This document shows positions 1 through 64,000 of a stretch of DNA of 64,000 bases, one piece after another. Position 1 is the first letter of the stretch, and each line of letters starts with the position of its first letter. The notes beneath the pieces are model-generated. The model was given only the letters and a program-made list of their open reading frames with translations. It did no database searches and was not told the DNA's origin. This DNA comes from Zygnema cylindricum (Eukaryota; Streptophyta; Zygnematophyceae; Zygnematales; Zygnemataceae), in assembly GCA_037447655.1 (NCBI GenBank), contig JBBHKE010003067.1, positions 86,159 through 150,158 on the forward strand, written 5' to 3'. A program made the position numbers and the translations under genes.

Positions 1-122
1 CTTTCTCAATTACACTAATGAAACTTGCTGTGATATTGATGGGTGGTGTAGTGTCTTATGCCACTTTCGCCGCCAAGTTGTAAGCATACCCGATGAACAT
101 CGTTTGCTAGAAAGTAGAGGCC

Positions 123-237
123 TTAAAGAGGCGCCACGGAATCTTCCTCCGCTTCAGCAATAACCCGCCCAAAAGAACCTTCAGTTGTTATCTTTTCGAT
201 GGCAAATAGGAAATGCGGCAAGGCAATGTTTACAGCC
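123..237 (-). CDS. Possible terminal coding exon of a spliced host gene (function unknown)
   Basis: On the minus strand an AG acceptor (238-239) is followed by 38 open codons ending in TAA at 125-123. The translation (start AVNIALPHFLFAIEK, end AEEDSVAPL) has ordinary soluble-protein composition and does not resemble the transposons elsewhere in the window. The phase requires two bases from the preceding exon. I do not recognise the family. With the open exon-like stretch at 1004-1148 and strong GTAAGT donors at 998-1003, 1648-1653 and 1786-1791 (minus strand), this may be the 3' end of a gene transcribed toward the left edge. It could also be a pseudogene fragment or chance. Confidence 0.33.
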
Positions 238-1003
238 CTAAGTTCTCCCCACGCACTGCTTAATAAAAATATTTTCCCCTGCACAAAAAATGTGCCTAAA
301 TAGTGTGTTCGATGCTCTTAAGCCCCTATTACCCATGCAAATGCATCAAATCAGATTCCAGAATTTACAACAGAGAACCATAACATGGGCCAACTAACCT
401 CTTTATGTTGACCCTCAAAAAACTTGCACACTGTCTATGCTTTATCGTCCCCATAAAGCCAAAAGACATTAAAATAATGAAGTGAGCTTCACCCACGTTA
501 CAATGAAAATGCAGGAGAACCAAATATAAACGAGCCAAAAAAATGGGACTTATATAAAAAACAAACACTTGAGTTTCCAATCTTAAATAAAGGCGTTCAT
601 TCTCACCCTTCCACATTCGTAGGACCATTCATGAAGAATGCAAAAGAATAATACAAATTAAAAAAAAAGGCTAGCTATACCCATCAATTTTTAACCAAGG
701 CAGTAACACATGATCGTGCAGAATGCAAAATTTAACGTAAAGGATCAAACAAAACATTGTTATTCATTCATCGACAGTGAACAAAAATGTTTTTCCTAAT
801 CAAGAAGACTTGATTACTTCAATTCCGGCTCCTCGTATTAATGTGGGTACTAAATGAGCAAATAAGACCAGTTCCATTCTAATCCAATTTTATTGAGAAG
901 TAAAGAGTTGGAGAAGGACATTTCCAAATCCAACCTGTTTTCACTAGTACCAGAAAATTGAAATAAAATTTCTACAATTGAAAAAAAATATATGAAAACT
1001 TAC

Positions 1004-1148
1004 CGCACACAACTGTTTTGTTTTCTTGACAGCTATCTCTAATGCTTCATATATCTTCGCTTGAAAAATCGAACCCAACCATTCTAACAAAAGCGAATGC
1101 CAAAGTAAACCAAGTTTGAAATAACAACGCATACAACATGACAGACAC
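1004..1148 (-). CDS. Possible internal coding exon, same putative host gene
   Basis: This 145-nt minus-strand interval is bounded by TTTCTAG (acceptor, AG at 1149-1150) and GTAAGTTTTC (donor from 1003). It is open for 48 codons after one phase base. The translation includes SIFQAKIYEALEIAVKKTKQ, a plausible amphipathic segment. I cannot name the family, and I could not join it convincingly to the exon at 123-237 through the intervening 765 bases. Confidence 0.28.
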
Positions 1149-1159
1149 CTAGAAAGATC

Positions 1160-2010
1160 AGATCATTGAGCTCAATAAAAAGAGACCGTTTCAAGTTTAA
1201 TTCCGAAAAAACGTACGATTCATGAAAACAGAAAAAACCCATACAAGTCAAAGTCAAAATCAAGGTTCAAATGAACGACAAGCTCATCGTAGTATCCTGT
1301 TCAACAACAAATACTCACATCCGACATGAGTGGTGATTAAAAACTAGTCTTGCCCTCAAAAGAAAAAGTCTAACATTCGAAGAGTACCGAACATCCACAC
1401 AATTTCACTTAACCAAAAATTTACCACATAATACACATCAATGCTTTCACAAAAAATAACGTCCACCACTCGCCACCATCTTAAAAGGCATAATTTTTAT
1501 ATATATATATACATTGCAAAGGTCCAGACCAGTCATGCCAGCTTCGAGGTTTGCCTCAACAGTTTCCACGGACCCTAATCAACCGCTAATGTGCCTAAAA
1601 TTTGAGTCATAGAAGAAAAAGAAAACTGCATTTCAGATTGATAAAAACTTACCAATACTGGCTCAGCTGAAGTTTTGATATTACCATCGAGCAAAAAGAA
1701 TAAAGCAAGACTCAACCGCATACAATGGGCTTTCACCGCAAGTAATAATAGAATTAAAAAAACAAGTGATATCGACTATTTGCAAACTTACTGAAGATTG
1801 TAATACACCTGCAACAAAAGACAAGTCTTTAGTTAATTATTGAACCACAAGGTAACAGATAAACGTCTAACATTCGAAGAGTACCCAACATCCACACAAT
1901 TCCATTTGACATAATAATTACCACATAATACATATCAATACTATCGCAAAAAATAACGTTAACTACTTATCACAATCTAAAAATGCATAAAAAAAAAAAA
2001 AACAAAAAAA
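1160..2010. other. AT-rich stretch without a supported gene
   Basis: The region has many short A/T tracts and no long ORF. Minus-strand consensus 5' splice sites occur near 1648 and 1786, so it could hold introns of the putative gene to its left. Otherwise I see nothing coding. A near-duplicate phrase (around 1368-1400 and 1865-1905, beginning TCTAACATTCGAAGAGTACC) points to an old local duplication. Confidence 0.4.
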
Positions 2011-2056
2011 TATTTATATTTATATATATATATGTATATATATATATATTTTTTTA
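1989..2056. repeat. Poly(A) plus (TA)n microsatellite
   Basis: A run of A residues is followed by alternating TA/TATG units and a short T run. It borders the 20-bp minisatellite that starts immediately to the right. Confidence 0.85.
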
Positions 2057-2960
2057 ACCTTAAGAAACCTTAACCTTAAGAAACCTTACTTAACTTTAAG
2101 TTACCCTATTTAACTTTAAGAAACCTTAATTAACCTTAAGAAAACCACCCTACTTAACGTTAAGAATCCTTTCTTCACCTTAAAAACCTTACGTGACCTT
2201 AAAAACCCCTTCTTAACTTTAAGAAACACTCCTTAACCTTAAGAAACCCTTCTAAACCTTAAGAAACCCTTCCAAACCATAAAAAACCATACTTAACCTC
2301 AAGAAACCCTACTTAACCTTAAAAAACCCTACTTAACCTTAAAAAAGCCTATTTAACCTTAAGAAACCCTACTTAAGCTTAAAAAACCCTGCTTAACCTT
2401 TAGAAACCCTACTTAACCTTAAGTTACCATACTTAACTTTAAGAAACTCTATTTAATCATAAGAACCCTATTTTATATTAAGAAACCTTAGTTTATGTTA
2501 AAAAACCCTTTTTAACCTTAAAAAACTCTGCCTAACCTTAAGAAACCCTTCTTAACTCTAATAAACCCACCCTACTTAACTTTAAGAAAACCCTATTTAA
2601 CCTTAAGAAACATTGCTTAACTTTAAGTTACCATACTTAACTTTAAGAAACCCTACTCAACCTTAAGAAACACTACTTAACTTTAAAAAACACAACTTAA
2701 CGTTATTTAACTTTTACTTAACCTTAATAAACCTTTTTAACCTTAAAAACCCTCCATAACCTTAAAAAACTCTACTTCACATTGAGAAACTACTTAACTT
2801 TAAGACACAATACTTAACGTTGAGACACCCTACTTAACGTTAAGATTTTGTACCTAACATTAAATAAATCATACTTAAGAAATTCCGCTCAACCTTAAGA
2901 TTCACTACTTACCTTAAGAAACCCTACTAAACCTTACTAAACCTTCTTAACCTTAAATGA
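2057..2960. repeat. Degenerate ~20-bp minisatellite with telomere-like core
   Basis: About 900 bp consist of diverged head-to-tail copies of a unit close to AAACCCTACTTAACCTTAAG. Unit length drifts by a few bases and copies differ by substitutions such as CTTAACTTTAAG and GTTAAG. The AAACCCTA part equals one plant telomere repeat plus a base, while CTTAACCTTAAG is a near-palindrome. No coding potential is evident. It may be a decayed satellite or an interstitial telomere-derived array. Confidence 0.85.
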
Positions 2961-2989
2961 AAGAATAGAGAACTAGTTATTATACACTT

Positions 2990-3212
2990 CGAACGTGATC
3001 CTGCAGGAAATAAATGAATGGGACATTTATTTTGACGGTTAACATTTGATGTCAGATTTTATCCAAAGGCATATATCAGCGTCGAGATCTCAGAATGGTC
3101 ACTTTGGCATTTTCGGACGTTGCATGACCTGGCGCCAAGTGGAGAGATAACATCTGGTCGCGAGAATTTTGAGGAATATACGGACGAGTGTAACGTCCAC
3201 TCAGTGGCTTTG
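2990..3212 (+). repeat. 5' part of an old C/D-type copia LTR, split by Copia-A
   Basis: The sequence resembles, in opposite orientation, LTR segments of the minus-strand elements, for example the GGTCACTTTGGC and GTCCGCTTAATGGC regions near 35500 and 62100. Its right end is cut at CTTTG, and the LTR resumes at 8987. The true left end of this LTR is not visible and it seems truncated against the minisatellite. Confidence 0.7.
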
Positions 3213-4051
3213 TGTTGTTTTGGAAAGCTTTAGTCCTCTCTATGCCTCGAGTGTGAGGGAGAGAGAGTTTCACGAATTAGCATATGTTTGGTTGTAAGTT
3301 CGTTTCATTACATACCAAAATTGATGTTCCACTAGATCGGTAGGGAGTACACCTTTGTATACACTCTCGAGACACAAGTCACTACAAGAAAGAGGACACT
3401 CCAGAATATCCGATTGTTTGTGCATATATACACTTGAGGACAAAATGGCACATGGAGATTTGTTTACGGTGCCGAATGTGATATGTACGCGGCTGAGGGA
3501 GACCGCCGACAAATGCTGGTCCGTGTGAGCCACATACACGACAAATGACGTGGCATATAGAATCCTACTCCTTTGTAAATATCTAGTTAAGTAGATTTTT
3601 GTCTTTGTGTGGTTAGTTGATTAGTAAAGGAATCTTTTTGTATGACGTACCTTGTTCGGTTCGAGCCGCAGGTATTTATTGTACGGCTGGTATGCCTCCG
3701 TACGTTCAGCAGCATAGGCTTCGGTGTATATTAGTAGGACTTAGATAACTTTGAAGGTATGAACATTTTGTAGTCAAAACTGTACAGCCTGTTTTTGGCA
3801 TTTTCATCTGTGGATATCTCACAGATCTGTTAGCAGAATTACTTGTAATTTTGTGTGTATGTTCATCTTGATATTATCTACATTGTGGTAGATTTTCAGA
3901 GCTATTGTGTCCCTGGTTTGGTTTTTATCAACTGTTGAAGTTGCTGTTTTTCAGACTGGTTTTTGTGAAAGTTTCTTGCTTGGTTTGGTTCCGAGATGAC
4001 TACACCGGCATCCTCATCGTCTTCGGTTCCGGCTGTTGTCTCAGAACAACA
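3213..4051 (+). repeat. Copia-A 5' LTR
   Basis: 839 bp, TGTTG...CAACA, collinear with the 3' LTR at a constant offset of 4930. Visible differences are at about 3672 (T versus C) and 3911 (C versus T). The last 56 nt (3996-4051) encode the first Gag residues, so the LTR end is protein-coding. Confidence 0.96.
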
Positions 4052-5420
4052 GGTTACGGGCCCGCCTTCACGAATTCCGGTTTTTGATGGGAGAGAATAT
4101 CTGTATTGGGCAGATCTTGTAAGGTCGTATTTTGTACAAGTAAAGCTTTTTGATGTTGTTAATGGATCTATGGTAGAAACTGATGTAACCTATGATCAAA
4201 AGAATGAGCAGGCTCTTCATTTGATAAAATTAATGATATCTAAGGAGCTGCATATGACATATATTCAGGCTTCTAAAGCATCAGAGATTTGGGATGCTTT
4301 GAAAAAGACATATTCTAGGGCTAATGCACAACATGAGATTATAACTGCTGGGCAGATCTGGGAATATAAGTATACAGGCGGAAGCATGGCAGAATATTGC
4401 AATAAATTCAGACTTCTAGTTGCTGAAAATGCATGTTCAGGTGGTTCATTTCCTGAGTATCACCAAGCAATGATTTTAGTGAGGGGGCTTCCTAGTGAGT
4501 ATAAAGGTGCATATGATGAACTGAAAAAATTGGATAAGACACAGTGGAATCTAGCTACAGCTATAGAGTATGTGCTAGAAGAAGAAGCGAATCAATTGGC
4601 ATTTAATTCTGGAAAGCCAGCTGTAGCTTACAATGCTCAGTTTCAGAGAGATAATAGATTTCAAGGAAATCAGTCATTTCAGCAATATGAACGGTGTGTC
4701 TATTGCTATAATAATGGTCATTTGTACAAGTTTTGTCCTTTGTATATAAAAGCGTGTGAAACAGGTTCTTATCGCAAAGGATGGAAGGTGAGAGGAGCTT
4801 CATTTACACCGAAACCTCCGAGCAAAACCGCAGCTTTTTCAGCGGTGGAAGAGGAGCCGGTAAAGGAGATGGAGAAGGAGAAATCAGAGGTTGTTAGTTT
4901 TCCTAAAACTGATGACACCGAGTTCTTTGCTATGGCAAAGATGATGGAGGGAGAGAGAGATCTCGGGTGGATTATGGACTCCGGAAGTTCTTCCCATATG
5001 TGTTGGAACAAATCGTATTTCAAGGATATGACACCTATCCCTACTCGTCAAATCTTTTATGCTTGTGGTGCCACGGTGGAAGCTAATGCTAAGGGTAGCA
5101 TAGATCTGAATTGTGAGATAGATGGCAAAGCTGTAAAAAGAACTTTGCATGATGTGTTATATGTGCCTAAATTTAAGAAAAAATTGTTTTCTACCTCAGT
5201 TGCAGAAAGTAAAGGTTTTGATGTTCTTCAGAGCAAAGGCAAAAAGATAGTAAGCAAAGATGGGAGAGTAGCCTTAGTGGGAACAGAGGCCCAAACATGT
5301 TGTATCGGATGGACCTGGTTAATAAAGTTGATTTTGTGTACTCCAGTGTCCTTTCCGAAAATGTTTTGTGGCATAAAAGGCTTGGGCATGTTCATAATGA
5401 GAGGCTTGAAAAGATGGTGA
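3996..5420 (+). CDS. gag: Copia-A Gag-protease
   Basis: This ORF encodes the capsid polyprotein and aspartic protease of a Ty1/copia retrotransposon, which act in cytoplasmic virus-like particles. The start ATG lies inside the 5' LTR, so residues 1-18 come from U5 and the next codons read through the primer-binding site. The N-terminal half is a UBN2-like Gag region (residues ~60-205, including IWDALKKTYS). A CCHC zinc knuckle lies at C234, C237, H242 and C247. The protease motif DSGSS starts at D328. The final ~45 residues (after ~430) are out of frame with the expected family sequence; the true continuation is in the -1 frame. Product length is otherwise normal for a copia Gag-PR. Confidence 0.93.
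   Translation: MTTPASSSSSVPAVVSEQQVTGPPSRIPVFDGREYLYWADLVRSYFVQVKLFDVVNGSMVETDVTYDQKNEQALHLIKLMISKELHMTYIQASKASEIWDALKKTYSRANAQHEIITAGQIWEYKYTGGSMAEYCNKFRLLVAENACSGGSFPEYHQAMILVRGLPSEYKGAYDELKKLDKTQWNLATAIEYVLEEEANQLAFNSGKPAVAYNAQFQRDNRFQGNQSFQQYERCVYCYNNGHLYKFCPLYIKACETGSYRKGWKVRGASFTPKPPSKTAAFSAVEEEPVKEMEKEKSEVVSFPKTDDTEFFAMAKMMEGERDLGWIMDSGSSSHMCWNKSYFKDMTPIPTRQIFYACGATVEANAKGSIDLNCEIDGKAVKRTLHDVLYVPKFKKKLFSTSVAESKGFDVLQSKGKKIVSKDGRVALVGTEAQTCCIGWTWLIKLILCTPVSFPKMFCGIKGLGMFIMRGLKRW
4052..4066 (+). promoter_or_regulatory. Copia-A primer-binding site (half-tRNA initiator Met type)
   Basis: GGTTACGGGCCCGCC follows the 5' LTR directly. It differs at two positions from the PBS of the other families (GGTTATGGGCCCACC), which is complementary to the anticodon arm of eukaryotic initiator tRNA-Met (GGUGGGCCCAUAACC, from general knowledge). 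One difference allows G-U pairing. The bases are also Gag codons (VTGPP). Confidence 0.75.
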
Positions 5421-8119
5421 AGACTAATATGATAGAAGGTGTCAAGCTTGGTGAAAAGGAATCCCATGTTTGTGATGGTTGTGCTCTAGGAAAGCTTCAT
5501 AAGCTTCCCCTACCACAGACTTCAGATTATCGAGCAAAGGACCTTCTCGGCCTTATCCACTCGGATGTATGGGGACCGGCCAAAGTTCCTTCCCTTGGTG
5601 GAAGTAAATACCTTGTTACATTCACTGATGACCACTCACGTTTCAGCCGAGTGTACTTTATGAAGGAGAAGAGCGAGGTCTTCACACATTTCAAGCATTT
5701 CCGGATCTGGGCGGAGAAACTTCACGGAAAATCGATCCTTGCTTTGCGATCTGACAACGGTGGAGAGTATGTATCAAATGCCTTTGCTGAATACTTGAAA
5801 GAAAATGGAATTTCTCATGAGTTTACTGTTCCTTACACTCTGGAACAGAATGGTGTGGCTGAAAGACTCAATAAGACCTTGACTGAATGTGCTATGTCTA
5901 TGATGATGGATAAAGATGTAGATCCGAAATTTTGGGGGGAAGCTTTTCAGTGTGCTTCTTACATTAAAAATAGAATAGAAACTAGATTTGTGAAGGATAA
6001 AACACCTTATGAAATGTGGACAGGAAGAAAGCCGAATGTTAGTCACTTTAGAGTATTTGGAAGTAAGTGTTTTATGTTGGATAACCTTCCAAATTGGAAA
6101 TTAAGTCCAAAATCTGTACTTGGGATATTTTTGGGCTATGATGATGAGTCCGTAGGATATAGAGTGTATAATCCTCAGAAAAATACAATTCAGATTGCTA
6201 GGAATATTCAAATCAAAGAAGAAAGTCAATTTGTTGATGTTTTTAGCATGAATGAGGCGGAAAAGGCAGAAAAATTGCAGGAATATGTCATCCTTGAGCA
6301 GATTCCTTTCAAGCAAACAACGGTTTCTTCATCTACATCTGAACTACCACATGTTTTGGGGCTGCCTGATCCACCTACTATTGCAACTACTACCGGACCA
6401 CCTCCTCCTCCTCCTCCTCCTCCTCCTCCAAGACTGCGTCGGGGACCAACAATTCTCGCTTCAGATTTTCCGGGGGGAAGAAGACAAAGCAGCCGGCTAA
6501 GAGGTGACCGAGTGGATCATGCTTATTGTGCAATCACAAGGGAGCCTCTTACCATTCAAGAAGCTTTCTCTGTTCCGGAAAAAGATCTGTGGATTGCTGC
6601 GGCAAATGACGAGATAAAGTCAATTATGGAGGCTCAAACTTGGGAGCTTGTGGAACTTCCACCGGATCGAAAAGCGATTGGTTGTAAGTGGGTATTCAAG
6701 TTAAAGCTGAATCCCGATAATACCATTGAGAGATATAAGGCCAGGCTTGTTGCTAAGGGGTATAGCCAGAAAGAGGGCATTGATTATGAAGAGACGTTCT
6801 CACCTGTAGTTCGTTTTCCTACTGTTAGGATTCTCTTATCTTTAGCAGCAATAGAGGATATGGAATTGCATCAAATGGATGTGAAGACAGCTTTCTTGCA
6901 TGGGGATTTGGAGGAAGTTATATATATGAAGCAACCAGAGGGATATGTAGAAAAAGGGAAAGAAAATCTGGTTTGTAAATTGTTGAAGTCCCTTTATGGT
7001 CTGAAGCAGGCTCCACGACAGTGGAACCTAAAACTAGATGAATTTTTGACAAATCTTGGCTTTACTAGAATCAGTTCAGATCATTCGGTTTATGTAATGG
7101 AAGGGGAAGATGGAGTGATATATATTGCTGTTTATGTTGATGATTTGTTGTTGCTAAGCAAATCTATTAATGAAATTAAAAAAATAAAAACAGCTCTAAA
7201 TTCCCGGTTTGAAATGAAAGATTTAGGGGAGGCTAAGTATATTTTGGGAATTCAGGTAGAAAGGGATAGAAAACAAAGACTAATTTATTTGACACAGAAA
7301 GAAGCCATTGGAAACATGCTTGAAAGGTTTGGCATGTCAGAGGCAAAGGGAAGTGCTACTCCCATGGAGTTCAGACAGAAAATAGAAGGGAAAGAATCAC
7401 ATGGTGGGGTTGTGATTGATGACTCTTTGGAGTCAGGGGAGGCAGATTTTATGTCCTCCATTCCTTACAGGCAGATAGTCGGAAGCCTCATCTACTTCAT
7501 GAACTGTACCCGTCCGGATATTGCAGCAGCTGTTGGAGCCTTAAGCCGAAGTTTGCAAAATCCAAAGAAGTCAGACTGGGAGGCGGCAAAGAGAGTTCTT
7601 CGATACCTTGCAGGAACTCGAAACCTCCGACTCTCTCTCGGTGGAGAGGAAGTAAAAATTCAGACATGGAGCGATGCGAGCTATGGAGATATGCCAAGCC
7701 GACGCTCTACTAGTGGATACATTCTGAAGATTGGAAGTGGGACATGCTGTTGGAGCAGCAAACTTCAGAAGGTGACAGCTCAGTCTACTATGGAGGCTGA
7801 GTACATGGCGGGTAGCGCAGCCGTCAAAGAGTTACTTTGGGTAAAGTCTCTCCTTCAAGAGCTTTTGTTTATGCAATCTGGACCTCAAGTAGTGTGGTGT
7901 GACAATCAGGCTGCCATTGCTATTGCATCTAACCCTAGCCATCACTTTAAGAGCAAACACATTGATATCAAGCTACACTTTGTGAGAGAGAAGGTTATGG
8001 GAAGAGTTTTGAAACTCAGTTATTTACCAGATGAGGAGATGGTTGCTGACATGATGACTAAACCCTTGCATGCACCTAAATTAAAGTTTTGCAGAGAGGC
8101 ATGTGGCTTAAGTGGCTAG
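5297..8119 (+). CDS. pol: Copia-A Pol: integrase, reverse transcriptase, RNase H
   Basis: This 940-residue ORF carries the Pol domains in Ty1/copia order. First comes a zinc-binding pre-integrase segment (WHKRLGH about residue 25, CDGC about 60). The integrase catalytic triad is D90, D153 and E189 with 35 residues between the last two. A proline run follows at ~370. RT has YVDD at 613-616. RNase H has acidic residues D793, E833 and D869, and the ORF ends in the usual HIDIK...MMTKPL tail. All key catalytic residues are present. The frame is open from 5222, so it overlaps gag in the -1 frame. The ATG at 5297 may not be the natural start; Pol is probably made as a Gag-Pol fusion or was separated by a 1-nt loss. 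Confidence 0.95.
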   Translation: MLYRMDLVNKVDFVYSSVLSENVLWHKRLGHVHNERLEKMVKTNMIEGVKLGEKESHVCDGCALGKLHKLPLPQTSDYRAKDLLGLIHSDVWGPAKVPSLGGSKYLVTFTDDHSRFSRVYFMKEKSEVFTHFKHFRIWAEKLHGKSILALRSDNGGEYVSNAFAEYLKENGISHEFTVPYTLEQNGVAERLNKTLTECAMSMMMDKDVDPKFWGEAFQCASYIKNRIETRFVKDKTPYEMWTGRKPNVSHFRVFGSKCFMLDNLPNWKLSPKSVLGIFLGYDDESVGYRVYNPQKNTIQIARNIQIKEESQFVDVFSMNEAEKAEKLQEYVILEQIPFKQTTVSSSTSELPHVLGLPDPPTIATTTGPPPPPPPPPPPRLRRGPTILASDFPGGRRQSSRLRGDRVDHAYCAITREPLTIQEAFSVPEKDLWIAAANDEIKSIMEAQTWELVELPPDRKAIGCKWVFKLKLNPDNTIERYKARLVAKGYSQKEGIDYEETFSPVVRFPTVRILLSLAAIEDMELHQMDVKTAFLHGDLEEVIYMKQPEGYVEKGKENLVCKLLKSLYGLKQAPRQWNLKLDEFLTNLGFTRISSDHSVYVMEGEDGVIYIAVYVDDLLLLSKSINEIKKIKTALNSRFEMKDLGEAKYILGIQVERDRKQRLIYLTQKEAIGNMLERFGMSEAKGSATPMEFRQKIEGKESHGGVVIDDSLESGEADFMSSIPYRQIVGSLIYFMNCTRPDIAAAVGALSRSLQNPKKSDWEAAKRVLRYLAGTRNLRLSLGGEEVKIQTWSDASYGDMPSRRSTSGYILKIGSGTCCWSSKLQKVTAQSTMEAEYMAGSAAVKELLWVKSLLQELLFMQSGPQVVWCDNQAAIAIASNPSHHFKSKHIDIKLHFVREKVMGRVLKLSYLPDEEMVADMMTKPLHAPKLKFCREACGLSG
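6402..6430 (+). repeat. (CCT)n microsatellite encoding a proline run in Pol
   Basis: Consecutive CCT/CCA codons encode about a dozen prolines in the variable linker between integrase and RT. The linker tolerates length change, so this tract is likely polymorphic between copies. Confidence 0.9.
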
Positions 8120-8135
8120 AAGAGTCGAAAGCTTT

Positions 8136-8142
8136 AGGGGAG
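8136..8142 (+). other. Copia-A polypurine tract
   Basis: AGGGGAG lies directly against the TG of the 3' LTR, the usual position for the plus-strand DNA primer. Confidence 0.85.
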
Positions 8143-8981
8143 TGTTGTTTTGGAAAGCTTTAGTCCTCTCTATGCCTCGAGTGTGAGGGAGAGAGAGTTT
8201 CACGAATTAGCATATGTTTGGTTGTAAGTTCGTTTCATTACATACCAAAATTGATGTTCCACTAGATCGGTAGGGAGTACACCTTTGTATACACTCTCGA
8301 GACACAAGTCACTACAAGAAAGAGGACACTCCAGAATATCCGATTGTTTGTGCATATATACACTTGAGGACAAAATGGCACATGGAGATTTGTTTACGGT
8401 GCCGAATGTGATATGTACGCGGCTGAGGGAGACCGCCGACAAATGCTGGTCCGTGTGAGCCACATACACGACAAATGACGTGGCATATAGAATCCTACTC
8501 CTTTGTAAATATCTAGTTAAGTAGATTTTTGTCTTTGTGTGGTTAGTTGATTAGTAAAGGAATCTTTTTGTATGACGTACCTTGTTCGGTTCGAGCCGCA
8601 GGTATTTACTGTACGGCTGGTATGCCTCCGTACGTTCAGCAGCATAGGCTTCGGTGTATATTAGTAGGACTTAGATAACTTTGAAGGTATGAACATTTTG
8701 TAGTCAAAACTGTACAGCCTGTTTTTGGCATTTTCATCTGTGGATATCTCACAGATCTGTTAGCAGAATTACTTGTAATTTTGTGTGTATGTTCATCTTG
8801 ATATTATCTACATTGTGGTAGATTTTCAGAGCTATTGTGTCTCTGGTTTGGTTTTTATCAACTGTTGAAGTTGCTGTTTTTCAGACTGGTTTTTGTGAAA
8901 GTTTCTTGCTTGGTTTGGTTCCGAGATGACTACACCGGCATCCTCATCGTCTTCGGTTCCGGCTGTTGTCTCAGAACAACA
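8143..8981 (+). repeat. Copia-A 3' LTR
   Basis: 839 bp with no indels relative to the 5' LTR. It carries the Gag start codon at 8926-8928, so it opens a short reading frame that runs out of the element into the flanking older LTR. Confidence 0.96.
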
Positions 8982-8986
8982 CTTTG

Positions 8987-9363
8987 TTGTACACAGGCCA
9001 TACAGAAAAGACATCGGCCGTAGTTCCTTTCTGTACTATACAGGTATTTGATAATTTCGTATTTCAATAGATAGGGATTGTGAGAGGGATTAGGACTTAG
9101 CATTTTTTCAATAGATAGCCACCTCTCTCTTTGAGAGTTTGTATAAACTGGCATTTTTTGACACCTCATAACTTATCGGCTAGTTCGCAGTTTTCAATGA
9201 TTTTTTTTGCTACAGACTCAAAAGAGTCCAAAATACAGATGAGTGCAGTCAAACTGTCAAATTGTTTGCTTGGGTAGCAGTGGTTGTGGCTGAAAGTCGG
9301 ATAGCTTAAAACTACTTAGAGGCTTCCGAAATTCTATAGTACAATGGAGGACACAGAATTGCA
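8987..9363 (+). repeat. 3' part of the old C/D-type copia LTR
   Basis: It continues the LTR interrupted at 3212: the GTAC-rich hairpin region, TATA-like GTATAAAC at about 9139 and the LTR end ATGGAGGACACAGAATTGCA at 9344-9363, the same Gag-start end seen in Copia-C. It abuts copia internal sequence in the opposite orientation, so this is a rearranged or solo LTR rather than one end of a normal element. Confidence 0.8.
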
Positions 9364-9885
9364 CACAGCAACTACAATCATCCATCATTTTATTGTCCCC
9401 AAACCAAATCCGTTGTACTACCCTAAGCTTCTTTATTCCCCCCAGCCTATCAAAACACACATGCCCTAACCGCTTATGCCATATCATCAAGTTTGGGACA
9501 CCAACATGGTAAGCATTTTTCTTTTTATTACTCTGGTTAAGCCTAAACCTTCTTTGCCTATCTTTATTAGTTGTGAAGTAGACTTCATCCCCATACTTAG
9601 AAGTAAAGACTTTTTTTCTAGTGAAGGTATCAAATTTTTTATCATGTAGCATAAATGTAGAGACAAGATTTTTACTCAGCTGGGGAATGTAGATTATATT
9701 TGAAAATGTGAGTGTAGATGTCTTACCCTTTACTAAGACTTTCACATCTACCAAACCCACTAGATCTGTAGTAACTACTCTCCCAACCCCATACTCTAAC
9801 TCTACAGTAGGGTTTTTTTTTAGCTTGGTGAAGAGGTGTTTGTCATGACACATATGAATGGATGCACCTGAGTCGATAATCTAAC
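9364..9885 (-). pseudogene. Copia-C/D-type protease and pre-integrase fragment
   Basis: Read on the minus strand, the fragment begins next to the protease active site (a TCAGGTGCATCC DSGAS-like coding stretch near 9865-9880). It continues through a long open stretch (LVSTFMLHDKKFDTF...) to the integrase zinc region (IWHKRLGHVCFDRL, then CSCC). It stops at the LTR junction, so no integrase core remains. Sequence is close to Copia-C and Copia-D but more diverged, with an in-frame TAG near the expected WIIDSG tryptophan. Confidence 0.85.
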
Positions 9886-10730
9886 CTTCTTCTAGAGCTT
9901 TTTGAATCACTCCAAGAGCATACTTGTGTTTCCAGGGTATCTCCATCTCCTACAAATTCTTGCCAAAAAGAAGCTCCTCATCCTTCTTTTACAAAAGCTT
10001 CTCCTCCTCGGTCACTTGTTTCACTTGTGTGGCCACAAGTGTCTTCTTTTTTCCTGCGGAAGAACCCCCTCTATGGTTTATTTTAGAGCCTCAGCTGCGA
10101 TAGCTTGATACAATCCGAAATGAAGTGTCCCGGCTTTTTACAAAAGTGGCAAAGACCCTTTGGGAGCCTTAGTCCTCCAGACTGATCTCTCTCTCATTTG
10201 AATCTGTTGTAAGGCTTCCTAGAATCCTTCCCCCACCGGTCGTTGCGGCAACTATAGATTGAACGCTCGTTTCTCCACTCCAAATCTTAATAGTGTTCTC
10301 GTGCACAAGTATCATCTGGACAACTGTGTTCTAGTTCCAAAAAGTGTAATCTATTTCTTGCACGAGGTACATTATGTTCTCATATTCATTGGGAACCTTC
10401 ATTATGAGAGTGTTGACTTTTACCTTCATTGTTCCTATCCACTCGGCACTTTCCATCTCCATGAACAAAAAAAAGAGATCATTATAGTAGTCTAGCATTT
10501 TTTCCCCTTTGTAAGTGTTATCCCCTAGCCTTTGCTCGCAACGCTGGAGTTTCTCAATGGTACTAGCTCTATTGATCTCCAATAAAGTCTCCTATAACTC
10601 CTTGGCCTTGAGAATGTCAAGACAAGAGGTTGCCACAGCTTGAGTAAGGTGCCTCAGAATGAAATGTCTGGCAGCCATGTTTTTGTATTCCCACATTTGA
10701 ATATTGTTTTTCCTTAGTCTTTACGGCCGA
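9886..10730 (-). pseudogene. gag: Copia-C/D-type gag fragment
   Basis: Minus-strand pieces match the Copia-C Gag order: a retained stretch with TYKGEKMLDYYNDLFFLFMEMES and VKVNTLIMKVPNEYENIMY (10331-10582), then a knuckle with FCKKPGHF-like coding near 10120-10160, then the acidic linker. Frameshifts and stops break it up. On the right it joins Ty3 gag sequence at about 10730 (GTCTTTACGGCCG), a chimeric junction. Confidence 0.8.
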
Positions 10731-10734
10731 CGCT

Positions 10735-12075
10735 GATAAGTCGGTCTTTGCTTGTCTCTTCTTTGCGACGATGTTGAGGTACGAAGCTGCCTTCGATTGT
10801 CTCTTACGCTAATATTCTAGGCTCTCGAAAGGAAAGTTTGTGCGTGATGCGCTTTAGGAGGTTCCAGATCCCACCCCATCACAACTTCGTCATCTTCGCC
10901 CGTCGCGGATTACTCTTCAAGCTCTGCCACCTTTTGTAGTAATTCTTTTTTCTCCGGTAGAGTTTCTGAGCGGCCGTCAGAGGAAGAGTCCGAGAGGGAG
11001 ATCCCAAACGCAGGGCTGCCTGTTCTACAGCCACCGCGGCTACTTGCAAACTCTGATGTTGGATTATATTCTCCAGGGTAAGTCTGGATTGAACCGTTGG
11101 AGTTCTTTCTGGTTTGTTTATGGCGCGATGCCCCCAAGGGTAAAGGAGCTAGAGAGGGAGAGGATTCACGGCAGTTTCTCGTCCGCCGGTAAACAGTGCA
11201 TAATGCATCATCTCCTTTGGGACCCCATTCTTTCAAAAACATTGCCCCTCCTTGTGTCCGATGAATTCACAAGCCTCACATTTGCAGCAATCCGTGGTGT
11301 ATTTTCTCCGTAACTCATTGGAGATTTGGGAATCATCGAACTTTGAGAGTTTGATTTGTCGCAACTGAGCTTGGGACATTTTGGCAGTTTCAGACTAGGG
11401 AGTTGGGCCGTAATTGTTTTTGGTCACCGGTGTTATGTCTTCCGATCCTCCGCATTGTTTCATTTCTTCCTTTTTCTTGGTCCGTTTAGCTCTTTCATTT
11501 TCCCATTTCTTTTGCTTGAGTGCCAATTCGGGTTTGAGCTTCCGAGGCAACGCTTCCAACCATGACTGGTTTGCTGGCAGTTCAAACAGTTGTACATGAA
11601 GACTCGGTCATCGGCCCCCATTGCTTGTTCAGATCCGCTATCCACCACCTGTGTCCCCTTAAGCTTCCGCAAAGCTAAAAGTTATGCTGAATCCGCGTTG
11701 TTAGGAGGCCATTCTCTGGCAAACCCTGCAAAGTTTCCCCTAGTTTTGCTTGTTATCGCCTTCTCTCTGACCTCACTATGAACGAAGTGGTCGTAGAACT
11801 TCATTGCATCCAGAGATATTTCTTTAGCGGATGGATTAATGTCCTGGATGGCTCGTCTGGCGATCCAATTGTCGAAGGCAGTCCCCTTTTGGGCCCGAAC
11901 TAATTTCGGACTGCGATAAAGTATTTGGTTGCCATAGCCGGTAGATCAATGGTTGATAGTTTTGTGAGGCTCAATAATCTGTTGAAAAGAGTCTAGGGAG
12001 TTTCACTCTTTTGACAACGGAATTCCGTAAATTCTCTGATAGCATATTCATTCCTTTCTGTGTAAACGAGTCTCC
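10735..12075 (-). pseudogene. gag: Ty3/gypsy gag fragment with CCHC knuckles (copy 2)
   Basis: This segment is collinear with 28990-30330 of the large Ty3 element, same orientation. It encodes a zinc knuckle CLNCQQTSHGWKRC (CX2CX4HX4C, about 11560-11600) and, further along, FLKEWGPKGDDALCTVYRR, equivalent to the sequence after the second knuckle of the main copy. Frameshifts are frequent. The next part of the gene lies to the right in inverted orientation (12088-12848) rather than to the left. Confidence 0.75.
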
Positions 12076-12087
12076 AGGTGTTTAAAA

Positions 12088-12848
12088 TAGTTGTCTTTCA
12101 CTCCTCCAGCAGTAATTTTGAACGACACAATAGATCTCAAAATCATACCCACCAATCCGCCTCCCTCTGCAGTAAAGAAATTGCCTCCCGAATTCAAAAA
12201 TTACAAGACAACTACGCAAAGGGAGATGGAAAAACAGGCAGAAGAAAAGGGAAAATGGAAAAACAAAGACTGGTTCGAACAATATTTGGCAAAACGCCTA
12301 GAAGATAACACACCATAAACACCTGTTGAGCCAAAATACGAGAATGAAAGTGAGGAAGCAAGGGGGGGGAAGCATGAAAAATTGGAGGAACTAGGTTCTC
12401 CCATTTCGTCGGCAAAAACTCAACCTCATTCCTCCAAACCAGAGGTGATGTTAGTAAGGCATCTCACGCCCTAGGCCCTCACTCATGTGAAAACACTAGC
12501 CTTTTCTCGCAACCTGCTGGAAGAAATCCTCATTGAAGCACTCTGAGAGGAAATTCACTTAGAAGGGGAGAAAAGAGACAGGGCAGACGAGGCCAAGTCG
12601 GTCTTTTTGTCAACAGACCTAAAGACCCCTATGATGGATAGGGATTATAAGACGTTATCCGTTGCTCTCATCCTCAACCAAAGAGAAATTTCAATCTCAG
12701 CCGATACGGAGGATACCATGATGTAGTGGTCGACACCTGAGCACTCCCAAACCTATTTACCACTTCGGCTTTGCACCAAATGCTCAAAGAAATGCGACCT
12801 GAAATCTGCTTTAGTAACATCAGCCTAAACACGGTTAGCAGTGGGAAT
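12088..12848 (+). pseudogene. Ty3/gypsy gag C-terminus and protease fragment, inverted
   Basis: The plus-strand translation (TNPPPSAVKKLPPEFKNY, then QAEEKGKWKNKDWFEQYLA) aligns with the minus-strand gag C-terminus of the main Ty3 element (28598-29059). The protease follows: VVVDT, a stop in place of the active-site Gly, then ALPNL (about 12726-12760). The fragment ends near a TVSSGN coding stretch, where a dispersed repeat begins. The protease is inactive as read. Confidence 0.8.
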
Positions 12849-13110
12849 GTCAAGCGTGCCAAAGAAACATGAGAGGAGAGCTCACGGCCCGGAGTAATCG
12901 GCATCAAAGTCCTGCAAACAACCCCCCAAAATGCGAATGCTTCCCATAATAATACATATGCTCACGGCTGCCCTCATTTCTCCCTTGCACATGCATGCAA
13001 AAATAGGGATGAGTGCATGGGGAGGGCGAAAAGATATCTCCTCCCCCTCTTTTCCCCACTTTGTCGGGGGAAGGTATGAAGTTTTTCGTAATGGAGCCGG
13101 GTTCCTGATT
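12849..13110 (-). repeat. Dispersed ~265-bp repeat, copy 1
   Basis: GTCAAGCGTGCC opens a segment repeated at 14308-14570 in the same orientation and, diverged and inverted, at about 55058-55340. All three copies contain a TGCATGCA core flanked by ATAGGGATGAG-like sequence and a CT-rich block. Each sits beside Ty3 sequence, so it may be the head of the Ty3 LTR or a separate small transposon. Confidence 0.65.
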
Positions 13111-14246
13111 TGTGACGGTCTGTGAAAGTCTAACAAAGATTCTCTCAAAATCCACTATTTTGGTACAAAAGATTGTGGTAATCAAACCCGGAGGAAAACC
13201 AACTGAACTCCCAAAAAGGACTACCAAAGAGAGAACATAGATACTTCCACTTAGAATAATGAAAGAATAAAATATAGATATGTTGTCTCATAATAAACAA
13301 TATCACCTTGCCATAGAAAAATATAGAATAAAGGTAGAATTTGGAATGATAGCAAGCGAGCTCAACCAACCCCCAAAACGTAACTCAGACAACAAGAGGA
13401 GACGCAATCTCTCCCGAAGACACCGGAACATGTAAGGCTTCCTTAAATCCTTAGTTTTCGCAACTCGGAACTAGCAAGACCCTTCTCGGTTTTCTAACAG
13501 ACACCAATCCCAAATCGTCCAAAGAGAAAAGAAAGTGCCAACTACCCAACAGGACTACGACTTCAACAAAAGACGGATGCAAACCAAGATGGAAAAAGGG
13601 TCACAATCACATACAAAACAAAAGTTCTTTACAAAAAAGTTTGCTTGAATTTCTAGGGTTTTTCTCAAGAGATAGTACTTAAACAGCAACCTGTCTCCTT
13701 CGCCCCCAAGTGCCTTATACAAGCAAAGTTTGTCCTACTGACAGTACCAAAGTCAAAGCAATACTAGGAGCCAATCAGCGGCCAAAAATTGTTATTGTAC
13801 GGACATAAGATAAAACAGGTCGTACTACACTAAGGGCAAAGAGTTAAGCCACTATCTCTGGCTAGATTTGCAGCTAAATATCCTGTTATGATACACTTTT
13901 GAGCAACAAAGTCGCGAATTGACGTGAAACGCCTAACTTTGACTTAAGGTAATAAATGCTCTACCCGGCTGGTGGACCTGAACTAACATTCTACACACAT
14001 CCAACATCAAAATATACAACACTATCCGAAAAGTTACGTGGCGTTCCACAATGTAGCTTCCAAAGTGACAGGTGGAAACTGGTCACATGTAACAAAATGG
14101 TAATCTTTGAAGCGAAATAACTCCGTCGTACGGCCTCCGTTAGGCACGAAATAAAGTGCATTCCGCTCTATTTAGAAAATAGAAGAAACTTTTCCGGCTT
14201 GGTACACTCTTTCCTAAGTACTCGGTTGACCGTACAGGGGAGAAAG
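13111..14246 (-). repeat. Ty3 LTR, 3' copy (left)
   Basis: About 1.13 kb starting TGTGACGGTCTG and ending ACAGGGGAGAAAG match 33017-34144 in the same orientation over almost the whole length. Together they flank the minus-strand Ty3 internal region. The outer boundary is uncertain: homology to the right copy stops at 14246 only because another LTR interrupts the right copy. The real LTR may extend to about 14566, where a minus-strand purine tract AAGAGGGGGGAAA (14567-14579) looks like the PPT. Confidence 0.75.
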
Positions 14247-14299
14247 GGCCTGAAAAATCAATAGAGATATAAAGAAGTGTCGGTAAAGCCAACAAGCTA

Positions 14300-14570
14300 G
14301 ATAGTTGTCAAGCGTGCCGGAGAAACATGAAAGGAGGGCCCACTGCCTGGAGTAATTTACATCGGAGTCTTGCAAACAACCCCATAGAATGCAAATGCTT
14401 CCCATAATAATGCCTATGCCCACTGCTGCCCGCACTTCTCCCTTGCACATGCATGCAAAAATAGGGATGAGTACATGGGGAGGGGGAAAAGATATCTCCT
14501 CCCCCTCTTTTTCCCACCTGGCCTGGGGAAGGGATGGAATTCTTAGTAATGCAGCCGGTTTCTTGATTTC
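14300..14570 (-). repeat. Dispersed ~265-bp repeat, copy 2
   Basis: It matches 12849-13110 from GTCAAGCGTGCC through the TGCATGCA core to GGTTTCTTGATTT. It lies between the left Ty3 LTR and the integrase end, next to a purine tract on the minus strand and a short palindrome (14577-14596, CTTAGTCA/TGACTAAG). Its position just after the candidate PPT suggests it may be the first part of the Ty3 3' LTR. Confidence 0.65.
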
Positions 14571-14599
14571 CCCCCTCTTAGTCAACCGTGACTAAGACT

Positions 14600-15925
14600 T
14601 AAAAATAATTACCCGCCCAATTCGTAGTTTCCGCAGAATCAGAATGTAGAGGGTTTAGGACGAGGGTCCCAAGAGGAGGGGAGGCAGGTATGATGCAAAC
14701 ACTAGTCATATCGATCACATACCAGTACAAGATTTTGAGAGGATGACGGGAGGCAGCCGGAGGAACATGAAGCTTGATCGGCAAAAAAAGTGAGGTGGAA
14801 AGTAGGCTCGTCTTCCAATCCTCGGAGGTGATAGGAAACTACGTTGATTTGATTTTCCTTGATTTTTTGACCATCCTTTTCTTCTAGTGTGAAGACACCC
14901 TTATTGGAAACCTCTACCAGTTTGAAGATCACCCTTACCGCAGAAATGTCCAGACTGTCATTTTTCTGTGTATCTGATACACGAAATCACCAGGTAGAAA
15001 TCGCCGTTGCCGCAGGACAAAATTCCCGCTCCGGAGTTGTAAATACTAGAGTAGATCCCAATGCTGAGCTTCTTGTACAATTCCCCATGGCCAGAGGCAT
15101 TTCTCGGTGAAATACCTTGGCTGTGTCGGCAATCAGTTTTATGACCGTTCCTTTGCTGTCCATCTTGGGAAGGACCCTTGCTTGGGCGGAGGCAACATCG
15201 GGTAGGATTGGATGTCGTCCGAACAAAATGAAGTATAGACAATTGGAGAGGAGGGATGCTTGCCAGCTGAATGTGTACACAGGGCAATCCAAGGCACCCT
15301 TCTATCTCACTCTCCTAAATCCTCGTCCACATTATATTTACGCAGTGATTGCTTCACTCTCTGTAAGCACCTTTCGCCCAAAAAATCGGCTTGTGGATGG
15401 TCTCAACAGGTCAGCCGGTGATCGATGAGGCACAATTCCAACAAGTTGGAGAATTCTCCCAAAAATTCGGAGCCCTGGTCGATCAGAACTTCGGCTTGGG
15501 CCCCAAATTAGGACAACACTCTTTGCAAAAATGTGTCCGCAATCGCCTTCGACCCCTTCCAGGGTAAGACCACCAATTTGATCCACTTGGAAAAATACTC
15601 TATCATTACCAATACAAAGCAAATCCTTCGTGTGCTAATGGGGAGAGGACCCAGCAGATCCAAAGACCAACGATAAAACATTCCCCGGATGGGAAGGGAA
15701 TGAAGCTCGACACCTCCCTTTTTGTCGAAGCTACTTTGACGCGGTCACAAGAAAAACACGTCTATATAGTTCTGTTGACTTGGGTGTGCAACCCTTGCCA
15801 CTATCACGATCGTGTGACCAGGGAGGTGGTCCGTTTTTGCCGAAAATGGCCACATTGTTGGTGGAGGCGAAAAATAAGAGTCTCCCTATCGGCCGTGGGA
15901 GGAACCACTTTCCTCGTCCCGTCTC
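14600..15925 (-). pseudogene. Ty3 integrase (broken)
   Basis: Reading the minus strand from 15925, a frameshifted integrase core retains an FAKSVV...DRPGL-like stretch (15338-15622, partly out of frame). A segment with FSWQAS and FGRHPILP follows (14987-15292), typical of the end of Ty3 integrases, and then a C-terminal stretch (14702-14932, FKLVEVSNKGVFTLEEKDG). Several stops and frame changes make it non-functional. It lies between RNase H and the 3' LTR, the Ty3 position. Confidence 0.8.
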
Positions 15926-15937
15926 CCCATTTTCGGA

Positions 15938-16590
15938 TTAAAATGCATATTGCCCATTTGTACGCCACCATTTGAGTTTGAACCGAAATAATTGCACTCC
16001 AAGCAAATGGGAAAGAGGGGAACCTTGTTGGATAGATTGAAGTGCATTGGGGTTATTCCAAATATCTTTCCAACCGGCTCCTATTGGCCCCTGCCCCTCC
16101 ATATCTGGAGAGAAAGTCGACAGTTCCCCACCTGGTTGAGGAAGCCAAATAAATGCAGAGGAAGCTCGAATGAGTCCCAATTTGATTTCAGGATATTCAT
16201 CGTGACGCGCCCCACTGGAATCTCTAATGAAAGGATCATGATTTCTGCTAAGTTTGTCGAGATTCCCATAGATTTCTCCGGCCCGGTGGATTATGTTCAA
16301 ATCATATTTTTGCAATATTAATACCCATCTAGCTAGCTTGCTAGTTAGCTTGTTGTTATCCATAATCCACTTGAGAGGTTGGTGATCCGTAATCAGAGTG
16401 AAATGAATTCTGTACAGATATGGTCTCAAATGTTGGATGGCCCCAAACAACCGCCAATAATTCCCCGTGGTTCTTGCTGTAATTCCCCTCCGCTCGGTTG
16501 TTACTTCTACTGGTGTAAGCAACCACATATTTAGCCCCTGCATCATCTAGTTGGGCTAAAACAGCTCCCAATCAAAACCGGCTCCAATCA
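15938..16590 (-). pseudogene. Ty3 RNase H (broken)
   Basis: Minus-strand ORFs in two frames (16356-16571 and 15938-16546) together show the Ty3 RNase H pattern. An early MGAVLAQLDDAGAKYVVAY stretch and SKNHGELLAVVW lie in one frame. LYRIHFTLITDHQPLKWIMD, SKLARWVLILQKYDLNIIH and LDKLSRN lie in the other. The frame change between GELLAVVW and the following helix inactivates it. Confidence 0.87.
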
Positions 16591-16639
16591 GTGTATCGGA
16601 GGAACGCCCTCTGATGATCGGGCATCCGGAGAACTAGGT

Positions 16640-17214
16640 GTTGCTTAAGGGGAATCCTTCAGAAATTGGAATGAAATCTGCTGCTCCTCCGTCCATTGCC
16701 ACTCCTAGTCCTTCCACGACAACTGGTTCAAAGGCTGAGCATGATTATTGAATTCAGGGATGAATCTGCGATAGTAGTTAGGCACATCTAAAAACGTGTG
16801 GAGTGCAGATACAACCTGAGGAGGGGGAATGACATGAAGGGCTGCCACCTTGACCATATGGGGACCCACTATCCCGAGTGTAACTTCATGTCCCAAGTAA
16901 ATAATTTTTTGCACCTCAAAAAATCCCTTACTCAGGTGACATTTACAGCCCGCTGCTTGAAGAGCCCGGAGTACAATCTTTTGTGCTCTAGATGTTCCTC
17001 AAAGGTCTTCGCAAAGATAATAAAATTGTCGATGTAACACCGTGCACACTCAATTCCTCGGAGCGCCTCGTCCATGGCACGTTGAATTTGGCTGGTGCAT
17101 TTTTACCCCGAATGGCATGTAGAGACATTGATTCAACCTGGACCCTGCTGAAAACGTTGTGTTTTCTCCGTGCTTTGGCTCCATTGCGATCTGGTGGAAC
17201 CCATTATTTATGTC
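16640..17214 (-). pseudogene. Ty3 reverse transcriptase, C-terminal part (broken)
   Basis: The minus strand encodes the RT palm. The active-site motif reads YIDN (17025-17036) instead of YIDD, followed by FIIFAKTFEEHLEH. KIIYLGHEVTLG and FLDVPNYYRRFIPEF then form the RT-RNase H connection (16705-16914). The second catalytic Asp is lost. The right edge is the Copia-B1 insertion; DINNGFHQIAMEPKHGE next to it rejoins the fragment at 21533. Confidence 0.87.
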
Positions 17215-17219
17215 TAAAG

Positions 17220-18393
17220 TGTTGATATTTGAGTATTTTCTAGGTTTTTATAGAAAATAATCAAGGGCAGTCTGTCCCTGACTCCCTTCTCTAAGCCCCC
17301 ACACTTATTGTAGTCACCGAAAACTTGATAAGGAGCTAGAGCCATGGCTGCCTAAGCTCACTAGAGAAGACAGGAGGTGGATTAGGTAGATTTACCAAAA
17401 GGTACTTGACGGACCCAGGAATTGATCCTGGTACTTGCTGTTCGCCAAGTTACCGTAGCCGTTAGCTCTAACCGTTAAGTTTAGGACTAATATTACGATA
17501 TATAGGGTTTGATAAAGATATAAAATTTTACAAGTAGATTAATTTGTTTAACGGTTAATAGATACTTAGTGCATAGATATAGTTTGATTTAGTACGGAGT
17601 ACGCTATGGGGACGAAACGGATACCGCGCATTTGTTTCGATAGCGAAACAAATACCTCGCGTCGAATTTCAGCGGCTAAGATTATAGCCGGTTTTGATCG
17701 GACGGCCGCGATAGGCGCCGCGATCATGGTAGAGGTAATTTTGGCGTTTTACGGTCTTTGTCATGTCAGATGACAAGTGGCGTGATAACATTGGATTACG
17801 GGAACTCCGGAGATTACGGGAACAAATCCTGATTTGACACGTGTTGACATTTTGGCGATGTTGTACAATGGTCATACAGAAAGTACACCGGTACCTGTAC
17901 TTTTATGTACGACATAATAATTTGATTGGTGCCATACTTGAGTAGATAGATTTTTAGAGGGGGAATAGGACTTAGATAATTATGGGTAGGTATTTGCCTC
18001 TCCTTGAGAGCACCTTGTATAAAACGCAAACTTTGGCCAGCCATAACTATTAATTTACTTGACCATTTTCAGTGATTGTTTTTGCTGCCGACTCAAGGGA
18101 GTCCAGACTACATAGTGGTGTAGTAAGCTAGAGTTTTATTTTGCCAGGGTGGCTGCATTTCAAAGGGAAAGTCAAAGTGGGTGAAAGTGTCCAAATCTCA
18201 TATTCTAACTTTGCATTCTGTGGTGGAACTTAGCACATAGAAAATGTTATTTCACAGAGGTGAATCTATATTGGGGTTCTGACTGTCAAGTGGTCAGTCA
18301 TTTGGGTTTATATCAAGTTAGGAGTCGGCACTATCTGGATTAGCTTATTTGGATCTGCCTACTCTGAGGGCGAATGGAGGTCTCACAGTTTCA
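17220..18393 (+). repeat. Copia-B1 5' LTR
   Basis: It has the same layout as the B2 LTR: antisense tRNA-like block (about 17405-17490), GTAC hairpin, TATAAA near 18017 and the Gag ATG at 18374. Confidence 0.9.
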
Positions 18394-20293
18394 AGTTATG
18401 GGCCCACCATCTAGGGTGCCTATGTTCGATCGAAATGAATTCACTTATTGGGAGTTTACTATGGAGGGATTGCTTTTCGAGAAGCACTTATAGGGAATTT
18501 TTTCGGGAAAACTGAGATGTCCGCCACCTGGCTTTGGAAGAGCTTACTATGGAGAATCATCTGTGGCTGGCCAGAATATCAACCGAAGTTCAGATGCAAC
18601 GGAAGGTGAAGGGTAAAACCTTTCCGTGAATGGGGAAATAGTGGAGAAGGAATAAAAGACACCTATGGTGAGGAGAGCTAGGCTTTCAGCTATGGTACCA
18701 CTTGTAGGGATTAAAACTGAAGAAAATGACAGAAAACCATGGAAATACAAAAACACTATAGCAAAACATCTCATACTTAGATATGCATCTAAGTTTATAG
18801 TTATCACTCTTTAAAATCTTACCAAGTCTTCAGAGATATGGGAAGAACTAATTCAGATTTATAAAAGTGAGACAATTTAGAGACAGCAGTTAGTAAAACA
18901 GGAAATAGAGGCATATGTTTATAAAGGCGGTAACATGATATAGTTTTGCAATGATATTGCTGCGTTATATGTTGATCTTGCTAGTGTGGGATATATAGAA
19001 TCTGAGGAGAGAAAGATTAATACACTACTCATGAAACTCCCAGATGAGTACGAAAACATCATTTGTCGTATGTAGGCAATTGATGGTTCTTCATGGACTT
19101 GGAGCTTTACCATGGGGATAATTCTTGTGAGGGAAAGCACTATGGAGCTTCGTAGGGGAAGTGACTGGGTGAAAGCATTTACAGCTGGCAGTGATTGGCG
19201 GAAGCGTGATGAGAGGAACCGTGGTGACGAGCGGAAGCATAATGAGAGGAAGAAAGACAAAGGTAAACGATATCGGAACTTTTGGTGGAAAGGAAGGGAG
19301 AGGAAAAGAAATGGGAGCTTTGAAAAATGGGATTTGCTTCCTTTGTAGGGAACCGGGCCATTATATGGAGGAATGCCCTTGTTTGGAGAAACATAGAAGT
19401 TGGAATGTGGATGAGGAGGAAGAAGGGGAAGAGGAGAAAGAGGATGAAGATATTTTAGAGCTTCTCCGGATTAGTAGTATGGGGAAGAGAGAAAAAAACA
19501 CAAAAATTCCACAAAAGCAACAGTGTACTTTTGGAGGTATAACGAAAGTAAAAAGAGAGGAGGTACTTGAGGATGTCGAGGAGTGTAAAGTGTATGACTT
19601 AGAAATGAGAGAGTCAGATCTAGGATCCATAAGCAAAAACGGGAAAGATAAAATTAATGGGGATAATTTTATTGATAATATGGAAACAAAAATCTGGTCG
19701 GAAATAGAGACTTCAACGGATTCTGAGAAAAAAAGAGAAGTGAAACTCGAAGAGGTTTTAAAGGATAGATGAGAAGAGAATATTTGATTAAATGTTTAGG
19801 GGAGAAGAAATATTTATTGGGAATTAAATTAAAAAGTGATAGTGGAAAGAATTCCATGGGAGAGAGTGAGGGAAGTTAAAAAAATGGGGTAATTATCATG
19901 GATAAAAATATAGTACGGAAGATATAGAACTTATGAGGAACTTAGTGGGGACTAGTGTTTTATGGGAATATTTGGGGCCGGATGGATTTGACATCACTAC
20001 TTGGTGTGATATTGCTTCTGAAGATGTGCCTGTGAAAGGGTTATCATCCGGGTATGTGTTGCAGGTTGGGGATAGGGCTGACTGTTGGAAATGCAAAAGG
20101 GAAAGTAGATTCTGGTTGGATCAAAAGCGGAGGAGGTGGAGAAAATCTTTGATCGGATTTATGATAAGTGGGGTGCTAAATAAAATGTGTGATGCAATTA
20201 TTATTTTAGTTCATCTAATGCATTGTTTTAAATACGCGAGTATTTTTCTTAAGTTTTTTAAAAGAATTAGAAAAAGAAAAAATGAATAGGGGA
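18374..20293 (+). pseudogene. gag: Copia-B1 Gag-only ORF (broken)
   Basis: It is collinear with the intact 678-codon B2 ORF. The start lies in the LTR. Stops include TAG for Trp near 18489 and further nonsense codons before 19110. Longer open pieces (19191-19772 and 19933-20289) retain the knuckle CFLCREPGHYMEEC in one frame and the RNase H-like tail (GPDGFDITTWCDIASEDVPVKG). The 33-nt repeat expanded in B2 is nearly single-copy here. Confidence 0.88.
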
Positions 20294-20354
20294 AGGATTG
20301 TTTGTTTATTTGTTTTTAAGAGTTGAAACGAAGTAGATTAGAAAATAAGCGGAG

Positions 20355-21527
20355 TGTTGATATTTGAGTATTTTCTAGGTCTTTATAGAAAAAAGAGCAA
20401 AGGCAGTCTGTCCCTGACTCCCTTCTCCAAGCCCCCACACTTGTTGTAGTCACTGAAGGCTTGATAGGGAGCTAGAGCCATGGCTGCCTAAGCTCACTAG
20501 AGAAGACAGGAGGTGGATTAGGTAGATTTACCAAAAGGTACTTGACGGACCCAGGAATTGATCTTGGTACTTGCTGTTCGCCAAGTTACCGTAGCCGTTA
20601 GCTCTAACCGTTAAGTCTAGGACTAATATTACGATGTATAAGGTTTGATAAAGATTTAAAATTTTACACGTAGATTAATTTGTTTAACGGTTAATAGATA
20701 CTTAGTGCATAGATACAGTTTGATTTAGTACGGAGTACGCTATGGGGACGAAACGGATACCGCGCATTTGTTTCGATAGCGAAACAAATACCGCGCGTCG
20801 AATTTCAGCGGCTAGGATTATAGCCGATTTTGATCAGACGGCCGCGATAGGCGCCGCGATCACGCAAGAGGTACTTTTGGAGTTTTACGGTCTTTGCCAC
20901 GTCAAATGACACGTGGCGTGATAACATTGGATTACGCGAACTCCGGAGATTACGGAGACAAATCCAGATTTGACACGTGTCGACATTTTGGCCATGTTGT
21001 ACAATGGTCATATAGAAAGTACACCTGCAGCTGTACTTTTCTGTACGACAAAGTAATTTGATTGGTGCCATATTTCAGTAGATAGAGTTTTAGAGGGGGA
21101 ATAAGACTTAGAAAATTTTGGGTAGTTAGCTGCCTCTCCCAGAGAGCACCTTGTGTAAAAGGCAAACTTTGGCCTGCCATAACTATTAATTTACTTGACC
21201 ATTTTCAATGATTCTTTTTGCTGCGAACTCAAGGGAGTCTAGGCTACACAGGGGTGTTGTCAATGAGAGTTTTATTCTGCCAGGGTGGCTACATTTCTAA
21301 GGGAAAGTCAAAGTGGGTGAATGTGTCCAAATCTCATATTCTAACTTTGCATTCTGTGGTGGACTGAGCACACAGAAAGTGTTATTTCACATGGTGAATC
21401 TATATTGGGGTACTCATTGTCAAAAGGTCAGTCATTTGGGTTTATATCAAGTTAGGAGTCGGCACTATCTGGATTAGCTTATTTAGATCTGCCTACTCTG
21501 AGGGGGAATGGAGGTCTCAGAGTTTCA
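20355..21527 (+). repeat. Copia-B1 3' LTR
   Basis: It is preceded by the purine-rich AAAATAAGCGGAG. It ends ATGGAGGTCTCAGAGTTTCA, carrying the Gag start codon, and runs into Ty3 RT sequence. Confidence 0.9.
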
Positions 21528-21532
21528 TAAGG

Positions 21533-22703
21533 TGGAATAAATGGTGGCCCTAGCCAGCGAGTCAAAAATCTCTTCTGTGTTAGGCATTGGGTATCGGTGA
21601 AGTATGGTTGCCATGTTAAGCATCCGGTAGTCTCCACATATCCGAAAGTCTACCGTTTTTTTGGACGAGTTTTTTTTGGGTGGGTGAACAGTTGAGGATG
21701 CAAACCCACAGAGTGTGGTACTTTCCTACACCAATCCTGCTTCCACCAGGGTATGTACCTTTCCCGTGATGAATTCATTTTCCTTGAAGCTGAGCGGGTA
21801 CTGCTTTTGCTAAACGGTAGGCGTCTTGTCTATTAAATCGATACGAAATGGGGTCCATTTGTAGATGCCAACATCGGTGTCTGACTTGGAGAAAACCTGT
21901 TTGTTTTTCTCCAACAAGTTGGAGAGCCAGGTCTTTTGCTTAGGGTCTAACTGCTCCCTTAAGGTTCAATCCATCTTCCCGGGTTCCACAACTGCCTATG
22001 CCTCCGGGGGTCTACCCTAGTGGGAGATATCAAATTCCAACCCTGCCTGTGGGTCTACTTTCCCTCATCTTGTCAGTATGTTGCTGCTAACAATTTCCCT
22101 AAGCTGTCCCCTTTCGAGCCTCCGCTCCCCTCCCACTGAGGAATCCCTTGATTTGAGTGAAATGCTGGGACTGGAAAATTTTGATGATAGAATCTATCTC
22201 CTTGCCTCCCTCCCCCCCTCAAGCTCCAAGTTAGCCTGCACTGCTAACGACTGTGGAGCTTGAAGGTAGCTAGTCCTTGACTGCAGAGACTGTAGGGTGG
22301 ATAATGCAAGAGAATGTTTTATCACCAAAATGGTTGCTTGAGATCCATGCTCTGTCTGAGTAGGCTGCACATATGGAGATCTAAAATACCTTATGCTACT
22401 ATGGTGGCAGGTTGGAATCCTAATGCTTGTTCTCGTTCTTCCACCGTTGGTGTTGTCCAAATTCCAATTTTGCTGTAGAATATCATTGTGAAGGATCCCT
22501 TTTCTCTACGCATGGCTATTAAGACAAGAAACCAAGGTTGGCAAGGCTCGCCGCAGTGCCTTTGGTTTGTTACACCAGAAAACAGAGGACGATCAGCCTT
22601 TGTAACTGGAGTGGCCATCCGCCCTACCCTAGAATTTCTTGCAAACTAATCTGGGGATTTGTTTTGTGGTTCTATAAGAGCTGGTTTAGGATCGTCAAAT
22701 GTA
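21533..22703 (-). pseudogene. Ty3 reverse transcriptase N-terminal part and upstream segment (broken)
   Basis: The minus strand encodes, from the left edge backwards, EEIFDSLARATIYSTL and, before it, VDFRICGDYRMLNMAT, the finger/palm start of Ty3 RT. It aligns with the plus-strand copy at 54541-54730. Further upstream is a less conserved stretch (22391-22618, including IFYSKIGIWTTPTVEEREQA). Both edges are Copia-B insertions. Frameshifts are present. Confidence 0.82.
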
Positions 22704-22903
22704 TCAGATGTTGATATTTGAGTATTTTCTAGGTCTGTATTAGGATAGAAAAAAGAGCTGAGGCGGTCTGCCTCTAACTCCCCTATCCAAGCCCCCACAC
22801 TTGTTGTAGTCAATGAAGGCTGGATAGGGAGCTAGAGCCATGGCTGCCTAGGCTCTCTAGAGAAGATAGGGGGTGAAATAGGTAGACTTACCAAAAGGTG
22901 GTT

Positions 22904-22942
22904 GACGGACCCAGGATTTGATCCTGGTACCTACCGTCCGTC
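22904..22942 (-). other. tRNA-like T-arm/acceptor minihelix, antisense in the LTR
   Basis: A 7-bp stem GACGGAC/GTCCGTC (22904-22910 with 22936-22942) encloses a 5-bp stem CCAGG/CCTGG with a 7-nt loop (22911-22927). On the minus strand this reads as a T-arm stacked on an acceptor-like stem, with a B-box-like AGGATCAAATCCT. The minus-strand D-arm-like part TTAAAGCTAACG lies upstream (about 22955-22975). A second copy is in the 3' LTR (about 26122-26160). Confidence 0.6.
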
Positions 22943-23357
22943 ATCTTCCATTCGACGTTAGCTTTAACCGTTAGGCCTAGGATACACATTAGTACGAGTT
23001 ATATTTGATAAATATATAAATTGTTACATGTAGATTAATTCGTTCAACGGCGAACAGATAATTAGTGCATAGATACAGTTTTGATTTAGTACGCAGTACG
23101 GTACGCGGACAGAACGGATACCGCGCATTTGTTTCGATAGCGAAACAAATACTATGCGTCGAATTTCAGCGGCTAGGATTATAGCCGGTTTTGATCGGAC
23201 GGCCGCGATAGGCGCCGCGATCACGGAAAAGGTACTTTTGGCGTTTTACGGTATTTTTCCACGTCAGATGATACGTGGCGTGATAACATTGGATTACGGG
23301 AATTTCGGAGATTACAGGAACTAATCCTGATTTGACACGTGCCGACATTTTGGCCAT

Positions 23358-23411
23358 GTCGTACAATGGCCATACAGAAAGTACACCGGCACCTGTACTT
23401 TTCTGTACGAC
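23358..23411. other. GTAC-rich hairpin in the LTR upstream of TATA
   Basis: GTCGTAC and TACAGAAAGTAC pair with GTACTTTTCTGTACGAC around a 10-nt loop. Equivalent hairpins are present in LTRs of Copia-C, Copia-D and the old LTR at 8987, always upstream of the TATA box or its equivalent. Confidence 0.65.
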
Positions 23412-23515
23412 ACACTAATTTGATTGGTGCCGTACTTCAGTAGATAGAGTTTTAGAGAGGGATTAGGACTTAGAAAATTTTGGGTAAGTAGCTGCCTCTC
23501 CCAGAGAGCACTTTG

Positions 23516-23521
23516 TATAAA
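23516..23521 (+). promoter_or_regulatory. Copia-B2 LTR TATA box
   Basis: TATAAA lies 188 bp upstream of the hairpin-distal part of U5, in a context (CTCCCAGAGAGCAC..TTG then TATAAATGGCA) shared with Copia-C LTRs. The 3' LTR copy is at 26734-26739. Transcription would be expected to start about 25-35 bp downstream. Confidence 0.65.
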
Positions 23522-23871
23522 TGGCAAACTTTGGCCAGCCATAACTATCAATTTACTTGACCATTTTCAGTGATTCTTTTTGCTGCGGACTCAGGGGAGT
23601 CCAGGCTACACAGGGGTGTAGTCGGTCAGAGTTTTTGTTTGCGAGGGTGGCTGCATTTCTAAGGGAAAGTCAAAGTGGGTGAATGTGTCCAAATCTCATA
23701 TTCTAACTTTGCATTCTGTGGTGGAACTGAGCACACAGAAAGTGTTATTTCACAGGGGTGAATCTATATTGGGGTTGTGACTGTCAAGGGGTCAGTCACT
23801 TGGGTTTATATTAACTTGGAGTCGGCACTATCTAGATTAGCTTCTTTTGGATCTGCATACTCTGAGGGCCA

Positions 23872-25908
23872 ATGGAGGTCTCAGAGTTTCAGGTTATGGG
23901 CCCACCATCTAGGGTGCCTATGTTCTATAGAACAGACTTCACTTATTGGGAGTTCACGATGGAGGGATTGCTTTTCGAGAAGCACTTGTGGGGAATTGTT
24001 TCGGGACAAGTGAGGTGTCCACCACCGGGATTTGGAGGAGATCACTATGGAAAATTATCCGGGGCTGCCCAGAAAACCAACCGGAGTTCGGATGCAACGG
24101 AAGGTGAAGGGAAGATCATGACTGTGGAAGGGGAAATAGGGGTGAAGGATAAAGGGACACCTATGGTGAGGGGAGCTAGGCTCTCGCCTACGGTTCCACT
24201 TGTGGGGGTTATAACTGAACCAAAAACTGAAGAAAATGATAGAAAAATTTGGGAATATAAAAACACTATAGCAAAACATCTCATACTTAGATATGTGTCT
24301 AAGTCTATAGCTATCACTCTTTTAAATCTAACCAAGTCGTCGGAAATTTGGGACACACTAATTCAGATTTATAAGAGTAAGACTATACAGAGGCAGCAGT
24401 TAGTAAGACAAGAGATAGAGGCCTATGTTTATAAAGGCGGTAGCATGATAGAATTTTGTAATGATATTGCTGCGCTATATGTTGAGCTTGCTAGTGCGGG
24501 ATATGTAGAATCTGAGGAGAGAAAGATTAATACACTAATCATGAAGCTCCCATATGAGTACGAAGATATCATTTACCGTATGCAGGGAATGGATGGCTCA
24601 TCGTGGACTTGGAGCTTTACCATGGGGATAATTCTTGTGAGGGAAAGCACTTTGGAGCTTCGTAGGGGAAGGGACAGGGTCAATGCTTTTTCAGCTGGTG
24701 GTGATTGGCGGAAGCGTGATGAGAGGAACGGCGGTGAAGAGCGGAAGCGTGATGAGAGGAACGGTGATGATGAGCGGAAGCGTGATGAGAGGAACGGTGG
24801 TGACGATCGGAAGCGTGATGAGAGAAAGAAAGACAAAGGTAAACCTTATCGGAACTTTGGCGGAAAAAGAGGGAGAGGAAAAGAAAGGGGAGCTTTGAAA
24901 AAGGGGGTTTGCTTCTTTTGTAGGGAACCGGGTCATTATATGGAGGAATGCCCTTGTTTGGAAAAACTTAGAAGTTGGAATGTGGATGAGGAAGAAGAAG
25001 GGGAAGAGGAGAAAGAGGATGAAGATATTTTAGAGCTTCTCCGGATTAGTAGTATCGGGAAGAGTGAAAAGCACATAGAAATTCCACGAAGGCAACAATG
25101 TGCTTTTGGAGGTATAAGGGAAGTAAAGAGAGAGGAGGTACTTGAGGATGTCGAGGAGTGTAGAGTGTATGACTTAGAAATGAGAAAGTCAGTTCTAGGA
25201 TCCATAAGTGAAAACGGGAAAGATAAAATTAATCAGGATAATTTTATAGATAATAGGGAACCAGAAAACTGGTCGGAAAGGGAGACTTCAACATATTCCG
25301 AGGAAAGGGGAGAAGTGAAACTCGAAGAGGTTTCAAAGGATAGGGGAGAAGAGAAATATTTGATTAAAGGTTTAGGGGAGAAGAAATATTTATTGGGAAT
25401 TAAATTAGAAAGTAATAGTGGAAAGAATTCCATGGGAGAGAGTGAGGGAAGTTCAGAAAATGGGGTAATTATCATGGATAAAAATATGAGTACGAAAGAT
25501 GTAGATCTTATGAGGAACTTAGTGGGGAGTAGTGTTTTTTGGGAATATTTGGGGGTGGATGGATTTGACATCACTACTTGGTGTGACGTCACTTGTGAAG
25601 ATGTGCCTGTAAAAGGGTTAGCATCAGGGTGTATGTTGCAGATTGGAAATGGGGCTGGCTGTTTGGATCGCAAGAGGGAAATCGGTTTGTGTGTGGATGA
25701 AAGAGTGATGAAGTGGATAAAATCTTTGCTCGGATTTATGAAAAATGGGATGTTAAATAAAATGTGTGATGCAATTATCATTTCAGTTTATTTAATGCAC
25801 TGTGTTAAATACTTAAGTTTTATGAAAGGAAAAGGAAAATGGAAAAAGAAAAGAAAAAAAAAAAAGGGGGTGTTTGTTTACTTGTTTGTGGAAGTTGAAA
25901 GAAAATAG
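23872..25908 (+). CDS. gag: Copia-B Gag fused to RT-tail/RNase H remnants
   Basis: The ORF is 678 codons, uninterrupted, starting in the last 20 nt of the LTR. Residues 7-15 (QVMGPPSRV) are encoded by the primer-binding site. The Gag N-terminus is followed by a UBN2-like region (IWDTLIQIYKS... about residue 160). An 11-residue charged repeat (RKRDERNGGEE type) lies at about 280-322. The CCHC knuckle is C347, C350, H355, C360. After RRQQCAFGGIRE the family protease is missing. From residue ~500 the sequence follows the end of copia RT (LGEKKYLLGIKLE) and then RNase H (FDITTWCD near 565-572; MKWIKSLL...KMCDA later). Catalytic pockets look incomplete. It is probably a capsid/RNA-packaging protein; enzymatic activity is unlikely. 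Confidence 0.92.
   Translation: MEVSEFQVMGPPSRVPMFYRTDFTYWEFTMEGLLFEKHLWGIVSGQVRCPPPGFGGDHYGKLSGAAQKTNRSSDATEGEGKIMTVEGEIGVKDKGTPMVRGARLSPTVPLVGVITEPKTEENDRKIWEYKNTIAKHLILRYVSKSIAITLLNLTKSSEIWDTLIQIYKSKTIQRQQLVRQEIEAYVYKGGSMIEFCNDIAALYVELASAGYVESEERKINTLIMKLPYEYEDIIYRMQGMDGSSWTWSFTMGIILVRESTLELRRGRDRVNAFSAGGDWRKRDERNGGEERKRDERNGDDERKRDERNGGDDRKRDERKKDKGKPYRNFGGKRGRGKERGALKKGVCFFCREPGHYMEECPCLEKLRSWNVDEEEEGEEEKEDEDILELLRISSIGKSEKHIEIPRRQQCAFGGIREVKREEVLEDVEECRVYDLEMRKSVLGSISENGKDKINQDNFIDNREPENWSERETSTYSEERGEVKLEEVSKDRGEEKYLIKGLGEKKYLLGIKLESNSGKNSMGESEGSSENGVIIMDKNMSTKDVDLMRNLVGSSVFWEYLGVDGFDITTWCDVTCEDVPVKGLASGCMLQIGNGAGCLDRKREIGLCVDERVMKWIKSLLGFMKNGMLNKMCDAIIISVYLMHCVKYLSFMKGKGKWKKKRKKKKGVFVYLFVEVERK
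23892..23906 (+). promoter_or_regulatory. Copia-B2 primer-binding site (initiator tRNA-Met anticodon arm)
   Basis: GGTTATGGGCCCACC begins at the first base after the LTR. It is the exact reverse complement of GGUGGGCCCAUAACC, the anticodon arm of plant initiator tRNA-Met (from general knowledge). That predicts priming by a cleaved 5' tRNA half. The same site is read as Gag codons. Confidence 0.85.
24706..24838 (+). repeat. 33-nt coding tandem repeat in Copia-B2 Gag
   Basis: About 3.7 copies of CGGAAGCGTGATGAGAGGAA plus 13 nt encode RKRDERNGGEE, RKRDERNGDDE, RKRDERNGGDD and a final RKRDERK. Copia-B1 has roughly one and a half units at the same place. The alternating basic/acidic peptide sits just before the zinc knuckle. 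Confidence 0.9.
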
Positions 25909-25926
25909 ACTAGAAAATAAGGGGAG

Positions 25927-27109
25927 TGTTGATATTTGAGTATTTTCTAGGTCTGTATTAGGATAGAAAAAAGAGCTGAGGCGGTCTGCCTCTAACTCCC
26001 CTATCCAAGCCCCCACACTTGTTGTAGTCACTGAAGGCTGGATAGGGAGCTAGAGCCATGGCTGCCTAGGCTCTCTAGAGAAGATAGGGGGTGAAATAGG
26101 TAGACTTACCAAAAGGTGGTTGACGGACCCAGGATTTGATCCTGGTACCTACCGTCCGTCATCTTCCATTCGACGTTAGCTTTAACCGTTAGGCCTAGGA
26201 TACACATTAGTACGAGTTTTATTTGATAAATATATAAATTGTTACATGTAGATTAATTCGTTCAACGGCGAACAGATAATTAGTGCATAGATACAGTTTT
26301 GATTTAGTACGCAGTACGGTACGCGGACAGAACGGATACCGCGCATTTGTTTCGATAGAGAAACAAATACTATGCGTCGAATTTCAGCGGCTAGGATTAT
26401 AGCCGGTTTTGATCGGACGGCCGCGATAGGCGCCGCGATCACGGAAAAGGTACTTTTGGCGTTTTACGGTATTTTTCCACGTCAGATGACACGTGGCGTG
26501 ATAACATTGGATTACGGGAATTTCGGAGATTACAGGAACTAATCCTGATTTGACACGTGCCGACATTTTGGCCATGTCGTACAATGGCCGTACAGAAAGT
26601 ACACCGGCACCTGTACTTTTCTGTACGACACACTAATTTGATTGGTGCCGTACTTCAGTAGATAGAGTTTTAGAGAGGGATTAGGACTTAGAAAATTTTG
26701 GGTAAGTAGCTGCCTCTCCCAGAGAGCACCTTGTATAAATGGCAAACTTTGGCCAGCCATAACTATCAATTTACTTGACCATTTTCAGTGATTCTTTTTG
26801 CTGCGGACTCAGGGGAGTCCAGGCTACACAAGCGTGTAGTCCGTCAGAGTTTTTGTTTGCGAGGGTGGCTGCATTTCTAAGGGAAAGTCAAAGTGGGTGA
26901 ATGTGTCCAAATCTCATATTCTAACTTTGCATTCTGTGGTGGAACTGAGCACACAGAAAGTGTTATTTCACAGGGGTGAATCTATATTGGGGTTGTGACT
27001 GTCAAGGGGTCAGTCACTTGGGTTTATATTAACTTGGAGTCGGCACTATCTAGATTAGCTTCTTTTGGATCTGCATACTCTGAGGGCCAATGGAGGTCTC
27101 AGAGTTTCA
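25927..27109 (+). repeat. Copia-B2 3' LTR
   Basis: 1183 bp, near-identical to the 5' LTR, preceded by a G-rich purine tract. It also carries an A-run and GGGGG tract just upstream in the ORF end (25846-25870). Confidence 0.95.
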
Positions 27110-27114
27110 TCAGA

Positions 27115-28137
27115 TTGGTCTAGTAAGCCTGAACTCTATGAGCCCTGGATCCCAATAGCAGGCCATCGAAAACAAGTGTAGCCGCTAGAATTTGCTTCAG
27201 TTGATCCCAGCTATTGCGACTTGCTTTCTCTTATCATCTCCCTGTGAACATTTTCCAAAACGTACCCCACTGGTTTGTCTTCCGACTGGTGGAGCCATGA
27301 AATTAATTTGATCATCTGGAAGAAGGTTCGACTTCCGTTGTCTGGGTTTTCTCGCCTTTCTCTCCGAGAGAGTATCCTTGACATTACCATCTTGCCATTA
27401 CTAGATATACTCGCTCCACAATAGCTAAATGGGTTGTCTACGTTTTGGGGAATGCATTGGTGAGATCTGCAGCTGGTGGATATTGGAAGTTGCTGAGGTA
27501 CAATTGGTAGAGCAGTTGTAGACGGTGTTCACTGACTCCCCGAGCATCAAAGGAGATATCCACGGCCACATAAGACTCCACTTTATATCTCGCTTTCAAT
27601 AAAGGCTATGGGTCTTGAGCTAATTCTAAAGAATAAGGATAATATCCGGAGTCCGGAATCTGGAACTGATAATAACACAATTTGTTGATAGAAGTTATGA
27701 TTCTCGGGTAGAATCTTTGAAGATTCCGACCGAGGTTTTTTCTCCTTGGAAAATACTGCTGCACAGGACTGGTCCACTTCTCGCCTAAGTGTTGCTATCG
27801 GTGTTAATCTGCTTTGGTATCCATTTTCACACCGCTTAGAAATAGGGAATTGCTATATCACGTCTACGATATCGGTAGCGTTGGCGAGCAACTTTGTGGG
27901 AGTGTGGGTGGCATAAACAGGATAACATCCAGCTATAAGAGCATTGTTATTCCCCTTATTCCATAAATCGAGGGGTATAACTACCTTGACCCTTTCCATA
28001 TCCTCAAGATCCCAAACAGTAAACTACTCCTTCCACACACTTAATCCTATATTTAACCTTGTCCAGGTGGCCATCCCTAGCAAAATTGTAAACTATTTAC
28101 CATCCACCACCAAGAAGGGAAGCTGAATTCGGACCTT
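27115..28137 (-). pseudogene. Ty3 segment between protease and RT (broken)
   Basis: No long ORF survives. By position it joins the protease (28138-28440) to the RT start left of Copia-B2. A short minus-strand ORF (27583-27777) has no recognisable motif. I see no separate gene here. Confidence 0.55.
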
Positions 28138-28440
28138 CTAACCCGCGTCATTGGAGAACTCGATAGCCATGGCCTTGATATTTATATGGACCGCCTGGCT
28201 CCCACTGCTAACGGTGGTCAAGCAGATGTTACTTGGGAATATTTTCGTTCGGAGTTCCTCAGGCATTTGCTGCAGAGCCGAAGTGGTAATTAGATTTGGG
28301 AGTGCTCTTGTATCGACTACTACATCCTGATACCCGCCGTATCCGTTGAGTTTGAAATTTTTCGTCTGGTTGAGGATTAGCGTCATAGATAACGTCTTAT
28401 AATCTTGTCCAGCATATGGGTCTTTGGGTCTTCTGACCAA
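28138..28440 (-). pseudogene. Ty3 aspartic protease region (active site lost)
   Basis: On the minus strand 100 open codons include GYGGYQDVVVDTRALPNLI. The retropepsin motif should be D-T-G-A or D-S-G-A; here Gly is Arg (GGA to AGA). A second copy at 12088-12848 has a stop at the same codon. Downstream comes TVSSGSQAVHI. It follows gag directly, as in Ty3 elements. Confidence 0.78.
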
Positions 28441-29060
28441 AAGACGGATCTGGCCTGATCTGTCAGGTCTCTTTTCACCCTTCCGGAGTGAATCTCCTTT
28501 CCGAGGGCCTGGATGAGAATCTGTTCCGCTACGTTATGGGAAGAGGCCAGTATTTTCACATGAGTAAGGGCGTAGGGCATTAGATGCCTTACTAACATCA
28601 CTGCTGGTTTGGAGGAAGGAGGCTGAGTATATGCCGACGAAATGGGAAATTTGCTTGTTTTTCCGGTTTTTCCTGCTCCCCCCCTCTTGCTTCCCCACTC
28701 TCATGGTCGGATTCCGACTTTGGGGGCGTTTCTGGTGTGTTCTCCTCCGGAAATTCAGCCAAATATTTTTCGAACCAGTTTTGGTTGTTCCATTTTTCTT
28801 CCTCATTTGCCTGTTCTTCCATCTCCCTTGTTTTAGTTGTCATGTAATTTTCGAATCCGGGTGGAAATTTCTTCGCTGCTGGGAGAGGTGGGTTTGTGGG
28901 TTTGATTCCAAGACCTATTTTGTTGTTCAGAACAACTTCCTTTCGGGTGAAGGACAAAGGTCTAGTGATCTTCCTGTTGTGGTGTCCTTGGGCCAATCTT
29001 TGCTTGTCTCTTCTATGTGCTGATGTCGAGTTAAAAAGCTGCATACGATTGTCTCCCACG
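28383..29060 (-). pseudogene. gag: Ty3 Gag C-terminal region
   Basis: A 153-codon minus-strand ORF (28598-29059) is rich in charge and proline (FPPGFENYMTTKTREMEEQ, NWFEKYLAEF). The next frame (28383-28601) continues with a helical segment (VRHLMPYALTHVKILASSHNVAEQILIQAL). Homologous to 12088-12600 on the plus strand. The role is probably a linker between nucleocapsid and protease. Confidence 0.72.
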
Positions 29061-29179
29061 CCGACATTCCAAGCTCAAAAATAGAAGGTTTTTGCGTGAT
29101 GCGCTTTAGGAGGTTCCATGTCCCACCCCATTACATCGTTATCATCTTTGCCTGTCGCCGTTTCTTGTTCAAGCTCCGT

Positions 29180-29900
29180 AAGCTTTTTCACTAACTCTTG
29201 TTTTCTCTGGTGGAGTTTTTTGAGCGGCCGTCAGAGCAACAATCCAAAAGGGAGATCCCAATCGTAGGGCTGACAATTTTGTAGCCACTGCAGCCAGTTG
29301 CTGGCTCTGTTGTTGGATTATAATCTCCGAGGTGAGTCTTGCTTGACGTGTAGGCTGTCGTTCCGGTTTTTTCGTGGTGCGGCATCTCTAAGGGTAAAGA
29401 CGTTGGAGAGGGAGAGGATTTACGGCAGTTTCACCTTCGCCACTAAACAGGGCATATTTTATCATCTCTTTTGGGACCCCATTTTTTCGGAAACATTGCC
29501 CTTCCTTGTGACCCTTGAAACCGCAAGCCTCACACTTGGAGCCCTCAATAGTATATTTGCCCCTCTATTGATTAGAGATTTGCGCGTCATTGAATTTTGG
29601 AAGTTTGATTTGTCGCCGGGCTTCGACATTTTTGCTCGTGTCTGACCGAGGAGTCGGACAATAATTGTCTTTGTTCCTGATTTTGTCTTCGATCCTCCTC
29701 CTTGTTTCCTTTCATGCTCCTTCTTAGTCCTTTCCGGTTGTCTCATTTTCCCATTCCTTCTACTTAAGAGATTCTGGGAGCTTTCGAGGGCAACGCTTCC
29801 ATTCATAACATGTTTGTTAACAGTTCAAACAGTTGTACAGGAAGACGTGGTCATCAGCCCTTGTGGCGAGTTCGGATCTGCTATCCACCACCTGTTTCCC
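29180..29900 (-). pseudogene. gag: Ty3 Gag nucleocapsid with two CCHC knuckles
   Basis: A knuckle CEACGFKGHKEGQC (CX2CX4HX4C) is encoded on the minus strand at about 29490-29535, followed by FRKNGVPKEMIKYALFSG. A second, upstream knuckle at about 29795-29840 is degenerate: stop after CLNC and His replaced by Tyr. It is intact in the second gag copy near 11580. Two knuckles are unusual for short Ty3 Gags but fit the long gag of this element. Confidence 0.75.
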
Positions 29901-30035
29901 CTTAAGCTTCCGCAAAGCTAGGAGTTCTGCCGACTGCTCATTGTCAAGAGGCATTTCTCGGTCAAATCTGACAAAGTTTCCTCTTGTTTTGCCAGTTGCC
30001 GCCTTCTCTTTGGCCTCTCTATGAACGAAGTGGTC

Positions 30036-30623
30036 TTAAAGCTTCATTGCGGCAAGCGAGATTTCTTTAGCGGAAGGATTGATCTCCTTGATAGCCTGTC
30101 CTGCAATCCTATCATCAAAGGCAGTCTGCCCCGTGGGTCCAAACGAGTTTCGGACCGCGATGAAGTGTTTGGTTGCCATAGACAGGAGATCAATGGTTGA
30201 TAGTTTTGTCTTTTGACAGAGGCTCGACAATCTGTTGAAAAGAGTCAACGGAGTCTCACTCTTTTGGCAACATAATTTCGTAAATTACTTCATAGCCGAT
30301 TCATTTCTTTGTGTGTAAAGGAGTCTCCAGTGGTTCAAAAGAGTGGTACAAGGTGTAGGATCTGCAACCATCCGAGTGGCTGCTCTCGCTGTCTGGATTG
30401 CCTGAAGCTGGTTGACATAGGCTTGACCTTTTGCCTGCAGTTTCATGTCATCTGTGAAGGCAATTGTGACAAGAGCGGTTGCACCTACAGCCAAGTCCGC
30501 TTCTGCTTGCAAGACTGCCTCATCGAGGATCGGGTCTGAAATCTTGATGCTGAGAGCCATCAAGAGAGGTTGTCGCTCTTTGTAATCTTCTAAAGCGCCA
30601 CCAGCAAGATAATTCACCATCAT
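30036..30623 (-). pseudogene. gag: Ty3 Gag capsid-like region
   Basis: Minus-strand ORFs of 112 and 70 codons (30285-30623, 30036-30248) encode helical, alanine-rich sequence (AEADLAVGATALVTIAFTDDMKL, then TALFNRLSSLCQKTKLSTIDL-like order). Position between a proline-rich N-terminus and the knuckles suggests capsid. Assignment rests on position and helical character only. Confidence 0.55.
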
Positions 30624-30718
30624 TGGGAAGAGGGTAGTTTCGAAGTCATCTAGAATTGCTCCCCCCTATACTTGTTTATTTCAGATTGTGTGAAAGATTT
30701 CCACAATATTTCGAAATC

Positions 30719-31640
30719 TCAGAACGCGATCCCCGAAATGTCCCATGTAAAAATCGTAACGTCACCCGTTTTCTCTTCCTCCGTGAGGTTGGTGAGCTGG
30801 GTCGAGGAAAGCCGAGTGGGACTGACAAATTGAACCAGTGAAATGACCCTTATATCTGCGTCTTCTAGCTCGCGGCCGCCTCCTCGTGCGGTAAAAAGAG
30901 CTGCTCGGTGACAGATGGGCCCTCCCTTTGCTGACGAAGTTCCCGTTATTGGAGATTTAGTGGAAGAACTTGTATTTCCAGCTGGTTTGCCTTTGGGAAA
31001 AGATAAAACTATCAGTTTGGGAAAAGATGTCCGAAGGTCTGCTCCTTTATACCTAGAAGAGGCCCGTTCCTCCTTGAGTACTTCCTCCACCGATGGGATG
31101 TGAAGACGTGGTTTGATCACATGAGGTCCTTGAGGGATTGGTGGCAGAGACGAAGACATAGACGGAGATGGAGACTGCGGAGACCTTGTGGGAAAAGGCG
31201 TTTGTCTTTTTGTTCGCCTCCTAGAGGTCTCTGGTGGAGGAGTTCGTGCGCTTGAAGATGGGGAACGCCGGTGAGAAGGTGAGTAGGCAGGGATGTTCGT
31301 TTTTGTAGGGTAACATAGGCAGGCCAAGCGACCCACGAACAGCTACAGCATGAGAAACGGATGGCGAAGGAGAGGTGGCCTGAGGTGGTGATGGAGGAGG
31401 AGTGGAAGAAGAGGGAAGATCAGGAGATGGACGTGGAAGTGATGGAGGAGAGGAGGCCGATCTCAATGTAATGTGTACCCTCTCGTATGGTCGCAATTCC
31501 ACCAACGCTTCTTCGCGAACGAGGTTTGTACTGTGACCAAGGTGGGAGAGCCCCGGGAGAAGCAACAAGGCTAGGTGGGTAATCTGCGCCCAAACCCTTC
31601 CCATTAAATCCTGTGTCTTTCCCCGCCTTCACGCTAAATA
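30719..31640 (-). pseudogene. gag: Ty3 Gag Pro/Ser-rich region
   Basis: Overlapping minus-strand ORFs (30719-31336 of 205 codons, 31221-31604 of 127 codons) are dominated by proline, serine and arginine (SPSPSMSSSLPPIPQGPH). A frame change near 31300 separates them. The composition suggests a disordered Gag segment. No enzymatic motif is visible. Confidence 0.5.
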
Positions 31641-32136
31641 GAGTATTCGGCCATTTGAGGCATCCTCAATGGCTGCCTTGAGCTAAAAAGGGTTCCTGGA
31701 CAAGTGATTTGGGGTGTGTCCCGGTCCCGAGAGAAGGGGTTGTCTATCCATTGAGAAGCCCACTAGACGTCCACCGCGCTTCTCTAATAAGGTTCAATTC
31801 ATGTTCCCATAAATTTCTTCTTTCTTCCTCCAATGCTTCACAGTCTACGGTGACGAGTCTGGCCCGCTCAGTAGCCTTTCTTTGTGATGTTAAAACATTT
31901 ACCAGTTACTGAGCCCTGCTAACTACCTTGGTCAAATCTGCTATTCCCCGGCCCAGAATCTCAGGATCGATAGGTCTTGTCTGCCACAATCCTCCCGGAG
32001 GTTGTAAAGTCGGGGCAGCTTTAGGAGGCTCCTTAGGAGCAACTGTAGAAGGTGGAGGGAACATCTCTTCTTTCACCACCGGGGTGAACCTGCCTTTACT
32101 GTCACGGTGATCGAATCTTTTCCCTCTCTAGGTCTC

Positions 32137-32853
32137 CTAGGAGCTGTGTCTACTAGTGCGTTCTTGGTGATGAGAGGCGGCTCGGCCACAGGGTGGTTTA
32201 CTGGAGGGCGTGTCTTGAGATTGAGCATCTTTATAAGGGGGAGTTGGTTCCCTCCAAGTTTGCTCTGGTAGGGACCGAGAGAAACTACTTTCGGAAGAGC
32301 TACTAAGAATCTCAACCACCCCTCCTACTGGCCTAACTGTTCGGGCGCGGTCGCTGCGGGTCACCCTCTGGACAAACTTTTTCTTTACCTTCAACTCGTG
32401 GAGATTGTGAAGGGCCAATAACTCTTTTCGACCCGGCCCACGAGGATATACCAAAAGCTCGGGATCTATGGGAATCTCCGCCCTGGGAACCTTAGACCTA
32501 GTATGGAACCCAACTTCGTGGAAATGTTCGGCAAATGTTTCATTATGGGCCAGACCCTTCCGGCGTGCACTAAGTGAAGACTCCTTCCTATCCTCGGCTT
32601 GGGCTCTGGCAGCCTCGGACAAAGTTGGGAAGTTCTCGGGAGAAAAGATAGGTGAAGGTGGAGGAGAGGGTTGACTCACTGGCTTTTTTGGAGGAGTCGC
32701 AACTACAACGGCGGAAGACATCATTCCCTTAAGAAACCGTTCTATGTTTAAAGGTGAGGCATAGGGGAATAATTCCTCGAGCATCTATGACTCTTCCTCC
32801 GGTACAAACATACCTTGACTATCTTGCTCATCAGATTCCATTTTTGGAGCCAT
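32137..32853 (-). pseudogene. gag: Ty3 Gag N-terminus
   Basis: The probable original start is ATG at 32853-32851 (MAPKMESDEQDSQG...), interrupted by TAG just before a second Met at 32784. From there 215 codons stay open with proline-rich and basic segments (PPKKPVSQPSPPPSPIFSPE, ELKVKKKFVQRVTRSDRARTV). It lies 160 bp inside the 5' LTR, the expected Gag position. Confidence 0.6.
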
Positions 32854-33016
32854 TTTTTTCTGAGCTACTCCCCCTCCAAACGAGTGATGACTGACGGGGG
32901 GAACTTGTCGGAACTATCCGTAACAAAAACCCAAACTCTTCCCAAGAAGATGAGGTCCTCTAAACTCAAGCACCTAACCCCTCTTAGCCAAAGGAGATAG
33001 GTGGTTGTTTCGGTAC

Positions 33017-34144
33017 TGTGACTGTTTGTTGAAATTCTAAAAAAGATTCTCTCAAAATCCACTATTCTAGTACAAAAGATTCTGGTAATCAAACCTGGAG
33101 GAAAACCAACCGAAGTCCCAAAAACGACTACTAAAAAGAGAGAACAAAGATACTTCCACTTAGAATAATGAAAGGATAAAATATAGATATGTTGTTTCAG
33201 AATTAACAATATCACCTTGCCCTAGAAAAATAGAGAATAAAGGTAGAATTCGAAATGTTAGCAAGCGAGCTCAACCTACCCCCAAAATGTAACGCGGACA
33301 ACAAGAGGAGACGGAATCTCTCCCGAAGACACCGGAACATGTAAGGCTTTCTTAAATTCTCGCTTTCCGCAACTCGGAACCGGCAAGTCCCTTCTCGGTT
33401 ACCAATCCCAAATCGTTTAAACAGGAAAGATAGTGCCAACTACCCAACAAGACTACGACTTCCACAAAAGACGGATGCAAACCAAAATGGCAATAGGGTC
33501 ACAATCACATACAAAACCAAAGTTCTTTACAAAAAAGTTTGCCGGAATTTCTAGGGTTTTTCTCAAGAGACAGTACTGAAACAGCAACTTCTCTCTTTCG
33601 CCCCAAAGTGCCTTATACAAGCAAAGTTTGTCCTACTGACGGTACCAAAGTCAAAGCAATACGAGGAGCCAATTAGCGGCCAAGAATTGTTATCGTACAA
33701 ACATAAGACAAAACATGTCGTATTACACTCAGGGCAAAGAGTTAAGCCACTACCTCTGGCTAGATTTGCAGCCAAATATCCTTCTATGATACATTTTTGA
33801 GCAACAAAGTTCTGAATTGACGTGAAACGCCTAACTTTAACTCAAAGTAATAAATACTCAACCCGGCTGGTGTACGTGAACTAACATCCTACACACATCC
33901 AACAGCAAAATCTACAACACTATCCCAAAAGTTACGTGGCGTTCCACAATGTAGCTTCCAAAGGGACAAGTGGCAACTAGTCACATGTAACAGAATGGTA
34001 ATCTTTGAAACGAAATAACTCCGTCGTAAGGCCTCTGTTAGACACGAAATAAAGTGTATTCCGCTTTGTTTAGAAAATAGAAAAAACTTGTCCGGCTGGG
34101 TACACTCTTTCCTAAGAACTCCGTTGACCGTACAGGGGAGAAAG
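33017..34144 (-). repeat. Ty3 LTR, 5' copy (right), truncated
   Basis: 1128 bp matching 13111-14246. It is cut at GAAAG (34140-34144) by the LTR at 34145, so its outer end is not seen here. Confidence 0.75.
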
Positions 34145-34833
34145 TGTTGTTGTACAACCACCGGTGCAGGTGGAGAAGCAGCAGTAGTAGTAGAAGTAGA
34201 TATGATACACTCTCAGAAGCTATCAAAAATCCTACCAAACAGCTGTTCTTAAGTGCTCACCAATTCATTTACAAGCATCCAAACCTCACAAATCCCTATC
34301 AGAATATAGAGTAGCATAAACACTGATAACTCCTAAAGTTTAAGCACAATTGACTTGACAACACTCAAGATATCATACTCAGAAGTTTCCCAAAAACTGT
34401 TTGCAGTTTTACTACTTGGAAGTCTAGATACATAATATGTTCTGAGTCCTAAGTCTTATACTTGTGTTGAACTGGCAACACCAGTGTACTTGAGAGGAAT
34501 GTTAAACCACCAAGCTACCACTAATCTGTCTAGCTACCACTAAGCTATCACTAAGGTACCACTGAGTTACCCACTAAGTTGTGTAGAATCGTATCTATCG
34601 CAATTGCTCTATCGTGTACATAATCACAATAAGAATATCAGACGCTGCGTTGTCCGTACGGACCATATCAAATACAATCATGGTTACGTTGTCCTGTGTA
34701 TGTAGCTTCGCTGCTGCGCTGCTCTGCTACTGCGCTGCTCTGCTGCTGCGCTGCTCTGCTGCTGCGCTGCTCTGCTCTATAGCAGCTACGCTGCTGCTGT
34801 GCTCTAAGACTGAAAGCTTTCCAAAAGACAACA
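34145..34833 (-). repeat. Copia-A-related LTR (689 bp), inserted in the Ty3 LTR
   Basis: The segment begins TGTTG and ends CAACA. In minus orientation it starts TGTTGTCTTTTGGAAAGCTT, close to the Copia-A LTR head, and is preceded by the Copia-A-type PPT TTTAGGGGAG (plus-strand 34834-34846). About 120 bp of decayed internal 3' end follow to 34953, where sequence switches to a Copia-C gag start. It is therefore the 3' end of a truncated element, not a solo LTR. Confidence 0.8.
34700..34800. repeat. GCTGCGCTGCTCTGCT minisatellite
   Basis: Several imperfect ~16-bp units of CTGCTGCGCTGCTCTG lie inside the 689-bp LTR. The Copia-A LTR lacks them, so the expansion happened in this lineage. Confidence 0.85.
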
Positions 34834-34953
34834 CTCCCCTAAAGCTTTAGACTGAGTATACCGTCGCAACTGCGGTGACAAACTAGAGCAGCTTTGCAAC
34901 ATAGCAGTATAGCAATTAGCAAGTCACCCAGTCCCACTACATCTCAAAGTTGG

Positions 34954-35012
34954 ACTTAGCTATGAACCCAGATCCATTGAACGTGGGTACCCTAGAGGGT
35001 GGGCCCATAACC
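34954..35012 (-). pseudogene. Copia-C gag start and PBS remnant
   Basis: 59 bp match the beginning of the Copia-C internal region, including the PBS complement GGTGGGCCCATAACC at 34998-35012. It shows that the LTR at 35013-36059 once served as the 5' LTR of a further element to the left, now truncated. Confidence 0.85.
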
Positions 35013-36059
35013 TGCAATTCTGTGTCCTCCATTGGACTACAGAATACAGGAAGCCTCTAGATAGTGATTAACTAACCCACTAGCAATGGAAACCACTGCT
35101 ACTGAAGTCGACAAGCACACAACTTGACTGCACCCCTGTGTACCGTGGACTCCCTTGAGTCTGTAGAAAAAGAAATCTCTGAAAACGCCCAACCACACGA
35201 TAAGTTATAGCGTGGCAAAAATGCCAATTTTATACAAACTTTGAGAGAGAGAGAAGACTATCTACCTAATTTTTCTAAAGTCCTAGTTTTTCCTAGTTCT
35301 CTCTCACAGCTCCTATCTACTGCCTAAACAAACCAATCGCAACAGTGTATAGTACATGAAAGTACTACTGCCGATGTACTTTTTGTACGTCCTTTGTACG
35401 ACAAGGTCATTAAGCGGACGCGTGTCCATTTTCCACTCGTCCGTACGTTCCTCAAAATTCCCGCGACCGAATGATGTCTCTCCACATGGCGCCAGGTCAT
35501 GCCACGTCACTAAATGCCAAAGTGACCATTCCGGGATTTCGGCGATGATGTGTGCCGTTAGTTTTGACGCGAAATTTAATCTCAGCCGTAATAAATTGCG
35601 TGATATTTGTTTTGCTGTCGAAACAAAATGCGCGATATCCATTTCAAATGAGTACAGTACTTCGTACTTTGTAAAACTGTATCTATGCGTGGCGTAAAGA
35701 GTTTCAGTTAAATCATTTCTGTATAACACAATAGTTTAAATACTAATGAAACCCTATATCTCTTAGCGGACTTCTACGACAGATTAGTTAGAGCTAACGG
35801 CTACGCCGCGCTCTGCCGGTCGGGGGTTCGAGTCCTGCTGGACTCAACCTTTTGTTGAGAGTGACTGAAGTCACTTTTTAGTCCTTCCTATGGAGCTGAG
35901 GCAGCCATGGCTCTATTGCTCTCTCTCTCTCCTTCAGTGACTACTACAAGTATGGGGGCGAGAGAGAAGAGATAGAGGCAGTCTGCCTACATTTTCTTTA
36001 CATATTTTCCGCTAATTAATTTAGACCTAGAAAATACAATAAAACTACTTATTTCAACA
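35013..36059 (-). repeat. Copia-C LTR 1
   Basis: 1047 bp. In minus orientation it starts TGTTGAAATAAG and ends GACACAGAATTGCA. It carries TATAAA on the minus strand (35229-35234), a tRNA-like block on the plus strand (35766-35852) and the Gag ATG near its end. Purine tract AATGGGAG (minus) follows at 36060. Confidence 0.92.
35766..35852 (+). other. tRNA-like block antisense to the Copia-C LTR
   Basis: The plus strand contains TTAGAGCTAACGGCTACG (D-arm/A-box-like) and GGTTCGAGTCC (35825-35835), an exact match to the Pol III B-box consensus GGTTCGANTCC. A hairpin CTCAAC/GTTGAG follows. Equivalents occur at about 42200, 47590, 57000 and 62345. No complete cloverleaf can be drawn, so it is tRNA-derived rather than a tRNA gene. 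Confidence 0.6.
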
Positions 36060-36770
36060 CTCCCATTATTTTCTAGTCTAATTTTAACTTTTCTTTTAAA
36101 CCACATTTTTCCTTACAATATTTTGATTCTGGAGAGAGCACCGATTTGGTCATCATGTCAGCCACCATTTCCTCATCAGATGTATATACAAGATTGAATA
36201 TATTATTCTCCACTTTTTCTCTTACAAAACTTAATCTTATGTCCATATGTTTAGCCTTAAAATGATGTTTTGGATTGGCTACAATTGCTATGGCTGCTTG
36301 ATTATCACAAAATACTTCATGCACTCCCTCCTTCATATACCCCAGTTCTTGCAGCAAGGACTTGACCCACATCAACTCTTTCACAGCAGAACAAGAGGCC
36401 ATGTACTCAGCCTCCATAGTGGACAGAGCAACCACCTTTTGTTGCTTACTGCTCCAACAGCAAGCACCTTCCCCAACATACAACACATACCCAGAAGTGC
36501 ACCGTCTCATAGGTGCGTCCCCATAACTGGCGTCACTCGAAGTAGTGATGTCAGTGTGCTCCCCTCCCAAATGCAATCATAACTCTCTAGTTCCCACCAG
36601 ATATCTCATGACTCTTTAAGTTGCCTCCTAGTCTCTCTTCCTTGAATCATTAAGACTCCTACTGAGTACTCCAACTGCTGCCGCTATGTCCGGTCTGGTA
36701 CAGTTCATAAAACAAATTAAACTTCCTACGACCTGTCTATAAGGGATAGATTTCATAAATTATCTTTCCT
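36060..36770 (-). pseudogene. Copia-C1 RNase H
   Basis: The minus strand carries the copia RNase H: DITTSSDASYGD, STMEAEYMA, EVFCDNQAAIAI and the MMTK tail (36073-36576, 167 codons open). The catalytic acids are present here. Beyond 36576 a frame break and stops precede the RT tail. Confidence 0.88.
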
Positions 36771-36779
36771 CTGCACTCA

Positions 36780-37600
36780 TCTAATCGTCTAAGATCATCA
36801 CTCCTCCTTCTACACTCCCATCACTTTCTTTTTTCAAGTCCATGGGAGTGGTACAACTGTTAGCATTTTCCATCTGAAATTTCTTAAGCATATTACCTAT
36901 TGCTTCTTTTTGAGTAAGTATGATAATCTTCTTCCCCCTATCTCTCTCCATTTGAATCCCCAAAATATATTTTGCCTCCCCTAAATCTTTTATATCAAAT
37001 CTACTTCTAAGATCTTTCTTTAACTTATTGATATTTTCCAAAGATTTACTCAACACAAGCAAATCATCCATATAAACTGCAATAAAAATCACACCATTCT
37101 CATCTTCAAACAAATAGATAGAATGGTCAGAGCTGATACGGATATATCCTAGACCGATAAGAAACTCATATAGTTTCTTATTCCACTGTCGGGGAGCCTG
37201 CTTCAATCCATATAAGGATTTTATGAGCCTGTAGACTTTGCTCTCTTCTCCTTCTTCCACGAACCCCTCGGTTTGTCTCATGAAAATATCTTCCTCTTAC
37301 TCACCATTAAGAAAGGCAGTCTTAATGTCCATCTGGTGAATCTCCATGTCTTCCGCTGCTGCCAGACTGAGGAGAATCCTTACTGATGGGAACCGAACAA
37401 CTGGAGCAAAGGTCTCCTCATAGTCAATCCTCTTCTTTTGGGTGAACCCCTTCGCTACCAATCGAGCCTTATTTCTCTCAATGGTATTATCTGGGTTCAG
37501 TTTTAGTTTAAATACCCATTTACACCCAATAGGTTTTCTGTGTGGAGGACAATCAGCTAGTTCGCAAGTGTTAGCTTCCATAATAGAAGCCATCTCATCA
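36780..37600 (-). pseudogene. Copia-C1 reverse transcriptase
   Basis: Two adjacent minus-strand ORFs cover RT. 37297-37593 has [22 protein letters not shown]. 36781-37281 has [25 protein letters not shown] and DLGEAKYILGIQ. The active site reads YMDD rather than YVDD. A frame break near 37285 splits the domain. Confidence 0.88.
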
Positions 37601-39070
37601 TTTATGGCTCTAATCCATCTTTTTTCTCTAAACCATTCACTGCCTCCGAGAAAGACTGAGGCTCATCTGGGTGAGATAGCTTAGTTACCTTATGAACGGC
37701 TTGTTTTCCCTATATCGTTTTGCTGCTCCTCCCACCTCCTTCAAACTCCGAAGCTGGAATGGATGGAAGTCTAGATTTCTTCTCACTGTCTCATCGGCTC
37801 CCTTGTCCATGGAAGCTGGTTCTAGTCCCGCCTCTTCTATCTCCTCGAATTCCATAGGAGTATGTGAGGTTTCCGGTGAGTCTCTTGTATCTTAGATCTC
37901 CCCTGAATCTGCAATCACGGTTTCACTCATGTCTGTTTCGGCTAAGACCGAGTTCTTCTCACTTTTCGACTGAAATCTGTTTCTTATCTTCTTTGTATAT
38001 TTGAAGGGGTTAAATGACTTCCCCCTAAATCCTTCATATCAAATCTGCTTCTAAGATCTGTCTTTAACTTATTGATCTTTTCGAAGGATTTACTAAACAC
38101 AAGCAGATCATCCACATAAATTGCAATAAAAATGACACCATTCTCATCCTCAAACATATAGATAGAATGGTCAGAGCTGATACGGATATATCCCAGACTG
38201 GTAAGTAACTCATCTAAATTCTTATTCTACTGTCGGGAAGCTTGCTTCTACCCATATAAGGACATTATGAGCCTGCAGACTTTGCTCTCTTCTCCTTCTT
38301 CCACTAACTCCTCAGGTTGTCTCATGAAAATTTCTTCCTCTAACTCACCATTGAGAAAAACAGTCTTAATGTCCATCTGATGTATCTCCATGTCTTCCGC
38401 TGCTGCCAGACTGAGGAGAATCCTTACTGATGGGAACCGAACAACTGGAGCAAAGGTCTCCTCATAGTCAATCCCCTCCTTTTGGGTGAACCCTTTCGCT
38501 ACCAATCGAGCCTTATATCTCTCAATGGTATTATCTGGGTTCAGTTTTAGTTTAAATACCTATTTACACCCAATAGGTTTTCTGTCTGGAGGACAATCCG
38601 CTAGTTCCCAAGTATTTGCTTCCATGATAGAAGCCATCTCATCATTAATGGCTCTAATCCATCTTTCTTTCTCAGGACTATTCACTGCCTCAGAGAAAGA
38701 CTGAGGCTCATCAGGGTGAGATAGCTTAGTTACTTTATGAGCGGCTTGTTATTCCTGTAATCTTTTGCTGCTCCTCTTTCCTCCTTCAAACTCCGAAGCT
38801 GGAATGGATGGAAGTCTTGGATTTCTTCTCACTGTCTCATCGGCTCCCTTGTCCATAGAAACCGGTCCTTGTCTCGCTTGTTCTATCTCCTCGAAGTCCA
38901 TAGGAGTATGTGAGGTTTCTGGTGAGTCTCGTGTATCTTGGATCTCCCCAGAATCTGTCATCACGATTTCACTCATGTCCCTTTCGGGAACGATCGAGTT
39001 CTCCTCACTTTGGGACTCAAATCTGATTCTTATCTTCTTTGTATATGTGAAGGGGTCAAATGACTTCCCT
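36981..39070 (-). repeat. 1045-bp internal tandem duplication in Copia-C1
   Basis: 36981-38025 and 38026-39070 are direct repeats with a constant offset of 1045. Each spans from the integrase-RT linker to the RT palm end. The junction at about 38020-38026 joins GACTTCCCC (linker) to CCTAAATC (RT) at a short TCCCC microhomology. The duplicate RT piece includes an open stretch at 38248-38505. Confidence 0.9.
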
Positions 39071-39999
39071 TCATCCATGACAACTAAGTGTTTGACCAGA
39101 ATGATATCTTTTTTTGCTAAGTAATAGACTGTATATCCAATAACATCCTCATCATATCCTACAAAGTATCCAGGTTTTCCCTTAGCATCTAGTTTCCAGT
39201 TTTTCATATCCGTGTCAAGACTGTAAACTTGGCTACCGAATACTTTAAGGTGTGAGATATCTGGTTTCTTTCCAACCCATCTCTCATAAGGTGTCACTCC
39301 TTTTACAGCTGAGGTAAGAACTCTATTCTTAATGTAGTTGGCAGAGTTCATTGCTTGTGCCCAAAATCTCTTTCATATTTTCTTGTCTGCCAACATACTG
39401 CATGTACTATCTCCTAGTGTTCGATTCAACCTCTCAGCTACCCCATTTTTTTCCGGGTTATATGGTATAGTTTTCTGTTGATGCACTCCCTCATCTCTCA
39501 GATATTCCTTAAACTCGTTAGAGGTATATTCCCCCCCATTATCACTCCTTATCCTCTTAATGGGGGCTTCATGCAACTTCTCATTCCAAGCTTTATATTC
39601 TTTGAAGTAAGTTGATGCTTCAGACTTTATTTTCAGAAAGTAGACTCTAGAGTATCTAGACCAGTCATCAGTTATTGTCATCATAAACCTCTTTCCTCCA
39701 ACCGAAGGTACTTTTGCGGGTCCCCAAATATCTGTGTGGACCAAATCTAGCACTTTCTCACCTCCATATGTGGCGGCTTTGGGAAAGGGAAGTCTGTGAG
39801 CCTTTCCTTGAGCACAACCACTACAATCATCCATCATTTCATTATCCCCAAACTGAATGCCATCTACTACCCCAAGCTTTTTCATTTCCCTCAACATATC
39901 AAAATGCACATGCCCCAACCGCTTATGCCAAATCATCACCTTAGGAACACCAACATAATAAGCATTCTTCTTTTCATTACTCAGGTTAAGCCTAAACAT
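38749..39999 (-). pseudogene. Copia-C1 integrase
   Basis: Minus-strand ORFs 39373-39999 (208 codons) and 38749-39351 (200 codons). The first carries IWHKRLGHVHFD, CSGCAQGK, VHTDIWGP, RSDNGGEYTS and NGVAERLNRT, so zinc and catalytic residues are all present. The second has the C-terminal GKKPDISHLKVFGS and the acidic linker. They are split by a frame break near 39360. Confidence 0.9.
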
Positions 40000-40340
40000 T
40001 CTTTGGCTACCCTTATCTGCCGTGAAGTAAACTTCATCCCATACTTAGCTGTAAAGACTCCCTTTCTGGTGAAGGTATCAAATTCTTTGTCATCTAACAC
40101 AGACGTAGACACAAGATTTTTACTCAGCTGAGGAATGTAGAGTACATCTGAGAATGTAAGTATAGAAGTCATACCCTCCACTAAGACTTTCAAATCTATT
40201 GATCCCACTACATCTGTAGTAACCACTCTCCCATCGCCATACTCTATTTCTACAGTAGGGATCTTTCTTAGCTTAGTGAAGTGTTCTTTATCACGACACA
40301 TATGCATGGATGCACCTGAGTCGATGATCTATCCTTCATG
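39981..40340 (-). pseudogene. Copia-C1 protease
   Basis: Minus strand: an active-site DSGAS coding stretch at about 40305-40325 preceded by an in-frame TAG at the expected Trp, then LRKIPTVEIEYGDGRVVTT and LSKNLVSTSVLDD. A 1-nt loss near 40040 breaks the frame after GVFTAKYG. Confidence 0.85.
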
Positions 40341-41463
40341 TGGAGCTTCCCAAATTGCTCCAAAGGCACACTTCTGTCTCCGAGGGATCTCCTTCTCCTC
40401 CAGATTCTCTTGAAGAAGAAGCTCCCCATCCTCCTCAGAGGACTCATCCTTGGTTTCTCTTGTCAATTTAGTAACCACAAGTGCCTTTTTTTTCCCTCCG
40501 GAAGAACCCCCTCCACGGTTCTCTTGGAGCCTCAGCTCCGACAACTTGACACAGTCTGCGATGAAATGTCCCGGCTTTTTGCAAAAACGACAAAGACCCT
40601 TTGGGGGCCTCGGTCCCCAAAAATTATCTCTTTCCCCTCTATAAGGTTTCTTTGGTTCCTTCCCCCATCGGTCCCCTCCTGCTGCTAGAGCTTGAATGCT
40701 CTTTCCTCCTCTCCTAATCTCCATTGTGTTTTCCTGCACAAGTATCATTTTAACCACGGTGTTCTTTTTCTATGAACTATCAGGCATTTCTTGTACTTCG
40801 TACACTATATTCTCAAACTCATTCGGTAACTTCATGATAAGAGTGTTAACTTTCATTTTCATTGTGCCTTTCCACCCGGCACTTTCCATCTCTATATACA
40901 AACAAAAAATATCATTACAGTAATCTAACATCTTTCCTCCTTTGTAAGTGTAACCACTAGTTTTTGCTCAGCCAACTGGAGCTGTTGAATAGTTCCAGCT
41001 CTATAAATCTCCACCAAACTCACCCACAACTCCTTGGCCTTGTAAATGTGAAGATGAGGGGTGGCCAAAGCTTGAGTGAGTTGCCTCAGAATGAAGTTTT
41101 TGCAGCCATGTTTACATCCTCCCACATTTGAGTATTGTTCTCCACGGTCTTCACGATCGCCACTCCCGATAGTGTGGCAATAGGAGTGAGGGGTGTCTCT
41201 TTCCCTTTCTCTTTTTCAAACACACTGCTGTCCCCATCATCTGCCTCCTCCGCTGAGGAAGCCGTAGCTGTAGGAAACCTTACTCCTCCAAATCCTGGTG
41301 GAGTTCCTGAAAGTGGACGTTTCACTTGTCCATTGACGATACCCCAGTATCATTTTTCGCACAAAGCTCCCATCATCATGGCCTCCCAATAGATGAACCC
41401 AGATCCATTGAACGTGGGTACCCTAGAGGGTGGGCCCATAACCTGCAATTCTGTGTCCTCCAT
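40329..41463 (-). pseudogene. gag: Copia-C1 Gag
   Basis: The start ATG is at 41463-41461, inside LTR 2. MEDTELQ is followed by the PBS-encoded VMGPPSRV. TGA interrupts codon 38 (41350-41352). A frameshift near 41095-41120 follows the PIATLSGVAI stretch. The C-terminal part (40329-40757) keeps the knuckle CRFCKKPGHFIADC and the acidic EESSEEDGELLL-like tail. Confidence 0.88.
41428..41443 (-). promoter_or_regulatory. Copia-C1 primer-binding site
   Basis: On the minus strand GGTTATGGGCCCACC begins right after the LTR. It is identical to the Copia-B PBS and complementary to the initiator tRNA-Met anticodon arm. Copies in C2 and C3 lie at about 46815-46830 and 52684-52699 (C3 has AGTTATG, one change). 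Confidence 0.85.
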
Positions 41464-42491
41464 TGGACTACAGAATACAGGAAGCCTCTAGATAGTGATT
41501 AACTAACCCACTAGCAATGGCAACCACGGCTACCAAAGCAGACAAACGGACAATCTGACTGCACCCCTGTGCATCGTGGACTCCCCTTAGTCCGTAGAAA
41601 AAGAAATCTCTGAAAACGCCCAACTAGGCGATAAGTTATAGGGTGGCAAAAATGCCAATTTATACAAACTCTCAGAGAGAGAGAGGACTATCTACCTAAT
41701 TTTTCCTAAGTCCTAGTTTTTCCTAGTTCTCTCTCATAGCTCCTATCTACTGCCTGTACGAACCAATCCCAACACTGTATAGTACTAGAAAGTACTACTA
41801 CCGATGTACTTTTTGTACGGCCTCTGTACGACAAGGCCATTAAGCAGACGCGTGTCCAATTTTCACTCGTCCGTACGTTATTCGGAATTCCTGCGACCAA
41901 ATGATGTCTCTCCACGTGGCGCCAGGTCATGCCACGTCACTAAATGCCAAAGTGACTATTCCGAGATTTCGGCGATGATATGCGCCGTTAGATTTGACGC
42001 GAAATTTAATCTCAGCCGTAATAAATACTTGCGCGATATTTGTTTCGCTGTCGAAACAAAATGCGCGATATCCATTTCAAATGAGTACAGTACTTCGTTC
42101 TTTGTAAAACTGTATCCATGCGTGGCGTAAAGAGTTTCAGTTAAATCATTTCTGTATAACACAATAGTTTAAATAGTAATGAAACCCTATATCTCCTAAC
42201 GGACTTCTACGACAGACTGGTTAGAGCTAACGGCTATATCGCGCTCTGCCGGTCAGAGTTCGAGTCCTGCCGGACTCAACCTTTTGTTGAGAGTGACTTA
42301 AGTCACTCTTTAGTCCTTCCTATGGAGCTGAGGCAGCCATGGCTCCATTGCTCTCTCTCTCTCCGTAAGTGACTACAACAAGTATGGGGGCGAGAGAGAA
42401 GAGATGGAGGCAGGCAACCTACATTTTCTTTACATGTTTTCCGCTAATTAATTTAGACCTAGAAAATACAATAAAACTACTTATTTCAACA
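41444..42491 (-). repeat. Copia-C LTR 2
   Basis: 1048 bp. The first ~320 bp (41444-41760) are identical to LTR 3 at the matching positions, and the identity continues left into gag to about 41081. The TATA box is at 41659-41664 (minus). Confidence 0.92.
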
Positions 42492-44150
42492 CTCCCTTTA
42501 TTTTCTAGTCTAATTTTAATTTTTCTTTTAAACCACATTTTTCCCTACAATATTTTAATTTGGGAGAGGGCACAGGTTTGGTCATCATGTCAGCCACCAT
42601 TTCCTCATCAGATCTATATCCAAGATTCAATATTTTACTTTCCACTTTTTCTCTTACAAAACTTAATCTTATGTCCATATGTTTAGCCTTAAAATGATGT
42701 TTTGGATTGGCTGCAATTGCTATGGCCGCTTGATTATCACAAAACACTTCATCCACTCCCTCCTTCATATACCCTAGTTCTTGCAGCAAGGACTTGACCC
42801 ACATCAACTCTTTCACAGCAGAAGAAGAGGCCAGGTACTCAGTCTCCATAGTGGACTGAGCAACCACCTTTTGTAGCTTACTGCTCCAAAAGCAAGCACC
42901 TTCCCCAACATACAACACATACCCAGAAGTGCATCGTCTCATAGGTGCGTCCCTATAACTGGCGTCGCTCGAAGTAGTGATGTCAGTGTGCTCCCCTCCC
43001 AAATGTAACCATAACTCTCTAGTTCCCAACAGATATCTCATGACTCTTTTGGCTGCCTCCCAGTCTCTCTTTCTAGGATCATTAAGACTCCTACTGAGTA
43101 CTCCAACTGCTGCCGCTATGTCCGGTCTAGTATAGTTTATAAAATAAATTAAACTTCCTACGACCTATCTATAAGGGATAGACTTCATAAATTCTCTTTC
43201 CTCTGCACTCATTTGATCGTCTAAGATCCTCACTCCTCCTTCTGCACTTATATCACTTCATTTTTTCAAGTCCATAGGAGTGGTACAACTGTTAGAAATT
43301 TCCATCTGAAATTTCTCAAGCATATTACCTATTCCTTCTTTCTGAGTAAGTCTGCTAATCTTCTTCCCCCTATCTCTCTCCATTTGAATCCCCAAAATAT
43401 ATCTTGCTTCCCCTAAATCGTTCATATCAAATCTACTTCTAAGATCTTTCTTTAACTTATTGATCTTTTCCAAAGATTTACTCAACACAAGCTAATCATC
43501 CACATAAATTGCAATAAAAATAACACCATTCTCATCTTCAAACATATAGATAGAATGGTCAGAGCTGATACGGATATATCCCAGACCGGTAAAAAACTCA
43601 TCTAGTTTCTTATTCCAGAGTCGGGGAGCCTGCTTCAGTCCATATAAGGACTTTATGAGCTTGCAGACTTTGCTCTCTTCTCCTTCTTCCACGAACCCCT
43701 CGGGTTGTCTCATGAAAATTTCTTCCTCTACTCACCTTTAAGAAAGGCAGTCTTAATGTCCATTTGGTGTATATCCATGTCTTCCGCTGCTGCCAGACTG
43801 AGGAGAATCCTTACTGATGGGAACTGAACAATTGGAGCAAAGGTCTCCTCATAGTCAATCCCGTCCTTTTGGGTGAACCCCTTCGCTACCAATCGAGCCT
43901 TGTATCTCTCAATGGTATTATCTAGGTTCAGTTTTAGTTTAAATACCCATTTACACCCAATAGGTTTTCTGTCTCGTGGACAATTCGCTACTTCCCAAGT
44001 ATTAGCTTCCATGATAGAAGCCATCTCATCATTTATGGCTCTAATCCATCTTTCTTTCTCTGGACTATTCATTGCCTCCAAGTAAGAATGAGGCTCATGA
44101 GGGTGAGATAGTTAGTTACCTTATGAGCGTTTTGTTTTCCTTGTAAACTT
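42492..44150 (-). pseudogene. Copia-C2 RT-RNase H
   Basis: RNase H is open at 42505-43041 (DITTSSDASYRD, STMETEYLAS, EVFCDNQAAIAI). RT pieces lie at 43258-43488, 43492-43713 and 43728-44081. A stop separates YVDD from the following LVLSKSLEK, and a frame break lies near 43730. The 1045-bp duplication of C1 is absent. Confidence 0.88.
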
Positions 44151-44159
44151 TTGCTGCTC

Positions 44160-45755
44160 CTCCTTCCTCCCTCAAACTCCGAAGCTGGAATAGATGGAAG
44201 TCTTGGATTTTCTTCTTACTGTCTCATCGGCTCCCCTGTCCATGGAAACCGGTTCTTGTTCCGCTTCTTCTATCTCCTCGAACTCCATAGAAGTATGTGA
44301 GGTTTGTGGTGAGTCTTCTGTATCTCGGATCTCCGTGAATCTGTAATCACGGTTTCACTCATGTCCCTTTCGGGAACGACTGAGTTCTCCTCACTTTTGG
44401 ACTCAAATCTGATTCTTATCTTCTTTGTATATTTGAAAGGTCAAATGACTTCCCTTCATCCATGACAACTAAGTGTTTGATTAGAATGATATATTTTTTT
44501 GCTAAGTCATAGACTCTATATCCCTTAAGATCCTCATCATATCCCACAAAGTATCCAACTTTTCCCTTTGCATTTAGTTTCCAGTTTTTCCTATCTGTGT
44601 CAAGACTGTAAACTTGGCTACCGAATACTTTAAGGTGTGAGATATCTGGTTTCCTTCCAACCCATCTCTCATAAGGTGTCACTCCCTTTACAACTGAGGT
44701 AAGGACTCTATTCTTAATGTAGTTGGCACAGTTCATTGCTTCTGCCCAAAATCTCTTTCCTATTTTCTTGTCTGCTAACATACTGCATGCACTATCTCCT
44801 AGTGTTCAATTTAACCTCTCATCTACCCTATTTGTTTTGGTTTATATGTCACAGTTTTCTGGTGCTGTACTCCCTCATCTCTCACATATTCCTCAAACTC
44901 GTTAGAGGTATATTCCCCCCCATTATCACTCCTTATCCTCTTAATGGGGGTTTCATGCAACTTCTCACTCCAAGCTATATATTCTTTGAAGTAAGTTGAT
45001 GCTTCAGACTTTGTTTTCAGAAAGTAGACTCTACAGTATCTAGACCAGTCATTAGTTGTTGTCATCATAAACCTTTTTCCTCCAACCGAAGGTACTTTTG
45101 CGGGTCCCCAAATATCTGTGTGGACTTAATCTAACACTTTCTCACCTCTATATGTGGCGGCTTTGGGAAAGGGAAGTCTGTGAGCCTTTCCTTGAGCACA
45201 ACCACTACAATCATCCATGATTTCATTATCCCCAAACTGAATGCCATCTACTACCCCAAGCTTTTTCATTTCCCTCAACCTATCAAAATGCACATGCCCC
45301 AACCGCTTATGCCAAATCATCACCTTAGGAACACCAACATAGTAAGCATTCTTCTTTTCATTACTCAGGTTAAGCCTAAACATTCGTTGGCTACCGTTAT
45401 CTGCTGTGAAGTAAACTTCATCCCCATTCTTAGCTGTAAAGACTCCCTTTCTGGTGAAGGTATCAAACTCTTTGTCATCTAACACAGACGTAGAGACAAG
45501 ATTTTTACTCAGCTGAGGAATGTAGAGTACATCTGAGAATGTAAGTATAGTAGTCTTACCCTCCACTAAGACTTTCAGATCTACTGATCCCACTAGATTT
45601 GTAGTAACCACTCTCCCATCCCCATACTCTATCTCTACAATAGGGATCTTTCTTAATTTAGTGAAGAGTTCTTTATCACGACACATATGTATGGATGCAC
45701 TTGAGTCGATGATCCATCCTTTCCTTTGGAGCTTCCCGAATTGCTCCAAGGCCAC
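44160..45755 (-). pseudogene. Copia-C2 integrase and protease
   Basis: The longest piece is 45126-45755: WIIDSSASIHMC (Gly of the protease motif changed to Ser), LVSTSVLDD, IWHKRLGHVHFDRL and CSGCAQGK. The integrase core continues in broken frames at 44823-45068 (RSDNGGEYTS) and 44416-44781 (LADKKIGKRFWAEAMNCANY). Stops near 45125 and 44820 inactivate it. Confidence 0.88.
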
Positions 45756-45779
45756 ACTTCTGTCTCCGAGGGATCACCT

Positions 45780-46850
45780 TCTCCTCCAAACTCTCGTCAA
45801 GAAGAAGCTACCCATCCTCCTCAGAGGACTCATTCTTGGTTTCTCCTGTCACTTTAGTAACCACAAGTGCCTTTTTCTTCCCTCCGGAAGAATCCCCTCC
45901 ATGGTTCTCTTGGAGCCTCAGCTCCGACAGCTTGACACAATCTGCGATGAAATGTCACGGCTTTTTGCAAAAATGACAAAGACCCTTTAGGGGCCTCGGT
46001 CCCCCAAAATTATCTCTTTCCCCTCTATACGGTTTCTTTGGTTCCTTCCCCCATTGGTCCCCTTCTGCTGCTAGAGCTTGAATGCTCTTTCCTCCTCTCC
46101 TAATCTCCATTGTGTTTTCCTGCATAGGCATCATTCTAACCACGGTGTTCCATTTCCATGAACTATCAGGCATTTCTTGTACTCGGTACACTATGTTCTC
46201 AAACTCATTAGGTAACTTCATGATAAGAGTGTTAACTTTCATTTTCATTGTGCCTGTCCACCGGGCACTTTCCATCTCCATATACAAATAAGAAAGATCA
46301 TTACAGTAATCTAACATCTTTCCTCCTTTGTAAGTGTAACTCACTAGTTTTTGTTCAGCCAACTACAGCTCTTGAATAGTTCCAACTCTATAAATCTCCA
46401 CCAAACTCACCCACAACTCCTCGGCCTTGTAAATATGAAGATGAGGGGTGGCCAAAGCTTGAGTGAGGTGCCTCAGAATGAAGTTTTTGCAGCCATGTTT
46501 ACATCCTCCCACATTTGAGTATTGTTCTCCACGGTCTTCACGATCGCCACTCCCGATAGTGTGGCAATAGGAGTGAGGGGTGTCTCTTTCCCTTTCTCTT
46601 TTTCAAACACACTGCTGTCCCCATCATCTGCCTCCTCCGCTGAGGAAGCCGTAGCTGTAGGAAACCTTACTCCTCCAAATCCTGGTGGAGTTCCTGAAAG
46701 TGGACGTTTCACTTGTCCATTGACGATACCCCAGTATCATTTTTCGCACAAAGCTCCCATCATCATGGCCTCCCAATAGATGAACCCAGATCCATTGAAC
46801 GTGGGTACCCTAGAGGGTGGGCCCATAACCTGCAATTCTGTGTCCTCCAT
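45780..46850 (-). pseudogene. gag: Copia-C2 Gag
   Basis: Pieces at 45955-46362 (TYKGGKMLDYCNDLSYLYMEME, knuckle start CHFCKKP) and 46473-46712. The start ATG lies in LTR 3 at about 46850. TGA at codon 38 (46737-46739) is shared with C1. The N-terminal ~80 codons are identical to C1. Confidence 0.87.
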
Positions 46851-47878
46851 TGGACTACAGAATACAGGAAGCCTCTAGATAGTGATTAACTAACCCACTA
46901 GCAATGGCAACCACGGCTACCAAAGCAGACAAACGGACAATCTGACTGCACCCCTGTGCATCGTGGACTCCCCTTAGTCCGTAGAAAAAGAAATCTCTGA
47001 AAACGCCCAACTAGGCGATAAGTTATAGGGTGGCAAAAATGCCAATTTATACAAACTCTCAGAGAGAGAGAGGACTATCTACCTAATTTTTCCTAAGTCC
47101 TAGTTTTTCCTAGTTCTCTCTCATAGCTCCTATCTACTGCCTGTACGAACTAATCCCAACACTGTATAGTACTAGAAAGTACTACTGCCGATGTACTTTT
47201 TGTACGGCCTCTGTACGACAAGGCCATTAAGCGGACGCGTGTCCAATTTTCACTCGTCTGTACGTTATTCGGAATTCCTGCGACCAAATGATGTCTCTCC
47301 ACGTGGCGCCAGGTCATGCCACGTCACTATATGCCAAAGTGACTATTCCAAGATTTTGGCGATGATATGCGCCATAGATTTGACGCGAAATTTAATCTCA
47401 GCCGTAATAAATACTTGCGCGATATTTGTTTCGCTTTCGAAACAAAATGCGCGATATCCATTTCAAATGAGTACAATACTTCGTACTTTGTAAAACTGTA
47501 TCCATGCGTGGCGTAAAGAGTTTCAGTTAAATCATTTCTGTATAACACAATAGTTTAAATAGTAATGAAACCTTATATCTCTTAACAGACTTCTACGATA
47601 GACTTGTTAGAGCTAACTGCTACACCGCGCTCTGCCGGTTGGGGGTTCGAGTCCTGCCGGACTCAACCTTTTGTTGAGAGTGACTTAAGTCACTCTTTAG
47701 TCCTTCTTATGGAGCTGAGGCAGCCATGGCTCCATTGCTCTCTCTCTCTCCTTCATTGACTACAACAAGTATAGGGGCGAGAGAGAAGAGATGGAGGCAG
47801 GCGGCCTACATTTTCTTTACATGTTTTCTGCTTTTTAATTTAGACCTAGAAAATACAATAAAACTACTTATTTCAACA
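46831..47878 (-). repeat. Copia-C LTR 3
   Basis: 1048 bp. On its right it joins directly to RNase H sequence (TATCTCATGACTC) without a PPT, so about 550 bp of the C3 3' end are deleted. Confidence 0.92.
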
Positions 47879-49204
47879 TATCTCATGACTCTCTTGGTTA
47901 CCTCCCAGTCTCTCTTTCTAGGATCATTAAGAATCCTACTGAGTACTCCAACTGCTGCTGCTATGTCCGGCTACAGTTCATAAAATAGATTAAACTTCCT
48001 ACGACCTGTCTATAAGGGATAGACTTCATAAACTCTCTCTCCTCTGGACTTATCTGATTGTCTAAGATCATCACTCCTCCTTCTACACTCCCATCACTTA
48101 CTTTTTTCAAGTCCATGGGAGTGGTACAACTGTTAGCATTTTCCATCTGGAATTTCTCAAGCATATTTCTATTGCTTCTTTCTGAGTAAGTCTGATAATC
48201 TTCTTCCCCCTATCTCTCTCCATTTAGATCCCCAAAATATATTTTGCCTCCTCTAAATCCTTCATATCAAATCTGCTTCTAATATCTTTCTTTAGCCTAT
48301 TGATCTTCTCTAAAGACTTACTTAACACAAGCAGATCATCCACATAACTAGCAATAAAAATGACACCATTCTCATCTTCAAATATATAGATAGAATGGTT
48401 AGAGCTGATACGGATATATCCCAGATCGGTGAGAAACTCATCTTGTTTCATATTCCACTTTCGGGGAGCCTGCTTCGGTCCATATACGGTCTTTATGAGC
48501 CTGCAGACTTTGCTCTCTTCTCCTTCTTCCATGAACCCCTCGGGTTGCCTCATGAAAATTTCTTCCTTTAACTCACCATTAAGAAAAGCAATCTTAATGT
48601 CTATCTTGTGTATTTCCATGTCTTCCGCTGTTGCTTGACTGAGGAGAATCCTTACTGATGGGAACCGAACAACTGGAGCAAAAGTCTCCTCATAGTCAAT
48701 CCCCTCCTTTTGGGTGATCCCCTTCGCTACCAATCGAGCCTTATATCTCTCAATGGTATTATCTGGGTTCAGTTTTAGTTTAAATACCCATTTACACCCA
48801 ATAGATTTTCTGTTTGGAGGACAATCCGCTAGTTCCCAAGTATTTGCTTCCATGATAGAAGCCATCTCATCATTTATGTCTTTAATCCATCTTTCTTTCT
48901 CAAGACTATTCATTGCCTCCGAGTAAGACTGAGGCTCATCTGAGTGAGATAGCTTAGTTACCTTATGAGCGACCTGTTTTTCTTGTATCCTTTTGCTGCT
49001 CCTCCTTCCTCCCTCAAACTTCGAAGCTGGAATGGATAGAAGTCTTAGGTTTCTTCTCATTGTCTCATCGGCTCCCTTGTCCATGGATGCCGGTTCTGGT
49101 CCCGCTGCTTCTATCTCCTTGAGTTCCATAGGAGTATGTGAGGTTTTCGGTGAGTCTTCTGTATCTCGGATCTCACGTGAATCTGCAATCACAGTTTCAC
49201 TCAT
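47879..49204 (-). pseudogene. Copia-C3 RT and linker, RNase H deleted
   Basis: The longest open piece of the array is 48224-49204 (326 codons). It includes the linker (MSETVIADSREI), [39 protein letters not shown] (active site intact) and ends at LEEAKYILGI with a stop. The following fragment (47961-48164) ends in a stop-free junction with LTR 3. RNase H and the PPT are missing. Confidence 0.88.
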
Positions 49205-49371
49205 GTCCTTTTCGGAAACGACCGAGTTCTCCTCACTTTCGGACTCGAATCTGATTTTATCTTCTATATATATTTGAAGGGATCAAATGACTTTTCTTCA
49301 TCCATGACAACTAGGTGTTTGACCAGGATGATATCCTTCGTTGCTAAGTCATAGACTCTATACCCGTTAAC

Positions 49372-50392
49372 TGAAACTCTGAGACCTCCATAGGACCTCA
49401 AAGTATGCAGCTCACACGAAGCCTCTAGGATAACCTTGACCCCTTTGTGTTTCAGCAAGAATAACTGCCACCCTGGCAAACAAAAACTCTGACCACCTTC
49501 ACCCCTGTAAAGGGAAGACTCCCCTGAGTCTATAGCAAAAAGAATCTCTGAATTTGCTCCCCTTAGCAGTAAGTTATGAAAAGTCAAAGTTGACCTTTTG
49601 TATAGGAGCTCTCTGGGAGCGATGGTCTAATCTATCAAAAGTTTCTAAGTCCTATCTCTCTCTAAAAATCTATCTACTGAAGTACGACACCAATCATAAG
49701 AGTGTATCGTACATAAAGGTACATGTGCCGATGTACTTTGTGTACGGCCATTGTACAACATGGCCAACAAGTCGACACATGTCATTTTTGGATTCGTTCC
49801 CGGAATTCCCAAAGATGCCGAAATCCAATGTGATTGTGCCACGTGGCAATTGATGTGACGTCGACCATAAACCGCCGAAAACTCATTCCGCGATCTCGGC
49901 ATGCTTCGTGGCCGTCCGATGAAGTCGGATTACAATCGTGGCCGTCATAAATACTTGCGCACTATTTGTTACGCCTTCGAAACAAAATGCGTGGTATCCG
50001 TTTTGGAAGTTCCGTGGCCGTACATTACAGCTGTATCTATGTCTAAATATTCTGTTGAATGAAAATAGTCTACGTGTTAACATCTAAATAATTATGAAAC
50101 CCTATATGTCCAACCATGATGCCAGACTAACTAGCTAAGGCTACTGGCTATGTTGACGGATGGTAGGTACCAGGTTTCAAATCCAGGGTCCGTCAGTTTC
50201 TATTTTGGTAAATCTACCAAAATCTACAACCCGTAACTCTATCTCTAATCAGCATAGGCAGCCATGGCTCTAGCTTCCTCTTCAACCTTCAGTGACTACG
50301 ACAAGTGTGGGGTGAAGAGAATTAGAGCAGCTGCCTCGGCTTCTGCATTTTGCAAAACCTAGAAAATACTAAAATAACCTTTTATTTCTACA
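49372..50392 (-). mobile_element. Solo LTR, Copia-B-related, inside Copia-C3
   Basis: 1021 bp. In minus orientation it starts TGTAGAAATAAAAGG and ends ATGGAGGTCTCAGAGTTTCA. A perfect 5-bp target duplication TTAAC lies at 49367-49371 and 50393-50397. It interrupts C3 within a conserved GYRVYDLA integrase-linker segment. It holds the tRNA-like block on the plus strand (about 50115-50198, with CCAGGTTTCAAATCC) and the GTAC region. Confidence 0.93.
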
Positions 50393-50397
50393 TTAAC

Positions 50398-51252
50398 ATC
50401 CTCATCATATCCCAGAAAGTATCAAGGTTTCCCTTAGCATCTAGTTTCAAGTTTTTCTTATCCGTGTCAAGAGTGTAAACTCGGCTACCGAACACTTTAA
50501 GGTGTGAAATATCTGGTTTCCTTCCAACCCATCTCTCATAAGGTGTCACTCCCTTTATAGCTGAGGCAAGGACTCTATTCTTAAATGTAGATAGCATAGT
50601 TCATTGCTTCTGCTGAAAATCTCTTTCCTATTTTCTTGTCTGCTAACATATTGCATGCACTATCTCCTAGTGTTCGATTCAACCTCTCAGCTACCCCATT
50701 TTGTTCCGGATTATATGGCACAGTTTTCTGGTGCTCTACTCCCTTATCTCTCAAATATTCCTCAAACTCGTTAGAGGTATATTCCCCCCCATTATCACTC
50801 CTTATCCTCTTAATGGGGGTTTCATGCAACTTCTCACTCCATGTTTTATATTCTTTGAAGTAAGTTGATGCTTCAGACTTTGTTTTCAGAAAGTAGACTC
50901 TACAGTATCTAGACCAGTCATCAGTTATTGTCAGTATAAACCTTTTTCCTCCAACCGAAGGTACTTTTGCAGGTCCCCAAATATCTGTATGGACCAAATT
51001 TAATACTTTCTCACCTCTATATGTGGCGGCTTTGGGAAAGGGAAGTATGTGAGCCTTACCATTAGCACAGCCACGACAATCATCTATCATTTCATTATCC
51101 CCAAACTGAATGCCTTCTACTACCCCAAGGTTTTTCATTTCCCTCAACCTATCAAAATGTACATGCCCCAACCGCTTATGCCAAATCATCAACTTAGGAA
51201 CACCAACATAGTAAGCATTCTTCTTTTCATTACTCAGGTTACGCCTAAACAT
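50398..51252 (-). pseudogene. Copia-C3 integrase
   Basis: The ORF at 50581-51252 has 223 open codons: IWHKRLGHVHFDRL, CRGCANGK, VHTDIWGP, RSDNGGEYTS and EQNGVAERLNRT, all catalytic and zinc residues present. It ends by a frame break at ATAYI and continues in 50398-50597 up to the solo LTR. Confidence 0.9.
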
Positions 51253-52719
51253 TCATTGGCTACCCTTATCTACCGTGAAGTAAACTTCATCCCCAAACTT
51301 AGGTGTAAAGACTCCGTTTCTAATGAAGGTATCAAACTCTTTGTCATCTAACACAGACATAGAGACAAGAGTTTTACTCACCTAAGGAATGTAGAGTACA
51401 TTTGAGAATGTAAGTAAAGAAGTCTTACCCTCCACTAAGACTTTCAAATCTACTGATCCCACTAGATCTGTAGTAACCACTTTCCCATCCCATACTCTAT
51501 CTCTACAGTAGGGATCTTTCTTAGCTTAGTGAAGAGTTCTTTATCACGACACATATGCATGGATGCACCTGAGTCGATGATCCATCCTTCCTGTGGAGGC
51601 TCCCGAATTGCTCCAAGGGCACATTTTTGTCTACGAGGGATCTTCTTCTCCTCCAGATTCTCGTCAAGAAGAAGCTCCCCATCGTTCTCAGAAGACTCAT
51701 CCTTGGTTTCTCCTGTCACTTTTTTAACCACAAGTGCCCGTTTTCTTCCCTGCGGAAAAACCCCCTCCACCGTTCTCTTGGAGCCTCAGCTTCGATAGCT
51801 TGACACAATCTGCGATGAAGTGTCCCGGCTTTTTGCAAAAATGACAAAGACCCTTTGGGGGCCTTGGTCCTCCATAATGATCTCTTTCCCCTTTGTACGG
51901 TTTTTTCGAGTCCTTCCCCTATCGGTCCCCTCCTACTGCTAAAGCTTGAATGCTCTTTCCTCCTCTCCTAATCTCCATTGTGTTTTCTTGCACAAGTATC
52001 ATCATGAACAATGTGTTCCATCTCCATGAACAATCAGCCATTTCCTGTACTCGGTACACTATGTTCTCTTACTCATCTGGTAACTTCATGATAAAGGTAT
52101 TAACTTTCATTTTCATTGTACCTATCCATCCGTCACTTTCCATCTCCATATAACAACAAGAATGATCATTACAGTAATCTAACATATTTCCTCCTTTGTA
52201 TGTGTAAATCACTAGCTTTTGCTTAGCCAACTAGAGCTCCTGAATAGTTACAGCTCTATAAATCTCCAGCAAACTCACCCACAACTCCCCGGCCTTGTAA
52301 ATGTGAAGATGAGGAGTGGCCAAAGCTTGAGTGAGGATCCTCAGAATGAAGTTCTTGGCAGCCATGTTTACATCCTCCCACATTTGAGTATCGTTCTCCA
52401 CGGTCTTCACGGTCGCCGATCCCTATACTGTGGCAATAGGAGTGAGGGGTGTCTCCTCCCCTTTCTCCTTTTCGGACACAATGCTGTCCCCATCATCTGC
52501 CTCCTCCGTTGAGTCAGCCGTTGCTGCAGGAAACCTTACTCCTCCAAATCCTGGTGGAGTTCCCGAAGGTGGACGTTTCACTTGTCCACTAAAGATACCC
52601 CAGTATCGTTTTTCGCACAAAGCTCCCATCATCATGGCTTCCCAATAGATGAACCCAGATCAATTGAAGGTGGGCACCCTAGAGGGTGGGCCCATAACTT
52701 GCAATTCTGTGTCCTCCAT
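51253..52719 (-). pseudogene. gag: Copia-C3 protease and Gag
   Basis: Protease: WIIDSGASMHMC is intact (51462-51770 ORF), then a frame break after EIEYG. Gag: acidic linker, knuckle near 51830-51870, and the N-terminus at 52423-52635, where codon 38 is CGA (Arg), the presumed ancestral state of the TGA seen in C1, C2 and D. The start ATG lies in LTR 4 at about 52719. Confidence 0.85.
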
Positions 52720-53734
52720 TGGACCACAGAATACATGAAGCCTCTAGATAGTATTTAACTAACCCACTTCAAGCCGCAACTACTTTTGTCCAAGAAGGCA
52801 AAATGACAATTTGATTGCACCTATATGTAACCTGGACTCCCTTGAGTCCATAGCAAAAAGAATCACTGAAAACGGCCAACCAGCCGATAAGTTATGAGGC
52901 AGTAAAAATGCCAATTTATACAAACTCTCAAAGGGAGAGGTGACTACCTACCAAATTTTTCTAAGTCCTGATTCTAATAACTTCTATCTACTGAAGTATG
53001 TACCAATCAGATTACTGTATCGTACCAAAGAGTACTACTGCTTGTGTACCTTTTGTACGGCCTATGTATGACAAGGCTATTAAGCGGACGCGTGTCTGCT
53101 TTTCACTCGTCCGTACATTCCTCGGAATTCCCATGACCGAATGTCGTCTCTCCACATGGCTCGAGGTCATGCCACGTCACAAAACGCCAAAGTGACCACT
53201 CGAGGATTTTGGCGATGATGTGCGCCGTTGGATTTGCAGCGAGACACAATCTTAGCCGTTAAAAATACTTGCCCGACATTTGTTTCATTGTCGAAACAAA
53301 ATGCGTGGTATTCGTTTTGAAATAGAATCGTACTTCGTACTTTCATAAAACTGTCTCTATGCATGCTGTATACAGTTTTAGTTAAATGGATTTGTTCCTC
53401 CCTAAAAATATATATATATCTATCTTATAATATATCATTTAGCATTGGTCCTAGTCTAATAGGATAAAGCTGACCGCTATTGGCCAACTTGATGAACTGC
53501 AGGTACCGAGATCAAATCCCGGGTCCGTCAAGTATATTTTTAGTAACCTACTAAAATTAACTGCCTGTTGAACGAAAGCAGCCTTGGATCAACCCATCTC
53601 TCTATCCTTCAGTGACTACAACAAGTATGGGGGCTAGAGAGAGGAGGTGGAGGCAGCTCGCCCGTCCTTTTCTTTTCTTTTATACTAACATATTTAAACC
53701 TAGAAAATACTCTAAAAATCTATTAATTTCAACA
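52700..53734 (-). repeat. Copia-C LTR 4 (right edge of the array)
   Basis: 1035 bp, more diverged than LTRs 1-3. Its right neighbour is Ty3 sequence, not copia, so it is the outer 5' LTR of the array. A tRNA-like block with AGATCAAATCCCGGGTCCGTC lies at about 53440-53530. Confidence 0.9.
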
Positions 53735-55043
53735 CGACCTTGGTTTCTTTTCCCCACAGCCACGCATTTCGTAAAGGAGCAGCTAGAATGATCTTCGATA
53801 GTGAAGCAGGAATCTGGACCACACCAACGATTGCATAACAGGAACATGCCATGAGATTCCATCTGGACATCACAGCCGCATTAGGTATTTCAGAGCTCCA
53901 TAGGTGCAGCTTAATAGGGCAGAGTATGGACTTGAATAGAGTCACATGGGTTTTCAAGCAAGCTCTTGCCTTTTCAGTCTCCGGTCGCTATAGTCTCGGG
54001 ATAGTTACCTTCAAGCTCCACAATTGTTGGCAATGCAAGCGACTTTGTAGCTTGAGGGGGGGAGAGAAAGGAGAAAAATTCACATTCCAGTCCCGAGGGT
54101 TTATCTAGTGGGGGGGGGGGGCGGCAGCTCAGAAGGGAACAACTTAGCGGAAGTTGTCAGCCGTAGTGTCTTAGCCGGAGGGGTAAAAGTAGACCCACAG
54201 GTAGGATCGAAATTCAACATCACTCGTTGGGCCAGACCACCGGAAGCATGGGCGGTTGTTGAGCTCGGAAAAATAGATTAGACTTTTAGGGAACAGTTGG
54301 ATCCTTTGTAGAAGGCCCAGCTATGATAACTATTGGCAAGAAACATGTAGGTGTTCTCTTAGTCAAAAATCGATGTCGGCTTTTAAAAAAAAACTCCTTT
54401 CCGAATTGATTTGATCGACGAGACGGCAACTGTATAGCAAAAGCAGTATCCTCTCAACTTTAAGGAAAAGGAGTTTATCACAGCCAAAGTGTGAACTTTG
54501 GGGGAAGTTGGATTGGTTAGGAGAGTACCGGACTCCATGGGTTGGCTTCTGTGATAGTTCTCCCTCCCAGTAAGGATGCGTCCAGAAAACCTGTAGATTT
54601 TCAGATATGTGGGGATTGTCGAATGCTAGACAATGCTACCATTTCCAACCGGTATTCGATGCCAACCCCAGAAGAGATTTTCGACTCTCTTGTTGGGGCC
54701 ACCATCTACACCACCCTAGACATGAAGAATGGGTTTCACCAAATTGCTATAGAACCGAAGCACTGGGAGAGAATGACATTTTGGGCGGGCTCCTGGTTAT
54801 ATGAGTGGATTTACCTACCATTCCGGCTGAAAAATGTACCGGCCAAATTCTAACAAGCGATGGACGACGCTATGCGAGCAATTGATTGGGCTTGGTAACT
54901 ACATTGATGATGTCATCATCTTCTCGAATACCTTTGAGAAACACTTGGAGCATGTTCAAATTGTCATCCGGGCCCTCGAAGCAACGGGTTTGAAATGTCA
55001 CTCGGGCAAAGGTATTTTTGGTGTGTAGAAAATTATTTACCTT
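53735..55043 (+). pseudogene. Ty3/gypsy RT fragment, plus strand
   Basis: Homologous to 16640-17214 plus 21533-22703 of the minus-strand Ty3. RT reads VDFQICGDCRMLDNATI, EEIFDSLVGATIYTTLDMKNGFHQIAIEPKHWERMTF, then after a stop YIDDVIIFSNTFEKHLEH (active site intact, 54900-54911). The 5' part (53735-54540) is broken spacer. It is truncated on the left by LTR 4 and on the right by a dispersed repeat after KIIYL. Confidence 0.87.
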
Positions 55044-55345
55044 GAAAAAATTGGGATCACAGGGTGATTACCAAAACCCACCCCCTTTCTCCGGCCAAAT
55101 GGGGAAAGGTAGGGGGAGGGGGTACCCTTTTCACCTTCCCATGCATTCATTTCCATTTTATGTTCGATTATTTCCTATGCTTTGCATGCATGTCTATGTG
55201 AGAAATGGGGGCCAAAAATGGGCATTATCACCATCACGAAAAGCATCCGCATTTGGGGTTATTTGCAGGGCTCTGGTGCAGACTATTTTTGTTGGGGGGC
55301 CTTATTCTTATGTTTCCCAAGCACGCTCGACAACCAAAAAACCAA
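55044..55345 (+). repeat. Dispersed repeat, copy 3 (diverged, inverted)
   Basis: Its reverse complement matches 12849-13110 and 14308-14570: a GCACGCTCGACAACC end, a TGCATGCATGT core and a GGGGGAGGGGG block. It has the same orientation relative to Ty3 sense as the other copies. Confidence 0.65.
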
Positions 55346-56307
55346 AAAAAAAGAAAATTTTGTATAATCCATACAATCCAACATTATTGTACTTTGTACT
55401 CTTTGGTATCGTGGAAGTACGTGACATCATGATTACCATCGCAAATTTGACATGGTAGTAACACTATTCATTTCGCAAATCCTAGGGAATGCGAAAAATC
55501 GTAATTATTGGCTTATTCATACGTCGTACATTAATTAATTTTGTATTTTTTAGGTTATGGGCGGGCACGGTTAGTCGGGAGAAATCGAGTTTTGGTTAAC
55601 TTTTATTTTCGTAAACGCCAGTCGGTTAACAGTTAACAATTTGTGAGCGTGACATAACCCGGTCAGGCGGTTACTCACATTTTGAAAAAAAAAACGGTCG
55701 GTTTTGGTTATGTAGAATTTTGACTTTTGCGACCTCTTCCCTTCGTACAGTCATACACTTTTAACGTCAGTACAGTCTGTACTCTACAAATGTACATTTC
55801 AAGGTTTCGATAATGCCATACACCTCGTACATCTAAAATACCTTAATTTTAGAAATTATATCTGTTGAGTATCGCAATATTGAGTATTATCGCCATCACC
55901 GATACATACCAAGCCTTATGCTTCTCAATGTTACAATATACCGAAAGCAGTATGCATTTGATTACGATACTGTAATAGTACAGTACAGCGTGAATCGCTA
56001 TTAGCGTTAATGCTATTTTCGTTGCGTAAAACAACTTTCTCCGTACACACGTGTCAGATTGTGGATCTGACGGTTGCGATTGAAAAGTAAGATTCTTAGC
56101 TTTCGATTGGCTGTCTGAAATTGAATATCAGACAAGTGTGTATGAGAAAAAGATGCTTTAAAGGTCATCCCCATGTGTTAAAGTATCTACTTTTCTCTGT
56201 CTTTTTGCCCTAAAATTCAGGGAACTTTGACAAAATCTTTAGCTGTACGATAAAATCATGTTTACCAAAGTACAGTGAACGTCAATTTATACTTTGGATG
56301 TACGGTG
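55346..56307. other. AT-rich stretch, nothing recognised
   Basis: No ORF, LTR or repeat could be assigned. It is the left flank of Copia-D and was contiguous with 62645 onward before that insertion. CGTGAATCGCTATTAG at 55989-56004 recurs at 63486-63501 in the inverted repeat. Confidence 0.5.
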
Positions 56308-56312
56308 TGTTT

Positions 56313-57289
56313 TGCAATTCTATGTCCCCCATTTGGACTAAAAATTGAGTAAGCCTCTAAATAGTTTTCAACTAACCCACTTTCAACTAGAGCAACGCCA
56401 CCCAAGCAAGCAAATAGATAATTTGACTGCAGCCCTGTGCTGTTTGGACTCCCCGAGTCCACAGAAAGAAAAATCATTGAAAACGCCCAACCAGGCGATT
56501 AGTTATTGAGTGGCCAAGATGCCAATATTTTTACAAGCTTATTGGGAGAGAGGCGGCTACCTCCTCAATCTACTAAGTCCTAAACCCTCTCATTACTCCT
56601 ATCTACTGAGGTACGGAACCAATCAGAAGACTGTACAATACAGAAAGGTACTACGGCCCATGTACTTTCTCTACGGCCTGTGTAGGACAAGGCCATGGAG
56701 TGGAGGCCTGTCTGCTCTCCGGGATTTTCTCTTCTCAATGACATCGTGCCACTTGTCGCCAAGTCATGTCATGACCAAAAACCGCCAAGGCAGCCATTAC
56801 GAGATCTCGGAGATGGTGTGGGCCGTCGGTTCAAAACCGACTTTAAATGACAGCCGTTCAAAAACAAATGTCCTGTTCATTTGTTTCGTGCGAACTAAAA
56901 CTCGACCTAGTTTCTATGTATTCTATTTGTAATTCCGTTAATCGGATAATTTGCCTATCTATTGTTTAAATAGCTATCAAACCCCATGTATCCTAACGGA
57001 CTACTACGACAGACTGGTAAGGGTTGACGGCTACGCCTCGCCCTACCGGTCGAAGGTTCGAGTCCTGCCGGACTCAACATTTTTGGTTGAGAGTGACTTA
57101 GGTCAATCTTAAGCCCTGCCTATGGAGCTAAGGCAGCCATGGCTCCACCGCCCTCTCTCTCCTTCAGTGACTACAACAAGTATGGGGGCTAGAGAGAGAA
57201 GGTGGAGGCAGGCCGCATGTGCTTTTCTTTTCATTTTTATTTTAATTAAGACCTAGAAAATACCTCCTCTAAATCTAGTGATTTCAACA
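56313..57289 (-). repeat. Copia-D 3' LTR
   Basis: 977 bp. It holds the tRNA-like block on the plus strand with GGTTCGAGTCC at 57055-57065. The PPT on the minus side is AATAAGGGGAG, at 57290-57300. Confidence 0.92.
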
Positions 57290-58880
57290 CTCCCCTTATT
57301 TTCTAGTCTAATTTTAGTTTCTCTTTTAATCCACACTTTTCTCTACAATACTTAGCTTGGGAGATGGCACAGGCTTTGTCATCATATTAGCCACCATTTC
57401 CCCATCACTCATATACACCAAATTCACAATTTTATTTTCTACCTTTTCTCTCACAAAACTCAATCTTATGTCAATAAGTTTAGCTTTGAAATGATGTTTT
57501 GGATTGGCTGCAATTGCAATTGCAACCTGATTATCACAAAACACTTCATGCACTCCCTTCTTCATGTACCCCAATTCTTGCAACAAAGACTTCACCCACA
57601 TCAACTCTTTCATAGCAGAACAAGAGGCCATGTACTCAGCCTCCATAGTGGACTCGGCAACAACCTTTTGTTGCTTGCTGCTCCAACAACAAGCACCTTC
57701 TCCCACATATAATACATACCCAGAAGTGGATCTTCTCATAGGTGCATCCCCATAATTGGCAGCACTCCAAGTAGTGATGTCAGTGTGCTCCCCTCCCAAA
57801 TGCAACCATAGATCCCTAGTTCCCACCAGGCATCTCATTACTCTCTCGGCTGCCTCCCAGTCTCTCTTTCTGGGATTATTAAGACTCCTACTGAGGACTC
57901 TAACAGGTGGAGCTATGTCAGGTCTGGAACAATTCATAAAGTAAATCAAACTTCCTACAACCTGTCTGTAAGGAATAGACTTCATAAACTGCCTCTCTTC
58001 TGGACCCATTTGATCATCTAGCATTATCACTCTTCCTTCTACACTCCCATCACTTACTTTCTTCAAGTCCATGGGAGTGGTACAATTGTTAGCATTCTCC
58101 ATCTGAAATTTCTCCAGCATATTACCTATAGCCTATTTCTGAGTAAGTCTGATTAGCCTCTTCCCCCTATCCCTATCCATTTGAATTCCCAAAATATATT
58201 TAGCCTCCCTTAAATCCTTCATGTCAAATCTACTTCTAAGATCTTTCTTTAGCCTATATATCTTTTCCATAGACTTACTCAATACCAGCAAATCATATAC
58301 ATAAATCGCAATAAAAATCACACCATTCTCACCCAAACATATAAATAGAATGGTTAGAAAATATTCTGAATATACCCCTGACTGGTAAGAAACTCATCTA
58401 GTTTCTTATTCCATTGTCTGGGGGCGTGCTTCAGTCCATATAAGGACTTTATCAGTCTGCAGACTTTGCTTTCCTCTCCTTCCTCTACAAAACCTTCTGG
58501 TTACCGCATGAAGATTTCCTCCTCCAGTTCACCGTTGAGGAAGGCGGTCTTAATATCCATCTGATGGATCTCCATGTCTTCCGCTGCTGCTAAACTAAGG
58601 AGGATCTTTACAGATGGGAATTGAACTACCGGAGCAAAGGTCTCTCATAATCTATCCCTTTTTTTTGGTGAACCCCTTTGCCACCAACCGAGCCTTATAT
58701 CTCTTAATGGTATTACCTGGGTTCAGTTTCAATTTAAATACCCATTTACAACCAATAGGTTTTCTATTTGGTGGACAGCCCACCAGCTCCCAAGAATTTG
58801 CCTCCATGATTGAGGCCATCTCATCATTTATGGCTCTGACCCATCTCTCTTTCTCCGGATTGTGCATTGCCTGCGAGTAT
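57290..58880 (-). pseudogene. Copia-D RT-RNase H
   Basis: 57326-58120 stays open for 264 codons: KFQMENANNC, MNCSRPDIAPP, DITTWSAANYGD (the first catalytic Asp of RNase H changed to Ala), STMEAEYMAS, EVFCDNQVAIAI. RT upstream is broken: YVYDLLVLSK replaces YVDDLL in 58133-58336, and [22 protein letters not shown] lies in 58652-58867. Both enzymes are probably dead. Confidence 0.9.
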
Positions 58881-58899
58881 GACTGAGGCTCATCTGGGT

Positions 58900-60170
58900 G
58901 AGAAAACTTTGTTACCTTCTGAGCAGCCTGTTTTTTTTAAAGCCTTTTGCTGCTCCTCTGTCCTCTCTCAAAGTGCGAAGCTGGAATGGAGGGAAGTCTT
59001 GTATTCCTCCGCACTGTTTCATCAGCTCCCCTATCCATAAAAAACGGTTATGACTCTTCCTCTCTCTCCTCAAAGTGTGTAGGAATATGAGGAGATTCCG
59101 ATATATCTCCCCCATCTTTTATCTCCCCTGGATTTGCAATCATGTTTTCACTAGTGTCCCTTCTGGGAAGATCTAAGTCCTCCTCATTCTCGGACTCAAA
59201 CCTGATTCTGATTTTCTTAGTGTATTTGAAGGGATCAAAAGACTTCCTTTCATTCATGACAGCTAGATGCTTTACCAGAATGATATCTTGTTTAGCTAAG
59301 TCATAGACTCTATATCCCTTGACATCCTCGTCATATCCCACAAAATATCACAGTTTCCCTTTAGCATCTAGTTTCCAGTTTTTCTTATCTATGTCAAGAT
59401 TGTAGACTTGACTACCGAATACTTTCAAGTGAGAGATATTCGGTTTTCTTCCAACCCATCTCTCATAAGGGGTCATCCCTTTAACAACTTTAGTGAGGAC
59501 TCTATTCTTAATGTAGTTAGCACAGTTCCTGACTTCTGCCCAAAATCTTCTTCCTATTTTGTTATCTGCCAACATATTGCATACACTATCTCCTAAAGTA
59601 CGGTTTAACCTCTCACCTACCCCATTCTGTTCTGGATTATTTGGTACAGTTTTCTAATCCTGAACTCCCTCATCTCTCAAATAATCCTCAAACTGGTTAG
59701 AGGTGTTTTCTCCCCCATTATCACTCATTATTCTCTTAATGGGAGTTCCGTGCAACTTCTCACTCCATGATTTGTATTCTTTAGAGTATTTTGGTGTTTC
59801 AGACTTTGTTTTTAAGAAATAGACTCTGGAATATCTGGACCAATCATCAGTAATTCTCCGCATATACCTCTTCCCCCCAACCAAAGGTACTCTTGCTGGT
59901 CCCCAGATATCTGTGTGGACCAGATCTAGTACTTTCTCACCTCTATATGTGGCAGTATTGGGAAAGGGAAGTCTCTAAGCCTTACCTTGGGCACAGCCAC
60001 TATAGTCATCCATCATTTCATTCTCCCCAAACTGAATGCCTTCTACTACACCCAGATTCTTCATTTTCCTCAGTCTATCAAAATGCACATGTCCCTAACG
60101 TTTATGCCAGATCATCAAGTTCGGGACACCACCATAGTAAGCACTTTTCTTTTCATTACTTAGGTTAAGC
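58900..60170 (-). pseudogene. Copia-D integrase and linker
   Basis: Pieces on the minus strand: 60095-60170 (IWHKR), a broken core with VGGKRYMRRITDDWSRYSRVYF and IMSDNGGENTS (59654-59884; catalytic E position reads N after GGE), LADNKIGRRFWAEVRNCANYI (59348-59575), then GYRVYDLAKQDIILVKH and the acidic linker (59048-59341). Confidence 0.88.
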
Positions 60171-61641
60171 CTAAACATTCCTTGAATACCCTTATCTTCT
60201 GTGAAGTAAACTTCATCTCCATACTTAGCTGTGAAGACTCCTTTTCTAGTGAAGGTATCAAAATCCTTGTCATCTAATACAGAAGAAGACACAAGGTTCT
60301 TACTCAGCTGAGGAATGTAGAGCACATCTGAAAAGGTGAGAATAGAAGTCTTACCCTCCACTAAGACTTTCAGATCTACCGAGCCCACTAGATCTGTGGT
60401 AATTACTCTCCTATCCGTATTCTCTATTTCCACATTAGGGACCTTTCTTAGCTTAGTGAAGAGGTGCCTGTCACGACACATATGCATGGATGCTCCTGTG
60501 TCGATGATCCATCCCTCATCTGGAGTTTCCCGAATGGCTCCAAGGGCACACTTCTGTTTGTGAGGGATCTCCTTCTCCTCTAGATTCTCGTCAAGAAGAA
60601 GCTCCCCATCTTCCTCCTCGGACGATTTGTCCTCCTCGGTCTCTCCTTTCACTCGTGTGACCACAAGTGCTTTTTTCTTCCCTCCAGGAGAACCCCCTCC
60701 AGGATTTTCTTAAAGCCTTAGCTCCGATAGCTTGATGCAATCAGCTATGAAGTGCCCTGGCTTTTTGCAGAAATGGCAAAGGCCCTTTGGTGTCCTCGGT
60801 TCTCCAGATTGGTTTTTTTCCCCTTAGAAGCTGTTGTACGGCTTTTTTCAGATCCTTCCTCCATCGGTCCGTTCTGGCAGTTAGAGCTTGAATGCTCTTT
60901 CCTCCTCTCCGGATCTCAATGGTGTTCTCTTGCAAAAGTATCATCCGCACCACGGTGTTCCACTTCCAAGCACTATCATCCATTTCTTGCACTCGGTACA
61001 CTATATTTTCATACTACTCCGGCAACTTCATGATGAGAGTGTTAACTTTTATCTTCATAGTGTTTGTCCATCTGACACTTTCCATCTCCATGTACAGACA
61101 AGAGAGATCGCTGCAATAGTCTAACATCTTTCCTCCTTTGAAAGTGTAACTCGTCAGCCTTTGCTCAACCAGCTGGAGCTCTTGAATGGTGCCATCTCTA
61201 TAAATCTCCACTAAGGTCATCCACAACTCCTCGGCCTTGAAGATGTGAAGGTGAGAGGTCGCTAATGCTTGAGTGAGGTGCCTCAGAATGAAGTGTTTGG
61301 CATTCATGTTGGTGTACTCCCACATCCGAATGTCGTTTTCCTCGGTCTTCACGGCCACCGCGCTGGGTGCCATGGCAATAGGAGTGAGAGGTGTCTCCTT
61401 TCCTTTCCCCTTTTCGGACACACTGCTGTCCCCATCATCTATCTCCTCCGGTGGAGCAGATCATGCTGCAGAAAACCTCACTCCTCTGAACCCTGGTGGA
61501 GTTCCGTGAGACGGACATTTCACTTGTCCACTTACAATACCCCCGTATCATTTCTCACACAATGCCCTTGTCATCATAACTTCCCAATTAATGAACCTAG
61601 ATCCGTTGAATGTGGGCACCCCAGAGGGTGGGCCCATAACT
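60095..61641 (-). pseudogene. gag: Copia-D protease and Gag
   Basis: 60095-60664 is open for 189 codons: acidic linker EEDKSSEEEDGELLLDE, protease WIIDTGASMHMC (D-T-G-A intact), LSKNLVSSSVLDD. Gag pieces: 60741-61001 and 61014-61421 (SYTFKGGKMLDYCSDLSCLYMEMES). TGA occurs at codon 38 (61548-61550). The LTR-encoded start is ATA, so Gag would not initiate normally. Confidence 0.87.
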
Positions 61642-62639
61642 TGCAATTATGTGTCCCCTATTTGGACCAAAAATTGTGGAAGCCTCTAGGTAGTTTTCAA
61701 CTAACCCACTTTCAACTAGAGCAACTGCCACCCAAGCAGGCAAATAGATAATCTGACTGCACCCCTGTGCACTGTGGACTCCCCTGAGTCCACAGCAAGA
61801 AGAATCATTGAAAACGCCCAACCAGGCGAATAGTTATTGAGTGGCCAAGATGCCAATATTTTTACAAGCTTATTAGGAGAGAGGCGGCTACCTCCTAAAT
61901 CTACTAAGTCCTAAACTCTCTCACAACTCCTATCTACTGAGGTACGGAACAATCAGAAGACTGTACAGTACAGAAAGATACTACGGCCGATGTACTTTCT
62001 CTACGGCTTGTGTAGGACAAGGCTATGGAGTGGAGGCCTGTCTCTTTCGGACATGTCCTCATGCTCTCTGGGATTTCCTCTTCTCAATGACATCGTGCCA
62101 CGTGTCGCCAGATCATGTCACGACCGAAAACCGCCAAGGCGGCCATTACAGGATCTCGGCGATGGTGTGGGCCGTCGGATCAAAACCGACTTTAAACGAC
62201 AGCCGTTCAAAAACAAATGTCGTGTTTATTTGTTTCGTGCGAACTTAAACTCCAACTAGTTTCTATGTATTCTATTTGTAATTCCGTTAATCGGATTAGT
62301 CGCCACTATATTGTTTAAATAGCTATCAAACCCCATGTATCCTAACGGACTACTACGACGGACTGGTAAGGGTTGACGGCTACGCCTCGCCCTACCGGTC
62401 GAAGGTTCGAGTCTTGCTGGACTCAACCTTTTTGGTTGAGAGTGACTTAGGTCACTCTTAAGCCCTGCCTATGGAGCTAAGGCAGCCATGGCTCCACCGC
62501 CCTCTCTCTCCTTCGGTGACTACAACAATTATGGGGGTTAGAGAGAGAAGGTGGAGGCAGGCTGCATGTGCTTTCCTTTTCCTTTTTTATTTTAATTAAG
62601 ACCTAGAAAATACCTCCCCTAAATCTAGTGATTTCAACA
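61642..62639 (-). repeat. Copia-D 5' LTR
   Basis: 998 bp. The B-box-like GGTTCGAGTCT is at 62404-62414 (plus strand). The end nearest the internal region has the ATG-to-ATA change. Confidence 0.92.
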
Positions 62640-62644
62640 TGTTT

Positions 62645-62937
62645 GTCGTCATGTGAACGCATTTTGGCGTTTTCCCATTTTTGACCACTGGGCAAGAGAA
62701 TTCAGTCCAGAAAAAAACTTCATCCAAAATCACCTTGAGGGGGTGATTTTAGTTAAAGTACCGCCCAAAGAGCGAATGAAAAACGATCCACGCACGCGCC
62801 ACAAGGGAGCGATTTTTTTTGGAATGGGTGAGTCCTAGCTATTTTTCTTCGTAGTTGTCACGCGCATGTTCGAAAAAAAATTGCAGGGGTCTCGGACCTC
62901 TACTTTGATTCATGGGTCCTTTCGATGATTTTTCGCC
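62645..62937. other. Flank between Copia-D and the inverted repeat, nothing recognised
   Basis: No motif or ORF beyond 61 codons (62653-62838), judged to be chance. It may be the outer end of the inverted-repeat element, whose right counterpart lies beyond the window. Confidence 0.4.
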
Positions 62938-64000
62938 GTCATCGCTTCTCCCCTCTCTCTCACACATGCTTTTATATACACTTTTTAGAACGAGACACGA
63001 AAATATTGATAAAAAATGAAAGATCTTTGAAAAATATTTGTTTTGACAATTTTTTAGTTTTTTTTTAGTGGCAAATCGAATGAGAAAAGTAGGAAAAACG
63101 AAATCGGGAAACCATGGCGTAAAGTTCTTGAATTAGTGATGTCGACGTTGTCACAAGTGAGTGTGACGTCATAATGTCACCAAACCGTAAACATCTACAA
63201 TTTCACAAAAATCTAGATGTCTACCACTGTCGCTGTTTTTGTTGGCGTCACTAGTCGTTGGAAGTTTAGTTGTTGGCTTCAATCGTCACAAGTCGTACCT
63301 ACGCCTACAATTGCCACATGTCAAAGTTCTGATTTCACTTTCGCACATTGGGAGTTTGGGACGCTCCTCAAAGTAGTACCCTATCTTCACTACTGTCCAA
63401 AATACTTTATCAAAGTACCGATTACATGAGGACGTACCTTTAGTGGCGAAAAATTGTTAACCTAATAGTGATAGACAGTGTACACCGTGAATCGCTATTA
63501 GGGTACGTCCCCATGTAATCGATATTTTGATAAAGTATTTTGGACTAATGTGAAGATTCGCCGTATGACTTTGAAGAGCGTCCCAATGTGCAAAAATGAA
63601 ATTGGAACTTTGACATGTGACGGTTGTAGACGTAGGTACATCTTGTGACGATTGAAGGCGAATACGAAACTTCCGACGATTAGTGACGCCAACAAAAACA
63701 GCGACAGTTGTAGACGTCTAGATTTTTGTGAAGTTGCAAATGATTAGGGTTTGGTGACATTGTGACGTCACGCTCACTTGTGACAACATCGACGTCACGG
63801 ATTCAAGAACTTGCCGCCATGGTTTCCCGATTTTGCTTTTTCTACTTTTCTCACTCGATTTGCCATTAAATAAAAACCTAAACAATTTCAAAAAAATAAA
63901 GTTTTTAAAGATCTTTCATTTTATACCAATATTGTCGTGTCTCATTTTAAAAAGTGTGAGATACAAGCGTTAGTGTGAGAGGGAGAGAGGAGAGGCGACG
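62938..64000. repeat. Large inverted repeat (foldback-like), right arm continues past the window
   Basis: 62938-63450 and 63491-64000 are reverse complements with roughly 85-90% match by eye. Examples are CACAAGTGAGTGTGACGTCA pairing with its complement near 63760-63785, and CTGTTTTTGTTGGCGTCACT pairing near 63680-63700. The loop is about 40 nt. No transposase ORF is visible. A long hairpin of at least 500-bp arms could be a foldback or MITE-like element or a source of small RNAs. Confidence 0.87.

Follow-up and report, generated by a model that had tools for sequence, protein, structure and literature searches.

The insertion at positions 22709-27109 of the window (the whole 64,000-nucleotide stretch of Zygnema cylindricum DNA analysed here) raises the question of whether a retrotransposon that carries Gag and only a remnant of Pol can form a mobile family of its own, and whether its protein is still under selection. 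An earlier note on this DNA had named it Copia-B (B below). We found a complete Ty1/copia-type insertion, with LTRs, target site duplication (TSD), primer binding site (PBS) and polypurine tract (PPT) all present, and a second, older copy in the same window:

17220..21527, + strand: second, older copy with the short-form structure, LTRs at 17220-18393 and 20355-21527, ORF broken
22704..22708, no strand: left TSD, TCAGA (right copy at 27110-27114)
22709..23891, + strand: 5' LTR, 1183 bp, TG..CA ends, 9 differences to the 3' LTR
23872..25908, + strand: single 678-codon ORF with Gag, linker and Pol remnant
23872..23891, + strand: start of this ORF within the 5' LTR, ATG at 23872
23892..23906, + strand: PBS GGTTATGGGCCCACC, coding, placed by position and sequence
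24220..24681, + strand: capsid region of Gag, aa 117-270 (Pfam PF14223, Copia VLP match, omega 0.17-0.21)
24697..24827, + strand: tandem 33-bp units upstream of the knuckle, their number differing among copies
24907..24954, + strand: CCHC zinc knuckle, aa 346-361, zf-CCHC match below cut-off
24982..25140, + strand: acidic linker, homologous to the pre-protease stretch of pol-bearing relatives
25312..25833, + strand: Pol remnant, aa 481-654, in which several deletions, net in frame, have worn down RT tail and RNase H
25912..25926, + strand: PPT AGAAAATAAGGGGAG
25927..27109, + strand: 3' LTR, 1183 bp, TG..CA ends, 99.24% identity to the 5' LTR
27110..27114, no strand: right TSD, TCAGA, matching the left copy

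In the window copy, GGTTATGGGCCCA adjoins the LTR end directly, and the PBS is presumably of the half tRNA-Met type. The ATG of the ORF sits 20 bp upstream of the end of the 5' LTR and the reading frame crosses the PBS; because the ORF begins within the LTR, both the LTR end and the PBS are coding. This start is a new observation, absent from the earlier note. The C- and D-type copies of the window are laid out in the same way, as is the element with its gag beginning at 3996, and the ATG is absent from the E-type copy examined.

The ORF reads as Gag through the zinc knuckle and then resumes in the same frame as RT tail and RNase H, just as the earlier note had described. Residues 116-238 match Retrotran_gag_2 (PF14223, E 1.1e-16 in Pfam), residues 126-258 resemble the solved Copia VLP capsid (sequence match, E 2.9e-4), and the knuckle scores 18.7 bits against a zf-CCHC cut-off of 20.8 bits. 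No Pfam match to protease, integrase, RT or RNase H families was found in the ORF up to E 1. The homology of the linker to pol-bearing relatives (local scores 71-76, where 50 shuffles reached at most 59) ends short of the protease motif. Further on, pol-bearing elements of the window align with the tail in one frame over their RT tail and RNase H, with E values as low as 4e-12; the TMEAEY segment of RNase H is deleted in B. Searches for protein relatives elsewhere gave none at E 1e-3, either for the whole ORF (8000 candidates scored) or for residues 1-275 (1536 candidates). LARD and TRIM elements are without coding capacity, a description that does not fit a 678-codon ORF with a constrained capsid.

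The short form is not restricted to the window. The order Gag-linker-RT tail was identical in all 19 internal regions found via the LTR, only the linker varying in length, and many of them have a PBS and PPT of their own (the 19 exclude fragments of internal regions from L014 and L019 as well as two from L031, and L010 was projected over its first part only). Among 20 systematically sampled elements with a B-type LTR end and PBS, four were of the short form. A word from the Pol remnant occurs at 551 places in the genome, a figure for sites rather than for complete elements, and a control at none. A larger figure of 6246 places was rejected as a count of B copies: the search behind it allowed two mismatches, which lets in C-type ends, and 15 of the 20 sampled exact places belong to a pol-bearing family, A. 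L010 was likewise rejected as a long B with pol: its extra 4.7 kb is an insertion nested within it, with ATGTTG at each end, that matched Gag but not the pol query. The earlier note had argued that the deletion form itself transposes, citing two copies with separate target duplications. The duplication is exact in the window copy, whereas the older copy (LTRs 92.7% identical, 10 or 11 in-frame stops depending on which of two alignments is used) has only a near-duplication, TAAAG/TAAGG, with 4/5 bases matching; the wider sample supports the deletion form as a mobile family. Our main reading, to which we give a probability of roughly 0.8, is that B is a non-autonomous, TR-GAG-like Ty1/copia family.

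We then considered whether the protein matters to such a family. Besides the window copy, the corresponding ORF is open in L012, L017 and L022, and these four copies are spread over several subfamilies. Between subfamilies, omega was 0.17-0.21 for the capsid (bootstrap 0.10-0.33), 0.37-0.49 for the N-terminal part and 0.37-0.44 for NC, counts that skip codons with gaps or stops; purifying selection on Gag between short subfamilies is thus supported. The within- vs between-subfamily contrast for the capsid is only suggestive of selection (Fisher P 0.063), and part of the constraint could be a memory from full-length forebears, though all compared subfamilies are already short. As far as codon 645, the indels that subfamilies share add up to multiples of three (12, 33n, 72, 30 and 90 nt). 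The one exception is a 1-nt deletion at codon 495-496, which recurs in B2, L016 and L031 and which we infer to be homoplasy in a purine run.

A pure parasite, whose short RNA relies on complete elements for Gag (packaging) and Pol (copying) and whose ORF is an expendable relic, would sit well with a Pol remnant whose omega is compatible with 1 and with the many broken frames: at least one in-frame stop was present in 13 of the 18 other copies (in 7 of those within codons 371-645), and Gag stops, at codons 7 and 175, occur even among the six youngest copies, in two of them. Stops in 13 of 18 copies are what one expects of old insertions and not of intact elements. The low capsid omega, the ORFs open across subfamilies and the in-frame indels (one site excepted) all argue against an expendable ORF, which we consider improbable.

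The picture is different for the Pol remnant of this non-autonomous family. Its omega was 0.69-0.81 between subfamilies, with an interval that includes 1, and 0.59-1.42 in seven additional pairs; its sequence is not detectably constrained, and there are subfamilies that lack 10 to 30 of its codons. Selection on the ORF protein, as suggested in the earlier note, was therefore borne out for Gag and not for this part. What seems to be kept is the frame of the tail, rather than its sequence. Six copies picked by LTR age alone had no stop in the remnant where 4.8 were expected (P 0.008), and in three of the four systematically sampled short copies the frame was uninterrupted between codon 371 and the end of the remnant. 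Under a first-order Markov control, codons 371-678 stayed open in 0 of 5000 runs, so this open stretch exceeds chance. Single-pair stop tests of the remnant were each non-significant (P 0.08-0.23, 7 pairs), and a test over eight copies selected for openness (P 2e-5) was discarded as biased and superseded by the age-picked six. The tail after codon 645, where the frame differs among copies, was excluded from the comparisons.

Absent stops and open sampled copies could speak for recruitment of the tail as a structural part of the particle, along the lines of the new role proposed in the earlier note, but with an omega compatible with 1 and 10 to 30 codons missing in subfamilies we regard this as unsupported and as improbable as the parasite, and the seeming retention of frame is the weaker claim that survives. 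It is possible, if on balance doubtful, that the ORF is held open almost to the PPT regardless of what the tail contains, the Pol tail being neutral in sequence and selected in frame. Ribosomes may have to travel as far as the RNA's 3' end, one possible reason being that a long 3' UTR would expose the transcript to nonsense-mediated decay; alternatively, a C-terminal extension of suitable length and any sequence may serve the particle.

An element of this kind would need enzymes from elsewhere, and the cis signals of B are common to several relatives. Copies of B, C and A have the same PBS, with one mismatch to it in D and E, and the PPT is identical in B, the E-type copy and A, with one mismatch in C-type copies. 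Of the 15 sampled family A elements, whose LTR end and PBS are exactly those of the B type, 14 have matches to both protease and integrase (tblastn matches being single-frame in five: L039, L045, L050, L053 and L055), and in the remaining one the match covers the protease region, ahead of a nested LTR. One A copy is of similar age to the window copy: its LTRs are 99.1% identical, its TSD is CTCTT, its PPT is that of B, and its frame is open in both stretches examined, one covering 318 codons of Gag and the other 433 codons from NC to integrase. Donors with matching LTR ends, which the earlier note had suggested looking for, are thus present as far as the LTR 3' end, PBS and PPT are concerned, but not over the LTR as a whole (~71% identity over 950 bp in one A copy, whose Gag is 39% identical to that of B). 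On this sequence evidence family A could be the enzyme supplier for B; its Pol, read here as far as integrase, would then act on B. That the short copies arose as independent deletions from a full-length Copia-B persisting in the genome, the case that the earlier note had set against its own reading, is highly improbable: a rare full-length B could escape 19 internal regions and 20 slices, which cover part of the genome's copies, but no full-length element sharing the B LTR was found there, pol was present in 0/19 internal regions, the order of parts was the same in every copy compared, and the single A copy read over Gag and LTR is unlike B in both.

Under our preferred reading of a non-autonomous family, a full-length ancestor would have lost protease, integrase and the RT core by deletion, and the RT tail and RNase H would have been worn down by later in-frame deletions. 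The transcript that is left has the cis signals (LTR ends, PBS, PPT) and codes for a Gag maintained by selection. B RNA would be translated into its own Gag, which may package that RNA, and co-package others, in virus-like particles, with RT, RNase H and integrase supplied in trans by pol-bearing relatives with matching LTR 3' end, PBS and PPT. Co-packaging is suggested because copies are mosaic, the window copy differing from L017 by 12-14% over the first ~600 bp of the internal region and by 2-3% over the last ~800 bp. We infer packaging in cis with Pol in trans, and a capsid made in cis with a borrowed Pol is plausible.

Copia-B thus offers a multi-subfamily case of a pol-less copia element with its own Gag under selection, and it bears on whether gag-only elements are mere parasites or contribute capsid. 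A constrained capsid next to a tail kept in frame but without detectable constraint on its sequence also makes it testable why more than 150 dead codons stay readable.

Pol-less elements with a selected Gag are already known, as TR-GAG elements and as the pol-less Athila; Athila is Ty3/gypsy, whereas B is Ty1/copia. The pol-less Athila of Arabidopsis are non-autonomous, with gag or env ORFs under purifying selection, and inter-family recombination generates new lineages (Marco and Marin, 2008, PMC2410132). B likewise is non-autonomous, lacks pol and has an ORF under purifying selection; its in-frame Pol tail has no counterpart in the description of Athila in those sections of that paper on which the comparison rests. 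In Physcomitrium patens, one copia family has truncated (tRLC5) and full-length (RLC5) forms, with transcription of the truncated one and insertion polymorphism for tRLC5/RLC5 (PMC7466625). A truncated copia form is common to both cases and the Gag-only ORF is particular to B, the main text of that paper, from which the word 'gag' is absent, presenting none. A 1/2tRNA-Met PBS characterises the copia lineages Osser, Bryco and part of Gymco-II, which are defined by INT/RT/RH phylogeny (Neumann et al., 2019, PMC6317226); B may resemble them in its PBS, and is without the domains on which these lineages rest. Closest are the TR-GAG elements, described as two LTRs and a single Gag ORF with no functional pol (Chaparro et al., 2015, via Kirov et al., 2021, PMC8704663), one of which, an Arabidopsis copia element with a 562-aa Gag ORF, transposed in ddm1 (PMC8704663). 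The window copy has these features, namely two LTRs with a target duplication, a single ORF with a Gag domain and no functional pol, though an in-frame pol remnant remains; and beside that description B sets an ORF that runs through the RT/RNase H remnant, starts in the LTR and reads through the PBS.

The Copia-B copy at 22709-27109 is securely a complete LTR retrotransposon, with 1183-bp LTRs that have TG..CA ends and 9 differences, a target site duplication (TSD) of TCAGA and an internal region of 2035 bp between the LTRs. Its priming sites are as follows.
Primer binding site (PBS), adjoining the 5' LTR: GGTTATGGGCCCACC
Polypurine tract (PPT), adjoining the 3' LTR: AGAAAATAAGGGGAG
By reading of its sequence, we take the PBS to be of the half tRNA-Met type. 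Parts of Neumann et al., 2019 (PMC6317226) report such a PBS in copia Osser, Bryco and part of Gymco-II. The 678-codon ORF starts at 23872, within the 5' LTR, and its frame runs through the LTR end and the PBS. A start inside the LTR is also found in C- and D-type copia copies of the window and in the element with a gag start at 3996; the E-type copy examined lacks the ATG. The 3' LTR carries the ORF's ATG too (27090-27109), so translation might begin there and continue into adjoining host sequence.

The encoded protein has a Gag domain at residues 116-238 (Pfam, E 1.1e-16), B Gag matches the solved Copia capsid in sequence (E 2.9e-4), and a CCHC knuckle match at 346-361 scores under its cut-off. 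Residues 371-423 resemble the pre-protease stretch of pol-bearing relatives, and this homology ends just ahead of the protease motif. Residues 481-654, the Pol remnant, align in one frame with the relatives' RT tail and RNase H, interrupted by several gaps that are in frame on balance. The remnant lacks the TMEAEY segment of RNase H, a loss that, given the fold, removes a catalytic glutamate.

An LTR query of the 352.8-Mb genome gave 6395 first-look candidates, 40 of which were scored; internal regions were compared in stretches fetched around query matches (n=19, both window copies among them). All 19 had the short form in the common order Gag-linker-RT-tail, with differences of 72 and 30 nt in linker length between B subfamilies. 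When 39 bases of the Pol remnant served as a search word, 551 places matched with up to 3 mismatches, against 0 for the reversed control. LTR-LTR identity ranged from 91.4 to 99.3% (10 copies measured), and six LTRs were solo, each with matching 5-bp duplications. The earlier proposal that the deletion form itself transposes is thus firmly borne out by the 19 of 19 internal regions and the remnant-word count.

Candidate enzyme donors were sought through the B-type LTR end joined to the PBS: of the first 100 places that match it exactly, each fifth one was taken (n=20), as a slice of 1.3 kb beginning ~0.9 kb downstream. Four were short form, 15 belonged to the pol-bearing family A and one had no match. 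Protease and integrase matches were present in 14 A members (in a single frame in 5 of these), and a nested LTR cut the protease region of the other. In two A copies, the LTR is ~71% identical to that of B over 950 bp; its final 20 bp, which start at the ATG, and the PBS agree with B. One A copy, examined further, has a TSD of CTCTT and LTRs 99.1% identical over 1049 bp, and shares its age class with the window B copy. Over the two stretches read, its frame is open for 318 codons in Gag and for 433 codons from NC to integrase.
PPT core of this A copy: GACTAGAAAATAAGGGGAG
With Gag 39% and LTR ~71% identical to B, it was rejected as a full-length form of B. B, C and A share an identical PBS, from which D and E differ by one mismatch; for the PPT, B, E and A agree fully and C has one mismatch. 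Parts of one report (PMC4974528) describe Ty1 mini-elements with cis signals that transpose when proteins are supplied in trans, and Ty1 RNA stabilised by Gag. Judging from sequence, pol-bearing relatives likely supply enzymes to B in trans.

Along the internal region, the distance between the window copy and the related copy L017 drops from 12-14% in the first ~600 bp to 2-3% in the last ~800 bp. In L037, L049 and L054, three of the four short copies sampled, a B internal region is joined to an LTR with only 71-73% similarity to that of the window copy (174-343 bp aligned), which looks like an LTR exchange. This mosaic and these LTRs suggest template switching between co-packaged RNAs.

Other elements were seen alongside.
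3213-8981: copia element with pol, almost complete; TSD CTTTG, 99.8% LTR identity, gag starting within the LTR, two long ORFs (protease side, integrase side) in different frames
34962-47878: C-type copia elements in apparent LTR-internal-LTR-internal-LTR order (self-comparison)
49363-50391: possible solo LTR; LTR-like, B-related (72%), with a part of another element on either side
2050-2956: direct repeats in a dense array (self-comparison)
L010, ~1390-6086, minus strand: 4.7-kb insertion within a B copy elsewhere in the genome, ATGTTG at both ends, matched by copia Gag (38%) and not by the pol query; may represent a second family that is gag-only

Selection was measured by ORF segment as omega (dN/dS, NG86) in two sets of disjoint pairs between B subfamilies.
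Omega between subfamilies
Residues 1-116: 0.37-0.49
Capsid: 0.17-0.21 (bootstrap 0.10-0.33)
NC: 0.37-0.44
Linker: 0.59-0.64
Pol remnant: 0.69-0.81 (bootstrap 0.44-1.49)
Within subfamilies, omega was 0.50-0.86; the capsid showed a suggestive between-within contrast (P 0.063), the Pol remnant none (P 0.84). On these omega values and contrasts, selective constraint on Gag is well supported, and no sequence constraint is detectable on the remnant, either between subfamilies or in seven further pairs (0.59-1.42). The earlier note had asked for dN/dS in the two parts separately: its selection on the protein holds for Gag and not detectably for the remnant, and its new structural role for the Pol tail is left unsupported.

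The tail nevertheless stays readable. Up to codon 645, subfamily-shared indels have net lengths divisible by three (12, 33n, 72, 30 and 90 nt). The exception is a deletion of 1 nt at codon 495-496, which recurs in three copies. Most private indels measure 1 or 2 bases. Stops were counted in six of the ten measured copies, picked by age alone (LTR identity at least 97%, from a partial LTR in L022, 442 bp, and L023b, 749 bp). The remnant had at least 115 substitutions and 0 stops against 4.8 expected (P 0.008), and linker plus remnant 203 substitutions and 0 stops against 8.7 (P 1.7e-4); these P values are rough, because counts came from a spanning tree with an assumed transition weight of 3 and a recombining family was treated as a tree. 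No single-pair test was significant alone (P 0.08-0.23). Gag itself carried a stop in two of the six (codons 7 and 175). Regardless of age, at least one stop was present in 13 of the 18 other copies, and 7 had one within codons 371-645. Three of the four short copies of the systematic sample had no stop between codon 371 and the end of the remnant; stops fell at codon 611 in L040 and codon 352 in L037. The remaining puzzle of B is a tail that is readable yet unconstrained.

A search of an open-access subset of the literature, which is no proof of absence, found no paper describing a Pol tail that keeps its frame while its sequence is free. Parts of published accounts describe TR-GAG elements in plants, with transposition seen for one (PMC8704663), and tRLC5, a truncated moss copia that is transcribed (PMC7466625). 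For Athila, passages of one study (PMC2410132) describe elements that lack pol, have gag ORFs under selection and recombine between families; B resembles them in lacking pol, in its gag under selection and in the recombination suggested here.
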